Of a stretch of 64,000 nucleotides of DNA, positions 1-64,000 are shown piece by piece. A program made the translations under genes and the position numbers. Positions within the stretch are counted from its first letter, which is position 1; each line of letters begins with the position of its first letter. The notes under the pieces were generated by a model. The model was not told where the DNA came from. It did not search any database and was given only the letters and a program-made list of their open reading frames with translations. This stretch comes from Monoplex corrugatus (taxonomy: Eukaryota > Mollusca > Gastropoda > Littorinimorpha > Ranellidae), in assembly GCA_030674185.1 (NCBI GenBank), contig JAPXFY010000022.1:869535-933534 (forward strand). Direction: 5' to 3'.

Positions 1-184
1 CCTTGCTCCTTTGTTCTCTGTCATCTTTTCCTGTCATGTTCTGCTTTGCTGTGTGTTCTGCACTGCTTAACATTCTCTTAGGATTCATAATTGGGGAACA
101 TACATGCATGGACTACATTTTGGGCTTTCAAGATATGTTGCACTGGCAAAGCAATTTTGTTCAGTTCAGGCTGTGTTAGGGGAT

Positions 185-545
185 TTCATCTGTGTGAGAG
201 CTGAGTGACATGTGATGTGATGTGACATGTTGTGATGTGATGTGATGTGACATGTTGTGATGTGATGTGACATGTGATGTGATGTGACATGTTGTGATGT
301 GATGACATGTTGTGATGTGATGTGACATCTGTGTGAGAGCTGATTGACATGTTGTGATGTGACATGTTGTGATGTGGTGTGACATGTTATGTGATGTGAC
401 ATGTTGTGATGTGATGTGACATCTGTGTGAGAGCTGAGTGACATGTTGTGATGTGATGTGATGTGACATCTTCGTGAGAGCTGAGTGACATGTTGTGATG
501 TGATGTGACATGTGATGTGATGTGACATCTGTGTGAGAGCTGAGT
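185..545. repeat. Degenerate minisatellite built on 'tgacatgttgtgatgtgatg'
   Basis: Short alternating blocks of tgtgatgtga, tgacatgttg and tgacatctgtgtgagagctgag repeat without a fixed period. Reading frames through it are His/Thr/Ser-rich nonsense and do not look like protein. No relation to a neighbouring gene was seen. Confidence 0.85.
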
Positions 546-550
546 GATCA

Positions 551-1640
551 TGGAGATGAATTAAGATCGTGTGGTGTTGGAAGATGTGGTGATGATGACT
601 AACCATTAATTGGACTAGAGTCGCTGATCCCTGATCGATAGATATGGTTGACTGAACCACACTTCTACACCTTGTCTTGTATATTCAATGCTACAGCCCT
701 GGTATATGGGTAGTTGTGGCCCTTTGAACTCCGGTGTTCATGTGTAAAATCCAGACTTAAATGGCGGCCTTATCCATGGATCAAGTTGGCCATAAGCTCC
801 CAAGTCCTGCGCATTTTGGAATGAGCGCTTATGGAACAAAACTTGTCGAGGTGTAAAATGTGATAGGCAGCAGTCTTTTGTTGATGTAGTAAAATTATGT
901 GTTCTATTACTGTAGGATGGTATGATTATTACTTGTGTAGTATGTTGTTACTGCAAGGTACTGTCAGATGGTGTTATTGTATGTTAGTATAAGAGAATAT
1001 TGTAAGTTACTGTAAGATGTAATATTGCTAGTTACTGTGAGAATGTTATTGTAAGTTCTGTATGGAGTTGACGATTGATGTGACATTATCATATAGTGTA
1101 TTTGAGAGATTGTAAGGCCACTGTCTGTGAGCAAGCCTTCTGTGTGTGGTATCCGACAGGGCCACAACTTTTAACATCTGTACCTTCCTCTTTATTTTTT
1201 GTTGTTCTTGTGGTGTCCCTTGATGACTGGATCACAGTTGGTAACATCTGTAATCTTTTCCATGAAGTCATTGATAGTTGTTTTGATGTTGAAAATGTGT
1301 CTTGTTGTGCAAATTGATTCTTAAAGGATGACAAAAGTATTGTGTTATATAACAAGCTAAGCCTTGGTGCATGTTTATATGAAGAAAATATAACAAGCTA
1401 AGCCTTGGTGCATGTTTATAAGAAGTGGGCAGATACCTGGTGTTATTACATGATGACATTCCATGAACGGACTGTGTGGTGTTATATGATGACATTCCAT
1501 GAACGGACTAGAGTCGCTGATTCCTGATCGATTCATATGGCATTCTGACAAACACCACCATGACCGGGCTGGCCAGGTTCACATGAAGTAACGCCACACA
1601 CAGATTTCATTACACAGCTGTTTATGATGCGTGTGTTCTT
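551..1640. other. Non-coding stretch with short duplications
   Basis: No exon was recognised. It holds a loose series of 'gttattgtaagttactgt' words (about 900-1060), two copies of 'aagctaagccttggtgcatg' (about 1362 and 1398) and two copies of 'gatgacattccatgaacgg' (about 1451 and 1488). The phrase 'gactagagtcgctgat' occurs at about 613 and 1507. It is probably intron of the + strand gene that ends at 2915, but that is inference. Confidence 0.4.
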
Positions 1641-1689
1641 TATGATGCGTGTGTTCGTGTACAGTTCATTGCTATACAATGTCTGCGTT

Positions 1690-2740
1690 TTGGGACGTGT
1701 TCATATACAGTTTACTACTATACAATGTAGGCCTATGTGTTGTGTGTGTGTTCATATACAGTTTATAGCAATGTAGGCCTATGTGTTGTGTGTGTGTTCA
1801 TATACAGTTTATTACTATACAATGTGGGCCTATGTGTTGTGGTGTGTGTTCATATACAGTTTATTACTATACAGTGTGGGCCTATGTGTTGTGTGTGTGT
1901 TCATATACAGTTTATTACTATACAGTGTAGGCCTATGTGTTGTGTGTGTTCATATACAGTTTATTACTATACAGTGTAGGCCTATGTGTTGTGTGTTCAT
2001 ATACAGTTTATTACTATACAGTGTAGGCCTATGTGTTGTGTGTGTGTTCATATACAGTTTATTACTATACAGTGTAGGCCTATGTGTTGTGGTGTGTGTT
2101 CATATACAGTTTATTACTATACAGTGTAGGCCTATGTGTTGTGTGTGTTCATATACAGTTTATTACTATACAGTGTAGGCCTATGTGTTGTGTGTGTTCA
2201 TATACAGTTTATTACTATACAGTGTAGGCCTATGTGTTGTGTGTGTGTTCATATACAGTTTATTACTATACAGTGTAGGCCTATGTGTTGTGTGTGTGTT
2301 CATATACAGTTTATTACTATACAGTGTAGGCCTATGTGTTGTGTGTGTGTTCATATACAGTTTATTACTATACAATGTAGGCCTATGTGTTGTGGTGTGT
2401 GTTCATATACAGTTTATTACTATACAGTGTAGGCCTATGTGTTGTGGTGTGTGTTCATATACAGTTTATTACTATACAGTGTAGGCCTATGTGTTGTGTG
2501 TGTGTTCATATACAGTTTATTACTATACAATGTAGGCCTATGTGTTGTGGTGTGTGTTCATATACAGTTTATTACTATACAGTGTAGGCCTATGTGTTGT
2601 GTGTGTGTTCATATACAGTTTATTACTATACAGTGTAGGCCTATGTGTTGTGGTGTGTGTTCATATACAGTTTATTACTATACAGTGTAGGCCTATGTGT
2701 TGTGTGTGTGTTCATATACAGTTTATTACTATACAATGTC
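1690..2740. repeat. 51 bp minisatellite, about 20 copies, abutting the acceptor at 2753
   Basis: The unit contains 'gtaggcctatgtgttgtg', a variable (GT)n and 'ttcatatacagtttatta'. Length differences come mainly from the GT run and an optional 'gtg'. The last unit ends about 20 bp before the acceptor of the terminal exon. Each unit has a T/G-rich run followed by ATACAG, which resembles a 3' splice site on the + strand. Reading frames across it are repeat artefacts. Confidence 0.95.
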
Positions 2741-2753
2741 TCTGTGTATTCAG

Positions 2754-2915
2754 GTGTATGCGGTGTCTGATGAGCGCAAACAGGACCAGGCAGAGGTGGA
2801 CAAACAATTGCTGGGCGTGATCCGTGCCCATCCTGAAAAGAAAATGCTGTTTGGTTACCTGGGGGCCATGTTCTCCCTGCAGAACAAACAGTACCCTCAC
2901 CTCATGCAGTTCTAA
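2754..2915 (+). CDS. Terminal coding exon of an unidentified gene
   Basis: After an acceptor 'tctgtgtattcag' the frame is open for 53 codons to TAA at 2913. It starts VYAVSDERKQDQAEVDK and ends QNKQYPHLMQF. The middle is charged and helical-looking (QLLGVIRAHPEKKMLFGYLG). Composition is protein-like, unlike the surrounding repeats, and an AATAAA follows 41 bp after the stop. I do not recognise the family; the helical pattern could fit the last helices of an alpha-solenoid protein, but this is a guess. Upstream exons were not found in the first 2.7 kb and presumably lie before the window. The frame entering from the previous exon is phase 0 as read here. Confidence 0.75.
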   Translation: MYAVSDERKQDQAEVDKQLLGVIRAHPEKKMLFGYLGAMFSLQNKQYPHLMQF

Positions 2916-2955
2916 ACAGTTGTGTGTTTCTGTGTCTGCTTGCTGGTCCTCTCAT

Positions 2956-2961
2956 AATAAA
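2956..2961 (+). promoter_or_regulatory. AATAAA polyadenylation signal of the + strand gene
   Basis: A perfect AATAAA lies 41 bp after the TAA stop at 2913-2915. This implies a very short 3' UTR of about 60-70 nt. Confidence 0.65.
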
Positions 2962-3157
2962 GGGAAGAATAGTGGAATTGTGTTAACCATTTTTTTCTTT
3001 TGTTTGAGTGCGTGAGGCAGAGTGAAAGAATTGCATGTTGATGATGGTGTGAGGTAAGATGAGAAAGAGTTGTTTGTCGATGGTGTTTTGTCATTGTGAG
3101 TGGTGAGTGTTTTTGTCACCGTTTTGGGGGCGATAATTGTTGATGCTGGTTTTTGTC

Positions 3158-3370
3158 ATCAACAATTACCGCAAGCATCTTTCAAGAAAAACTGGCAGTA
3201 AAGAAGAAATGCAGACCTCCAATCTCATACATTGAGAACATAACCAACATTAGTGGCCTAAATATTAAATCAATTGTCCACAAAAGTCAAAACAGCGGCC
3301 TGGAGGGAGACGGTTGCATCCAGATGTGCAGCAGCCAACACTGAACCCGGTGAGGCCAACAGGTGAGGTG
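3158..3370 (+). mobile_element. 3' fragment of a non-LTR retrotransposon
   Basis: The frame reads ITNISGLNIKSIVHKSQ, then CIQMCSSQH and a stop, followed by 'aggtgaggtgaggtaa'. It matches in order the C-terminus and tail of the longer LINE copy at 59945-60755 (NITNISGKKLQEVVRLSQ, CAAANTVPGDADR, then 'aggtgaggtgag'). It is 5'-truncated and degenerate. Confidence 0.7.
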
Positions 3371-3575
3371 AGGTAAGGGTAATTGTTCGTGTTTTTGTTG
3401 TTGTTTGTATGTGTGGGTCAGTTGTTTGTTGATGGTGTTCTTTGAGTGTGTCACAAAATCCGCAGTGGCATAAACATGACAGAACAGGTTACATTTTTTT
3501 TTTTTTTTAACAGATCAAGGTGCTGATCTGTGTGTGGAAGTAGTCGGTTGATTGTGACAGCTTTTTCCACATGTC

Positions 3576-4272
3576 TTAACTCTTTGAAGACGTAATATAG
3601 TTGCCTCGCACAACCACTGTGGACGCGATCAACGGGACCTGCCACAACCCTTGGAGACGCACGATTTTGGGGGTTTTCAAAAAATTCTCAAAAATACAGA
3701 TTTTACAGTACAAGAACATATTTTATATCAAAATAAAATTCAATTTACGCTCTTTGAGCTGAAGCTACATACAAGGACAATACATCTATTCTACTTACCT
3801 TCCTAGAAGGTGAAATGGGGTAGGGTTTTGGCTCTGGGAAAGAAGTTTTTGATTGACTAATCCAACACATAAAGTCAGTAAAACACCCATTCTTGACCAG
3901 GTAATCACAAGTCCTTGGTATGACCAGAAGATGTAAAAGAACAAACACAGCTTTGTTTTCACACAGGTGAAGCAGCAAAGTGATTATGACAATCCTTTGA
4001 AGAAGGCCTAAATGTCGCCATTTTGGTGCAAGGACAGTCACTCCGGTTGGTTTGGATAAAGGCAAAAACTAATCGGATAAAATCGATGCAAGGGAAGTAA
4101 CAAACACTTCAGAAGATACCAAAGAGTGTTCCTATATGTGTAGTTAGTTCCCCTAGACCAGTGACCGGCTTGTATCCATTTTTAAAAACCGCAGCAGAAT
4201 ATCCGCTATCACGTCTCTAATGGTTTGGCCAGCTGCAGCGGAATATCCGCTGTTACGTCTCCGAAGAGTTAA
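3576..4272. mobile_element. MITE-like element with TTAA ends, about 697 bp
   Basis: The left end TTAACTCTTTGAAGACGTAA is matched inverted by the right end, which ends 'ttacgtctccgaagagttaa'. The terminal inverted repeats are about 20 bp and both ends coincide with TTAA, as expected for piggyBac-like or other TTAA-targeting non-autonomous elements. No transposase frame was seen inside. Confidence 0.65.
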
Positions 4273-4273
4273 A

Positions 4274-4560
4274 CCTTAAAAAGATGATCATTCTCAGTGC
4301 TGCAACAAAAATTTTTCCCAGCTCACAACACTGATGAAAATCATGTCAAAAGGGAGATACATCGTGGTATATGATAAATACATTACTGTCCCAGTAATTC
4401 TGCACTCAGGCTGAAAAAAGGTCACCCATTGTATCGAAGAAAGACATTGTCGCCATAGATATATCTAGTTCTCTGCACTTATGCCGACATTTTTTTTTTC
4501 ATATATGCAATCCAGACATCATTGTTCCAATAGTTCTCAGCATTTGTTGGTGTGTGTGTA
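4274..4560. other. Non-coding stretch with a partly duplicated phrase
   Basis: No gene was seen. A phrase 'gtcccagtaattctgcactc...aggctgaaaa' (about 4389-4420) recurs imperfectly at about 5114-5145, on the other side of the SINE-like copy at 4561-5091. Confidence 0.35.
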
Positions 4561-5091
4561 ATTGTTATTTTTGTTTAAAGCCCAGCCGACTGCAGAGAGC
4601 TATATCAGGGCTGTAACAGTTTCAAAACGTACAATACTTGAACAGGTACCAAAAAAAAAATCAAGTAGCCCTTCACATAGCGATGCATTCGTGTACATAA
4701 TCTAAGGGAATGCTCCATCCAATTTATCATGGGATTTTAAAAAAACCTGAATGTAAATTGAAACACACCAAAGGACACAAAGTAAAACATAAAAATGGGC
4801 CTAAATTACTTAAAATTGCTTCCTTGTCTCTAATTTCCGTAGAGCCAAATAATGCTCGTAGTATATGTACCAGTACCCACTTATCAATCCTAAGAAGCAG
4901 TAGCCTACTAAGACTTTATTGAACACATGCAGGTGAGTGGACCAGGAAGGCAGAAAATGATGGAAAGAAATGACGAACCGAAGGAGCAAGGCAGTAACAA
5001 AGAGAGTGACAGAAAAGAGATTTCTCAGAATTTTTAGAAGGTGGGGATACTATTTATACTGAAAGAGCTCCTGGCATACCCAGGAGGGGAA
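4561..5091 (-). mobile_element. SINE-like retroelement, copy A
   Basis: One of a family found at 4561, 25294, 26375, 50800 and (remnant) 59868, all in the same orientation. On the - strand it ends with the sequence around 'ctttaaacaaaaataaca', like a retroposon tail. Shared blocks include 'agcccagccgactgc', 'atatcagggct', 'aattgcttcc' and 'gatactatttatactgaaag'. No conserved reading frame is visible. It could be a SINE or the 3' part of a non-autonomous LINE derivative. Confidence 0.7.
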
Positions 5092-5728
5092 ATTCGTGTA
5101 TGTGATCTAGACGTTGTCCCAATAGTTCTCGGCACCAAGGCTGAAAACTGTCACATAATCTGTTGACAGGTGTGCTAGATGAGTGGATAAACATTGGACT
5201 TATAATTGAAACATCACCTGGTCATCCATGGTGGGTAAATCGTGGGGATTTTTCCCATCTCTTGGGTCAAAAGATGTGCAGAGTGTATACCATGCAAAAT
5301 ACCAAATACATTAAAGATCTTGTAAGTCATGTCAGTGTTTGTCTTGTGAAAACGAAAATGCTCGTCATGCATGCCCATGAATTTACAGACTACAACCAAC
5401 ATGGAGAGGGGTCATTTTGCTGGACTGCCATGTTTTCCATCATTCACTAATATAGTAATAATGTGTAATGCACAGCACACACGAACACACGCACATATTT
5501 CGTGCATGCACACACACACCAGCGTGCACATATGAGCACAAACATAAACACCTCCATACGCACATATTAACACATTCACGAACCTACAAAAACATGCACA
5601 CGAACACGCACACACACACAAACATGTAGGCCCCTATATACACAGAAATATGCATAAGCCATACAAATGTGCCTGCATGGTTTATATATCTTTCTCACTT
5701 AAAGGTCATTATCACTTAAACAGGTCTT
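5092..5728. other. Non-coding stretch with a CA-rich tract
   Basis: No supported gene. Between about 5465 and 5640 the sequence is a degenerate (CA)n with interspersed cg and tg words. The remainder is ordinary unique sequence. Confidence 0.4.
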
Positions 5729-5834
5729 TAACTCTTCCATCCTACCCACCAATTGCAAAAGCTTGTTCTTGCTTTGTTAGCATGATTGACATTGCAGGAT
5801 GCCGGTGAACAGCGTGCAGAGTCAAAGGATTTAA
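5729..5834. mobile_element. Degenerate copy of the TTAACCCTTTGAC palindromic MITE family
   Basis: It begins 'aactcttccatcctaccc' and ends 'gcagagtcaaaggatttaa', with the family's internal words 'caccaattgcaaaagctt' and 'gttagcatgattgac'. It is more diverged than the copies at 16513, 16900, 27056 and 55963. Confidence 0.5.
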
Positions 5835-5957
5835 GTAGGACCACACATTTCTCTCCTCACAATATCTGATGAAAGCCATGAAGTAGGAATGCAGGAAAAT
5901 TTTGACAGCAGCAAAAATAGATGTAGATGATTTGCTTGTGAATTAAATTTATTCTAA

Positions 5958-8900
5958 AGTCCATTTGTTCCAGCTCTGTAAATACCGGTAGTCCGTTTCT
6001 TCCAGCACTGTAGTCTGTCCGTTTCTTCCAGCACTGTAGTCTGTCCGTTTCTTCCATCACTGTAGTCTGTCCGTTTCTTCCAGCACTGTAGTCTGTCCAT
6101 TTGTTCCAGCACTGTAAATAGTCTGTCCATTTGTTCCAGCACTGTATTCTGTCCATTTGTTCCAGCACTGTAAATTGTCCATTTGTTCCAGCACTGTAAA
6201 TAGTCTGTCCATTTGTTCCAGCACTGTAAATAGTCTGTCCATTTGTTCCAGCACTGTAAACAGTCTGTCCATTTGTTCCAGCACTGTAAATAGTCTGTCC
6301 ATTTGTTCCAGCACTGTAAATAGTCTGTCCATTTGTTCCAGCACTGTAAATAGTCTGTCCATTTGTTCCAGCACTGTAAATAGTCTGTCCATGTGTTCCA
6401 GCACTGTAAATGTCTGTCCATTGTGTTCCAGCATGTAAATAGTCCCTGTCCAGTTTGTTCCAGCACTGTAAATAGTCTGTCCATTTGTTCCAGCACTGTA
6501 AATAGTCTGCCATGTGTTCCAGCACTGTAAATAGTCTGTCCATGCTGTTCAGCCTGTAATTGTTCAGCATGTAATATTTTCCAGTTCCGCACTGTAATGT
6601 CTGTCCATTTGTCAGCACTGTAATAGTTGTCCATGTGTTCCAGCACTGTAAATAGTCTGTTCATGTTCCGCCATTGTAGCATAAATCTGTCCATTTGTTC
6701 CAGCACTGTAATATCTGTCCATTTGTTCCAGCACTGTAAATAGTCTGTCCATGTTCCAGCCTGTAAATAGTCTTCCAGTGTTCCAGCAGTGTAATAGTCT
6801 GTCCATGTGTGTCCAGCCTGTAAATTGTCTGTCCATTTGTTCCATACACTGTAAATAGTCTGTCCATTTGTCCAGCATTAATGTCTGTCCAGTTTGTCAG
6901 CCATGTAAATTCTGTCCTGATGTTCCAGCCACTGTAATAGTGTCATTTGTTCGCCTGTAAATAGTCTGTCCTGTAGTTCCAGCACTGTAAATAGTCTGTC
7001 ATTGTTCAGCCTGTATCAGCTGTCAATGTTTCCACTGTTACAGCTGTACATGTTGTTCCAGCTGTGTAAAAGTCTGTCATTTGTTCCAGCATGTTCATAG
7101 TCTGTCATTGTTCCACATGTATGTCCATTTGTTCCAGCACTGTAAATAGTCTGTCCTTGTTCCAACTGTAAATAGTCTGCATTTGTTCCAGCAGTAAATG
7201 TCTGTCCATGTTTCCACATTAAAGTGTCCATTGTTCCAGCTTGTAATGTCGTCCATTGTCCAGCACTTAAATAGTCTTGTCCATGTTAGATGTATCCATT
7301 TGTTCGCACTGTAATAGTCTTTTGTTCCAGCACTGTAAATATCGTTGTTCCAGCCTGTAAAGTCGTCATTGTTCCAGCATGTAATCCAGCCTGTAAATGT
7401 CGCACTGTATGTTGCTTCATGTTCCAGCACTGTAAATAGTCTGTCCATTTGCTTAATACTGTCATTGTCCACTGTAATTGTTCAGCATGTAAATGTTCCA
7501 CATGTTACCAGCTGTACATGTGTTCGCCATGTATTCCAGTTCATGTTCCCATTGTACAGCTGTCATGTTCGCCATTTTTTGTTCCAGCACTGTAAATAGT
7601 CTTTGTTCCAGCACTGTAAATAGTTGTCCGTGTTCCAGCACTGTAAATATCTCCATTTGTTCCAGCACTGTAAATAGTTGTCCATTGTTCCAGCACTTAA
7701 ATAGTCTTCCATTGTTCCAGCACTGTAAAGTCTGTCCATTGTTCCAGCACTGTAAATAGTCTGTCCATTGTTCCAGCACTGAAAAGTCTTGTCCAGCTTA
7801 GCTGTAATTTTTCCAGTGTAAATGTATATAGTTCGCCATGTTTAGTCCATGTTCAGCTGTCATTGTTTCCACTGTACAGCTGTCCTTTTTCCAGCAGTAA
7901 ATGTGTCCATTTTCCAGCACTGTAAATAGTCTGTCCACGTTTCCAGCACTTAAAAGTCTGTCATTTGTTCCGCACTGTAAATAGTCTGTCCATTTGTTCC
8001 ACACTGTAAATAGTCTGTCCATTTGTTCCAGCACTGTATGTCTGTCATTTGTTCCACACTGAAATGTCTCATTTTTCCGCCTGTAATTGTCTGTCCAGCA
8101 TGTATAGCTGTCATTTGTTCCACTGTTTCGCCTTGTTCTCGTCATTGTTCCAGATGTAAATGTCGTCCTTGTTCCAGCCTTAAATAGTCTGTCATTTGTT
8201 CCAGCACTGTAAATAGTCTGTCCATTTGTTCCAGCACTGTAAATAGTCGTCCATTTGTTCCAGCATGTAAATGTTGTCCATTTGTTCCAGCACTGTAAAT
8301 AGCTGTCCTTTGTTCCAGCACTGTAAATAGTCTGTCCATTGTTCCAGCATGTAAATATCTGTCATTGTTCCAGCACTGTAAATGTCTGTCCATTTGTTCA
8401 GACTGTAAATGTCCTGTAGTCCTTTTCCAGCACTGTAAATCTGTCGTGTTCCCCTGTAATGTCTCCACTGTAAAGCTGTCATTGTTCGATGTATTAGCCC
8501 TGTTAATGTGTGTCCATTTGTTCCTGCATGTAAATAGTTATTGTCCATGTTCAATGTAAATTCTGTCCATTTGTTCCAGCATGTAAATTCTGTCATTTTT
8601 TCCAGCACTGTAAATAGTGTCCATTGTTCCAGCATGTAAATGTCTGTCATTTGTTCCAGCACTGTAAAATCTGAATAGTCTGTCCATTTGTTCCAGCACT
8701 GTATTCTGTCCATTTGTTCCAGCACTGTAAATTGTCCATTTGTTCCAGCACTGTAAATAGTCTGTCCATTTGTTCCAGCACTGTAAATAGTCTGTCCATT
8801 TGTTCCAGCACTGTAAATTTGTCCATTTGTTACAGCACTGTAAATAGTCTGTCCATTTGTTCCAGCCCTGAAATAGTCTGTCTATTTGTTCCAGCACTGT

Positions 8901-11640
8901 AAATAGTCTGTCCATTTGTTCCAGCACTGTAAATAGTCTGTCCATTTGTTCCAGCACTGTAAATAGTCTGTCCACGTGTTCCAGCACTGTAAATAGTCTG
9001 TCCATTTGTTCCAGCACTGTAAATAGTCTGTCCATTGTTCCAGCACTGTAAATAGTCTGTTCACGTGTTCCAGCACTGTAAATAGTCTGTCCATTTGTTC
9101 CAGCACTGTAAATAGTCTGTCCACGTGTTCCAGCACTGTAAATAGTCTGTCCACGTGTTCCAGCCCTGTAAATAGTCTGTCCACGTGTTCCAGCAGTGTA
9201 AATAGTCTGTCCATGTGTTCCAGCCCTGTAAATTGTTGTCCATTTGTTCCTGCACTGTAAATAGTCTGTCCATTTGTTCCAGCACTGTAAATAGTCTGTC
9301 CATTTGTTCCAGCACTGTAAATTCTGTCCATGTTTCCAGCCCTGTAAATAGTGTGTGCATTTGTTCCAGCGCTGTAAATAGTCTGTCCATGTGTTCCAGC
9401 ACTGTAAATAGTCTGTCCATTTGTTCCAGCCCTGTAAATAGTCTGTCCATTTGTTCCAGCACTGTAAATTGTCCACGTGTTCCAGCTGTGTAAATAGTCT
9501 GTCCATTTGTTCCAGCACTGTAAATAGTCTGTCCATGTGTTCCAACAGTGTAAATAGTCCATTTGTTCCAGCAGTGTAAATAGTCTGTCCATGTGTTCCA
9601 ACAGTGTAAATAGGTCCATTTGTTCCAACAGTGTAAATAGTCTGTCCATGTGTTCCAACAGTGTAAATAGTCCATTTCTTCCAGCAGTGTAAATAGTCTG
9701 TCCATGTGTTCCAGCAGTGAAAATAGTCCATTTGTTTCCAGCAGTGTAAAATAGTCTGTCCATTTGTTCCAGCACTACAAATAGTGTCCATTTGTTCCAG
9801 CAATGTAAATGGTCTATCCATTTGTTCCAGCACTGTAAATGGTCTGTCCATTTGTTCCAGCACTGTAAATGGTCTGTCCATTTCTTCCAGCACTGTAAAT
9901 AGTCTGTCCATTTGTTCCAGCACTGTAAATGGTCTGTCCATTTGTTCCAGCACTGTAAATGGTCTGTCCATTTGTTCCAGCCCTGTAAACAGTCTGTCCA
10001 TTTGTTCCAGCTCTGTAAATAGTCTGTCCATTTGTTCCAGCACTGTAAACAGTCTGTCCATGTGTTCCAGCACTGTAAATAGTCTGTCCATTTGTTCCAG
10101 CAGTGTAAATTGTCTGTCCATTTGTTCCAGCACTGTAAACAGTCTGTCCATTTGTTCCAGCACTGTAAATAGCCTGTCCATTTGTTCCAGCCCTGTAAAC
10201 AGTGTGTCCATTTGTTCCAGCACTGTAAATAGTCTGTCCATTTGTTCCAGCACTGTAAACAGTCTGTCCATGTGTTCCAGCACTGTAAATTGTCTGTCCA
10301 TTTGTTCCAGCAGTGTAAATAGTCTGTCCGTTTGTTCCAGCACTGTAAATAGTCTGTCCATGTGTTCCAGCACTGTAAATAGTCTGCCCATGTGTTCCAG
10401 CACTGTACATAGTCTGTCCATGTGTTCCAGCACTGTAAATAGTCTGTCCATGTGTTCCAGCACTGTAGTCTGTCCATGTGTTCCAACACTGTAAATAGTC
10501 TGTCCATGTGTTCCAGCAGTGTAAATAGTCTGTCCGTTTGTTCCAGCATTGTAAATAGTCTGTCCATGTGTTCCAGCACATGTAGTCTGTGTCGATTTGT
10601 TCCAGCACTGTAAATAGTCTGTCCGTTGTTCCAGCACTGTAAATAGTCTGTCCATGTGTTCCAGCACTGTAAATAGTCCATTTGTTCCAGCACTGTAGTC
10701 TGTCCATGTGTTCCAGCACTGTAAATAGTCTGTCCATGTGTTCCAGCACTGTAAATAGTCTGTCCATGTGTTCCAGCACTGTAAATAGTCTGTCCGTTTG
10801 TTCCTGCACTGTAAATAGTCTGTCCATGTGTTCCAGCACTGTAAATAGTCTATGTGTTCCAGCACTGTAAATAGTCTGTCCATGTGTTCCAGCAATGTAA
10901 ATAGTCTGTCCATGTGTTCCAGCACTGTAAACAGTCTGTCCATTTGTTCCAGCACTGTAAATAGTCTGTCCATGTGTTCCAGCACTGTAAATAGTCTGTC
11001 CATGTGTTCCAGCACTGTAAATAGTCTGTCCATGTGTTCCAGCACTGTAAATTGTCTGTCCATGTGTTCCAGCACTGTAAATGTCCATTTGTTCCTGCAC
11101 TGTAAATAGTCTGTCCATTTGTTCCAGCACTGTAAATAGTCTGTCCATGTGTTCCAGCACTGTAAATTGTCCATGTGTTCCAGCACTGTAGTCTGTCCAT
11201 TTGTTCCTGCACTGTAAATAGTCTGTCCATTTGTTCCAGCACTGTAAATAGTCTGTCCATTTGTTCCTGCACTGTAATAGTCTGTCCATTTGTTCCTGCA
11301 CTGTAAATAGTCTGTCCATGTGTTCCAGCACTGTAAATAGTCTGTCCATTTGTTCCAACACTGTAAATAGCCTGTCCATTTGTTCCTGCACTGTAAATGG
11401 TCTGTCCATGTGTTCCAGCACTGTAAATAGTCTGTCCATGTGTTCCAGCACTGTAAATAGTCTGTCCATGTGTTCCAGCAGTGTAGTCTGTACATTTGTT
11501 CCAGCACTGCAAATAGTCTGTCCATTTGTTCCAGCATTGTAAACAGTCTGTCCCCATTTGTTCCAGCACTGTAAACAGTCTGTCCCCATTTGTTCCAGCA
11601 CTGTAAACAGTCCGTCCATTTGTTCGAAGCCTTACATTTG
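5958..11640. repeat. 5.7 kb array of a 30 bp unit, roughly 185 copies
   Basis: The unit is 'gtctgtccatttgttcc' followed by 'agcactgtaaata'. Units at 6170-6400 and 8700-11640 are highly uniform with phase-preserving substitutions. Units between about 6420 and 8660 are full of one- and two-base deletions. Because 30 is divisible by 3, the - strand is open for 999 codons (8538-11537); this is a repeat artefact and not a gene. Each consensus unit holds TGTAAATA. The array lies beyond the polyA signal of the + strand gene and before the LINE at 12088. Confidence 0.97.
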
Positions 11641-12087
11641 TTTCAAGCCTTACTCTGTGTCTAGCATTGTTAATTGTCTGTTCATTTGTCCAAGACTTTT
11701 TAAAATCCGTTTATTCATGACTTTACGTATAATAACGTAGTCTGTCAAGATGCGTTGTAAATTGTGCAATATTTATATAGTGTGTTTATCCAGTAATAAT
11801 GATATAGTCTTGTCTGTCCAAGCCTTTGGATATAAACTGTCCAAGACTGTTCCAGAGTTCCAATGCTGACCCCTTTAGACTCTCCCCTTTCGGAGTATCC
11901 AGGGGCATGTTCCCTGATATTTCTTTTTCTAAAACTGTAGGGGCCTACTGAAATCAATGCAATCTGCTCCATTCTACTGAAATCAATGCAATCTGCTTCA
12001 TCCTGGGCATAATATTGAGAGCTTCAGACACACACAACAAGCATTTGATTTACTCCATACTCTTTGTGAGCTTGGCAATCTATGTAG
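11641..12087. other. Spacer after the 30 bp array
   Basis: The first about 60 bp are decayed units ('cgaagccttacatttg', 'caagccttactctgtg'). A 24 bp phrase containing 'ctgaaatcaatgcaatctgc' is duplicated at about 11949-12000. No gene was seen. Confidence 0.4.
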
Positions 12088-14706
12088 TAGTAGTAGTAGT
12101 AGTAATAGGGACTGGATTTCAATGGCCTAGGCCTTGCGGCCTATTTACGTTCCCCTCTTTCTCAACTATTTCTAATACAGGTGTTAAAATGCGCATTTTC
12201 TTTTTGTTTGCATAAGCCTAATCAGGCCTTTAATCATCATAATCGATGAAAAGTTCTTTGAATTTTGGAATTTCGTCCAAAAAATTCTTGAATTTGTTAG
12301 TATCTTGTGCAAATTTTATGTTAGTTGGGAGTTTATTCCACAAAGGGGCTACTCGATGTGAAAAAGAAAATTTTCTTGTGTTAGTGCGACAGTGCTGAAT
12401 AAATATCTTTCCTTCCTTGTTTCTTGTGATATTACATTGTGAAACAGAAAAAAGTGAGTCGACACAAATATTATCAACTCCATTAAATATCTTATACGTT
12501 TGAATAAGGTCACCTCTTGTCCTTCTGCCTTTAAGTGAGTGTAATTTCAAATACTTCAATCGTTCTGCATAAGATTTATCTTTGCATTCTTTTAATAGCT
12601 TTGTTGCACGTCTTTGTACTCTTTCTATTTGCGCTGACTGTCTTTTCAAGGATGGACACCATATTGCATTTGCATATTACAAATGTGGTCTAACAAAAGA
12701 TTTATATAATTTTAGAAATATATCCTTATCACACGTGTGTGTGTGTGTGTGTGTGCATGAGTGAGCATGTGTGTGTATCACTGTATGTGTACAGCTGAGG
12801 AGGGGATAGGGGAGAAATTGAGTGGGAAAGAGACTGAAATACTTTAAGAATTTTTTTTTAATCTTTGTATGTAAATTGTGATGTATGATATGCGAATAGT
12901 TTATAATTTGTGAGGTAATTTTGATTGTCAAGGTGTTAATGCTGTAATACTGAAGTTATAATTTTTCCTGTATATGAATAGAATTTTTCTGTTTTTATCT
13001 TCATGCACACACACACACACACATGCAAACATAGCACACGCACACAACTTCTTACATACACACACACACACACAGCAACGCAAACGCACGCGCACACACA
13101 CACACGTCACACGCACACACACACGCAGCAATATATAAACACAGTATGCCTCTTTATTCATATGAAAAATCTGTTAATCTTTCTTCATTACATAAGTCAG
13201 TGTTTAAATTTTAATATTCTGTGGTTTCTTATGTGTCTTCTTACTTGTATAGCTTTAATGTTTGTTGTTATCTTATTGTGTATGTAATTGTGAACATTTT
13301 TATCACCATTTGCCTTTCTTGCGAAATGTAAAGCGCTGGTGAGCATGTTTTTATATGGAATATGCGCTATACAAATAAACATTATTATATATTATTATTA
13401 AGTAAGAAAAGTTTCTCCTAATAACTCCCAACATTTGATTTGCTTTATTGACTATTTTATCAATATGTAAATCGAAGGACAACATGCTGTCGAAAGTTAC
13501 TCCCAAGTCCTTTTCCACTTTTAGGATTTTTATCTGCTTTATGCTGTCATTTTGTCTCATATAATATGTGTGTTCTTGGTTGGTTTTACCAATATGTAGA
13601 ACACCACACTTAGAAATATTGAAATATAGATTCCATACATCTCACCAATCTTGGAGTTTATATATATCATTTTGTAAACCCGCGAATTGAGATGTGTTGT
13701 CATATAGTTTTGTATCATCCGCAAATATTTTGCAGGTGCTATTTAGTGATATTGGCAAGTCATTTATCAACACTGTGAATAGTATTGGGCCCAGGATATT
13801 ACCCTGAGGTATTCCACTTAAAACCTTAGCTTTATTAGATCTTTCACCACCTACTCTCACATGCTGTACTCGATCTTTCAAAAAACCTTGTATCCAGTTT
13901 AATAGTTTGCCAGATATACCATAAGCAGACAACTTGACTAGTAACCTTTCATGGGGCACAGTATCAAAAGCCTTCTTAAAATCTAAATATATAACATCAA
14001 CATTATGACCATCATCTAATCTTTTTTTCATATCTTCTACTACTTCAAGTAATTGCGTTACACAAGATCGCTTTTTACGAAACCAGTGCTGACATTATCC
14101 GTAAAGTGAGTTACTATTGAATCTCTAATTATGCTTTCTAACACTTTACATATCACACAAGTCAGGCTGATTGGTCTAGTTTCCTGGATCTGCTTTAGAA
14201 CCCTTTTTAAACAAGGTTGTTACTTCAGCTGTCTTCCAGTCTTGTGGTAGGGTACCTGATTCTAATGTCTTGTTGAACAAAGAACATAGTGGGACTGATA
14301 GTTCATCACCTAGTTCTTTTAAAACTTTTGAAGGAATATGGTCAGGTCTCTCTGCTTTGTTTGGGTTTAAGTTAACTAATTTATCACTCACTGCTTTTGG
14401 GGTGACTCTTGCCATTGACAAGGATACACCATTTGAATATGCACATTCAGCTAGTAGGGTATATATTTGTTACATCTTCACGTGTAAAAACACTAGCAAA
14501 GAAGTCATTTAGAGTTTCTGCTTTTTCCTTATCATTTATGGCCAAGGATCCATCTGGTTTAATTAGAGCACCTACATCTGTATTGATTTTTAACTTATTT
14601 TGGACATACTTCCAAAATAATTTAGGATTATCTTCACTATCTTTAGCAACCTTTTTTTCATATTCCTTTTTGTTACCTTTAACAGTTTTGTGAATTTATT
14701 TCTTAT
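12088..14706 (-). mobile_element. 5'-truncated, frameshifted non-LTR retrotransposon (LINE)
   Basis: The - strand encodes reverse transcriptase blocks in the expected order, in several frames. These are KDSEDNPKLFWKYVQ and AETLNDFFASVF (about 14690-14480), DHIPSKVLKELGDE to GTLPQDWKTAEVTTLFKKG (14380-14190), LDFKKAFDTVPHERLL, SGIPQGNILGPILF and the catalytic-core variant FADDTKLY (14030-13700), LGVTFDSMLSFDLHID (13510-13440), and the C-terminus from AQIERVQRRATKLL to PLWNKLPTNIKF (12640-12320). A frameshift lies near the RPISLTC block (about 14175). The 3' end runs to a (TAC)n tract near 12090. The copy is inactive. It resembles CR1/Jockey-type elements, though the clade is uncertain. It sits downstream of eIF3c in the same orientation. 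Confidence 0.9.
12733..13402 (+). mobile_element. SINE-like insertion that splits the LINE
   Basis: The LINE frame stops at SYL (near 13400) and resumes at DKDIFLKLYKSF (near 12731), so the intervening about 670 bp is an insertion. It starts in a (GT)n run and carries (CA)n at 13003-13130. It ends 'atatgcgctatacaaata' plus 'aacattattatatattatt', a 3' tail I associate with molluscan retroposons. No reading frame was supported. Confidence 0.65.
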
Positions 14707-15126
14707 GAGCTATGGAATCGATGCAAACATGGTTTTTGGTTTGGTTTAATTTCCTTCGGATTTGTTTTTCATGTGAACAACCAGAAAACAGAGCAGTGTG
14801 ATGGGAAAAAAAATCAGAACAAAGGCCCTAAATATTGCGAGGTGTTCTGTTCCAACTGCAGCAACTGGCAATTATCTGTGCTAACGGCATGGATCAGAAC
14901 ACAGTACAATGTCTTTCTCTGAAAAGCATGGACAACCAAGTCACCCACACTGCACAGTGTATGAAGTTCTTAGCATCATACGATTAAAGGAGAGGTAAAA
15001 TATAGGCCTACATACATACTACCATCTTTTTTATCTTGAAATGAACACCCACACACACACACACACACACACCTCCTCTTTTTACCCAAAACGCACATTC
15101 ACAACATGGATGCATTCCAAGATGAC
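14707..15126. other. Intergenic spacer downstream of eIF3c
   Basis: No gene was recognised. It contains a short (CA)n at 15051-15072. It separates the LINE remnant from the eIF3c polyadenylation signal. Confidence 0.4.
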
Positions 15127-15132
15127 TTTATT
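15127..15132 (-). promoter_or_regulatory. EIF3C: AATAAA polyadenylation signal of eIF3c (- strand)
   Basis: The + strand reads tttatt, so the - strand has AATAAA about 445 nt after the eIF3c stop. A closer weak variant, ATTAAA, lies near 15484-15490. Which one is used cannot be decided from sequence alone. Confidence 0.5.
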
Positions 15133-15576
15133 CCATGATTACCAGGTGCAATCCAACTTTTCAGACAGGAATTAATTCTCAACTGTTCAAAATCATTTAG
15201 ACATGGATCAGTTCTCAACTGGTCTAAACACTTCAAACACGGATCAGTTCTCAAATGGTCCAAACACTTCAAACATGGACCAGTTCTCAATTGGTCTGAA
15301 CACTTCAAACATGGATCAATTCTCAACTGGTCTGAACACTTCAAACATGGATCAATTCTCAACTGGTCTGAACACTTCAAACATGGATCAATTCTCAATT
15401 GGTCTGAACACTTCAAACATCCACTGATCACACTTTGTCCAGATAGTTCCCACTCCATGCTCCGTCCCTCAGCAACACTAGTTTAATTCACTTCTCAAAG
15501 TCCTCTGAAATGCACCACTCGAGCTAAGCGCAGTGACGTACACAGGAATAAAAAGACGTCCAGGCAGCAGGGTGGA
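15133..15576 (-). other. EIF3C: Predicted 3' UTR of eIF3c
   Basis: This runs from the stop codon at 15577 to the AATAAA at 15132. It contains the 36 bp tandem array at 15176-15420. The proximal ATTAAA near 15484 would give a short UTR that excludes the array. Confidence 0.5.
15176..15420. repeat. 36 bp minisatellite, about 7 copies, within the predicted eIF3c 3' UTR
   Basis: The unit is 'caaacatggatcaattctc' followed by 'aactggtctgaacactt'. Since 36 is divisible by 3, both strands appear open; on the - strand the 12-residue word KCSDQLRIDPCL repeats. I see no coding significance. Confidence 0.9.
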
Positions 15577-15647
15577 CTACTCTCGTTCCCTGTTGTAGTT
15601 GCGATTCCTGTCGTAACGCTGGTTATCTCGACGATTGTCCCTGCGAC
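15577..15647 (-). CDS. EIF3C: eIF3c terminal coding exon 13 (71 nt)
   Basis: The acceptor is GCTTTTCAG|GTCGCAGG. It encodes [20 protein letters not shown], then ERE and TAG at 15579-15577. The Arg/Asp/Asn-rich end replaces the Gly/Arg/Gln-rich tail of vertebrate eIF3c. The phase (completing a Gly codon) fits exon 12. Confidence 0.87.
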
Positions 15648-18600
15648 CTGAAAAGCAACACAAGATGACGTAAACAAACGTTCCCCATGAAAGCCACTGG
15701 TCATTCTATGCAAGAACAGTTAGATGACGTAAACAAACGTTCCCCATGAAAGCCACTGGTCATTCTATGCAAGAACAGTTAGATGACGTAAACAAGCCTT
15801 CCCCATGAAAGCCACTGGTCATTCTATGCAAGAACAGTTAGATGACGTAAACAAACGTTCCCCATGAAAGCCACTGGTCATTCTATGCAAGAACAGTTAG
15901 ATGACGTAAACAAACGTTCCCCATGAAAGCCGCTGGTCATTCTATGCAAGAAACAGTTAGATGACGTAAACAAACGTTCCCCATGAAAGCCACTGGTCAT
16001 TCTATGCAAGAACAGTTAGATGACGTAAACAAGCCTTCCCCATGAAAGCCGCTGGTCATTCTATGCAAGAACAGTTAGATGACGTAAACAAACGTTCCCC
16101 ATGAAAGCCACTGGTCATTCTATGCAAGAACAGTTAGATGACGTAAACAAGCCTTCCCCATGAAAGCCGCTGGTCATTCTATGCAAGAACAGTTAGATGA
16201 CGTAAACAAGCCTTCCCCATGAAAGCCGCTGGTCATTCTATGCAAGAACAGTTATATGACGTAAACAAGCCTTCCCCATGAAAGCCGCTGGTCATTCTAT
16301 GCAAGAACAGTTAGATGACGTAAACAAGCCTTCCCCATGAAAGCCGCTGGTCATTCTATGCAAGAACAGTTATAAAGTGGAAGATCTGTGTCACTTTTGT
16401 ACTGGAAGTCTACAGGAATTGAAACAAAACCAAGAATGGTTATAAACTGGAAGATAAATGTTCATTTTGTACTGTAAGTCTTGAGGAATCCAAACAAAAC
16501 CAGCATGAGGCTTTAACCCTTTGACTCCCACACCTTATCCACCAGCTGCAAAAACTTAACACTTTCAATCCTTCACCCTATCCACCAGCTTCCTGCAAGC
16601 TGGCCGGCAACGCAGGCTGCTGGTGGACAGGGTGCAGGAGTCAAAGGGTTAAAGCAAGAGGCAGACCACTGCTGATCTGGTTCAAAGGAAACCTTGACAT
16701 CACAGAACATTTCTCCACTTCACATTTTCCAGCTCACTGCTGACCATCAATTCTTTCTCCCCGTAACACTTGTGATGGTACATGTGGTCAGAAAAGAAGG
16801 AGAAAGTGAAAAGGAACCGACCAGAAAAATCCTTCCAGTCAAAGTGGACTACACACTTCAGAATATTTCACTGCTCAAGGGCAGTACCATCGGGTCCCAT
16901 TAACCCTTTGCCACCTGCACCCTATCTACCAACTGCAAAAACTTAACCCTTTGACTCCCTCATCCTATCCACCAGCTTCCTGCAGGAAGCTGGTGGATAG
17001 GGTGAGGGAGTCAAAGGGTTAAGTTTTTGCTCTTCCAGCATGGTTGACAAAGAAGGATGCTGTTGGACAGGCTGCAGGAGTCAAAGGGTTAAAATGGTTT
17101 TAGAAGTGGTCCTTGCTACTACTCTGCATGCAAAATATGATTATAAAAAAGAAAATCAACCATCATTATCATATGCCCTGCTGCATGGCATAGGCAATTA
17201 TGGCTCTCCATATAAATCTATCTTTTTCGCTGCAAGTACATCTCCCACCCTCTCCATCTTCATCCACTCCACAAATCCATCCAACAGTTTCTCCTTGGGT
17301 CTATACCTGGCGCTCTTCTTTCCTCAAGCCTTCCTGCTGTGACTATGTCCTCAAATTTGTCTTGCCTCATAAAATGTCCTATACAGGTTATTCGTCTTTT
17401 CCTAATCTTCATTAATATTCTTTTTGGTCTATCTCGTTCAAGACTGCCACCTTAGTTTTCTTTGCTGTCCAACTATAGCACATAAAATGCGAGACAAGTT
17501 AAAAAAATGAGTTATGATAATACTGACTGTTATGTACATGCCAACTGCTCATGCACTTTACATAAGCATGAAAACCAATCCAAACCAAACTGTTGTGTGA
17601 AAGAACACTGAAGGTGACGATTTTCTGAAGCCAAGCCATCACAAAAATGAGTCATGTCCATCTTAAAACTCTTACATCATGAAAAGTGCAATCGGTGGTT
17701 TTGTCATAGCTCTGAGAGAGAAAAAACCCAAGTTTATGGTTCCCTTATAATGTAGGCCTACTGATTTAGTGTTCCCCCATGTAGGGGCCTACTGATTCCC
17801 CTGTTTTACACTGATTTACTGTTTTCTTCTTTCAACCAATCCACTGTTCCCTTCTTAGGTAGGCTTACGTGTTCACTGTTCTCTTCTCATTCACGTTCCA
17901 GTATTATGTATTGATTTACAGTTTGTACAGGGAGACAGAAAGGCAAAGACAATTGTTTAACAGATTCTGAACAAAACACCAACAACCCCTCTCACCTTGA
18001 AACTTGTTTCCTCCCCAGTTTTGATTCTGCTGGTAGTTCTGCACATCTGCAAAACACAACACACACATCTGTCATGTTTCCAGTCATCTTCTGTGTTACT
18101 GTGTGTCTTTCACACCACAACATTCTGTGTAGCACACACTCTAGACATCATGAAGTGCTCACCAAGTTCTACACACACTGAAAACATAATGAAGTGCTCA
18201 CCAAGTTCTACACACACTGAAAACATCATGAAGTGCTCACCAAGTTCTACACACACTGAAAACATCATGAAGTGCTCACCAAGTTCTACACACACTGAAA
18301 ACATCATGAAGTGCTCACCAAGTTCTACACACACTGAAAACATCATGAAGTGCTCACCAAGTTCTACACACACTGAAAACATCATGAAGTGCTCACCAAG
18401 TTCTACACACACTGAAAACATCATGAAGTGCTCACCAAGTTCTACACACACTGAAAACATCATGAAGTGCTCACCAAGTTCTACACACACTGAAAACATC
18501 ATGAAGTGCTCACCAAGTTCTACACACACTGAAAACATCATGAAGTGCTCACCAAGTTCTACACACACTGAAAACATCATGAAGTGCTCACCAAGTTCTA

Positions 18601-21600
18601 CACACACTGAAAACATCATGAAGTGCTCACCAAGTTCTACACACACTGAAAACATCATGAAGTGCTCACCAAGTTCTACACACACTGAAAACATCATGAA
18701 GTGCTCACCAAGTTCTACACACACTGAAAACATCATGAAGTGCTCACCAAGTTCTACACACACTGAAAACATCATGAAGTGCTCACCAAGTTCTACACAC
18801 ACTGAAAACATCATGAAGTGCTCACCAAGTTCTACACACACTGAAAACATCATGAAGTGCTCACCAAGTTCTACACACACTGAAAACATCATGAAGTGCT
18901 CACCAAGTTCTACACACACTGAAAACATGAAGTGCTCACCAAGTTCCTGTATTACTGTGCATCTTTCACACTTTAACATTCTACATCACACACAAACCAC
19001 ACTAAAGCTGCCAGCAAGTCTCTCTCTCTCTCTCACACACACACACACTTACTTAAATTGTGAGCAAGTTACACATATCTCGCACACACACACAAAACAC
19101 ACACACACAAAACACACTAAAGTTGTGGGCAAGTTTCATAAAAGATACACTCTGCCTCATCTAAATATAGAACATCTTCAAAAGATACACTCTGCCTCAT
19201 CTAAATATAGAACATCAAAAGATACACTCTGCCTCATCTAAATATAGAACATCTTCAAAAGATACACTCTGCCTCATCTAAATATAGAACACCTATAAAA
19301 GATACACTCTGCCTCATCTAAATATAGAACACCTATAAAAGATACACTCTGCCTATCTAAATATAGAACACCTATAAAAGATACACTCTGCCTCATCTAA
19401 ATATAGAACACCTATAAAAGATACACTCTGCCTCATCTAAATATAGAACACCTATAAAAGATACACTCTGCCTCATCTAAATATAGAACACCTATAAAAG
19501 ATACACTCTGCCTCATTTAAATATAGAACACCTATAAAAGATACACTCTGCCTCATCTAAATATAGAACACCTATAAAAGATACACTCTGCCTCATCTAA
19601 ATATAGAACACCTATAAAAGATACACTCTGCCTCATCTAAATATAGAACACCTATAAAAGATACACTCTGCCTCATCTAAATATAGAACACCTATAAAAG
19701 ATACACTCTGCCTCATCTAAATATAGAACATCTTCAAAAGATACACTCTGCCTCATCTAAATATAGAACACCTTTAAAAGATACTCTGCCTCATCTAAAT
19801 ATAGAACATCTTCAAAAGATACACTCTGCCTCATCTAAATATAGAACACCTATAAAAGATACACTCTGCCTCATCTAAATATAGAACACCTATAAAAGAT
19901 ACACCTCTGCCTCATCTAAATATAGAACACCTATAAAAGATACACTCTGCCTCATCTAAATATAGAACACCTATAAAAGATACACTCTGCCTCATCTAAA
20001 TAGAGAATACCTATAAAAGATACACTCTGCCTCATCTAAATATAGAATACCTATAAAAGATACACTCTGCCTCATCTAAATATAGAATACCTATAAAAGA
20101 TATACTCTGCCTCATTTAAATATAATAATGTGCAAACGTGGTAAAGAATACAGCTCGCTTCATTTAAAATGGCCTACATGCTCACAAACATCTCAAATAG
20201 TGTAAACAGCAGTATTGAATGTGTAACCAATCATTATCTGCATGCATGCACAAGTACACACACACACACATACAGATATGAACACATACACACACACACA
20301 AAGCACAGATCTCATTTCAAACCACCATATGCCTTCACTTTCAAGATACCATGCAATCCATGTGTAGCAGCCATTCATGATTTCATCTTTCTTTCTTTCT
20401 TGCACAACGCTCTCCAAACTCAGATCACTTATAACACATCATCTCTAATCTTAGTAACAATGACTCAAAATTAACTGCTATTAGTTCCTCTGGTTTTGAC
20501 TCCAGGGACAGACACATGTACAGAAACCCCCACACAGGTTTTGACACCAGGAACAGACACATGTACAGAAACCCCCACACAGGTTTTTGACACCAGGAAG
20601 AGACACATGTACAGAAAACCCCACACAGGTTTTGACACTTGGAACAGACATACATGTACAGAAACCCCAATACCTATAGATGTCACTCGAGACAAAGACG
20701 AGGTCATGAGCAGGGGCAGAGGGAGTGGGAGATAACGGTGGCCACGTGGGGAAGTGAGGGGAGGAAGGGGAGGCGGAAGAACTGAACTCCAGACCATTCC
20801 AGAGGAGACACAGTAAAACACAAACGCAATCACACCCACACACAAACACACAAGCACGCATGCAGAAATACAACCACAGTTACAGGCAACAGTCACAGTC
20901 TCACACATACACACAAAGGTACCCCACACACAGTTCTGGACATACACAAGAGTTATGCACACATTCAGTCTCACACACACACACACACTGGCAGATAGAA
21001 ACACATGTACATGTACACATGACCCAAGGAAACACATGTACATGTACACATGACCCAAGGAAAAATGTACATGTACACATGACCCAAGGAAACATGTACA
21101 TTTACACATGACCCAAGGAAACATGTACATGTACACATGACCCAAGGAAACATGTACACATGACCCAAGGAAAACATGTACATGTACACATGACCCAAGG
21201 AAACACATGTACATGTACACATGACCCAAGGAAACATGTACACATGACCCAAGGAAACACATGTACATGTACACATGACCCAAGGAAACATGTACACATG
21301 ACCCAAGGAAAACACATGTACATGTACACATGACCCAAGGAAACATGTAGTCACACATGTACAGTCACACATGACATGTACAGCACAGATTCCATCAGCC
21401 CCAGTCCCAAAAGGGAAAAGCACTCCCACACCAGCAGATGGAGACCCCAGCCACCATGTTAGTGCCGGCTTACCACCTATTAGAATAACATCTCTGTAAA
21501 ACACGCAGCCAAGCACAACTAGCTGTTATATTGTGGAGGTGATGATAACATATACAGCAGTTAGTGACTACAGACAACTGTTCTGTGCAAAACAAAACAA

Positions 21601-24065
21601 AAAACAAAAAAAACAGTTATACATGGGCCAAACAATCCACCAACAAATTCTGATGAAGGCAACAAAACTAAAGCAAAGTAAATGAAAATGAAGAGGAAAG
21701 TGATAGTACTTGAGATGTAACTTAACCCCTTGACTCCCTCATACCATCCACCAGAATCCTGCATTGTCAGCCGTAAATGCAAAGCAAAACCTTAACCCTG
21801 TCACTCCATCATCCCATCCACCATCTTACTGCAGGAGTAAAAGGGTTAACTTTTTGCAGCTCATGGACAGGCTTCAGAGGGTTCAGGAGTGACAGGGTTC
21901 AACATACTCCACAACTTTTTCATACCACACAGACATAGGAAAGAACATGTTCACTATAGTATTGAGTACATAAGAAATGACATTAAGGCAGCTCACTACA
22001 GTGTTTGGCATACAAGAAGAGACTAATTAAGTCAGACTATTTATGACACAAGAACAGACATCACAGAATATTTGAGACATATTAAGTCAGACTATTTATG
22101 ACACAAGAACAGACATCACACAATATTTATTATACAAGAAGAGACATAGCAAGTCAGACTATTTATGACACAAGAACAGACATCACACAATATTTATTAT
22201 ACAAGAAGAGACATAGCAAGTTAAATTATTCATTACATAAAGAGAAATAAAGTCACATTATTCATCACATCACAGACACCCATCACATCACAGACACCCA
22301 TCACACCACATAGGACACCCATATCACACACCCCCACATCAGGACACCCCCCACATCATGGACACCCCCCACATCACGGACACCCCCCACACCAGGACAC
22401 CCCCCCACCCAGACCCCCCACACCACAGACACCCCCACATCACACACCCCACACCACAGACACCCACTAATCACAGACACTCACACATCAAAGACCCTAT
22501 GACACACACACCCACAATCACAGACACCCACACATCACAGACACCCACCACATCACAGACACACACATCAGACCACACCACAGACACCCACCCAGATCAC
22601 ACCATAGACACCCATCAGATCACACCAGACACCCATCAGATCACACCATAGACACCCATCAGATCACACCACAGACACCCATCAGATCACACCACAGACA
22701 CCCATCAGATCACACCAACACCAATCACACCCACACCCATCACCCACCGCAGACACCACCCACACACAGACACCCGCCACACCACATCACATACACCCGC
22801 CACACCACATCACAGACACCCGCCACACCACATCACAGACACCTGCCACATCACAGACACCCGCCACACCACATCAGACTTACTGGACTTCTGGAAGTAG
22901 AAGTTTCCCTGCTTGACCTCCATGATACGCTCGTTGTTCTCCACATGGGAGGCCACTTTCTCCGCAAGTTGGAGAGCCAGGGATTGGAGACGTGTTGGCT
23001 CCGTGCGGTGCATCGACAGGATCTGTGTTGGCTCGTCCATCGACGCCTGTCAATGCACACAAACATACCATGTTTTCGATCTACATATCTGTCTTAATCC
23101 ACTCTGCAAATCTGTTCAATATTTTCTCTCCTGGGTTCACCTGCTGCTCTTTTTCCCTCCAGCTTTCCCACTGTGACTATGTGATCAAATTTCTCTTGCT
23201 TATAAAATGTCATATAAATGTTGCTTGTCTTTTCCTGATCTTCTTCATTTATGTTATTTTTGTATTTGCCTCTATCACACACACACTTCCATACATGTAT
23301 ATACTCTTGGTACTATCAATACACACACAGGCACAAGCACAACAGATACACACACACATACACATATGACACCCACAGAGACACAGACACACATATTATA
23401 TATATCAGGGTGGAGAACAACCTGCTTGAGTTTCCTCTGAAAAATGGCCGGGGTCCAGGGGCCGCCTAGGCCCCGGTGGGGTGCAGGGGCAATGCCCTGC
23501 TGGGGGGTCTAGGGGGGCGAAGCCCCCCAGCTGAAAACGATTTTTAGCGTTTTAAGGGGCATTTCAAGCCATTTCCTGGAAGATACACCCCTAATTATGC
23601 CTAGTGTGGATATTGAAAACAGACAGAAAAACTACTGAAAATGAGATCCTGGTCCAATTGTGGTTGAATATTACATGGTTTATGTACAGTGAAACCTCTC
23701 TTAAGCAACCAAACTATTTGCCATGAAATTCTGCAGAATTTTAAGCTATTTCCTGGAAGATACAACCACAGATTTCTGCAGAATTTTATGGCAAATAGTG
23801 TGGTCACTAAAGAGAGGTTTCACTGTATCTTGAATGTTCCAATAAAATCAAATGGGCATCTGTTCCAGGTTAACCAGCTAGAAGTTCAAATGTATGGAGT
23901 TGAGTGATAATTCTTTATGGTCATGCATGTGTCATCTTTTTTGTGTTGCAAATGTGTGTTCAGTGCTTCTTTTCAGTTTAAATTTCTCAGACAGAGCTCT
24001 CACACTTGTCAACACTAAATGGTTTTCAAGAACAGTATTCAAATACTGACAAAATTTGACATGTG

Positions 24066-24107
<42 letters not shown>

Positions 24108-27100
24108 GAGCCTTGTGCTTATCGTAGCCCATGTGCTCGATCAACGCAGTGACGCCGCGGTTCCTGTAGGTTATCTCTTTGTGACAAATCATGCATCGTG
24201 CAACGCCATCAGCCTCAATGTTTCTAATAGAATCACCGACTTTCTCCGTATAATCCTTTCCGTTTTCTGTATATTTGACAGTCCTGGAGAGCCATTCCCA
24301 CTTCCAGGGGTTGTTACAATTATCTTTATAATTGTCGCGGCCGCGCTCGACAATGCGACTCACTGCCGCCATGTTGTCGATCAGAGGAAGTGAGCTGAAG
24401 GAATATCTCGTACGCCGCGAGATCGCCACAGTCGGAACCGCGACCAATTGAGAATGGGCCCTTTTGGGAACAGGCGGACATCGATCGATCTTTCTTCTTT
24501 CTTTTTTCGCTCGGAAATTTTTTTCCCTCGGAAACGATCTCAGCTTCCTCGGAAATCTAACGGCCGTCCTCTGAAATCCGCGGATCCGCGGAGAGTTCTC
24601 CACCCTGATATATATATGACGGACACAGACACACATACGACACATACACACACAGACATACACACATGACACACACGCACATACATGACACAAAGACACA
24701 CACACACAGAGGAACACACAGAGACACACACAGAGGAACACAGAGACACACACCATAAGCTCCTCATTAATAATCATCTTGCTGATGATGGAGTGGACCA
24801 CAGGTCTCTCCAGTTCAAACATCTGGGCCAGCAGAGGCAGGGACAGGGAGTCGTACACACTGCTGTAGCAGAACAGGTAGGTCCTCAGACTTTCCTCCTG
24901 AATCTTGGATGTGATCAGATCTCGCACCTTGTCCCGCTGGAAGAACAAGTCCCACACCTGGACAACACAACAGTACAACATGGTAATAAGTCATGGATTA
25001 GATCTGCACCTTGTCCCGAAGAACAGTCACCGACAACCCATACGGTTATGAAGTCAGGTATAGATCTTGCACCTTGTCCCGCTGGAAGAACAGGTCCCAC
25101 ACCTGGACAACACAACAGGTAACAACATGGTTAGTGATAAGGTCAGCAGGTGATTAGATCTTGCACCTTGTCCCGCTGGAAGAACAGGTCCCACACCTGG
25201 ACAACACAACAGGTAACAACATGGTTAGTGATAAGGTCAGAAGGTGATTAGATCTTGCACCTTGTCCCGCTGAAAGAACAGGTCCCACACCTGTTGTTGT
25301 TATACTATTTAAAGCCCAGCTGACTGCGCAGAGCCATATCAGGGCTATAACCGCCTCAAAACACACAAAACTTCAACAGGAGAAAAAAAAGAAAGAAAAT
25401 TAAGTACACATATCAATGCATTCGCGCACATAATCTACGGACATGCCCCCAGTGTTGACCACTCCGTCCAATTTATCGCACAGGGGAGATTTAAAAAACA
25501 AACCTGAATACAAATATATGCATACCTAAGGACACCAAAACATATATGAAAACAGGCATAATTTACCTAAAATTGCTTCCGCATATCTCACCTCCTTAGA
25601 GCCAAAAATGCACTTAATACAAGTACCCAATTATCAATCCCAAGAAAAAGTACATAAGACTTTATCGAACAATACAGGCAAATGGACCATTAAGGCAGAA
25701 AATGACAGGTAGAAATGACAGAAAGCAAAGCAACAAGGCAGAAACAAAGAGTGTAACAGAAAAGAGGAAATTTCTAGCACAGAATTTCCAGAAGGTGGAG
25801 ATACTATTTATACTGAAAGACCCCCCCCCCGGCATCCCCACGGGGAAAGGGTCCCACACCTGGACAACACACAATAGTAATGTTAATGATAAGGTCAGCA
25901 GGTGATCAGATCTCGCACCTTGTCCCGCTGGAAGAAAATATCCCATACCAGGACAACACACCACACAACAGGTAACACCATGGTTTATGATTCTGTCAGG
26001 GATACATCAGTGTTGTGTTGAAACAACCTGTGTTCTCACAAAGCAAACAAAAACATCACCACCGACGTGTACAATCACATCATCAGGATACATTACACTA
26101 CACTACAGCCATATCTTATCCAGAAAACATCACCACCAAATTGTACAATCACATCACCAGGATACATCACATGTGTAACCCTACAGTTATTTTCCATAAA
26201 AAAGGATACATCACATTGTGTAACCCTACAGTTATTATTCCATAAAACAAAAGGGATACATCACATTGTGTAACCCTACAGTTATTATTCCATAAAACAA
26301 AGTCATGTTTACAAACTGTTGATAATAGAAAACTGACATGGAAGACACACTAAAATTGTGGGTAAATTGAAGAAGTTATTATTGTTGTCATTTTTGTTTA
26401 AAGCCCAGCCGACTGCGTAGAGCCATATCAGGGCTACAACCATATTAAAACATGCACAATACTTCAACAAAGAAGAAAGAGGAAAAGAAAATTAAGTACA
26501 AACATCAATCCATTCGCACACATAATCAAAGGAGATGTGCTTGGCATTGACCAATCCATCCAATTTATTACACAAGGGATTTAAAAAACACACCTGAATA
26601 CAAATGTAAACATAATTAAGGACACTAAAACGTATATAAAAACAGGCCTAAATTACTTGAAAGGGCTTTCGCATAGCACACTTCCCTAGAGCCAAAAATG
26701 CACTTAATACATGCACTCAATTATCAATCCTAAGAGAAAGTATGCAAGACCTTTTCGGCCACATACAGGTGAACTGACCAGCAAGGCAGAAGATGATAGG
26801 AAGAAACAACAAAAGCAAAGGAAGAAGACAGAAACAAAGAGAGTGACAGAAAAGAGGAAATTCCTAGCACAGACCTTCCAGAAGATGGTGATACTGTTTA
26901 CACTGAAAGAACCCCCAGCATCCCCACGGGGAGCCACTGACAAGTCTACAGTGACCTCAGCCACTGGTTTAGTCTACCACACACTGTTTAACCACGGGGA
27001 GAACACTGACAAGTCTACAGTGACCTCAGCCACTGGTTTAGTCTACCACACACTGTTAACCCTTTGACTCCCGCACCCTATCCACCAACTGCAAAAACGT

Positions 27101-30100
27101 AACCTTTTGACTTCCTCACCCTATATATCAGCTTTCCTGATAGGGTGAGGGAGCCAAAGGGTTAAGTTTTTGTTTCACTAACGTGGTTGACAATGCAGAT
27201 GCTGGTGGACAGGGTGTGACAACCAAAGGGTTAAGATGAAAACTGTGCGGCTGAAGCGTCCACTGACAAGTCTACCGCCACAGACTGCAGTCGTCATCCA
27301 CCTCAGCCACTGGTTTTAGTGTAGCACACATCATTCCCCCCATACCTGACACCAACATGTCACAATGGGTCTACTCGTGTGCAGGTAACATTCACATGCA
27401 TGCTGATGTCTGACACAGTTTAACACTGAGTGACGGATTGTACACGTCATTTAACGTTTAGTGTTGTGGGCAGGGACTGAACTCGTGTGCAGGTAACATT
27501 CACATGCATGCTAAAGTCTGACACAGTTTAACACTGAGTGATGGACTGTACACGTCATTTAACGTTTAGTGTTGTGGGCAGGGACTGAACTCGTGTGCAG
27601 GTAACATTCACATGCATGCTGATGTCTGACACAGTTTAACACTGAGTGATGGACTGTACACGTCATTTAACGTTTAGTGTTGTGGGCAGGGACTGAACTC
27701 GTGTGCAGGTAACATTCACATGCATGCTAAAGTCTGACAGTTTAACACTGAGTGATGGACTGTACACGTCATTTAACGTTTAGTGTTGTGGGCAGGGACT
27801 GAACTCGTGTGCAGGTAACATTCACATGCATGCTAAAGTCTGACAGTTTAACACTGAGTGATGGACTGTACACGTCATTTAACGTTTAGTGTTGTGGGCA
27901 GGGACTGAACTCGTGTGCAGGTAACATTCACATGCATGCTAAAGTCTGACAGTTTAACACTGAGTGATGGACTGTACACGTCATTTAACGTTTAGTGTTG
28001 TGGGCAGGGACTGAACTCGTGTGCAGGTAACATTCACATGCATGCTAAAGTCTGACAGTTTAACACTGAGTGATGTACTGTACACGTCATTTAACGTTTA
28101 GTGTTGTGGGCAGGGACTGAACTCGTGTGCAGGTAACATTCACATGCATGCTAAAGTCTGACAGTTTAACACTGAGTGATGTACTGTACACGTCATTTAA
28201 CGTTTAGTGTTGTGGGCAGGGACTGAACTCGTGTGCAGGTAACATTCACATGCATGCTAAAGTCTGACAGTTTAACACTGAGTGATGTACTGTACACGTC
28301 ATTTAACGTTTAGTGTTGTGGGCAGGGACTGAACTCGTGTGCAGGTAACATTCACATGCATGCTAAAGTCTGACAGTTTAACACTGAGTGATGTACTGTA
28401 CACGTCATTTAATGTTTAGTGTTGTGGGCAGGGACTGAACTCACGCTGCCATATCTGGAGTCCATGGCTCTATCCAAAGAATTAAACAGCTCTATCAAAA
28501 GAACCAACCATTAAAAAACTGGCCTGTTTGCTGAACATCTTAATGTTTCCATCATTCTGATGGTGTTTGCCTAGAGTGTCATAGGTCCTTCTCTCCGTCT
28601 CCCCATTTCAAAAACTTGCCAGCGGACCGGATTTTGCACAGGCTCAAGAAGTCTGCCAGGTAATTGCTGGCAGATTTGGGTAGAGCACATATGGAAACGT
28701 CCAAGCGTGATGAATCCTTCTTGGACATACACCAACCAAGCCAGTCACTGTATCAGTGTATGATGTAATTCCCTCACAATGGGTCTGTGTGTGTACAGCC
28801 AACACAAAACATGCATGCTAGCAATTCCAGATTGTCAGGTTTTTTCAATTTCTGCCCAATATTTTGTTTGCAGATGTCAACACAGGAGCAACTCAGGCAT
28901 AACAGATTGTGCTCAGCTTGAAGGTTGGCAGCTCTGGTCATCTATCAAAGATCTGGAAGTCCTGTCTCTATTTAGTTTGATATATACATGTTCTTTCCTT
29001 TTAAAATGCCTCAACTTTGTGCTTAGGTATTTTACAGTTATTCTTACTCATGACCCTTACATAATTTAGGGTGTTTGGTTTGGTTCAGTTCAGTTCAGTT
29101 TGGTTTGGTTTGGTTTGGTTTGGTTTGGTTTGTTCACGTAGATTTTTGCAACCACAAACATGAAAAAGTGACCAAATATTGTACTGTGTCATTGGTTTTT
29201 ATCGATGGAAAATAAAAATTGCTCAATCAGTATAGTCAAAATGAAATAATCACACACACACACACATATATATATACACACACACACACATCAACAGATG
29301 AACAGAAAAGAAAAGTAAAACAAGACAGTGATGTAGAACAGTGTATGACTGACAGAACCAGTGAAGGTGTTCATGTCTCTTCACACACAAAGTGCCATCC
29401 GTCATTTAGTGTGGCACACAATGTTACCCCCACAGTACATATGTACAGATATACAATGGTGCGTTATACTATACAACACAACACAACACAACACAACACA
29501 GCACAACACAACACAGCACAACACAACAGAGTGCCATCCGTCATTTAATCTGGCACACAATGTTACCCCCACAGTACATACATACAGATAAACAATGGGT
29601 CTACAATGGTGCGTTATACTATATGACACAAAACACTAAGTGCCATCAGTCATTTAGTATGGCACACAATGTTACCCATTGTACATATGTACAGATAAAC
29701 AATGGGTCTACAACAGTGCGTTATACAACAGTTGAACACTACACCACACCGCACTGTAATGCGCTACACCACACTACACAATACGCTACACTACAACACC
29801 CCACACCACACACCACACTCCACTACATCACACCATACCAAAACACACCACACCACACAATACCACACTACACTACACTACACCTTACTACACCATACCA
29901 CACACTACACCATACCACACTACACTATACCACACTACACTACACCATACCACACACTACACTACACCATACCACACTACACTACACCATACTACACTAC
30001 ACTACAATTACACTACACCATACTACACTACATGAACACAAAACAATACAACACTCTACAGACACAAATTATCACACAATCAGGTTTCTTGGTTTGTGTC

Positions 30101-33100
30101 TCACATGTCTAAAGTACCATCACCAACTGTTCACTGTGTATACTGTCCTGTTACTGTTGTTATAGATTCATCACAGTACCATCACCAACTGTTCACTGTG
30201 TATACTGTCCTGTTACTGTTGTTATGGATGTCATCACAGTACCATCACCAACTGTTCACTGTGTATACTGTCCTGTTACTGTTGTTATATTAACTGTCAT
30301 CACAGTACCATCACCAACTGTTCACTGTGTATACTGTCCTGTTACTGTTGTTAAGATGTCATCACAGTACCATCACCAACTGTTCACTGTGTATACTGTC
30401 CTGTTACTGTTGTTATAGATGTCATCACAGTACCATCACCAACTGTTCACTGTGTATACTGTCCTGTTACTGTTGTTATAGATGTCATCACAGTACCATC
30501 ACCAACTGTTCACTGTGTATACTGTCCTGTTACTGTTGTTTAGATGTTCATCAACAGTACCATCACCAACTGTTCACTGTGTATACTGTCCTGTTACTGT
30601 TGTTATGATGTCATCACAGTACCATCACCAACTGTTCACTGTGTATACTGTCCTGTTACTGTTGTTATAGATGTCATCACAGTACCATCACCAACTGTTC
30701 ACTGTGTATACTGTACTGTTACTGTTGTTATGGATGTCATCACAGTACCATCACCAACTGTTCACTGTGTATACTGTACTGTTACTGTGTTTGATGTCAT
30801 CACAGTACATCACCACTGTTCATGTGTATACTGTACTTTATGTTGTTATGGATGTCATCACAGTACCATCACCAATACTGTATATTCCTACTGTGTATGT
30901 ATCACTGTATCAACTGTTACGTTATACTGTTATGTTTATGGATGTCATCACAGTACCATCACCAACTGTTCACTGTGTATACTGTACTGTTACTGTTGTT
31001 ATGGATGTCATCACAGTACCATCACCAACTTTCACTGTGTATACTGTCCTGTTACTGTTGTTATGGTGTCATCACAGTACATCCACTTCATGTTATACTG
31101 TCTGTTACTGTTGTTATGGATGTCATCACAGTACCATCACCAACTATTCACTGTGTATACTGTCCTGTTACTGTTGTTATGGATGTCATCACAGTAACCA
31201 TCCCCACTTTCACTGGTATACTGTCTGTTACGTTGTTATGGATGTCATACAGTACTCACCAACTGTTCACTGTGTATACTGTCTGTTACTGTTGTTATGG
31301 ATGTCATCACAGTACCACCCCAACTGTTCACTGTGTATACTGTCTGTTACTGTTGTTATGGATGTCATCACAGTACCATCACCAACTGTTCACTGTGTTA
31401 TACTGTACTGTTACTGTTGTTATGGATGTCATCACAGTACCATCACCCAACTGTTCACTGTGTATACTGTACTGTTACTGTTGTTATGGATGTCATCACA
31501 GTACCATCACCAACTGTTCACTGTGTATACTGTCTGTTACTGTTGTTATGGATGTCATCACAGTACCATCACCCAACTGTTCACTGTGTATACTGTCCTG
31601 TTACTGTTGTTATGGATGTCATCACAGTACCATCACCAACTGTTCACTGTGTATACTGTCCTGTTACTGTTGTTATGGATGTCATCACAGTACCATCACC
31701 AACTGTTCACTGTGTAACTGTCCTGTTACTGTTGTTATGATGTCATCACAGTACCACACCAACTGTTCATGTGTAACTGTCTGTTACTGTTGTTATGGAT
31801 GTCATCACAGTACCATCACCAACTGTTCACTGTGTATACTGTACTGTTACTGTTGTTATGGATGTCATCACAGTACCACACCAACTGTTCACTGTGTATA
31901 CTGTACTGTTACTGTTGTTATGGATGTCATCACAGTACCATCACCAACTGTTCACTGTGTATACTGTACTGTTACTGTTGTTATGGATGTCATCACAGTA
32001 CCACACCAACTGTTCACTGTGTATACTGTCCTGTTACTGTTGTTATGGATGTCATCACAGTACCACACCAACTGTTCACTGTGTATACTGTCCTGTTACT
32101 GTTGTTATGATGTCATCACAGTACCATCACCAACTGTTCACTGTGTATACTGTCCTGTTACTGTTGTTATGGATGTCATCACAGTACCATCACCAACTGT
32201 TCACTGTGTATACTGTCCTGTTACTGTTGTTATGGATGTCATCACAGTACCATCACCAACTGTTCACTGTGTATACTGTCCTGTTACTGTTGTTATGGAT
32301 GTCATCACAGTACCATCACCAACTGTTCACTGTGTATACTGTCCTGTTACTGTTGTTATGGATGTCATCACAGTACCATCACCAACTGTTCACTGTGTAT
32401 ACTGTCCTGTTACTGTTGTTATGGATGTCATCACAGTACCATCACCAACCACGTGTTTTCTGTACTGTTTTTAGATGTTAGTCTAACTGTCCTGGTTACT
32501 GTGTTACTGTTGTTATGGATGTCATCACAGTACCATCACCAACTGTTCACTGTGTATACTGTCCTGTTACTGTTGTTATGGATGTCATCACAGTACCATC
32601 ACCAACTGTTCACTGTGTATACTGTACTGTTACTGTTGTTATGGATGTCATCACAGTATCACCCCCAACTGTTCACTGTGTATACTGTCCTGTTTACTGT
32701 TGTTTATGGATGTCATCACAGTACCATCACCAACTGTTCACTGTGTATACTGTACTGTTTACTGTTGTTATGGATGTCATCACAGTACCACCCCCAACTG
32801 TTTCACTGTGTATACTGTACTGTTATGTTGTTATGGATGTCATCACAGTACCATCCCAAACTGTTCACTGTGTATACTGTCTGTTATGTTGTTATGGATG
32901 TCATCACAGTACCACACCAACTGTTCACTGTGTATACTGTACTGTTACTGTTGTTATGGATGTCATCACAGTACCACACCAACTGTTCACTGTGTATACT
33001 GTCTGTTACTGTTGTTATGGATGTCATCACAGTACCACACCAACTGTTCACTGTGTATACTGTCCTGTTACTGTTGTTATGGATGTCATCACAGTACCAT

Positions 33101-36100
33101 CACCAACTGTTCACTGTGTATACTGTACCTGTTACTGTTGTTATGGATGTCATCACAGTACCACACCAACTGTTCACTGTGTATACTGTACTGTTACTGT
33201 TGTTATGGATGTCATCACAGTACCACACCAACTGTTCACTGTGTATACTGTACTGTTACTGTTGTTATGGATGTCATCACAGTACACCCCCAACTGTTCA
33301 CTGTGTATACTGTACTGTTACTGTTGTTATGGATGTCATCACAGTACCATCACCCAACTGTTCACTGTGTATACCTGTTACTGTTGTTATGGATGTCATC
33401 ACAGTACCATCACCAACTGTTCACTGTTATACTGTCTGTTACTGTTGTTATGGATGTCATCACAGTACCATCACCCAACTGTTCACTGTGTATACTGTCC
33501 TGTTACTGTTGTTATGGATGTCATCACAGTACCATCACCAACTGTTCACTGTGTATACTGTACTGTTACTGTTGTTATAGGATGTCATCACAGTATCACC
33601 CCCAACTGTTCACTGTGTTATAACTGTACTGTTGTTACTGTTGTTATGGATGTCATCACAGTACCACCCCAACTGTTCACTGTGTATACTGTACTGTTAC
33701 TGTTGTTATGGATGTCATCACAGTACCACCCAACTGTTCACTGTGTATACTGTACTGTTACTGTTGTTATGGATGTCATCACAGTACCACCCCAACTGTT
33801 CACTGTGTATACTGTCCTGTTACTGTTGTTATGGATGTCATCACAGTACCATCACCAACTGTTCACTGTGTATACTGTACTGTTACTGTTGTTATGGATG
33901 TCATCACAGTACCATCACCAACTGTTCACTGTGTATACTGTACTGTTACTGTTGTTATGGATGTCATCACAGTACCACACCAACTGTTCACTGTGTATAC
34001 TGTACTGTTACTGTTGTTATGGATGTCATCACAGTATCACCCCCAAACTGGTTCACTGTGTATACTGTACCCCCCTGTATGTACTGTTGTTGTTATGGAT
34101 GTCATCACAGTACCTCCCAACTGTTCACTGTGTAACTGTACTGTTACTGTTGTTATGGATGTCATCACAGTACCACACCAACTGTTCACTGTGTACGTAC
34201 TGTTATGTTGTTATGGATGTCATCACAGTACCATCACCAACTGTTCACTGTGTATACCATGTACTGTTACTGTTTTATGGATGTCATCACGTACACCCAA
34301 GCTTTCACTGTGTAACTGTACATTACTGTTGTTATGGATGTCATCACAGTACCACCCCCAACTGTTCACTGTGTATACTGTCTGTTACTGTTGTTATGGA
34401 TGTCATAAATACACCAACTGTTCATGAGTTACTACTTAATGTGTTATGGATGTCATCACAGCTACATGCACAACGTTACATTGTTTTATGGATGTCATCA
34501 CAGTATATGACAGTTACTGTTGTATGGATGTCATCACAGTACATACCAACGTTACATAATGTGTTACTGTGTTATGATGTCATCACAGTACCATCACCAA
34601 TGTTACTTGTATACTGTGTTATGGTGTAAAATTCCACAGCTTTCATGAACACGTTACATGTGTTATGGATGTCATCACAGCTAACAGTTGGACAGTTTAC
34701 TGTGTATGGATGTCATCACAGCTGATCAGGTTGACAGTTTACATTGTGTATGGATGTCATCACAGCTATCATGACAGTTATACATATGTGTATGGTATGA
34801 TGTCATCACAGCTATCAGTGACAGTTACATGTGTATGGATGTCATCACAGTATCAGTGGTACAGTTTAATGTGTTATGGATGTCATCACAGCTATCATGA
34901 CGTCAGTTATACTTATATGTTTTATGGATGTCATCACAGCATTTCAGTGACAGTTACTAATGTGTATGGATGTCATCACAGTCACAAACGTAACGTCATG
35001 TATGGAGACACAGTACATACATCAATGTGTATGGATGTCATCACAGCTATCAGTGACAGTTACATTTGTATGGATGTCATCACAGCTATCAGTGACAGTT
35101 ACATAATGTGTATGGATGTCATCACAGCTATCAGTGACAGTTAACATGTGTATGGATGTCATCACAGCTATCAGTGACAGTTACATAATGTGTATGGATG
35201 TCATCACAGCTGTCAGTGACAGTTACATATGTGTATGGATGTCATCACAGCTATCAGTGACAGTTACATAATGTGTATGGATGTCATCACAGCTATCAGT
35301 GACAGTTACTAATGTGTATGGATGTCATCACAGCTATCAGTGACAGTTACTAATGTGTATGGATGTCATCACAGCTTCAGTGACAGTTACATATGTGTAT
35401 GGATGTCATCACAGCTTCAGTGACAGTTACATGTGTATGGATGTCATCACAGCTATCAGTGACAGTTACATTGTGTATGGATGTCATCACAGCTATCAGT
35501 GACAGTTACATTGTGTATGGATGTCATCACAGCTATCAGTGACAGTTACATGTGTATGGATGTCATCACAGCTATCAGTGACAGTTACATTGTGTATGGA
35601 TGTCATCACAGCTGTCAGTGACAGTTACATGTGTATGGATGTCATCACAGCTATCAGTGACAGTTACATAATGTGTATGGATGTCATCACAGCTATCAGT
35701 GACAGTTACATGTGTATGGATGTCATCACAGCTATCAGTGACAGTTACATGTGTATGGATGTCATCACAGCTATCAGTGACAGTTACATGTGTATGGATG
35801 TCATCACAGCTGTCAGTGACAGTTACATGTGTATGGATGTCATCACAGCTATCAGTGACAGTTACATAATGTGTATGGATGTCATCACAGCTATCAGTGA
35901 CAGTTACATAATGTGTATGGATGTCATCACAGCTTCAGTGACAGTTACATGTGTATGGATGTCATCACAGCTATCAGTGACAGTTACATTGTATGGATGT
36001 CATCACAGCTATCAGTGACAGTTACATGTGTATGGATGTCATCACAGCTGTCAGACTATACAGCAGACCACAGCAGCAGAACGACAGCCAGATTTGATGT

Positions 36101-37690
36101 AGCACACACATTCCCCCCATGGGGACACGTCATCACTTCCACATGGGTCTACACGTGTGCCATGTCTGTCTCTTGTTTTAGTTGTCAGCCTGTCATCAAC
36201 CAGTCATCCACCAGTATCCTAAAAGATATCCATTGCGGTGAACTAGTCTCTGGCAAGAAATCTGTTAGCTCCTTGCAGCTACAATACAAAGACGCCAGCA
36301 AGTGCGATATAAAAGCTCTGTACAGCAACACAGAGAGCTGGGAAGACACAGCTGCCGACCGCAACAGATGGCGCAATGTGCTCCAGAAACAACTCAGGTC
36401 GGGGGAAAGAAGATCCAGACCTTAGACATGTACAGCACTGTACAGCCAATGAGCTAATTCATGAGCACACACTTGGGTGCCTCATACACTATTTATGTGA
36501 TCCAGGAGAGAACGATATGATATTGTATAGTGCAGGATTCATACAGATGATCAAAAAGATTTCCATATTTTTCCCAAACCTTTTCCAGAATGGACTGAAA
36601 ATTTTCAACATAAAGCCAAACTGAACAAAAATTTATCTGCAAAATGGTACATTCGAACTTTTACAGACGATTTCAGACAGGAAAGATTAAAAAATTAAGA
36701 CAAAAGAAACCGCAAATTTTGATAACATATCACAAATAAGACGCAAAAGGAAAGACAACAGCGATTTAAAAAATGTTATTGTTCAAGTTTATCAGAAGCA
36801 GCCAGATCCTGCCGTAAAAGGTACACCTCTCAGTGTAATCACATTAACATTCACTGCTATGTACACAAGATAAACTCCATATGATGAAGAAAATGTCAAA
36901 GTTCTCTGAAACCAAACAGCGCAGCATAGCTGTAGATATGTATCTAAGCATCTTCAGTTACTCAGGCTGTCACGTGAATGATAAAAACGTACTCCGTTTT
37001 ACAGTATAAACAGAACTGAATTATGTACCAGGATACACTTAACGTTGCAGAGGAAACACTAACTCACCTTTTCTGCCTGATGTAGTACAAAAATCACTTT
37101 GGAAAATCTACTGATAATGCTGCAAAAGTTGATTAAAATCACAGAATGACTCACACACCACACACACACACATACATACATATACACAAACACACACAGA
37201 AAATGCCCTACCTTGGCATTCATCTTGTCGTTGATGATAAAATTTTTGCAGGAGCGCCAGTCGCCGGCCTTCATGGCCTTGGAGGCGGCCACCACGTGTT
37301 CCCTCATGCTCTCCGGTGGTCCAGTCAGCGTCTGTCTCTCGCTCATCTTCATCACGTGGTGAAAGTTCTTGCTGATCATACGTCGACGAACATCAAGCTC
37401 ATGGGCTGCACAAAAATACAGACAGAAACGCGGTCACTAAAGATAATGACAGGCAAGACAGGTAATGAAGATTAGGACAAGACAAACAACATTTATACTT
37501 ATAGGACATTTTATGAGATAAGAGAAATTTGAGCGCCTTGTCACAACAGGAAAGCTGAAGGGAAGAGCACCAGGGAGGCCCAGGAAGACAATAACAGTCA
37601 GTCTTGAAAAGTGGATGGGAATGGAAAGAATAGAAGATACAAAACATTCGTATGGATGGCCATGATCGCCAATCCTATGCCGCACGGCAC

Positions 37691-37722
<32 letters not shown>

Positions 37723-40700
37723 AATGATGATGAAGACAAACAAGAGACAGGTGTGCAAGTCTTCCATTCACGGCAAGGTAAGGGGGCAAGTGTTGAAAAG
37801 TCTTCCATTCATGGCAAGGTAAGGGGTCAAGTGTTGAAAAGTCTTCCATTCATGGCAAGGTAAGGGGCAAGTGTTGAAAAGTCTTCTATTCACGGCAAGG
37901 TAAGGGGGCAAGAGTTGAAAAGTCTCCCATTCACGGCAAGGTAAGGGGGCAAGTGTTGAAAAGTCTTCCATTCATGGCAAGGTAAGGGGGCAAGTGTTGA
38001 AAAGTCTTCCATTCATGGCAAGGTAAGGGGGCAAGTGTTGAAAAGTCTTCCATTCATGGCAGAGTAAGGGGCAAGTGTTGAAAAGTCTTCCATTCACGGC
38101 AGAGTAACGGGCAAGTGTTGAAAAGTCTTCCATTCCTGGCAAGGTAAGGGGTCAAGTGTTGAAAAGTCTTCCATTCATGGCAAGGTAAGGGGCAAGTGTT
38201 GAAAAGTCTTCCATTCGTGGCAAGGTAAGGGTGACATATCTATGTATGGCAGACACAATACAATCGATACCATGAAGACACAACTCACAGGGTGACATAT
38301 CTATGTATGACAGACACAATACAATACAATCGATACCATGAAGACACAACTCACAGGGTGACATATCTATGTATGGCAGACACAATACAATACAATCGAT
38401 ACCATGAAGACACAACTCACAGGGTGACATATCTATGTGTGGCAGACACAATACAATCGATACCATGAAGACACAACTCACAGGTTGATATATCTATGTA
38501 TGGCAGACACAATACATTCGATACCATGAAGACACAACTCACAGGGTGACATATCTATGTATGACAGACACAATACAATACAATCGATACCATGAAGACA
38601 CAACTCACAGGGTGACATATCTATGTATGGCAGACACAATACAATACAATCGATACCATGAAGACACAACTCACAGGGTGACATATCTATGTATGGCAGA
38701 CACAATACAATACAATCGATACCATGAAGACACAACTCACAGGGTGACATATCTATGTATGGCAGACACAATACAATACAATCGATACCATGAAGACACA
38801 ACTCACAGGGTGACATATCTATGTATGGCAGACACAATACAATACAATCGATACCATGAAGACACAACTCACAGGGTGACATATCTATGTATGGCAGACA
38901 CAATACAATACAATCGATACCATGAAGACACAACTCACAGGGTGACATATCTATGTGTGGCAGACACAATACATTACAATCGATACCATGAAGACACAAC
39001 TCACAGGGTGACATATCTATGTATGGCAGACACAATACAATACAATCGATACCATGAAGACACAACTCACAGGGTGACATATCTATGTATGGCAGACACA
39101 ATACAATACAATCGATACCATGAAGACACAACTCACAGGGTGACATATCTATGTATGACAGACACAATACAATACAATCGATACCATGAAGACACAACTC
39201 ACAGGGTGACATATCTATGTATGGCAGACACAATACAATACAATCGATACCATGAAGACACAACTCACAGGGTGACATATCTATGTATGGCAGACACAAT
39301 ACAATACAATCGATACCATGAAGACACAACTCACAGGGTGACATATCTATGTATGACAGACACAATACAATCGATACCATGAAGACACACAGCACATAAC
39401 ATACCTGCCATATTAGGTATACTGTGCCATATTAGGTATCTGTGTCAGACACACAGTACAGTAATGTACCTGCCATACTAGGTATACTGTGCCATATTAG
39501 GTATCTGTGTCAGACACACAGTACAGTAATGTACCTGCCATACTAGGTATACTGTGCCATATTAGGTATCTGTGTCAGACACACAGTACATAACATACCT
39601 GCCATACTAGGTATACTGTGCCATATTAGGTATCTGTGTCAAACACACAGTACAGTAACATACCTGCCATACCAGGAACACTGTGCCATATTAGGTATCT
39701 GTGTCAGATACACAGTAATGTACCTGCCATACTAGGTATACTGTGCCATATTAGGTATCTGTCAAACACACAGTACAGTAATGTACCTGCCATACTAGTT
39801 ATACTGTGCCATATTAGGTATCTGTGTCAGACACACAGTAATGTACCTGCCATACTAGGTATACTGTGCATATTAGGTATCTGTGTCAGACACACAGTAA
39901 TGTACCTGCCATACTAGGTATACTGTGCCATATTAGGTATCTGTGCCAAACACACAGTACAGTAATGTACCTGCCATACTAGGTATACTGTGCCATATTA
40001 GGTATCTGTGTCAGACACACAGTACAGTAACGTACCTGCCATACTAGGTATACTGTGCCATATTAGGTATCTGTGTCAGACACACAGTACAGTAACGTAC
40101 CTGCCATACTAGGTATACTGTGCCATATTAGGTATCTGTGTCAGACACACAGTAATGTACCTGCCATACTAGGTATACTGTGCCATATTAGTTATCTGTG
40201 CCAAACACACAGTACAGTAATGTACCTGCCATACTAGGTACACTGTGCCATATTAGGTATCTGTGTCAAACACACAGTAATGTACCTGCCATACTAGGTG
40301 TACTGTGCCATATTAGGTATCTGTGTCAGACACACAGTAATGTACCTGCCATACTAGGTATACTGTGCCATATTAGGTATCTGTCAGACATACAGTACAG
40401 TAACGTACCTGCCATACTAGGTATACTGTGCAATATTAGGTATCTGTCAGACATACAGTACAGTAATGTACCTGCCATACTAGGTATACTGTGCCATATT
40501 AGATATCTGTGTCAAACACACAGTACATTAACGTACCTGCCATACTAGGTATACTGTGCCATATTAGGTATCTGTGTCAGACACACAGTAATGTACCTGC
40601 CATACTAGGTATACTGTGCCATATTAGGTATCTGTCAGACATACAGTACAGTAATGTACCTGCCATACTAGGTATACTGTGCAATATTAGGTATCTGTCA

Positions 40701-43700
40701 GACATACAGTACAGTAATGTACCTGCCATACTAGGTATACTGTGCCATATTAGATATCTGTGTCAAACACACAGTACAGTAACGTACCTGCCATACTAGG
40801 TATACTGTGCCATATTAGGTATCTGTGTCAGACACACAGTACAGTAACGTACCTGCCATACTAGGTATACTGTGCCATATTAGGTATCTGTGTCAGACAC
40901 ACAGTACATAACGTACCTGCCATACCAGGTATACTGTGCCATATTAGGTATCTGTGTCAGACACAGTAATGTACCTGCCATACTAGGTATACTGTGCCAT
41001 ATTAGGTATCTGTGTCAAACACACAGTAACGTACCTGCCATACTAGGTATACTGTGCCATATTAGGTATCTGTGTCAAACACAGTAACGTACCTGCCATA
41101 CTAGGTATACTGTGCCATATTAGGTATCTGTGTCAAACACACAGTAACGTACCTGCCATACTAGGTATACTGTGCCATATTAGGTATCTGTGTCAAACAC
41201 ACAGTACAGTAATGTACCTGCCATACTAGGTATACTGTGCCATATTAGGTATCTGTGTCAGACACACAGTACAGTAATGTACCTGCCATACTAGGTATAC
41301 TGTGCCATATTAGGTATCTGTGTCAGACACACAGTACAGTAACGTACCTGCCATACTAGGTATACTGTGCCATATTAGGTATCTGTCAGACACACAGTAC
41401 AGTAATGTACCTGCCATACTAGGTATACTGTGCCATATTAGGTATCTGTGTAAAACACATAGTACAGTAATGTACCTGCCATACTAGGTATACTGTGCCA
41501 TATTAGGTATCTGTGCCAGACACACAGTACATAACATACCTGCCATACTAGGTATACTGTGCCATATTAGGTATCTGTGTCAGACACACAGTACATAACG
41601 TACCTGCCATACCAGGTATACTGTGCCATATTAGGCATCTGTGTCAGACACACAGTAATGTACCTGCCATACTAGGTATATTGTGCCATATTAGGTATCT
41701 GTGTCAAACACACAGTACATAACATACCTGCCATACTAGGTATACTGTGCCATATTAGGTATCTGTGTCAGACACACAGTAATGTACCTGCCATACCAGG
41801 TATACTGTGCCATATTAGGTATCTGTGTCAGACACACAGTAATGTACCTGCCATACTAGGTATACTGTGCCATATTAGGTATCTGTGTCAAACACACAGT
41901 AACGTACCTGCCATACTAGGTATACTGTGCCATATTAGGTATCTGTGTCTAACACACAGTAATGTACCTGCCATACTAGGTATACTGTGCCATATTAGAT
42001 ATCTGTGTCTAACACACAGTACAGTAATGTACCTGCCATACTAGGTATACTGTGCCATATTAGGTATCTGTCAGACACACAGTACAGTAATGTACCTGCC
42101 ATACTAGGTAGACTGTGCCATATTAGGTATCTGTGTCAAACACACAGTAACGTACCTGCCATACTAGGTATACTGTGCCATATTAGGTATCTGTGTCAAA
42201 CACAGTAACGTACCTGCCATACTAGGTATACTGTGCCATATTAGGTATCTGTGTCAAACACACAGTAACGTACCTGCCATACTAGGTATACTGTGCCATA
42301 TTAGGTATCTGTGTCTAACACACAGTACAGTAATGTACCTGCCATACTAGGTATACTGTGCCATATTAGGTATCTGTGTCAGACACACAGTACAGTAACG
42401 TACCTGCCATACTAGGTATACTGTGCCATATTAGGTATCTGTGTCAGACACACAGTAATGTACCTGCCATACTAGGTATACTGTGCCATATTAGGTATCT
42501 GTGTCAGACACACAGTAATGTACCTGCCATACTAGGTATACTGTGCCATATTAGGTATCTGTCAGACACACAGTACAGTAATGTACCTGCCATACTAGTT
42601 ATACTGTGCCATATTAGGTATCTGTGTCAGACACACAGTAATGTACCTGCCATACTAGGTATACTGTGCCATATTAGGTATCTGTCAGACACACAGTACA
42701 GTAATGTACCTGCCATACTAGGTATACTGTGCCATATTAGGTATCTGTCAGACACACAGTACAGTAATGTACCTGCCATACTAGGTATACTGTGCCATAT
42801 TAGGTATCTGTGTCAGACACACAGTACAGTAAATAACGTACCTGCCATATATGGAATCTCCAGCAACATGGCGGACACCAGGTAGACACACTCCAGCAGC
42901 TCCAGGTTGATGTGCATGTGATAAGGCAACAGTCGTCGCTTCTCAATCTTCTCCTGTTCTGGGGTCCTCTCATGCTGACGCTGGGGAACCAGACCCTGGA
43001 CACAGCACGCATCACACATCATTACATAACAGACATTCACACACATAATGGACGCTGTCAGGTACAGTGACACACTGAATACACAACACGTGACACAACA
43101 TTAAATGAACAGACACATTCAGGGCGCTGTCACACACACACCGTGAGCAAGCACACATGACATATCATCACCACTCTCTGAAAGAACCCCCCCCCCCCCC
43201 CCCCTCACCTATCAGTCAGAAAAACATACACATGATCATAAACACTCATCATCATCACTCTCAGAGATATACACATGATCATAAACACTCATCATCATCA
43301 CTCTGACAAACTTACACATAATCATGAACACTCATCATCATCACTCTGACAAACTTACACATAATCATGAACACTCATCATAATCACTATCACTCAACTC
43401 TCTTATCACTCATACATAAGCATGAACACTCATTATCAGAATATCACTCTCTCACACACACAAGCATGAACACACATACACAGCGTCACTCTCACATACA
43501 TTAACCCTTTTGCATTTGCACTGCTAGATGTAAAGCTAGCTCCTAGTATTTGCATTCGAATGTACCACAGTGTCAGTACAAAGTCTTTCAGAAGTGAATG
43601 GAAAGTTCCTTGCATCCCAGAATGCTCTTACTATTTTTTTAGAACATTCAATGCGAGACTGACCAAGATTCTAACCACATGAGCGATAAGACAGCAAGGC

Positions 43701-46700
43701 CAGTAGTGATGGTAATTCCCACACGTGCCGGAAAAGGTCAGGCATTCTCAACCGCTATGAACGGATCGGCACATTCTTCTGCTGGCGGTTACCAGCTTTG
43801 TGAACAGCTAAGGGTTAAGTATGAACACACATTATTATCATCTCACACACACGCACAAACATGAACACATACATACAGTGTCACTCTCACATACATAAGC
43901 ATGAACACACATTATCACTTAAACATACACACACAAGCATGAACACATACATACAGTGTCACTCTCACATACATAAGCATGAACACACATTATCCAGGCT
44001 GGGGAACAGGTGATCCCAAAAATCTCTGAAAAATAGGCCAGGGTCCAGGAGCCGCCTAGGCCCCGGTGGGGTCCAGGGGCAATGCCCTTGGTGGGGGGCC
44101 CAGGGGGTCGAAGCCCCCCGGCCGAAATTGAATTCGAGCATTTTTGAAGACCCTTTCGTGGCCTCTCGTGATAGGCAAATTACCATGTGGCATGCAAAGA
44201 AACCAAACTAAAAACATCTTATTTACTATGCAGCATGCAAAGAAATCATACCCAAAAAAAAAAACAAAAAAAAACCCAACTTATTTTTCTACATTTTCTT
44301 GATGTACAGTGCCTTGCTTCAAAAGTTCAATGATTCAATCTTCACGAACAAAGTCCCCATAATGTTCTACTAAATGATGCATCACCCACAGATTTATTCA
44401 AATACTGGCATCAGTCTACTGAGTCTACATGTAGTATTGTATATAGTCAACACTCACTCCACTTTCTTGTATGTGTACTGCAGCCTTGGTCAACTGTTCA
44501 GTCTTCACAAACTGAGCCCCCTCTACTAATGATGCATCACCCTCAAACTTATTCAAAGTCAAATGAAAGGAAACAGTTTATAGGCCTACTTATCATAGTC
44601 AACACGATCTCTTCACACAGCATGGTAAGACAACAGGGCACAAAGGTTTATAAGTACACTATTTAAAAAAACTGACAAGAGAAGCCTGTTTTGTCTTGGT
44701 AGGGGGGGGGGGGGGGGGGGTGGCAGCCACAGATCCACTTGCACATCTTGGCCTTTCTTGTGGTCCTTTGCTGATTGTTTCCATACTGACTGATGGCCTC
44801 TCCAGCCTTGTTCACTTTGCGAATGCAAGTTGTAACTCGCTGATCGTAACCTGCCACTTTTGCTGACTTTTCAGTCCAGTCCCATCTCCATTTGCTGCTA
44901 ATTGATCCTTCGTCAAATGTCTCGCCACGATTTACGATGCGTGATACGCATGACATTTTGCTGATCGTAGACTCTAATGAAGCGTTAGACTCTTGTGAAA
45001 CATGCAGAAAATTGCTGCGAAAATTGTGTTCACAAATTGATGCGCCCGCCTCGGCAACAGTTTCATAAAACACGCGGAAATACCCTCACAACCGCGGGCG
45101 GCACTGCCTTGAAAAATGGTCTGATGAAAATCTGGACTGGAAATACTGGATACGGAACGGTAATGAACTCGGGAGTGATCAAGTCCTTCACGATTTTTTT
45201 TTCCTCGGCGGTTTTTTTTTTCCTCGGACCCGTTTTCTTTTTCTCGGAAGTCGCTTTGAAAAATCTCGGAAATCCTCGGATCCGAGGAGAGTTCCCCAGC
45301 CTGATTATCACTCTCACACACACACACACAAGCATGAACACATACATACAGTGTCACTCTCACATACATAAGCATGAACACACATTATTGTCACTCTCAC
45401 ACACACGCACAAGCATTAACCCTCTGACTCCCACACCCTATCCACCAACTTGCAAAAACTTAACCCTTTGACTCCATCACCCTATCCACCAGCTTGCTGC
45501 AGGAAGCCATGACTAGGGTGATAGAATCAAAGGGTTAATACCAACCTGAGCCAACAGCTCCTTGGCGCGATTACTGCTCTGAATGTCCACCAGAGCATTG
45601 TGGGCGTCACGCACATGACCCTGACGGAAGGCACACAAACCCAACTGTACCAGGGTACGATTGTACAGGATCTGTAAAATCAACACAACCATCTGTCAGG
45701 ATTGTCTCACACCTACAGGATTTGTAAAACACAAAACTGTCAGGATTGTCTTACACCTACAGGATCTGTAAAACACAACACAACCAACTGTCAGGATTGT
45801 CTTACACCTACAGGATCTGTAAAATACAAAACTGTCAGGATTGTCTTATACCTACAGGATCTGTAAAACACAACAACCATCTGTCAGGATTGTCTTACAC
45901 CTACAGGATCTGTAAAACACAAAACTGTCAGGATTGTCTTACACCTACAGGATCTGTAAAACACAACACAACCAACTGTCAGGATTGTCTTACACCTACA
46001 GGATCTGTAAAATACAAAACTGTCAGGATTGTCTTATACCTACAGGATCTGTAAAACACAACAACCACCTGTCAGGATTGTCTTACACCTACAGGATCTG
46101 TAAAACACAAAACTGTCAGGATTGTCTTACACCTACAGGATCTGTAAAACACAACACAACCAACTGTCAGGATTGTCTTATACCTACAGGATCTGTAAAA
46201 CACAACAACCACCTGTCAGGATTGTCTCACACCTACAGGATCTGTAAAACACAAAACTGTCACGATTGTCTTACACCTACAGGATCTGTAAAACACAACA
46301 ACCAACTGTCAGGATTGTCTTACACCTACAGGATCTGTAAAATACAAAACTGTCAGGATTGTCTTATACCTACAGGATCTGTAAAACACAACAACCACCT
46401 GTCAGGATTGTCTTACACCTACAGGATCTGTAAAACACAACCACCTGTCAGGATTGTCTTACACCTACAGGATCTGTAAAACACAACAACCACCTGTCAG
46501 AATTGTCTTACACCTACAGGATCTGTAAAACACAAAACCAACTGTCAGGATTGTCTCACACCTACAGGATCTGTAAAACACAACAACCACCTGTCAGGAT
46601 TGTCTTACACCTACAGGATCTGTAAAAACACAAAACTGTCACGAGTGTCTTACACCTACAGGATCTGTAAAACACAACACAACCAACTGTCAGGATTGTC

Positions 46701-49700
46701 TTATACCTACAGGATCTGTAAAACACAACAACCACCTGTCAGGATTGTCTCACACCTACAGGATCTGTAAAACACAAAACTGTCACGATTGTCTTACACC
46801 TACAGGATCTGTAAAACACAACAACCAACTGTCAGGATTGTCTTACACCTACAGGATCTGTAAAATACAAAACTGTCAGGATTGTCTTATACCTACAGGA
46901 TCTGTAAAACACAACAACCACCTGTCAGGATTGTCTTACACCTACAGGATCTGTAAAACACAACCACCTGTCAGGATTGTCTTACACCTACAGGATCTGT
47001 AAAACACAACAACACACCTGTCAGGATTGTCTTACACCTACAGGATCTGTAAAACACAACAACCACCTGTCAGGTTTGTCTTACACCTACAGGATCTGTA
47101 AAACCAACTGTCAGGATTGTCTCACACCTACAGGATCTGTAAAACACAACAACCACCTGTCAGGATTGTCTTACACCTACAGGATCTGTAAAACACAAAA
47201 CCAAGTCTGTCAGGATTGTCTTACACCTACAGGATCTGTAAAACACAAAACCAACTGTCAGGATTGTCTTATACCTACAGGATCTGTAAAACACAACACA
47301 ACCAACTGTCAGGATTGTCTCACACCTACAGGATCTGTAAAACACAAAACTGTCAGGATTGTCTTACACCTACAGGATCTGTAAAACACAAAACCAAGTC
47401 TGTCAGGATTGTCTTACACCTACAGGATCTGTAAAACACAAAACCAACTGTCAGGATTGTCTTATACCTACAGGATCTGTAAAACACAACACAACCAACT
47501 GTCAGGATTGTCTCACACCTACAGGATCTGTAAAACACAAAACTGTCAGGATTGTCTTACACCTACAGGGTCTGTAAAACACAAAACCAACTGTCAGGAT
47601 TGTCTTACACCTACAGGATCTGTAAAACACAAAACTGTCAGGATTGTCTCACACCTACAGGATCTGTAAAACACAAAACTGTCAGGATTGTCTTACACCT
47701 ACAGGATCTGTAAAACACAAAACCAACTGTCAGGATTGTCTTACACCTACAGGATCTGTAAAACACAAAACTGTCAGGATTGTCTTACACCTACAGGATC
47801 TGTAAAACACAAAACTGTCAGGATTGTCTTACACCTACAGGATCTGTAAAACACAAAACCAACTGTCAGGATTGTCTTACACCTACAGGATCTGTAAAAC
47901 ACAAAACTGTCAGGATTGTCTTACACCTACAGGATCCGTAAAACACAAAACTGTCAGGATTGTCTTACACCTACAGGATCTGTAAAACACAAAACTGTCA
48001 GGATTGTCTTACACCTACAGGATCTGTAAAACACAAAACCAACAGTCAGGATTGTCTTACACCTACAGGATCTGTAAAACACAAAACCAACTGTCAGGAT
48101 TGTCTTACACCTACAGGATCTGTAAAACACAAAACCAACTGTCAGGATTGTCTTACACCTACAGGATCTGTAAAACACAAAACCAACTGTCAGGATTGTC
48201 TTACACTACCTGATCATGGTGTATGTGTCTCTCTTTGTCTTACACTACCTGATCATGGTGTATGTGTCTCTCTAAGTCAATTTTTGATGTCAGTTAATTT
48301 TTGATGTCACATTCTGTCAGTTAACCTTTTCAAGTCTAAAACCACAGTTAATTTACCTGGAGATCCCAGTCTACCTAGATGTGGATGGTTTGTGCCTATA
48401 CACAGACCCCAGCCAATTTACCTAGGGACCCCAGTCTATCTAGATGTGGATGATTTGTACCTGAAGGAGCGACCACAACCAACTTACCTGGGTGGGAACG
48501 TCAGAGTGCTGGATGTTGTCCTGTAAGTGCGACATCAGCATGAGGTCACGGGCCTTGAACCAGCGGTCATGCAATGCATGATGGTAGATCTGGCACAGGA
48601 TGGCACGGGTACGTAAACGATCCGTGGAATCCTTGGCGTAGATGAACTTGCACAGTTTGTCCATCAGCTGCTCTGAGGTCACCTTCTGGCAGACAGACCA
48701 CATCTACTACATACACATTATTCTTTTGTAAACATCACATCATACCACATCTAACATACACATTCTTTTGTAAACATCACATTATACCACATCTAACACA
48801 TACACATTATTCTTTTGTAAACATCACATCATACACATCTAACACATACACATTATTCTTTTGTAAACATCACATTATACCACATCTAACACATACACAT
48901 TATTCTTTTGTAAACATCACATCATACCACATCTAACACATACACATTATTCTTTTGTAAACATCACATCATACCACATCTAACACATACACATTATTCT
49001 TTTGTAAACATCACATAATACCACATCTAACACATACACATTATTCTTTTGTAAACATCACATCATACCACATCTAACACATACACATTATTCTTTTGTA
49101 AACATCACATTATACCACATCTAACACATACACATTATTCTTTTGTAAACATCACATCATACCACATCTAACACATACATTATTCTTTTGTAAACATCAC
49201 ATCATACCACATCTAACACATAACCATTATTCTTTTGTAAACATCACATCATACCACATCTAACACATACACATTATTCTTTTGTAAACATCACATCATA
49301 CCACATCTAACACATACACATTATTCTTTTGTAAACATCACATTATACCACATCTAACACATACACATTATTCTTTTGTAAACATCACATCATACCACAT
49401 CTAACACATACACATTATTCTTTTGTAAACATCACATCATACCACATCTAACACATACACATTATTCTTTTGTAAACATCACATCATACCACATCTAACA
49501 CATTTCTTTTGAAAATATCACATCATACCACATCTAACATACACATTATTCTTTTGAAACATCACATCATACCACATCTAACACATACACATTATTCTTT
49601 TGTAAACATCACATCATACCACATCTAACACATACACATTATTCTTTTGTAAACATCACATCATACCACATCTAACACATACACATTATTCTTTTGTAAA

Positions 49701-52700
49701 CATCACATTATACCACATCTAACACATACACATTATTCTTTTGTAAACATCACATCATACCACATCTAACACATAACATTATTCTTTTGTAAACATCACA
49801 TCATACCACATCTAACACATACACATTTAATTCCTTTTTGTAAACATCACATCATACCACATCTAACACATACACATTATTCTTTTGTAAACATCACATT
49901 ATACCACATCTAACACATACACATTATTCTTTTGTAAACATCACATTATACCACATCTAACACATACACATTATTCTTTTGTAAACATCACATTATACCA
50001 CACCTAACACACACATTATTCTTTTGAAAACATCACATTATACCACACCTAACACATACACATTATTCTTTTGTAAACATCACATTATACCACATCTAAC
50101 ACATTATTCTTTTGTAAACATCACATTATACCACATCTAACACATACACATTATTCTTTTGTAAACATCACATTATACCACACCTAACACACACATTATT
50201 CTTTTGAAAACATCACATTATACCACACCTAACACATACACATTATTCTTTTGTAAACATCACATTATACCACATCTAACACATACACATTATTCTTTTG
50301 AAAACATCACCTGGTAATGAGTTATTTGGTTAGACATGTCACATTATTGTGACCTGGTGTGGATCATTAAGGACACTGACTGTAACTGTGCGTTGTGACC
50401 AGTTGTGACGACACATCGGTGTGGATCACAAAAATCATTAAAACGTGACCTTGAACCTCTCGTAATAATACGCTTTCCTCTTTCCTATTACTACTGCAGT
50501 GATATAAAACAAAAACTAAAGTCTACACATATCTATAAGTTCTATGGCAGCTTTCCTACAATATACATGTACACTTCACTTACCGATCTGTCTGTGCTTG
50601 TTTCAAAGGCTGTCTGATCAAACTGCAAAAACAAATCAGCGCCATTAGTTGCAATGTATACACTTTTTGTCCACTACCTATCAACAGAACAATTCAGAAC
50701 ACTAGAAGTCATATATTCACCAGTCTGTGTCACTTTCTGACAGATACTAACATCACCACAAAGTACTATAACTTTGTAACAAAGTTACAAAGTCGTCATC
50801 ATCATCATTAATATTATTAACATTTAAAGTTCAGCTGACTGCGTGGAGCCACGTCAGGGCTATATCCATCTCTAAACACGCACAACACTTCGATGATTTT
50901 TAAAAAAACAAAAGACACCTGGAAAATAAAATAACAGTATACCTCTCAATACAATCATGCACATAATCTACAGAAATGCCCCTAGCGTTGACCATTCCAT
51001 CCACTTTTATCACTACGGCATTTAAAAGAACTGATTCAAATGCATAAACAAATCTAAGTACATTCAAACATATATAAAAACTGGCCAAAATTCACTACTC
51101 TTGCTTTGGCACATCACAATTACTTAAACCAAACACATAATCATCATAAAGCAGTATAATTGTCTCCTGTCAACCAAACACATAATCACCATAAAGCAGT
51201 ATAATTGTCTCCCTGTCAACCAAACACATAATCACCATAAAGCAGTATAATTGTCTCCTTGTCAACCAAACACATAATCACCATAAAGCAGTATAATTGT
51301 CTCCTTGTCAACCAAACACATAATCACCATAAAGCAGTATAATTGTCTCCTTGTCAACCAAACACATAATCACCATAAAGCAGTATAACTGTCTCCTTGT
51401 CAACCAAACACATAATCACCATAAAGCAGTATAATTGTCTCCTTGTCAACCAAACACATAATCACCATAAAGCAGTATAATTGTCTCCTTGTCAACCAAA
51501 CACATAATCACCATAAAGCAGTATAACTGTCTCCTTGTCAACCAAACACATAATCACCATAAAGCAGTATAACTGTCTCCTTGTCAAACACATAATCACC
51601 ATAAAGCAGTATAACTGTCTCCTTGTCAACCAAACACATAATCACCATAAAGCAGTATAACTGTCTCCTTATCAAACACATAATCACCATAAAGCAGTAT
51701 AATTGTCTCCTTGTCAAACACATAATCATCATAAAGCAGTATAACTGTCTCCTTGTCAAACACATAATCATCATAAAGCAGTATAACTGTCTCCTTGTCA
51801 ACCAAACACACAATCACCATAAAGCAGTATAACTGTCTCCTTGTCAACCAAACACATAATCATCATAAAGCAGTATAACTGTCTCCTTGTCAACCAAACA
51901 CACAATCACCATAAAGCAGTATAATTGTCTCCTTGTCAACCAAACACATAATCACCATAAAGCAGTATAACTGTCTCCCTGTCAACCAAACACATAATCA
52001 CCATAAAGCAGTATAACTGTCTCCTTGTCAAACACATAATCACCATAAAGCAGTATAATTGTCTCCCTGTCAACCAAACACATAATCACCATAAAGCAGT
52101 ATAATTGTCTCCTTGTCAAACACACAATCACCATAAAGCAGTATAATTGTCTCCCTGTCAACCAAACACATAATCACCATAAAGCAGTATAATAGTCTCC
52201 TTGTCAAACACATAATCACCATAAAGCAGTATAATTGTCTCCTTGTCAAACACATAATCACCATAAAGCAGTATAACTGTCTCCCTGTCAAATACATAAT
52301 CACCATAAAGCAGTATAACTGTCTCCTTGTCAAACACATAATCACCATAAAGCAGTATAACTGTCTCCTTGTCAAACACATAATCACCATAAAGCAGTAT
52401 AACTGTCTCCTTGTCAACCAAACACACAATCACCATAAAGCAGTATAATTGTCTCCTTGTCAACCAAACACATAATCACCATAAAGCAGTATAATTGTCT
52501 CCCTGTCAACCAAACACATAATCACCATAAAGCAGTATAATTGTCTCCTTGTCAAACACATAATCATCATAAAGCAGTATAATTGTCTCCTTGTCAAACA
52601 CATAATCACCATAAAGCAGTATAACTGTCTCCTTGTCAACCAAACACATAATCACCATAAAGCAGTATAATTGTCTCCTTGTCAAACACATAATCACCAT

Positions 52701-55700
52701 AAAGCAGTATAACTGTCTCCTTGTCAACCAAACACATAATCACCATAAAGCAGTATAACTGTCTCCTTGTCAACCAAACACATAATCACCATAAAGCAAT
52801 ATAATTGTCTCCTTGTCAAACACATAATCACCATAAAGCAGTATAATTGTCTCCTTGTCAAACACATAATCATCATAAAGCAGTATAATTGTCTCCTTGT
52901 CAAACACATAATCACCATAAAGCAGTATAACTGTCTCCTTGTCAAACACATAATCACCATAAAGCAGTATAACTGTCTCCCTGTCAAACACATAATCACC
53001 ATAAAGCAGTATAACTGTCTCCTTGTCAAACACATTAATCACCATAAAGCAGTATAACTGTCTCCTTGTCAAACACACAATCACCATAAAGCAGTATAAC
53101 TGTCTCCTTGTCAAACACATAATCATCATAAAGCAGTATAACTGTCTCCTTGTCAAACACATAATCACCATAAAGCAGTATAACTGTCTCCTTGTCAAAC
53201 ACATAATCACCATAAAGCAGTATAACTGTCTCCTTGTCAAACACACAATCACCATAAAGCAGTATAACTGTCTCCTTGTCAAACACACAATCACCATAAA
53301 GCAGTATAACTGTCTCCTTGTCAAAACACATAATCATCATAAAGCAGTATAACTGTCTCCTTGTCAAACACATAATCACCATAAAGCAGTATAACTGTCT
53401 CCTTGTCAAACACATAATCACCATAAAGCAGTATAACTGTCTCCTTGTCAAACACACAATCACCATAAAGCAGTATAACTGTCTCCTTGTCAAACACACA
53501 ATCACCATAAAGCAGTATAACTGTCTCCTTGTCAAACACACAATCACCATAAAGCAGTATAACTGTCTCCTTGTCAAACACATAATCATCATAAAGCAGT
53601 ATAACTGTCTCCTTGTCAAACACATAATCACCATAAAGCAGTATAACTGTCTCCTTGTCAACCAAACACATAATCACCATAAAGCAGTATAACTGTCTCC
53701 CTGTCAACCAAACACATAATCACCATAAAGCAGTATAACTGTCTCCTTGTCAAACACATAATCACCATAAAGCAGTATAATTGTCTCCCTGTCAACCAAA
53801 CACATTATCACCATAAAGCAGTATAACTGTCTCCTTGTCAAACACATAATTACCATAAAGCAGTATAACTGTCTCCTTGTCAAACACATAATTACCATAA
53901 AGCAGTATAACTGTCTCCTTGTCAACAAAACACTTCAAGACGTTGCTATGTGCATACCTTAAAGTAGCAGTGCTCGATGCGGCGCAGGTAAGCACGACAG
54001 ACCTCCTCACTAGATCCCCTTTTCTCAATGTAGGCCTGCAAAGTCTCCAGCAGTCCACACACACGCTGCTCGTCTTTCAGTCTGTAAATAAAATGACCAC
54101 CATCACAAAGTGTTGCCATGTCTACAATTACATGTATAAAAATCACACCAACAGACTTCAGCCTGAAATATGGTATCACCTCCATCACAAAGTGTCGCCA
54201 TGTCTACAATTACATGTATAAAAATCACACCAACAGACTTCAGCCTGAAATATGGTATCACCTCCATCACAAAGTGTCGCCATGTCTACAATTACATGTA
54301 TAAAAATCACACCAACAGACTTCAGCCTGAAATATGGTATCACCTCCATCACGAAGTGTTGCCATGTCTACACTTACATGTATAAAAATCACACCAACAG
54401 ACTTCAGCCTGAAATATGGTATCACCTCCATCACAAAGTGTCGCCATGTCTACAATTACATGTATAAAAATCACACCAACAGACTTCAGCCTGAAATATG
54501 GTATCACCTCCATCACGAAGTGTTGCCATGTCTACAATTACAACATGTATAAAATTCACACCAACAGACTTCAGCCTGAAATATGGTATCACCTCCATCA
54601 CAAAGTGTTGCCATGTCTACAATTACATGTATAAAAATCACACCAACAGACTTCAGCCTGAAATATGGTATCACCTCCATCACGAAGTGTTGCCATGTCT
54701 ACAATTACAACATGTATAAAAATCACACCAACAGACTTCAGCCTGAAATATGGTATCACCTCCATCACGAAGTGTTGCCATGTCTACAATTACAACATGT
54801 ATAAAATTCACACCAACAGACTTCAGCCTGAAATATGGTATCACCACCATCACGAAGTGTCGCCATGTCTACAATTACAACATGTATAAAAATCACCCTC
54901 ACCTGTCCACAAACTCTGTGCTGTGAGCGTCACAGTTCTGCAGCATCTTGGTGAATTCCTCATCCAGACGTTCCATAACTGTCAGGATACAGCCCCGCAC
55001 ACGGTATGGAGTTGCCTGTGTAAACACACACACACACACACATATCACAATATATACGCAACAATAAATGTGCACAGATGAATATGTACTAGCAATGCCT
55101 AACATACATACACATGTACAAATGTATGGTAATAAATGTGCTCATATATAAAAAGAAAGAGGAAGTGTGTTTACACAGGACCTGGGCATTTTTGAAAGAG
55201 CACAGATGACACTGCCTGGAGGTGACTGCACCACAATCTCCATGATCTTGGACAAGTACCAGCCAAAAATAGAGCTGTCATGTGCCGTATTGCATAAGCT
55301 GGATAGGCAAAATGTATTACGCTTAATGTATACCTACAAACACGATTAACGATGAGCCAAATGCTAGATTATGATGCTTTGATGTATACATGTATACACA
55401 CAAAATTATACGATGAGCCGCAAGGTAGATTATGATGCTTTAACGTATACATACACACAAAATTATACGACAAGCCGCAAGGTAGATTATGATGCTTTAA
55501 CGTATACATACACACAAAATTATACGACAAGCCGCAAGGTAGATTATGATGCTTTAACGTATACATACACACAAAATTATACGACGAGCCGCAAGGTAGA
55601 TTATGATGCTTTAACGTATACATACACACAAAATTATACGACAAGCCGCAAGGTAGATTATGCTGCTTTAACGTATACATACACACAAAATTATACGATG

Positions 55701-58700
55701 AACCACATGTTAGAATGTATGACTCTTCATTTATACATACATACATGATAACACACTGAACCACATCACTGGCAGTCAGAAGTGGAAGTATGTACTGGTG
55801 GGCAATCAACTATGACACCAGCAACAGAGGGCCAGGGAGAACAGGAATGTCTTTTAACCATGACTCAAAGTGCAAAATGGCAGGCAAGAAGTCCCTTAGA
55901 TCAGATGGCAACAAGTTCCAAAAGATGGCGTAATGGAGCTGAAAGCATGTTCACCAGCTGACTTAACCCTTTGACTACTGCATCCTATCCAATAACTGCA
56001 AAAACTTAACCATTCGATTTCCTCACTCTAACCACCAGCTTCCTGCATGAAGCTGGTGGGTAGGGTGAGGGAATCAAAGGGTTAAATTTTCGCTTTGTTA
56101 GCATGGCTGGAAATGTATGATGTTGATGGACAGGGTGCAGGAGTCAAAGGGTTAAGACTACATACTGGCAATTCAAAAGCTGTTGAGGATCATAGGGTGT
56201 GTGACGTTTGATATGTACAGAGGTGATTTGATGGGTACGGAGGAAAAGATCTATCAACATGGTGATACGCAGGACTGGCAACTTTATACTGGCTGTCAGA
56301 TCTGACTGGCAACAAGTAGAGTTCTTTGAATAATGATGTTACATGATCATACCATATCTATTCATGATTTGACGTGCTGCATTATTCTGAACCCTTTACA
56401 GTTATGAAGTATGTTCTGCTGGTAAGCCAGCTAGGACAGAATTACACCAGTCTAACTGGGAAGTTACAACAGAATTACACCTATCTACCTGGGACATTAC
56501 AACAGAATTACACCTATCTACCTGGGACATTACAACAGAATTACGCCAGTCTAACTGGGAAGTTAGGACAGAATTACGCCAGTCTAACTGGGAAGTTAGG
56601 ATAGAATTACACCAGTCTAACTGGGAAGTTAGGACAGAATTACACCAGTCTAACTGGGAAGTTAGGACAGAATTACACCAGTCTAACTGGGAAGTTAGGA
56701 CAGAATTACACCAGTCTAACTGGGAAGTTAGGATAGAATTACACCAGTCTAACTGGGAAGTTAGGACAAAATTGCACCAGTCTAACTAGGAAGTTAGGAC
56801 AAAATTACACCAGTCTAACTGGGAAGTTAGGATAGAATTACACCAGTCTAACTGGGAAGTTAGGATAGAATTACACCAGTCTAACTGGGAAGTTAGGACA
56901 GAATTACACCAGTCTAACTGGGAAGTTAGGATAGAATTACACCAGTCTAACTGGGAAGTTAGGATAGAATTACACCAGTCTAACTGGGAAGTTAGGATAG
57001 AATTACACCAGTCTAACTGGGAAGTTAGGACAGAATTACACCAGTCTAACTGGGAAGTTAGGACAGAATTACACCAGTCTAACTGGGAAGTTAGGACAGA
57101 ATTACACCAGTCTAACTCTAGTAACTGGGAAGCTGGGACAGAATTACACCAGTCTAACTGGGAAGTTACAACAGAATTACACCAGTCTAACTGGGAAGTT
57201 ACTGTAGCAGAGACAAGTGGTTAACGTGCTGTTTTAGACAGATATAGTCTGACGGTGGCCATCTTCCACGACTCTGTGTTACTTCTGTGTTCTTGCCGTA
57301 ATCCCACAAATAATCTTCCTGACTTTCAAACAAAGTGTTGATGTGTTGTGCTTGTCAGTTTCAGTTTCAGTTTCTCAAGATGATATCTCCGTGCTCGGAA
57401 TGTATTCCAATTTCACTGATGTCACAGGTGCCATGTGATGGAGAAGATTCAGAATGATCATGGCACAAGCCTTAAGCCTGTACAAAAACCCATGAGCTGG
57501 CCAAGTCCTAAGCTCTTACCTTGCCTTTTTGTTTTTCATCTTACACTAGTAATGTATCAGTCTATCATCTGAACAATCTTAATTACATGCAAAACAAAAA
57601 ACAAGTGCATGTAAGCGAATATGTACATGTGCGTTTCGCAGGTGCACGCGCGCACACATATACATATACATGCAAGTGTTCACAAGTTATGTGTGCATAC
57701 ATCTACATACCTCTAAGCTCTCATTCTCCTCCAGTATGTTTTCACCCACCACCAGTTCCTCCATCTCCATCAGCATGGTCATCAGGGTGGTCAGGTTGTC
57801 CATACACCTGTTATCACATATCATATCATATAATATATCACATCTGTACAACACCTATACCACAGCACACATCACCAGGTCAGGTTGTCCATACACCTGT
57901 ATCACATATCACACCTGTATGGCAGTACACACCACCAGGTCTTCCATCTCTATCAGTACGGTCATCAGAATGGTCAGGTTCTCCATACACCTGTATCACA
58001 TATCACACCTGTATCACATATCACACCTGTATGGCAGTACACACCACCAGGTCCTCCATCTCTATCAGTATGGTCATCAGAATGGTCAGGTTCTCCATAC
58101 ACCTATATCACATATCACACCTGTATCACATATCACACCTGTATGGCAGTACACACCACCAGGTCCTCCATCTCTATCAGTATGGTCATCAGAATGGTCA
58201 GGTTCTCCATACACCTGTATCACATATCACACCTGTATCACATATCACACCTGTATGGCAGTACACACCACCAGGTCCTCCATCTCTATCAGTATGGTCA
58301 TCAGAATGGTCAGGTTCTCCATACACCTGTATCACATATCACACCTGTATCACATATCACACCTGTATGGCAGTACACACCACCAGGTCCTCCATCTCAA
58401 TCAAAATGGTCATTAGAATGTGTTATTATTAACTGACACTATTTTGACTGAACTCACAGTCCACTGTCAAACTGCAAGCAGAAATGAACAAAGGAAAAAT
58501 GAAACACATCGGCCACTCAACCCGCGACACGAACACAAACTTAACAACAACAGTTCAACAAGGTAAAGTTGAGGCCAAAAGAAATGCGGGCAGACCAACC
58601 ACCCCACACATGACCAACATCAGCAGCCTGACAGTCTACCTAGTAGCACAGAAAAGTCACGACAGTGAATGGAGGAGTGTTGTCACAAAGACTGTGAATG

Positions 58701-59792
58701 GAGGAGTGTTGTCACAAAGACAGTGAATGGAGGAGTGTTGTCACAAAGACAGTGAATGGAGGAGTGTTGTCACAAAGACTGTGAATGGAGGAGTGTTGTC
58801 ACAAAGACTGTGAATGGAGGAGTGTTGTCACAAAGACAGTGAATGGAGGAGTGTTGTCACAAAGACAGTGAATGGAGGAGTGTTGTCACAAAGACAGTGA
58901 ATGGAGGAGTGTTGTCACAAAGACAGTGAATGGAGGAGTGTTGTCACAAAGACTGTGAATGGAGGAGTGTTGTCACAAAGACAGTGAATGGAGGAGTGTT
59001 GTCACAAAGACAGTGAATGGAGGAGTGTTGTCACAAAGACTGTGAATGGAGGAGTGTTGTCACAAAGACTGTGAATGGAGGAGTGTTGTCACAAAGACAG
59101 TGAATGGAGGAGTGTTGTCACAAAGACTGTGAATGGAGGAGTGTTGTCACAAAGACTGTGAATGGAGGAGTGTTGTCACAAAGACTGTGAATGGAGGAGT
59201 GTTGTCACAAAGACTGTGAATGGAGGAGTGTTGTCACAAAGACAGTGAATGGAGAAGTCTGCTAAGGTGGCTACTATCGAACTACATGATGCTGACAGGT
59301 GATGGACGGGTGACCTTACATCATGTTACAATACATAATACCATATATATTGCACATCATCTGTAGAGTCACCTGTGGTATATTACAGCACATCTTGACA
59401 TCTTTCTGTCCTGACAAACACACTATCCACTTGCCTGTCACAGTCTCTCACATCTCTCTCACAACATTAGACCTGTACTACATCACACACACACACTACA
59501 CACACTCACTCACACACACACGAACTCACATTTCCCACATCTCAGGCCTCATACAGGTGGCAATGTTGGGGTTGTAGTCAAAGATGGCAGCGGTGATGTT
59601 GAAGAGGATTTTGATGTGCATGGCTGGGCCCAGGTTGTTGGCGTCAGACACCGTCTTCAGTTCCTGCAGCATCTCGATCATCTGGGCGCGGTCTGTTCCC
59701 TTCTTACCGCGAGCAGCAACAATCTCGTAAAGTTTCTTGGTGACGGCCTCATGGTTGATCTCCTGATCCTTGGCAAACATCTTGGGCTTCTC
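15577..59792 (-). CDS. EIF3C: eIF3c, eukaryotic translation initiation factor 3 subunit C (13 exons, 5' incomplete)
   Basis: eIF3c is a core PCI-domain subunit of the eIF3 complex, which binds the 40S ribosomal subunit in the cytoplasm and scaffolds eIF1, eIF5 and initiator tRNA recruitment. Thirteen exons join on the - strand with consistent phases into 1797 nt (598 residues plus stop). They cover about the last two-thirds of the protein, from [12 protein letters not shown] to the C-terminal [10 protein letters not shown]. Family landmarks in order are [115 protein letters not shown], and the PCI winged-helix part [15 protein letters not shown] to [14 protein letters not shown]. The tail is Asn/Arg-rich. 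Exons total 1.8 kb of a 44 kb span. N-terminal exons (eIF1/eIF5-binding acidic region) must lie beyond 64000. Assignment is by recognition of conserved blocks, with high confidence. Confidence 0.95.
15662..16375. repeat. 60 bp minisatellite in eIF3c intron 12, about 12 copies
   Basis: The unit contains 'agatgacgtaaacaaacg', 'ttccccatgaaagcc' and 'tctatgcaagaacagtt'. The array begins 14 bp from the exon 13 acceptor. A later variant has aagcc in place of aaacg. Every unit has TGACGTAA, a CRE/bZIP-like half palindrome, often overlapping GTAAACAAA, a forkhead-like core. Confidence 0.95.
16513..16652. mobile_element. Palindromic MITE, TTAACCCTTTGAC family, copy 1
   Basis: It begins TTAACCCTTTGACTCCC and ends GGAGTCAAAGGGTTAA, with TTAA at both termini and internal 'ccaccagctgcaaaaact'. 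It lies in intron 12. Confidence 0.7.
16653..16899. other. Unique intronic stretch between two MITE copies
   Basis: No exon, repeat or other feature was recognised here. It sits between two copies of the same TTAA-flanked family and could be the body of a larger composite element, but nothing in it supports that directly. Confidence 0.3.
16900..17092. mobile_element. Palindromic MITE, TTAACCCTTTGAC family, copy 2 (nested)
   Basis: TTAA termini are at 16900 and 17089. An inner TTAACCCTTTGACTCCC...GGAGTCAAAGGGTTAA unit (16943-17022) lies inside, forming a near-perfect hairpin around 'cttcctgcaggaag'. Confidence 0.7.
17195..17430 (-). mobile_element. LINE C-terminal fragment (GRL/GKL family), copy 1
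   Basis: The - strand reads [16 protein letters not shown], parallel to [17 protein letters not shown] at about 23190 (- strand) and [20 protein letters not shown] at about 37530 (+ strand). This is the C-terminal 'GKL.G.R..GRPR' signature of non-LTR retrotransposon proteins. It is heavily decayed. Confidence 0.6.
17431..17995. other. Unique part of intron 12 next to exon 12
   Basis: No gene. There is a weak series of 'gtaggcctactgattta' words around 17753-17860. The exon 12 donor follows at 17995. Confidence 0.35.
17996..18046 (-). CDS. EIF3C: eIF3c exon 12 of this window (51 nt)
   Basis: The acceptor is GTTTTGCAG|ATGTGCAG and the donor TTTCAAG|GTGAGA. It completes a split Asn codon and encodes [17 protein letters not shown], a Gln/Asn-rich tail segment. 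Phases match exons 11 and 13. Confidence 0.85.
18150..18950. repeat. 39 bp minisatellite in intron 11, about 20 near-perfect copies
   Basis: The unit is 'atcatgaagtgctcaccaag' plus 'ttctacacacactgaaaac'. Copies are almost identical. Because 39 is 3n, the + strand repeats [13 protein letters not shown] and the - strand is open too; neither is a gene. On the - strand each unit has GTTTTCAG, 15 nt, then GTGAGC. Confidence 0.97.
19140..20128. repeat. 40 bp minisatellite in intron 11, about 25 copies
   Basis: The unit is 'aaaagatacactctgcctc' plus 'atctaaatatagaacacctat'. Most units carry TATAAAAGA on the + strand; a few have cttcaaaaga instead. Confidence 0.95.
20495..20675. repeat. About 46 bp tandem repeat, 4 copies, intron 11
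   Basis: The unit contains 'ttttgacaccaggaacag' and 'acacatgtacagaaacccc'. The frames across it are artefacts. Confidence 0.85.
20676..20994. other. Intron 11 spacer with purine-rich and CA-rich stretches
   Basis: A G/A-rich block (about 20710-20800) is followed by degenerate (CA)n. No gene was seen. Confidence 0.35.
20995..21350. repeat. About 30 bp minisatellite, roughly 12 copies, intron 11
   Basis: The unit is 'acatgtacatgtacac' plus 'atgacccaaggaaac', with an optional internal acatgt. Each unit contains the palindrome ACATGTACATGT. Confidence 0.9.
21351..21721. other. Unique intronic stretch in intron 11
   Basis: No exon or repeat was recognised apart from an A-rich tract near 21590-21612. 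Confidence 0.3.
21722..21900. mobile_element. Palindromic MITE, TTAACCCTTTGAC family, degenerate copy
   Basis: The left end is ttaaccccttgactccctc; an inner ttaaccctgtcactccat and an 'aggagtaaaagggttaa' follow, then 'ggagtgacagggttcaa'. The arms are diverged but clearly inverted. Confidence 0.6.
22020..22235. repeat. About 66 bp tandem repeat, 3 copies, intron 11
   Basis: The unit contains 'agtcagactatttatgacac' and 'aagaacagacatcacacaat', with 'atttattatacaagaagag'. Confidence 0.8.
22262..22875. repeat. Degenerate CA-rich array next to the exon 11 donor
   Basis: Words such as 'cagacacccatcacatcac' and 'cagacacccgccacacc' repeat with loose period (about 19-24 bp). The array begins about 10 bp into intron 11. 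Confidence 0.85.
22884..23046 (-). CDS. EIF3C: eIF3c exon 11 of this window (163 nt)
   Basis: The acceptor is CATTGACAG|GCGTCG and the donor AAGTCCA|GTAAGT. It encodes [37 protein letters not shown] and [10 protein letters not shown], matching the end of the PCI domain and the start of the C-terminal tail. A CA-rich array starts about 10 bp past the donor. Confidence 0.93.
23060..23275 (-). mobile_element. LINE C-terminal fragment (GKL family), copy 2, intron 10
   Basis: The - strand reads [20 protein letters not shown], colinear with the fragments at 17195-17430 and 37437-37650. It starts only about 15 bp upstream of the exon 11 acceptor. Confidence 0.6.
23687..23825. mobile_element. Small MITE nested in the hAT-like element
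   Basis: Inverted ends CAGTGAAACCTCTCTT...GAGAGGTTTCACTG are flanked by TA on both sides (23685-23686 and 23826-23827), as for Tc1/mariner-type targets. Inner arms (aaactatttgccatgaaatt and its inverse) extend the hairpin. Confidence 0.65.
24070..24104. repeat. (CA)n microsatellite
   Basis: An uninterrupted CA run of about 17 units truncates the zinc-finger frame of the hAT-like element on the - strand. Confidence 0.9.
24754..24957 (-). CDS. EIF3C: eIF3c exon 10 of this window (204 nt), PCI winged helix
   Basis: The acceptor is TTGTCCAG|GTGTGGGAC and the donor CTTATG|GTGTGT. It encodes [50 protein letters not shown] and MIINEELM. The donor runs into a GT-rich tract with several alternative GT dinucleotides, so exact donor use needs cDNA. 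Tandem copies of its 5' part lie in intron 9. Confidence 0.93.
24994..25966 (-). repeat. Tandem partial copies of eIF3c exon 10 with its acceptor (intron 9)
   Basis: About five units of roughly 90 bp carry the exon 10 acceptor and its first about 50 nt. They are at about 24994-25030 (partial), 25060-25122, 25156-25216, 25249-25293 continued at 25850-25872, and 25908-25966. On the - strand they read CAG then GTGTGGGACCTG, encoding [16 protein letters not shown] before running into intron-like sequence. The fourth unit is split by SINE-like copy B. Confidence 0.85.
25294..25849 (-). mobile_element. SINE-like retroelement, copy B, with 13 bp target duplication
   Basis: The element is flanked by ggtcccacacctg at 25281-25293 and again at 25850-25862, a clean 13 bp target-site duplication. 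This shows retroposition. It shares blocks with copies A, C and D. Its - strand 3' end is the 'tttaaatagtataacaac' side. It interrupts one of the exon 10 duplicates. Confidence 0.85.
26000..26300. repeat. Two short tandem repeats in intron 9
   Basis: 'aaacatcaccacc...gtacaatcacatcatcagg' occurs twice (26049-26165). A roughly 50 bp unit with 'acatcacattgtgtaaccc' and 'tacagttattattccat' occurs about three times to 26297. Confidence 0.75.
26375..26932 (-). mobile_element. SINE-like retroelement, copy C
   Basis: It has the same block order as copies A and B, from 'gtttaaagcccagccgac' to 'tactgaaagaacccccagc'. It lies in intron 9, about 0.5 kb from copy B and in the same orientation. No clear target duplication was identified. 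Confidence 0.75.
26933..27055. repeat. Two-copy duplication in intron 9
   Basis: A roughly 62 bp unit 'cactgacaagtctacagtg'...'tggtttagtctaccacac' occurs twice directly before the MITE at 27056; a diverged third copy lies near 27261-27330. Confidence 0.7.
27056..27234. mobile_element. Palindromic MITE, TTAACCCTTTGAC family, copy 4
   Basis: TTAA is at both ends; the arms are ttaaccctttgactcccg and 'aaccaaagggttaa'. An internal hairpin is built on 'accctatatatcagctttcc'. It lies in intron 9. Confidence 0.65.
27372..28440. repeat. 106-108 bp minisatellite in intron 9, about 10 copies
   Basis: The unit contains 'actcgtgtgcaggtaacatt', 'cacatgcatgctaaagtctg' and 'cgtcatttaacgtttagtg'. Copies are nearly identical. 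A two-base deletion (acagtt for acacagtt) is spread through the later copies, showing stepwise amplification. Confidence 0.95.
28441..29250. other. Mostly unique part of intron 9
   Basis: No exon was recognised. A (TTTGG)n tract lies at about 29084-29133. Codon-like composition and splice signals are absent. Confidence 0.35.
29255..29292. repeat. (CA)n/(TA)n microsatellite
   Basis: It reads acacacacacacacac, then atatatatat, then acacacacac. Confidence 0.85.
29385..29740. repeat. About 120-140 bp tandem repeat, 3 copies, intron 9
   Basis: Each unit has 'gtgccatccgtcatttagtg', 'gcacacaatgttaccccc' and 'acagataaacaatgg'. The first unit ends with an (ACAAC)n expansion. Confidence 0.8.
29741..30055. 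repeat. Low-complexity (cacactacac)-type tract
   Basis: Irregular mixtures of 'cactacaccataccacac' words without a fixed period. No coding meaning. Confidence 0.85.
30113..34440. repeat. 4.3 kb array of a 63 bp unit in intron 9, about 70 copies
   Basis: The unit is 'atggatgtcatcacagtacc' plus 'atcaccaactgttcactg' plus 'tgtatactgtcctgttactg' plus 'ttgtt'. A 3n unit length makes long artefactual frames on the + strand. Copies at 30113-30780 and 31400-33550 are uniform. Stretches near 30790-31350 and from 34040 onward have many small deletions. Confidence 0.97.
34441..36056. repeat. 1.6 kb array of a 40-44 bp unit, about 39 copies, continuing the previous array
   Basis: The unit is 'gtatggatgtcatcacagc' plus 'tatcagtgacagttacat', with an optional aat. 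It shares the 17 bp core 'tatggatgtcatcacag' with the 63 bp array and is joined to it through a scrambled transition at about 34400-34800. Confidence 0.95.
36195..36425 (+). mobile_element. LINE C-terminal fragment
   Basis: The + strand frame reads [20 protein letters not shown], then [20 protein letters not shown] and a stop at 36423. The 'YKD..K.D.KAL..NT..WE..AADR..WR' pattern is typical of the C-terminus of non-LTR retrotransposon ORF2 proteins. It is an isolated fragment without the RT domain. Confidence 0.65.
36426..37211. other. Unique part of intron 9 next to exon 9
   Basis: No gene or repeat was recognised other than a short (CA)n/(TACA)n tract at about 37152-37197. Confidence 0.35.
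37212..37405 (-). CDS. EIF3C: eIF3c exon 9 of this window (194 nt)
   Basis: The acceptor is TTGTGCAG|CCCATGAG and the donor GCCAAG|GTAGGG. It encodes [36 protein letters not shown] and [11 protein letters not shown], near the start of the PCI region. Confidence 0.95.
37437..37650 (+). mobile_element. LINE C-terminal fragment (GKL family), copy 3, intron 8
   Basis: The + strand reads [20 protein letters not shown] followed by [17 protein letters not shown]. It matches the fragments at 17195 and 23060 in the opposite orientation. Confidence 0.65.
37690..37733. repeat. (ATG)n microsatellite
   Basis: An atgatg run of about 14 units with one interruption (ataatg). Confidence 0.9.
37750..38232. 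repeat. About 41 bp minisatellite in intron 8, 12 copies
   Basis: The unit is 'aagtcttccattcatggc' plus 'aaggtaagggggcaagtgttg'. On the + strand (antisense to eIF3c) each unit has AAG|GTAAGG, a good donor-like site. Confidence 0.93.
38233..39394. repeat. 66 bp minisatellite in intron 8, about 18 copies
   Basis: The unit contains 'gggtgacatatctatgtatg', 'gcagacacaatacaatac' and 'gataccatgaagacacaac'. The 3n unit opens both strands (22-residue repeats); not coding. Confidence 0.95.
39395..42838 (-). repeat. 3.4 kb array of a 58-65 bp unit carrying the exon 8 splice donor, about 55 copies
   Basis: On the - strand each unit contains TATGGCAG|GTACGTTA or TATGGCAG|GTACATTA, the same sequence as the real exon 8/intron 8 junction (TATATGGCAG|GTACGTTA at 42849-42834). 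The array starts directly at that junction. Each unit continues with 'ctgtgtgtctgacacagat' and 'acctaatatggcacag'. Length variants come from loss of 'tacag', 'gt' or 'ac'. Confidence 0.96.
42842..42995 (-). CDS. EIF3C: eIF3c exon 8 of this window (154 nt)
   Basis: The acceptor is GTGTCCAG|GGTCTGG and the donor TATATGGCAG|GTACGT. It encodes [19 protein letters not shown] and [17 protein letters not shown], then LEIPYMA. It ends in phase 1. The donor is copied in each unit of the adjacent intron 8 array. Confidence 0.95.
43021..43500. repeat. Degenerate 'catgaacactcatcatc' repeats and poly(C) in intron 7
   Basis: Words 'aaacactcatcatcatcac' and 'cacataatcatgaacactc' recur with loose spacing. 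A poly(C) run lies at about 43187-43204. This repeat type continues after the MITE at 43501 and after the transposon at 43995. Confidence 0.65.
43501..43818. mobile_element. MITE-like element with TTAA ends, about 318 bp
   Basis: It begins TTAACCCTTTTGCATTTGC and ends 'agctaagggttaa'. The ends match other TTAA elements here, but the interior is different from the palindromic family. No transposase frame. Confidence 0.5.
43995..45303 (-). mobile_element. hAT-like DNA transposon derivative, copy 2 (intron 7)
   Basis: Inverted ends CAGGCTGGGGAAC...GTTCCCCAGCCTG span 1309 bp, flanked by attatc on both sides (43989-43994 and 45304-45309). It shares the G/C-rich left block with copy 1 (gccgcctaggccccggtggg and a gaagccccc hairpin). 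It also shares a related - strand frame starting at 44956 ([18 protein letters not shown]; copy 1 has [19 protein letters not shown]). The zinc-finger part is not intact here. A poly(G) run is at 44702-44720. It inserted within the degenerate 'aagcatgaacacac' repeat. Confidence 0.65.
45416..45538. mobile_element. Palindromic MITE, TTAACCCTTTGAC family, copy 5, abutting the exon 7 donor
   Basis: TTAA lies at both ends (45416-45419 and 45535-45538), with arms 'ttaaccctctgactccc' and 'agaatcaaagggttaa'. The right end reaches intron position +8 relative to the exon 7 donor at 45545. Confidence 0.65.
45546..45671 (-). CDS. EIF3C: eIF3c exon 7 of this window (126 nt)
   Basis: The acceptor is GATTTTACAG|ATCCTGTAC and the donor GCTCAG|GTTGGT. 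It encodes [32 protein letters not shown] and RAKELLAQ. The donor is weak (GTTGGT), and a TTAA-type MITE begins at intron position +8. The acceptor plus 8 exon bases recur in every unit of the upstream intron 6 array. Confidence 0.93.
45672..48200 (-). repeat. 2.5 kb array of a 39-51 bp unit carrying the exon 7 splice acceptor, about 55 copies
   Basis: On the - strand each unit reads GTTTTACAG|ATCCTGTAGGTGTAAG, then 'acaatcctgacag'. The real junction is GATTTTACAG|ATCCTGTAC. So every unit carries the acceptor and the first 8 exon bases. Length variants come from optional 'aaccaactgt' segments. Confidence 0.96.
48201..48487. other. End of intron 6 with two short duplications
   Basis: 'ttacactacctgatcatgg' with 'tgtatgtgtctctct' occurs twice (48200-48270). 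A block with 'ccagtctacctagatgtgg' occurs twice (48367-48460). The exon 6 donor follows at 48487. Confidence 0.6.
48488..48685 (-). CDS. EIF3C: eIF3c exon 6 of this window (198 nt)
   Basis: The acceptor is TCTGCCAG|AAGGTGACC and the donor ACCCAG|GTAAGT. It encodes [37 protein letters not shown] and [15 protein letters not shown], a strongly conserved part of eIF3c. Both ends are phase 0. Confidence 0.95.
48700..50310. repeat. 47 bp minisatellite in intron 5, about 34 copies
   Basis: The unit is 'accacatctaacacatacac' plus 'attattcttttgtaaacatc' plus 'acatcat'. It begins about 14 nt upstream of the exon 6 acceptor and fills most of the intron. Each unit contains GTAAACA. Confidence 0.96.
50311..50583. 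other. Unique end of intron 5 next to the micro-exon
   Basis: No gene or repeat was seen, apart from the strong GTAAGTG donor of the 39 nt exon at its edge. Confidence 0.35.
50584..50622 (-). CDS. EIF3C: eIF3c exon 5 of this window, a 39 nt micro-exon
   Basis: The acceptor is GTTTTTGCAG|TTTGATC and the donor AGATCG|GTAAGTG. It encodes only [13 protein letters not shown], bridging HCYFK and [11 protein letters not shown]. This is the position of the poorly conserved linker that is much longer in human eIF3c. Phase 0 on both sides means skipping would keep the frame. Confidence 0.85.
50800..51117 (-). mobile_element. SINE-like retroelement, copy D (truncated)
   Basis: It contains 'catttaaagttcagctgac', 'gccacgtcagggctatatcc' and 'cacataatctacagaaatg', matching the first about 300 bp of copies A-C. 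The rest is lost where the 42/46 bp array begins. Confidence 0.65.
51124..53940. repeat. 2.8 kb array of 42/46 bp units in intron 4, about 64 copies
   Basis: The unit is 'aaacacataatcaccataaag' minus or plus a leading aacc, then 'cagtataactgtctccttgtc'. Two length classes differ by the 4 bp 'acca'; the 46 bp class dominates at 51170-52090 and the 42 bp class at 52860-53640. It ends about 20 bp from the exon 4 donor. Confidence 0.96.
53958..54081 (-). CDS. EIF3C: eIF3c exon 4 of this window (124 nt)
   Basis: The acceptor is TATTTACAG|ACTGAAAG and the donor TTTAAG|GTATGC. It encodes [20 protein letters not shown] and [19 protein letters not shown]. Intron 3 on its 5' side is almost pure tandem repeat; a 42/46 bp array begins about 20 bp past its donor. 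Confidence 0.93.
54082..54902 (-). repeat. Intron 3 composed of about 10 copies of an 82-85 bp mini-intron-like unit
   Basis: On the - strand each unit has a donor-like 'gttgGTGTGATTTTTATAC', a body 'attgtagacatggcaacac' and an acceptor-like 'accatATTTCAG|GCTGAAG'. The real exon 3 donor reads AG|GTGAGGGTGATTTTTATAC. The real exon 4 acceptor reads ATTTACAG|ACTGAAAG, preceded by the same 'atggcaacactttgtgatgg'. So the unit contains both intron ends plus exon scraps. Confidence 0.93.
54903..55015 (-). CDS. EIF3C: eIF3c exon 3 of this window (113 nt)
   Basis: The acceptor is ACACAG|GCAACTCC and the donor GACAG|GTGAGG. It encodes [18 protein letters not shown] and [19 protein letters not shown]. 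It ends in phase 2 (AG), completed by A from exon 4 to give Arg. Confidence 0.93.
55140..55370. other. Intron 2 stretch without a supported feature
   Basis: A short open frame ([18 protein letters not shown]) looks moderately protein-like, but no splice context or family could be assigned. It may be a retroelement remnant. Confidence 0.25.
55370..55740. repeat. 57 bp minisatellite in intron 2, about 6 copies
   Basis: The unit is 'gatgctttaacgtatacat' plus 'acacacaaaattatacgac' plus 'aagccgcaaggtagattat'. The 3n length opens both strands. Confidence 0.92.
55741..55962. other. Unique intron 2 stretch
   Basis: No gene or repeat was recognised. It leads into the MITE at 55963. Confidence 0.3.
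55963..56155. mobile_element. Palindromic MITE, TTAACCCTTTGAC family, copy 6
   Basis: TTAA is at both ends; the arms are ttaaccctttgactactgc and 'gcaggagtcaaagggttaa'. A second nested pair is built on 'ccaccagcttcctgcatg'. Confidence 0.65.
56420..57210. repeat. 33 bp minisatellite in intron 2, about 24 copies
   Basis: The unit is 'aattacaccagtctaactg' plus 'ggaagttaggacag'. Variants with 'attacaacag' and 'ctacctgggac' are confined to the left edge. Confidence 0.95.
57211..57710. other. Unique end of intron 2 next to exon 2
   Basis: No gene was recognised. A short 'cagtttcagtttcagtttc' tract lies near 57357-57374. Confidence 0.35.
57711..57807 (-). CDS. EIF3C: eIF3c exon 2 of this window (97 nt)
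   Basis: The acceptor is AACAG|GTGTATGG and the donor GAG|GTATGT. It encodes [12 protein letters not shown] and [13 protein letters not shown], matching the family's CL..I.ELM and VGENILEE blocks. The acceptor and about the first 60 nt of this exon are tandemly duplicated just upstream in intron 1 (57808-58425). Confidence 0.92.
57808..58425 (-). repeat. Tandem copies of eIF3c exon 2 acceptor plus about 60 nt of exon (intron 1)
   Basis: About 115 bp units: four full copies (about 57930-57994, 58043-58110, 58158-58225 and 58268-58335) plus partial copies at each end. On the - strand each starts AG|GTGTATGGAG and encodes [18 protein letters not shown], parallel to the real exon's [18 protein letters not shown]. 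Each then diverges to 'gtggtgtgtactgcc' and ATACAG|GTGTGA, a donor-like site. The frame stays open over the shared part. Confidence 0.92.
58455..58665 (+). mobile_element. Degenerate LINE C-terminal fragment (intron 1)
   Basis: The + strand reads [40 protein letters not shown], then [14 protein letters not shown]. It is colinear with the longer copy at 59945-60755 (LKYVGHAIRNERTDLMSTVL, QGKVEGKRNRGRPP, RLSQDRECWRQLV). Confidence 0.75.
58666..59255. repeat. 29 bp minisatellite seeded in the LINE fragment, about 20 copies
   Basis: The unit is 'acagtgaatggaggagtg' plus 'ttgtcacaaag'. The first copy is the LINE codons for S-E-W-R-S-V-V at 58660-58690, so the array grew out of the retroelement. 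Confidence 0.93.
59256..59529. other. Unique end of intron 1 next to exon 1
   Basis: It ends in a short (CA)n at about 59484-59520, just before the exon 1 donor GTGAGT. No other feature. Confidence 0.35.
59530..59792 (-). CDS. EIF3C: eIF3c exon 1 of this window (263 nt)
   Basis: The acceptor is 'gccctTGCAG' and the donor AAAT|GTGAGT. The exon enters in phase 0 at EKPKMFAK and carries [15 protein letters not shown] and [19 protein letters not shown]. It ends two bases into a codon. It belongs to the eIF3c N-terminal-type helical domain. Upstream coding sequence is not in the window, so the preceding intron is at least 4.2 kb. Confidence 0.93.
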
Positions 59793-59867
59793 CTGCAAGG
59801 GCAGATAAGTCACTGTATCATCACAACACTATGTCACTGATATCAACTACAACAAATCACAACATTG

Positions 59868-59915
59868 TTATTGTTATTGTTGTTTAAAGCCCAACCAACT
59901 ACACACAGTCATATC
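59868..59915 (-). mobile_element. SINE-like family remnant (copy E)
   Basis: 'ttgttgtttaaagcccaac' plus 'caactacacacagtcatatc' is the terminal piece of the SINE-like family. A second copy of the same phrase begins at about 60765, on the other side of the LINE. Confidence 0.6.
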
Positions 59916-59944
59916 AACAACAATGAATTACACTGTTATTGTTG

Positions 59945-60755
59945 TTGTTACGCAGATGACACAGGATTACTGGCAGACAACATTACAGGCTCTAGGAGGA
60001 TCCTGTACAGGGTAGACCGGGTTGGAAAGGCAGCTGGGCTGGACTTAAATTCAAAGAAGACAAAGGTTATGCATGTTGCAGGCAAATATAACACTAGACA
60101 GGACCAGATCATGCTAAACCAAGTCCCTCTAGAAAATGTCAAGGACTTTAGATATTTAGGTTCAGTCAAGACACACGATGGAACATGCTCAAAAGACATA
60201 AAGATGAGAATTGGAATGGCCAAGAACAGTATGGTTCAATTGAACAATATTTGGAAAGACCACAGCATAACAGCAGACCTTAAGATAAAACTCTTAAAAT
60301 GTCTTGTCTGGCCAGTGATGTTATACGGCTGCGAGGCATGGACAATGAAGAAAGAGGATGAAAGACGAGTGGAAGCAGCAGAGCTGTGGTTTTACCGAAG
60401 ACTGCTGAGGGTCAAATGGACGGATAGGCGCTCAAATGAAAGCATACTGAATGAGTTGGGTACTACACGCAAGCTTCTAGTACTCATACAACGGAGGAAA
60501 CTGAAATATGTTGGACACGCAATCCGTAATGAGAGAACAGACTTGATGTCCACTGTCCTCCAAGGTAAAGTGGAAGGAAAGAGAAACAGAGGACGGCCAC
60601 CTGCATCACTTGCTAGAAACATCACAAACATCAGTGGCAAGAAACTCCAGGAGGTGGTCAGACTTAGCCAAGATCGAGAGTGCTGGAGGCAACTTGTGAG
60701 GACATCATGTGCAGCGGCCAACACTGTCCCCGGTGACGCCGACAGGTGAGACAGG
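59945..60755 (+). mobile_element. 5'-truncated non-LTR retrotransposon with an intact C-terminal ORF
   Basis: The frame is open from the reverse transcriptase motif YADDTGLLADN to the stop at 60747-60749, about 267 codons without interruption. Landmarks are DLNSKKTKVMH, VKDFRYLGS, LLKCLVWPVMLYGCEAW, LRVKWTDRRSNESIL, LKYVGHAIRNERTD and VEGKRNRGRP. The 3' tail is 'gacaggtgagacaggtg' then 'aggtgag'. Truncation falls right at the catalytic YADD motif, so it is not active. It is antisense to eIF3c and upstream of exon 1 of the window. The clade is uncertain. Confidence 0.9.
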
Positions 60756-63115
60756 TGAGGTGAGATTTAAAGCCCAACCAACTACACACAGCCATATCAG
60801 GGCTATAACTATACACACAGCCATATCAGGGCTATAACTATACACACAGCCATATCAGGGCTATAACTATACACACAGCCATATCAGTGCTATAACTATA
60901 CACAGCCATATCAGTGCTATAACTATACACAGCCATATCAGGGCTATAACTATACACAGCCATATCAGTGCTATAACTATACACAGCCATATCAGGGCTA
61001 TAACTATACACACAGCCATATCAGTGCTATAACTATACACAGCCATATCAGGGCTATAACTATACACACAGCCATATCAGTGCTATAACTATACACAGCC
61101 ATATCAGGGCTATAACTATACACACAGCCATATCAGTGCTATAACTACACACAGCCATATCAGGGCTATAACTATACACAGCCATATCAGGGCTATAACT
61201 ATACACACAGCCATATCAGTGCTATAACTATACACACAGCCATATCAGTGCTATAACTATACACACAGCCATATCAGTGCTATAACTATACACAGCCATA
61301 TCAGTGCTATAACTATACACAGCCATATCAGGGCTATAACTATACACAGCCATATCAGGGCTATAACTATACACAGCCATATCAGTGCTATAACTATACA
61401 CAGCCATATCAGTGCTATAACTATACACAGCCATATCAGGGCTATAACTATACACAGCCATATCAGGGCTATAACTATACACAGCCATATCAGGGCTATA
61501 ACTATACACAGCCATATCAGTGCTATAACTATACACAGCCATATCAGTGCTATAACTATACACAGCCATATCAGTGCTATAACTATACACACAGCCATAT
61601 CAGTGCTATAACTATACACAGCCATATCAGTGCTATAACTATACACAGCCATATCAGTGCTATAACTATACACAGCCATATCAGTGCTATAACTATACAC
61701 AGCCATATCAGGGCTATAACTATACACAGCCATATCAGTGCTATAACTATACACAGCCATATCAGGGCTATAACTATACACAGCCATATCAGTGCTATAA
61801 CTATACACAGCCATATCAGGGCTATAACTATACACAGCCATATCAGTGCTATAACTATACACAGCCATATCAGGGCTATAACTATACACACAGCCATATC
61901 AGGGCTATAATTATACACAGCCATATCAGTGCTATAACTATACACACAGCCATATCAGTGCTATAACTATACACAGCCATATCAGTGCTATAACTATACA
62001 CAGCCATATCAGTGCTATAACTATACACACAGCCATATCAGGGCTATAACTATACACAGCCATATCAGGGCTATAACTACACACAGCCATATCAGAGCTA
62101 TAACTATACACAGCCATATCAGGGCTATAACTATACACACAGACATATCAGTGCTATAACTATACACAGCCATATCAGGGCTATAACTACACACAGCCAT
62201 ATCAGGGCTATAACTATACACACAGCCATATCAGTGCTATAACTATACACACAGCCATATCAGTGCTATAACTATACACACAGCCATATCAGTGCTATAA
62301 CTATACACAGCCATATCAGGGCTATAATTATACACAGCCATATCAGTGCTATAACTATATACAGCCATATCAGGGCTATAACTATACACAGCCATATCAG
62401 GGCTATAACTATACACAGCCATATCAGGGCTATAACTATACACAGCCATATCAGGGCTATAACTATACACAGCCATATCAGGGCTATAACTATACACACA
62501 GACATATCAGTGCTATAACTATACACAGCCATATCAGTGCTATAACTATACACAGCCATATCAGGGCTATAACTATACACACAGCCATATCAGGGCTATA
62601 ACTATACACAGCCATATCAGGGCTATAACTATACACAGCCATATCAGGCTATAACTATACACACAGACATATCAGTGCTATAACTATACACAGCCATATC
62701 AGGGCTATAACTATACACAGCCATATCAGGGCTATAACTATACACAGCCATATCAGGGCTATAACTATACACAGCCATATCAGAGCTATAACTATACACA
62801 GCCATATCAGGGCTATAACTATACACAGCCATATCAGGGCTATAACTATACACACAGCCATATCAGTGCTATAACTATACACACAGCCATATCAGGGCTA
62901 TAACTATACACACAGCCATATCAGGGCTATAACTATACACACAGCCATATCAGTGCTATAACTATACACACAGCCATATCAGGGCTATAACTATACACAC
63001 AGCCATATCAGGGCTATAACTATACACACAGCCATATCAGGGCTATAACTATACACAGCCATATCAGGGCTATAACTATACACACAGCCATATCAGGGCT
63101 ATACCTATCTCAAAA
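60755..63115. repeat. 2.4 kb array of a 27/29 bp unit derived from the SINE-like family, about 84 copies
   Basis: The unit is 'acacagccatatcagggc' plus 'tataactat', with optional 'ac'. The first unit is continuous with 'tttaaagcccaaccaacta', the end of the SINE-like family. The two main variants are cagggct and cagtgct. Confidence 0.96.
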
Positions 63116-63240
63116 TGTACACTACACCTCACTGGGGAAAAAAAATTGGAATCAACAAAATTATCATGACAGCAAGATTTGCATGTATGCAAAATTTCAA
63201 CTCATACTGAAACAGGAGCTGTGTGACAGTCATCATGTTG
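63116..63240. other. Short spacer between the last two arrays
   Basis: No feature recognised. Confidence 0.3.
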
Positions 63241-64000
63241 TCCAAATGATAGGTACACACCATATCCAAACACACCATATCCAAACAACAGGTACACACC
63301 ATATCCAAACAACAGGTACACACCATATCCAAATAACAGGTACACCATATCCAAACAACAGGTACACCATATCCAAACAACAGGTACACACCATATCCAA
63401 ACAACAGGTACACACCATATCCAAACAACAGGTACACACCATATCCAAACAACAGGTACACACCATATCCAAACAACAGGTACACACCATATCCAAACAA
63501 CAGGTACACACCATATCCAAACAACAGGTACACACCATATCCAAACAACAGGTACACACCATATCCAAACAACAGGTACACCATATCCAAACAACAGGTA
63601 CACACCATATCCAAACAACAGGTACACACCATATCCAAACAACAGGTACACCACCATATCCAAACAACAGGTACACACCATATCCAAACAACAGGTACAC
63701 ACCATATCCAAACAACAGGTACACACCATACCCAAACAACAGGTACACACCATATCCAAGCAATAGGTACACCGTATCCAAACAGGTACACACCATATCC
63801 AAACAACAGGTACACACCATATCCAAACAACAGGTACACCATATCCAAACAACAGGTACACACCATATCCAAACAACAGGTACACACCATATCCAAACAA
63901 CAGGTACACACCATATCCAAACAACAGGTACACACCATATCCAAGCAATAGGTACACCGTATCCAAACAACAGGTACACACCATATCCAAACAATAGGTA
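63241..64000. repeat. 24 bp minisatellite, about 32 copies, running off the window
   Basis: The unit is 'caggtacacaccatatcc' plus 'aaacaa', with 22 bp variants (lacking 'ca'). The 3n length gives artefactual frames repeating DMVCTCCL on the - strand. The array is not complete at position 64000. Confidence 0.95.

What the first reader, a model, noticed from the sequence alone, without database searches (positions are those of the whole stretch)
54082..54902. Intron 3 of eIF3c looks like a tandem amplification of a whole ancestral mini-intron
The 821 bp intron is almost nothing but 82-85 bp units. Each unit, read on the - strand, has a donor-like end matching the true exon 3 donor context (GTG..GTGATTTTTATAC) and an acceptor-like end matching the true exon 4 acceptor (ATTTCAG|GCTGAAG versus ATTTACAG|ACTGAAAG). 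About 14 nt of exon-like scrap lies between consecutive intron copies. This would be intron growth by tandem duplication of an entire intron plus flanking exon ends, leaving serial GT...AG pairs that could be spliced stepwise.
Basis: partly seen in the sequence, partly recalled or inferred. Interest (0 to 1): 0.82.

Follow-up and report, generated by a model that had tools for sequence, protein, structure and literature searches.

The report
Snail intron filled by repeat array
A short intron of a snail housekeeping gene has been filled by an 82-85-base tandem repeat whose copy number varies; that each repeat is a whole copied intron is not shown, but neighbouring introns do carry arrays that copied real splice sites and exon ends, as described before in amphioxus.

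Summary
The array is real: intron 54082-54902 of an eIF3c gene (minus strand, caenogastropod snail) is 10 units of 82-85 bp, from 6 nt after the donor to 14 nt before the acceptor. A second, probably allelic, contig has 8 units (654 versus 821 bp). That each unit is a whole intron plus exon ends is not shown. The donor match is the array's own first unit. The 'exon scrap' (31-nt linker) resembles acceptor plus exon 4 at p about 0.04, the exon part alone at 0.08. Edge and internal cores differ by only 1-3 mismatches per 51-54 nt, so a linker copied at the same time should match its source well; the best alignments give 19-21 identities of 31, with many gaps. These match the 'mirages' known from amphioxus. 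Their number is about what random tandem duplication would give (4 versus 1.7 expected, P 0.09; 4 versus 4.2 under the same 8-nt rule).

The parts
54082..54902 (-).
   Evidence: GT..AG and in-frame joining
54096..54896 (-). Tandem array, 10 units (9 full, 82 or 85 bp; the last one partial, without the 31-nt linker)
54903..55015 (-).
53958..54081 (-).
57893..58420 (-). Junction-spanning array in intron a-b: 112-bp units holding the acceptor and first 64 nt of exon b (57711-57807); 5 copies of AGGTGTATGGA
45664..48206 (-). Junction-spanning array in intron e-f: units with TTTTACAG|ATCCTGTA, i.e. acceptor and first 8 nt of exon f (45546-45671); 50 exact decoys; the array runs into the exon
39383..42832 (-). 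Junction-spanning array in intron g-h: units with TATGGCAG|GTAC or GTAT, last 8 nt of exon g (42842-42995) and its donor; 55 decoys
25061..25293 (-). Junction-spanning array in intron h-i: 94-bp units with acceptor and first 41-47 nt of exon i (24754-24957)
25902..25963 (-). Isolated further copy of the exon i acceptor region and first 47 nt, about 950 bp upstream of the exon, 90% identical

Best explanation
The intron is an ordinary short intron taken over by a locus-specific minisatellite. An 82-85-bp stretch (51-54-nt core plus 31-nt linker) was duplicated and then grew and shrank by whole units, most likely through unequal exchange or replication slippage. The linker is not a recent copy of the flanking exon ends; it is either older intron sequence lost from the array's right edge or filler made at the founding duplication. 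Splicing presumably uses only the true outer donor and acceptor. Shown: array, edges, copy-number difference between two contigs, no match outside this locus and its second contig at the sensitivity of the search. Inferred: exchange mechanism, linker origin, normal splicing. In the same gene and genome, other arrays were founded by duplications that crossed a splice junction, leaving decoy acceptors or donors with attached exon fragments in the intron.
For: Window and second contig differ by 167 bp (82 + 85, two units), with identical first and last units. All 14 internal units in the two copies carry GGAGGT while the edge units carry GGTGGT, so internal units look homogenised and edges not. 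A 201-nt query gives 9 matches, all at this locus or on contig C6408. The linker matches the flanks poorly. All four introns covered by C6408 differ in length (C6408 minus window: -58, +160, -167, -933). For the neighbours: true junctions of four other introns recur in their own intron with scores 58, 75, 34, 34 against at most 23, 20, 22, 24 in any other intron.
Against: The own acceptor is the best of 11 in the anchored comparison (4.5, next 4.0) and the best of 10 acceptor queries in this intron (18, next 15). A simple tandem duplication should leave a linker derived from a flank, so an old junction-spanning origin with edges later overwritten by conversion is not excluded. Six units hold a core GT that scores 7-8 of 9, as high as true donors. 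No orthologous intron could be examined.
Confidence: 0.62

Rival explanations
1. One reading: the whole ancestral mini-intron with flanking exon ends was duplicated in tandem; the linker is diverged acceptor plus exon 4 start plus exon 3 end.
For: ATTTCAG|GCTGAAG versus ATTTACAG|ACTGAAAG in register with the last partial unit, p about 0.04; own acceptor best of ten in this intron, 18 versus 15; leaving the linker out gives a 71-74-nt intron, a plausible length (inference); real junction-spanning arrays next door.
Against: The linker has 19-21 gapped identities with its supposed source while edge cores differ from internal cores by 1-3 mismatches; exon part alone p 0.08 and donor side at chance; exon-only junction score not the best in this intron.
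Confidence: 0.2
2. Junction-spanning duplication in this genome is targeted to splice sites (for example by co-transcriptional breaks or R-loops), so that it is a special mutational process and not random.
For: 4 of 26 arrays in the gene span a junction versus 1.69 expected; 5 of 30 CCT loci versus 0 of 30 kinesin loci, Fisher p 0.052.
Against: P = 0.09 (0.13 with a 5-nt rule) in the window. In the 60-locus sample 4.2 are expected under the 8-nt rule and 4 of the 5 cases meet it. With a 16-nt rule 1.39 expected and 2 seen in the window, 3.49 expected and 2 seen (3 with L029, read later) in the sample.
Confidence: 0.15
3. The arrays are assembly artefacts (collapsed or expanded repeats).
For: Copy numbers of long arrays are hard to assemble in general (general knowledge).
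Against: Two contigs carry the same array structure with the same edges; exons a, b, c are identical between them and d and x differ by one base each, while unit number and variant order differ.
Confidence: 0.03

Closest known systems
[quoted passage not shown]
   Same: Tandem units span a splice junction and include exon nucleotides; both acceptor- and donor-side cases (PMC3087553 passages; PMC3902484 passage).
   Different: Here a caenogastropod mollusc; four introns of one gene at once and up to 50-55 exact decoy sites per intron. Haplotype length differences and normal splicing, reported for amphioxus, are not shown here for the junction-spanning arrays. The intron of the finding itself does not clearly meet the exon-copy criterion.
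Ordinary intronic minisatellites
   Same: Head-to-tail units of tens of bp, whole-unit length variation, internal homogenisation with distinct edge units.
   Different: Nearly the whole intron is array, up to 6 and 14 nt from the splice sites.
Intron gain by tandem genomic duplication of AG/GT segments (Rogers model, named in PMC3087553; potato RdRp case PMC4974935, seen only as search listing and start of abstract)
   Same: Tandem duplication brings splice signals along.
   Different: No new intron is shown here; duplications enlarge existing introns.
[D] stwintrons of Lipomyces (PMC7138796, passages)
   Same: Proposed to arise partly by small duplication of the donor inside an existing intron and to allow stepwise splicing.
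   Different: No functional internal intron is indicated here; splicing was not tested.

Membership tests
Mirage (intron of the finding, 54082-54902) | Repeat unit contains a copy of the adjacent exon end | tested here: inconclusive
   p about 0.04 anchored, 0.08 for the exon part; best acceptor in its intron with 10 intronic nt, not with exon alone; 19-21 gapped identities with the 31-nt linker
Mirage (introns a-b, e-f, g-h, h-i) | Repeat unit spans the true splice junction with exon nucleotides | tested here: met
   64, 8, 8 and 41-47 exonic nt; own-intron scores 58, 34, 34, 75 versus at most 24 in any other intron
Mirage (introns a-b, e-f, g-h, h-i) | Copy number differs between haplotypes | tested here: inconclusive
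   Contig C6408 covers only a-b of these four; the a-b length difference (58 = 2 x 29) fits the other, non-junction array of that intron, and the 112-bp array has about 4.7 copies in both
Mirage | Regular splicing despite decoy sites | not testable with these tools
   No RNA reads; five homologous proteins read straight across the junctions
Minisatellite (intron of the finding) | Tandem units of 10-100 bp with whole-unit copy-number change | tested here: met
Intron gain by tandem duplication | New intron absent from relatives | not testable with these tools
   No related animal genome is held (stated)

The most novel reading that the evidence does not exclude
This snail genome births tandem arrays so readily that splice junctions are repeatedly caught in them, giving natural introns with 50 or more exact copies of the working acceptor or donor next to real exons; correct splicing must then rest on exon definition rather than on splice-site sequence, and occasional use of a decoy would move exon boundaries. 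The named intron could be an old, eroded case of the same.
Probability: 0.35. Interest if true: 0.62.

Novelty: new member of a known kind. Interest (0 to 1): 0.42.

Why it matters
The four neighbouring arrays are natural tests of splice-site choice: identical sites, in two introns by the dozen, only one of which joins a complete exon. They show the amphioxus 'mirage' pattern in a mollusc, and the simple count made here suggests it needs no special targeting, only frequent tandem duplication. If decoys are sometimes used, this is a route to new exon boundaries and introns. For the named intron itself the lesson is cautionary: splice-like motifs in an array that touches both splice sites are partly expected by position.

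Tried and rejected
Rfam scan of the window: no match at gathering score. Whole-intron duplication for the named intron: tested by junction matrix, anchored shuffles and linker comparison, not upheld. Targeting of arrays to splice junctions: not significant. Higher array content around CCT than kinesin exons: medians 0.11 versus 0.06, Mann-Whitney p 0.29, not upheld. Borderline junction hits not counted as arrays: f-g acceptor, own score 20 versus at most 19 in other introns, and one single copy near d-x, E 0.002. The first expectation (1.25) used sub-periods as unit lengths and was replaced, with main unit lengths typed from the and 52 listings. The exon-only BLAST listed 5 of 60 loci; of these L051 and L068 are single short copies and were not counted, while L029 and L035 were missed by it and added after reading loci whose arrays overlap a match edge. 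L029 is diverged (by eye about 17 of 22 exonic nt) and L040 has only 5-6 exonic nt by eye, so it fails the 8-nt rule. L012 and L014 are long matches without evident introns and were left in the 60. Orthologous introns of related snails: none available (one search says the assembly has no relatives held).

Full report
WHAT IS THERE. The window is from a 3.02-Gb assembly (window = C22:869535-933534). Its closest eIF3c relatives among the 120 listed of 4227 hits are an unnamed protein on a 3.3-kb contig (92%), Nucella lapillus (91%), Littorina (89% over 92% of the query), Batillaria (88%) and Pomacea (87%), so I take it for a caenogastropod snail. Eleven exons, called a, b, c, d, x, e, f, g, h, i, j here, lie on the minus strand with GT..AG introns and join into one open eIF3c frame. 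Tandem Repeats Finder masks 61% of the window and 68% of the ten introns. The finding's intron is c-d, 54082-54902, 821 bp.

THE ARRAY. It holds 10 units: a core of 51 or 54 nt and a constant 31-nt linker; the last unit lacks the linker and runs into CATTTTATTTACAG and exon d; the first core starts 6 nt after exon c. Contig C6408 (11.7 kb), very probably the other haplotype, has the same intron with 8 units, 654 bp, first and last units identical; exons a, b, c are identical, d and x differ by one base each. All 14 internal units in the two copies have GGAGGT where the edge units have GGTGGT, the usual sign of homogenisation inside an array that spares its ends. A 201-nt query found nothing outside this locus and C6408 (9 matches), so it is not a dispersed repeat at that sensitivity.

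IS EACH UNIT AN INTRON? (1) Junction sequences of all ten introns were aligned to all ten introns. The c-d acceptor query scores 18 in its own intron, the best of ten acceptor queries there (next 15); in the other, longer introns the same query reaches 22. With exon nucleotides alone it scores 11, others up to 14 in this intron. The donor query scores 13, others up to 20 in this intron. (2) Anchored at the array's right edge, acceptor plus exon d start resemble the linker with 159 of 4000 and 181 of 4000 shuffles as good, 322 of 4000 when only the exon part is shuffled; exon d's acceptor is the best of 11 (4.5, next 4.0). The donor side is at chance, 3238 of 4000. (3) If the linker was made by the same duplication as the cores, it should be about as similar to its source as edge cores are to internal cores (1-3 mismatches and at most a 3-nt indel per 51-54 nt). 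It has 19 identities of 31 with acceptor plus exon d, 16 with exon c end plus donor, 21 with a half-and-half composite, all gapped. As to stepwise splicing, GT sites from the exon c end through the intron score 4 (34), 5 (35), 6 (8), 7 (6) and 8 (2, one of them the true donor) of 9; true donors of the gene score 7-9. The in-unit acceptor has 7 pyrimidines of 16, true acceptors 6-12. So serial splicing is neither indicated nor excluded.

WHERE THE IDEA IS RIGHT. The same matrix shows four other introns whose own junction is copied inside them: a-b acceptor (58, at most 23 in other introns), h-i acceptor (75, 20), e-f acceptor (34, 22), g-h donor (34, 24). The copies carry 64, 41-47, 8 and 8 exonic nt. 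Exact decoys number 5 (a-b), 50 (e-f), 55 (g-h) and 3 (h-i). Translated, the a-b and h-i copies read as the start of the exon. The a-b copies printed share most of their differences from the true exon, at 87-90% identity.

ELSEWHERE IN THE GENOME. The 30 best loci of 55 Cpn60_TCP1 matches and of 125 kinesin matches were fetched with 1.5 kb on each side. Arrays that reach across a junction were found in 5 of 60: L026 (donor, 28-bp unit with 18 exonic nt), L029 (acceptor, diverged, about 22 nt), L035 (acceptor, 14 nt), L036 (acceptor, 26 nt, in the GDGTTS stretch), L040 (donor, 5-6 nt, and one separate 69-nt exon duplicate) (exonic lengths read by eye). All five are Cpn60_TCP1 loci, in three gene regions; 0 of 30 kinesin loci (Fisher p 0.052). 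Three 10-kb stretches of two of these genes are 56-78% array.

IS IT TARGETED? If each array's founding unit falls at random in non-array intron sequence, 1.69 of 26 arrays in eIF3c should span a junction with 8 nt on each side; 4 do, P 0.09. In the 60 loci 4.2 of 96 arrays are expected; 4 of the 5 cases meet the 8-nt rule. With 16 exonic nt required, 1.39 expected and 2 seen in the window, 3.49 expected and 2 seen in the sample, 3 if L029, read later, is added. Short exonic copies were sought less sensitively in the sample than in the window. So frequent tandem duplication plus survival (the outermost copy keeps the exon intact) suffices. The count is small and rests on non-array length as the target size.

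KNOWN OR NEW. Junction-spanning minisatellites are the 'mirages' of amphioxus. I read passages of PMC3087553 and PMC3902484: both boundary types, AG/GT signals in many repeats, haplotype copy-number differences, boundary units exempt from homogenisation, no effect on regular splicing. The original Adh3 paper was not seen. Searches of the held open library (searches show 20 of 90 and 20 of 52 papers) listed no paper whose title or abstract start describes mirages in a mollusc; subscription papers are not covered. I therefore file the neighbouring arrays as new members of a known kind in another phylum, and the named intron as an ordinary minisatellite with an unresolved founding event.

Noticed in passing
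45664-48206, 39383-42832, 57893-58420, 25061-25293: Four other eIF3c introns carry arrays with copies of the true splice junction and adjacent exon nucleotides (mirage type), much clearer than the array of the finding.
   Followed up: yes
L026, L029, L035, L036, L040: Junction-spanning arrays at exons of Cpn60_TCP1 family genes in the same genome; L026 has about 20 copies (by eye) of a 28-bp unit made of 18 exon nt and 10 intron nt.
   Followed up: partly
51130-53925: The next intron (d-x), with this 42-bp array, differs by 933 bp between the window and contig C6408, the largest length difference among the four introns covered by both.
   Followed up: partly
59841-60749: Plus-strand open frame of 302 aa that looks like a non-LTR reverse-transcriptase fragment (YADD motif, by eye).
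   Followed up: no
5959-11625 and 60780-63108: Very long minisatellites (about 196 and 84 units by Tandem Repeats Finder) outside the exons studied here.
   Followed up: no
25902-25963: A single isolated copy of the exon i acceptor region and start lies about 950 bp upstream of the exon, outside the 94-bp array.
   Followed up: partly
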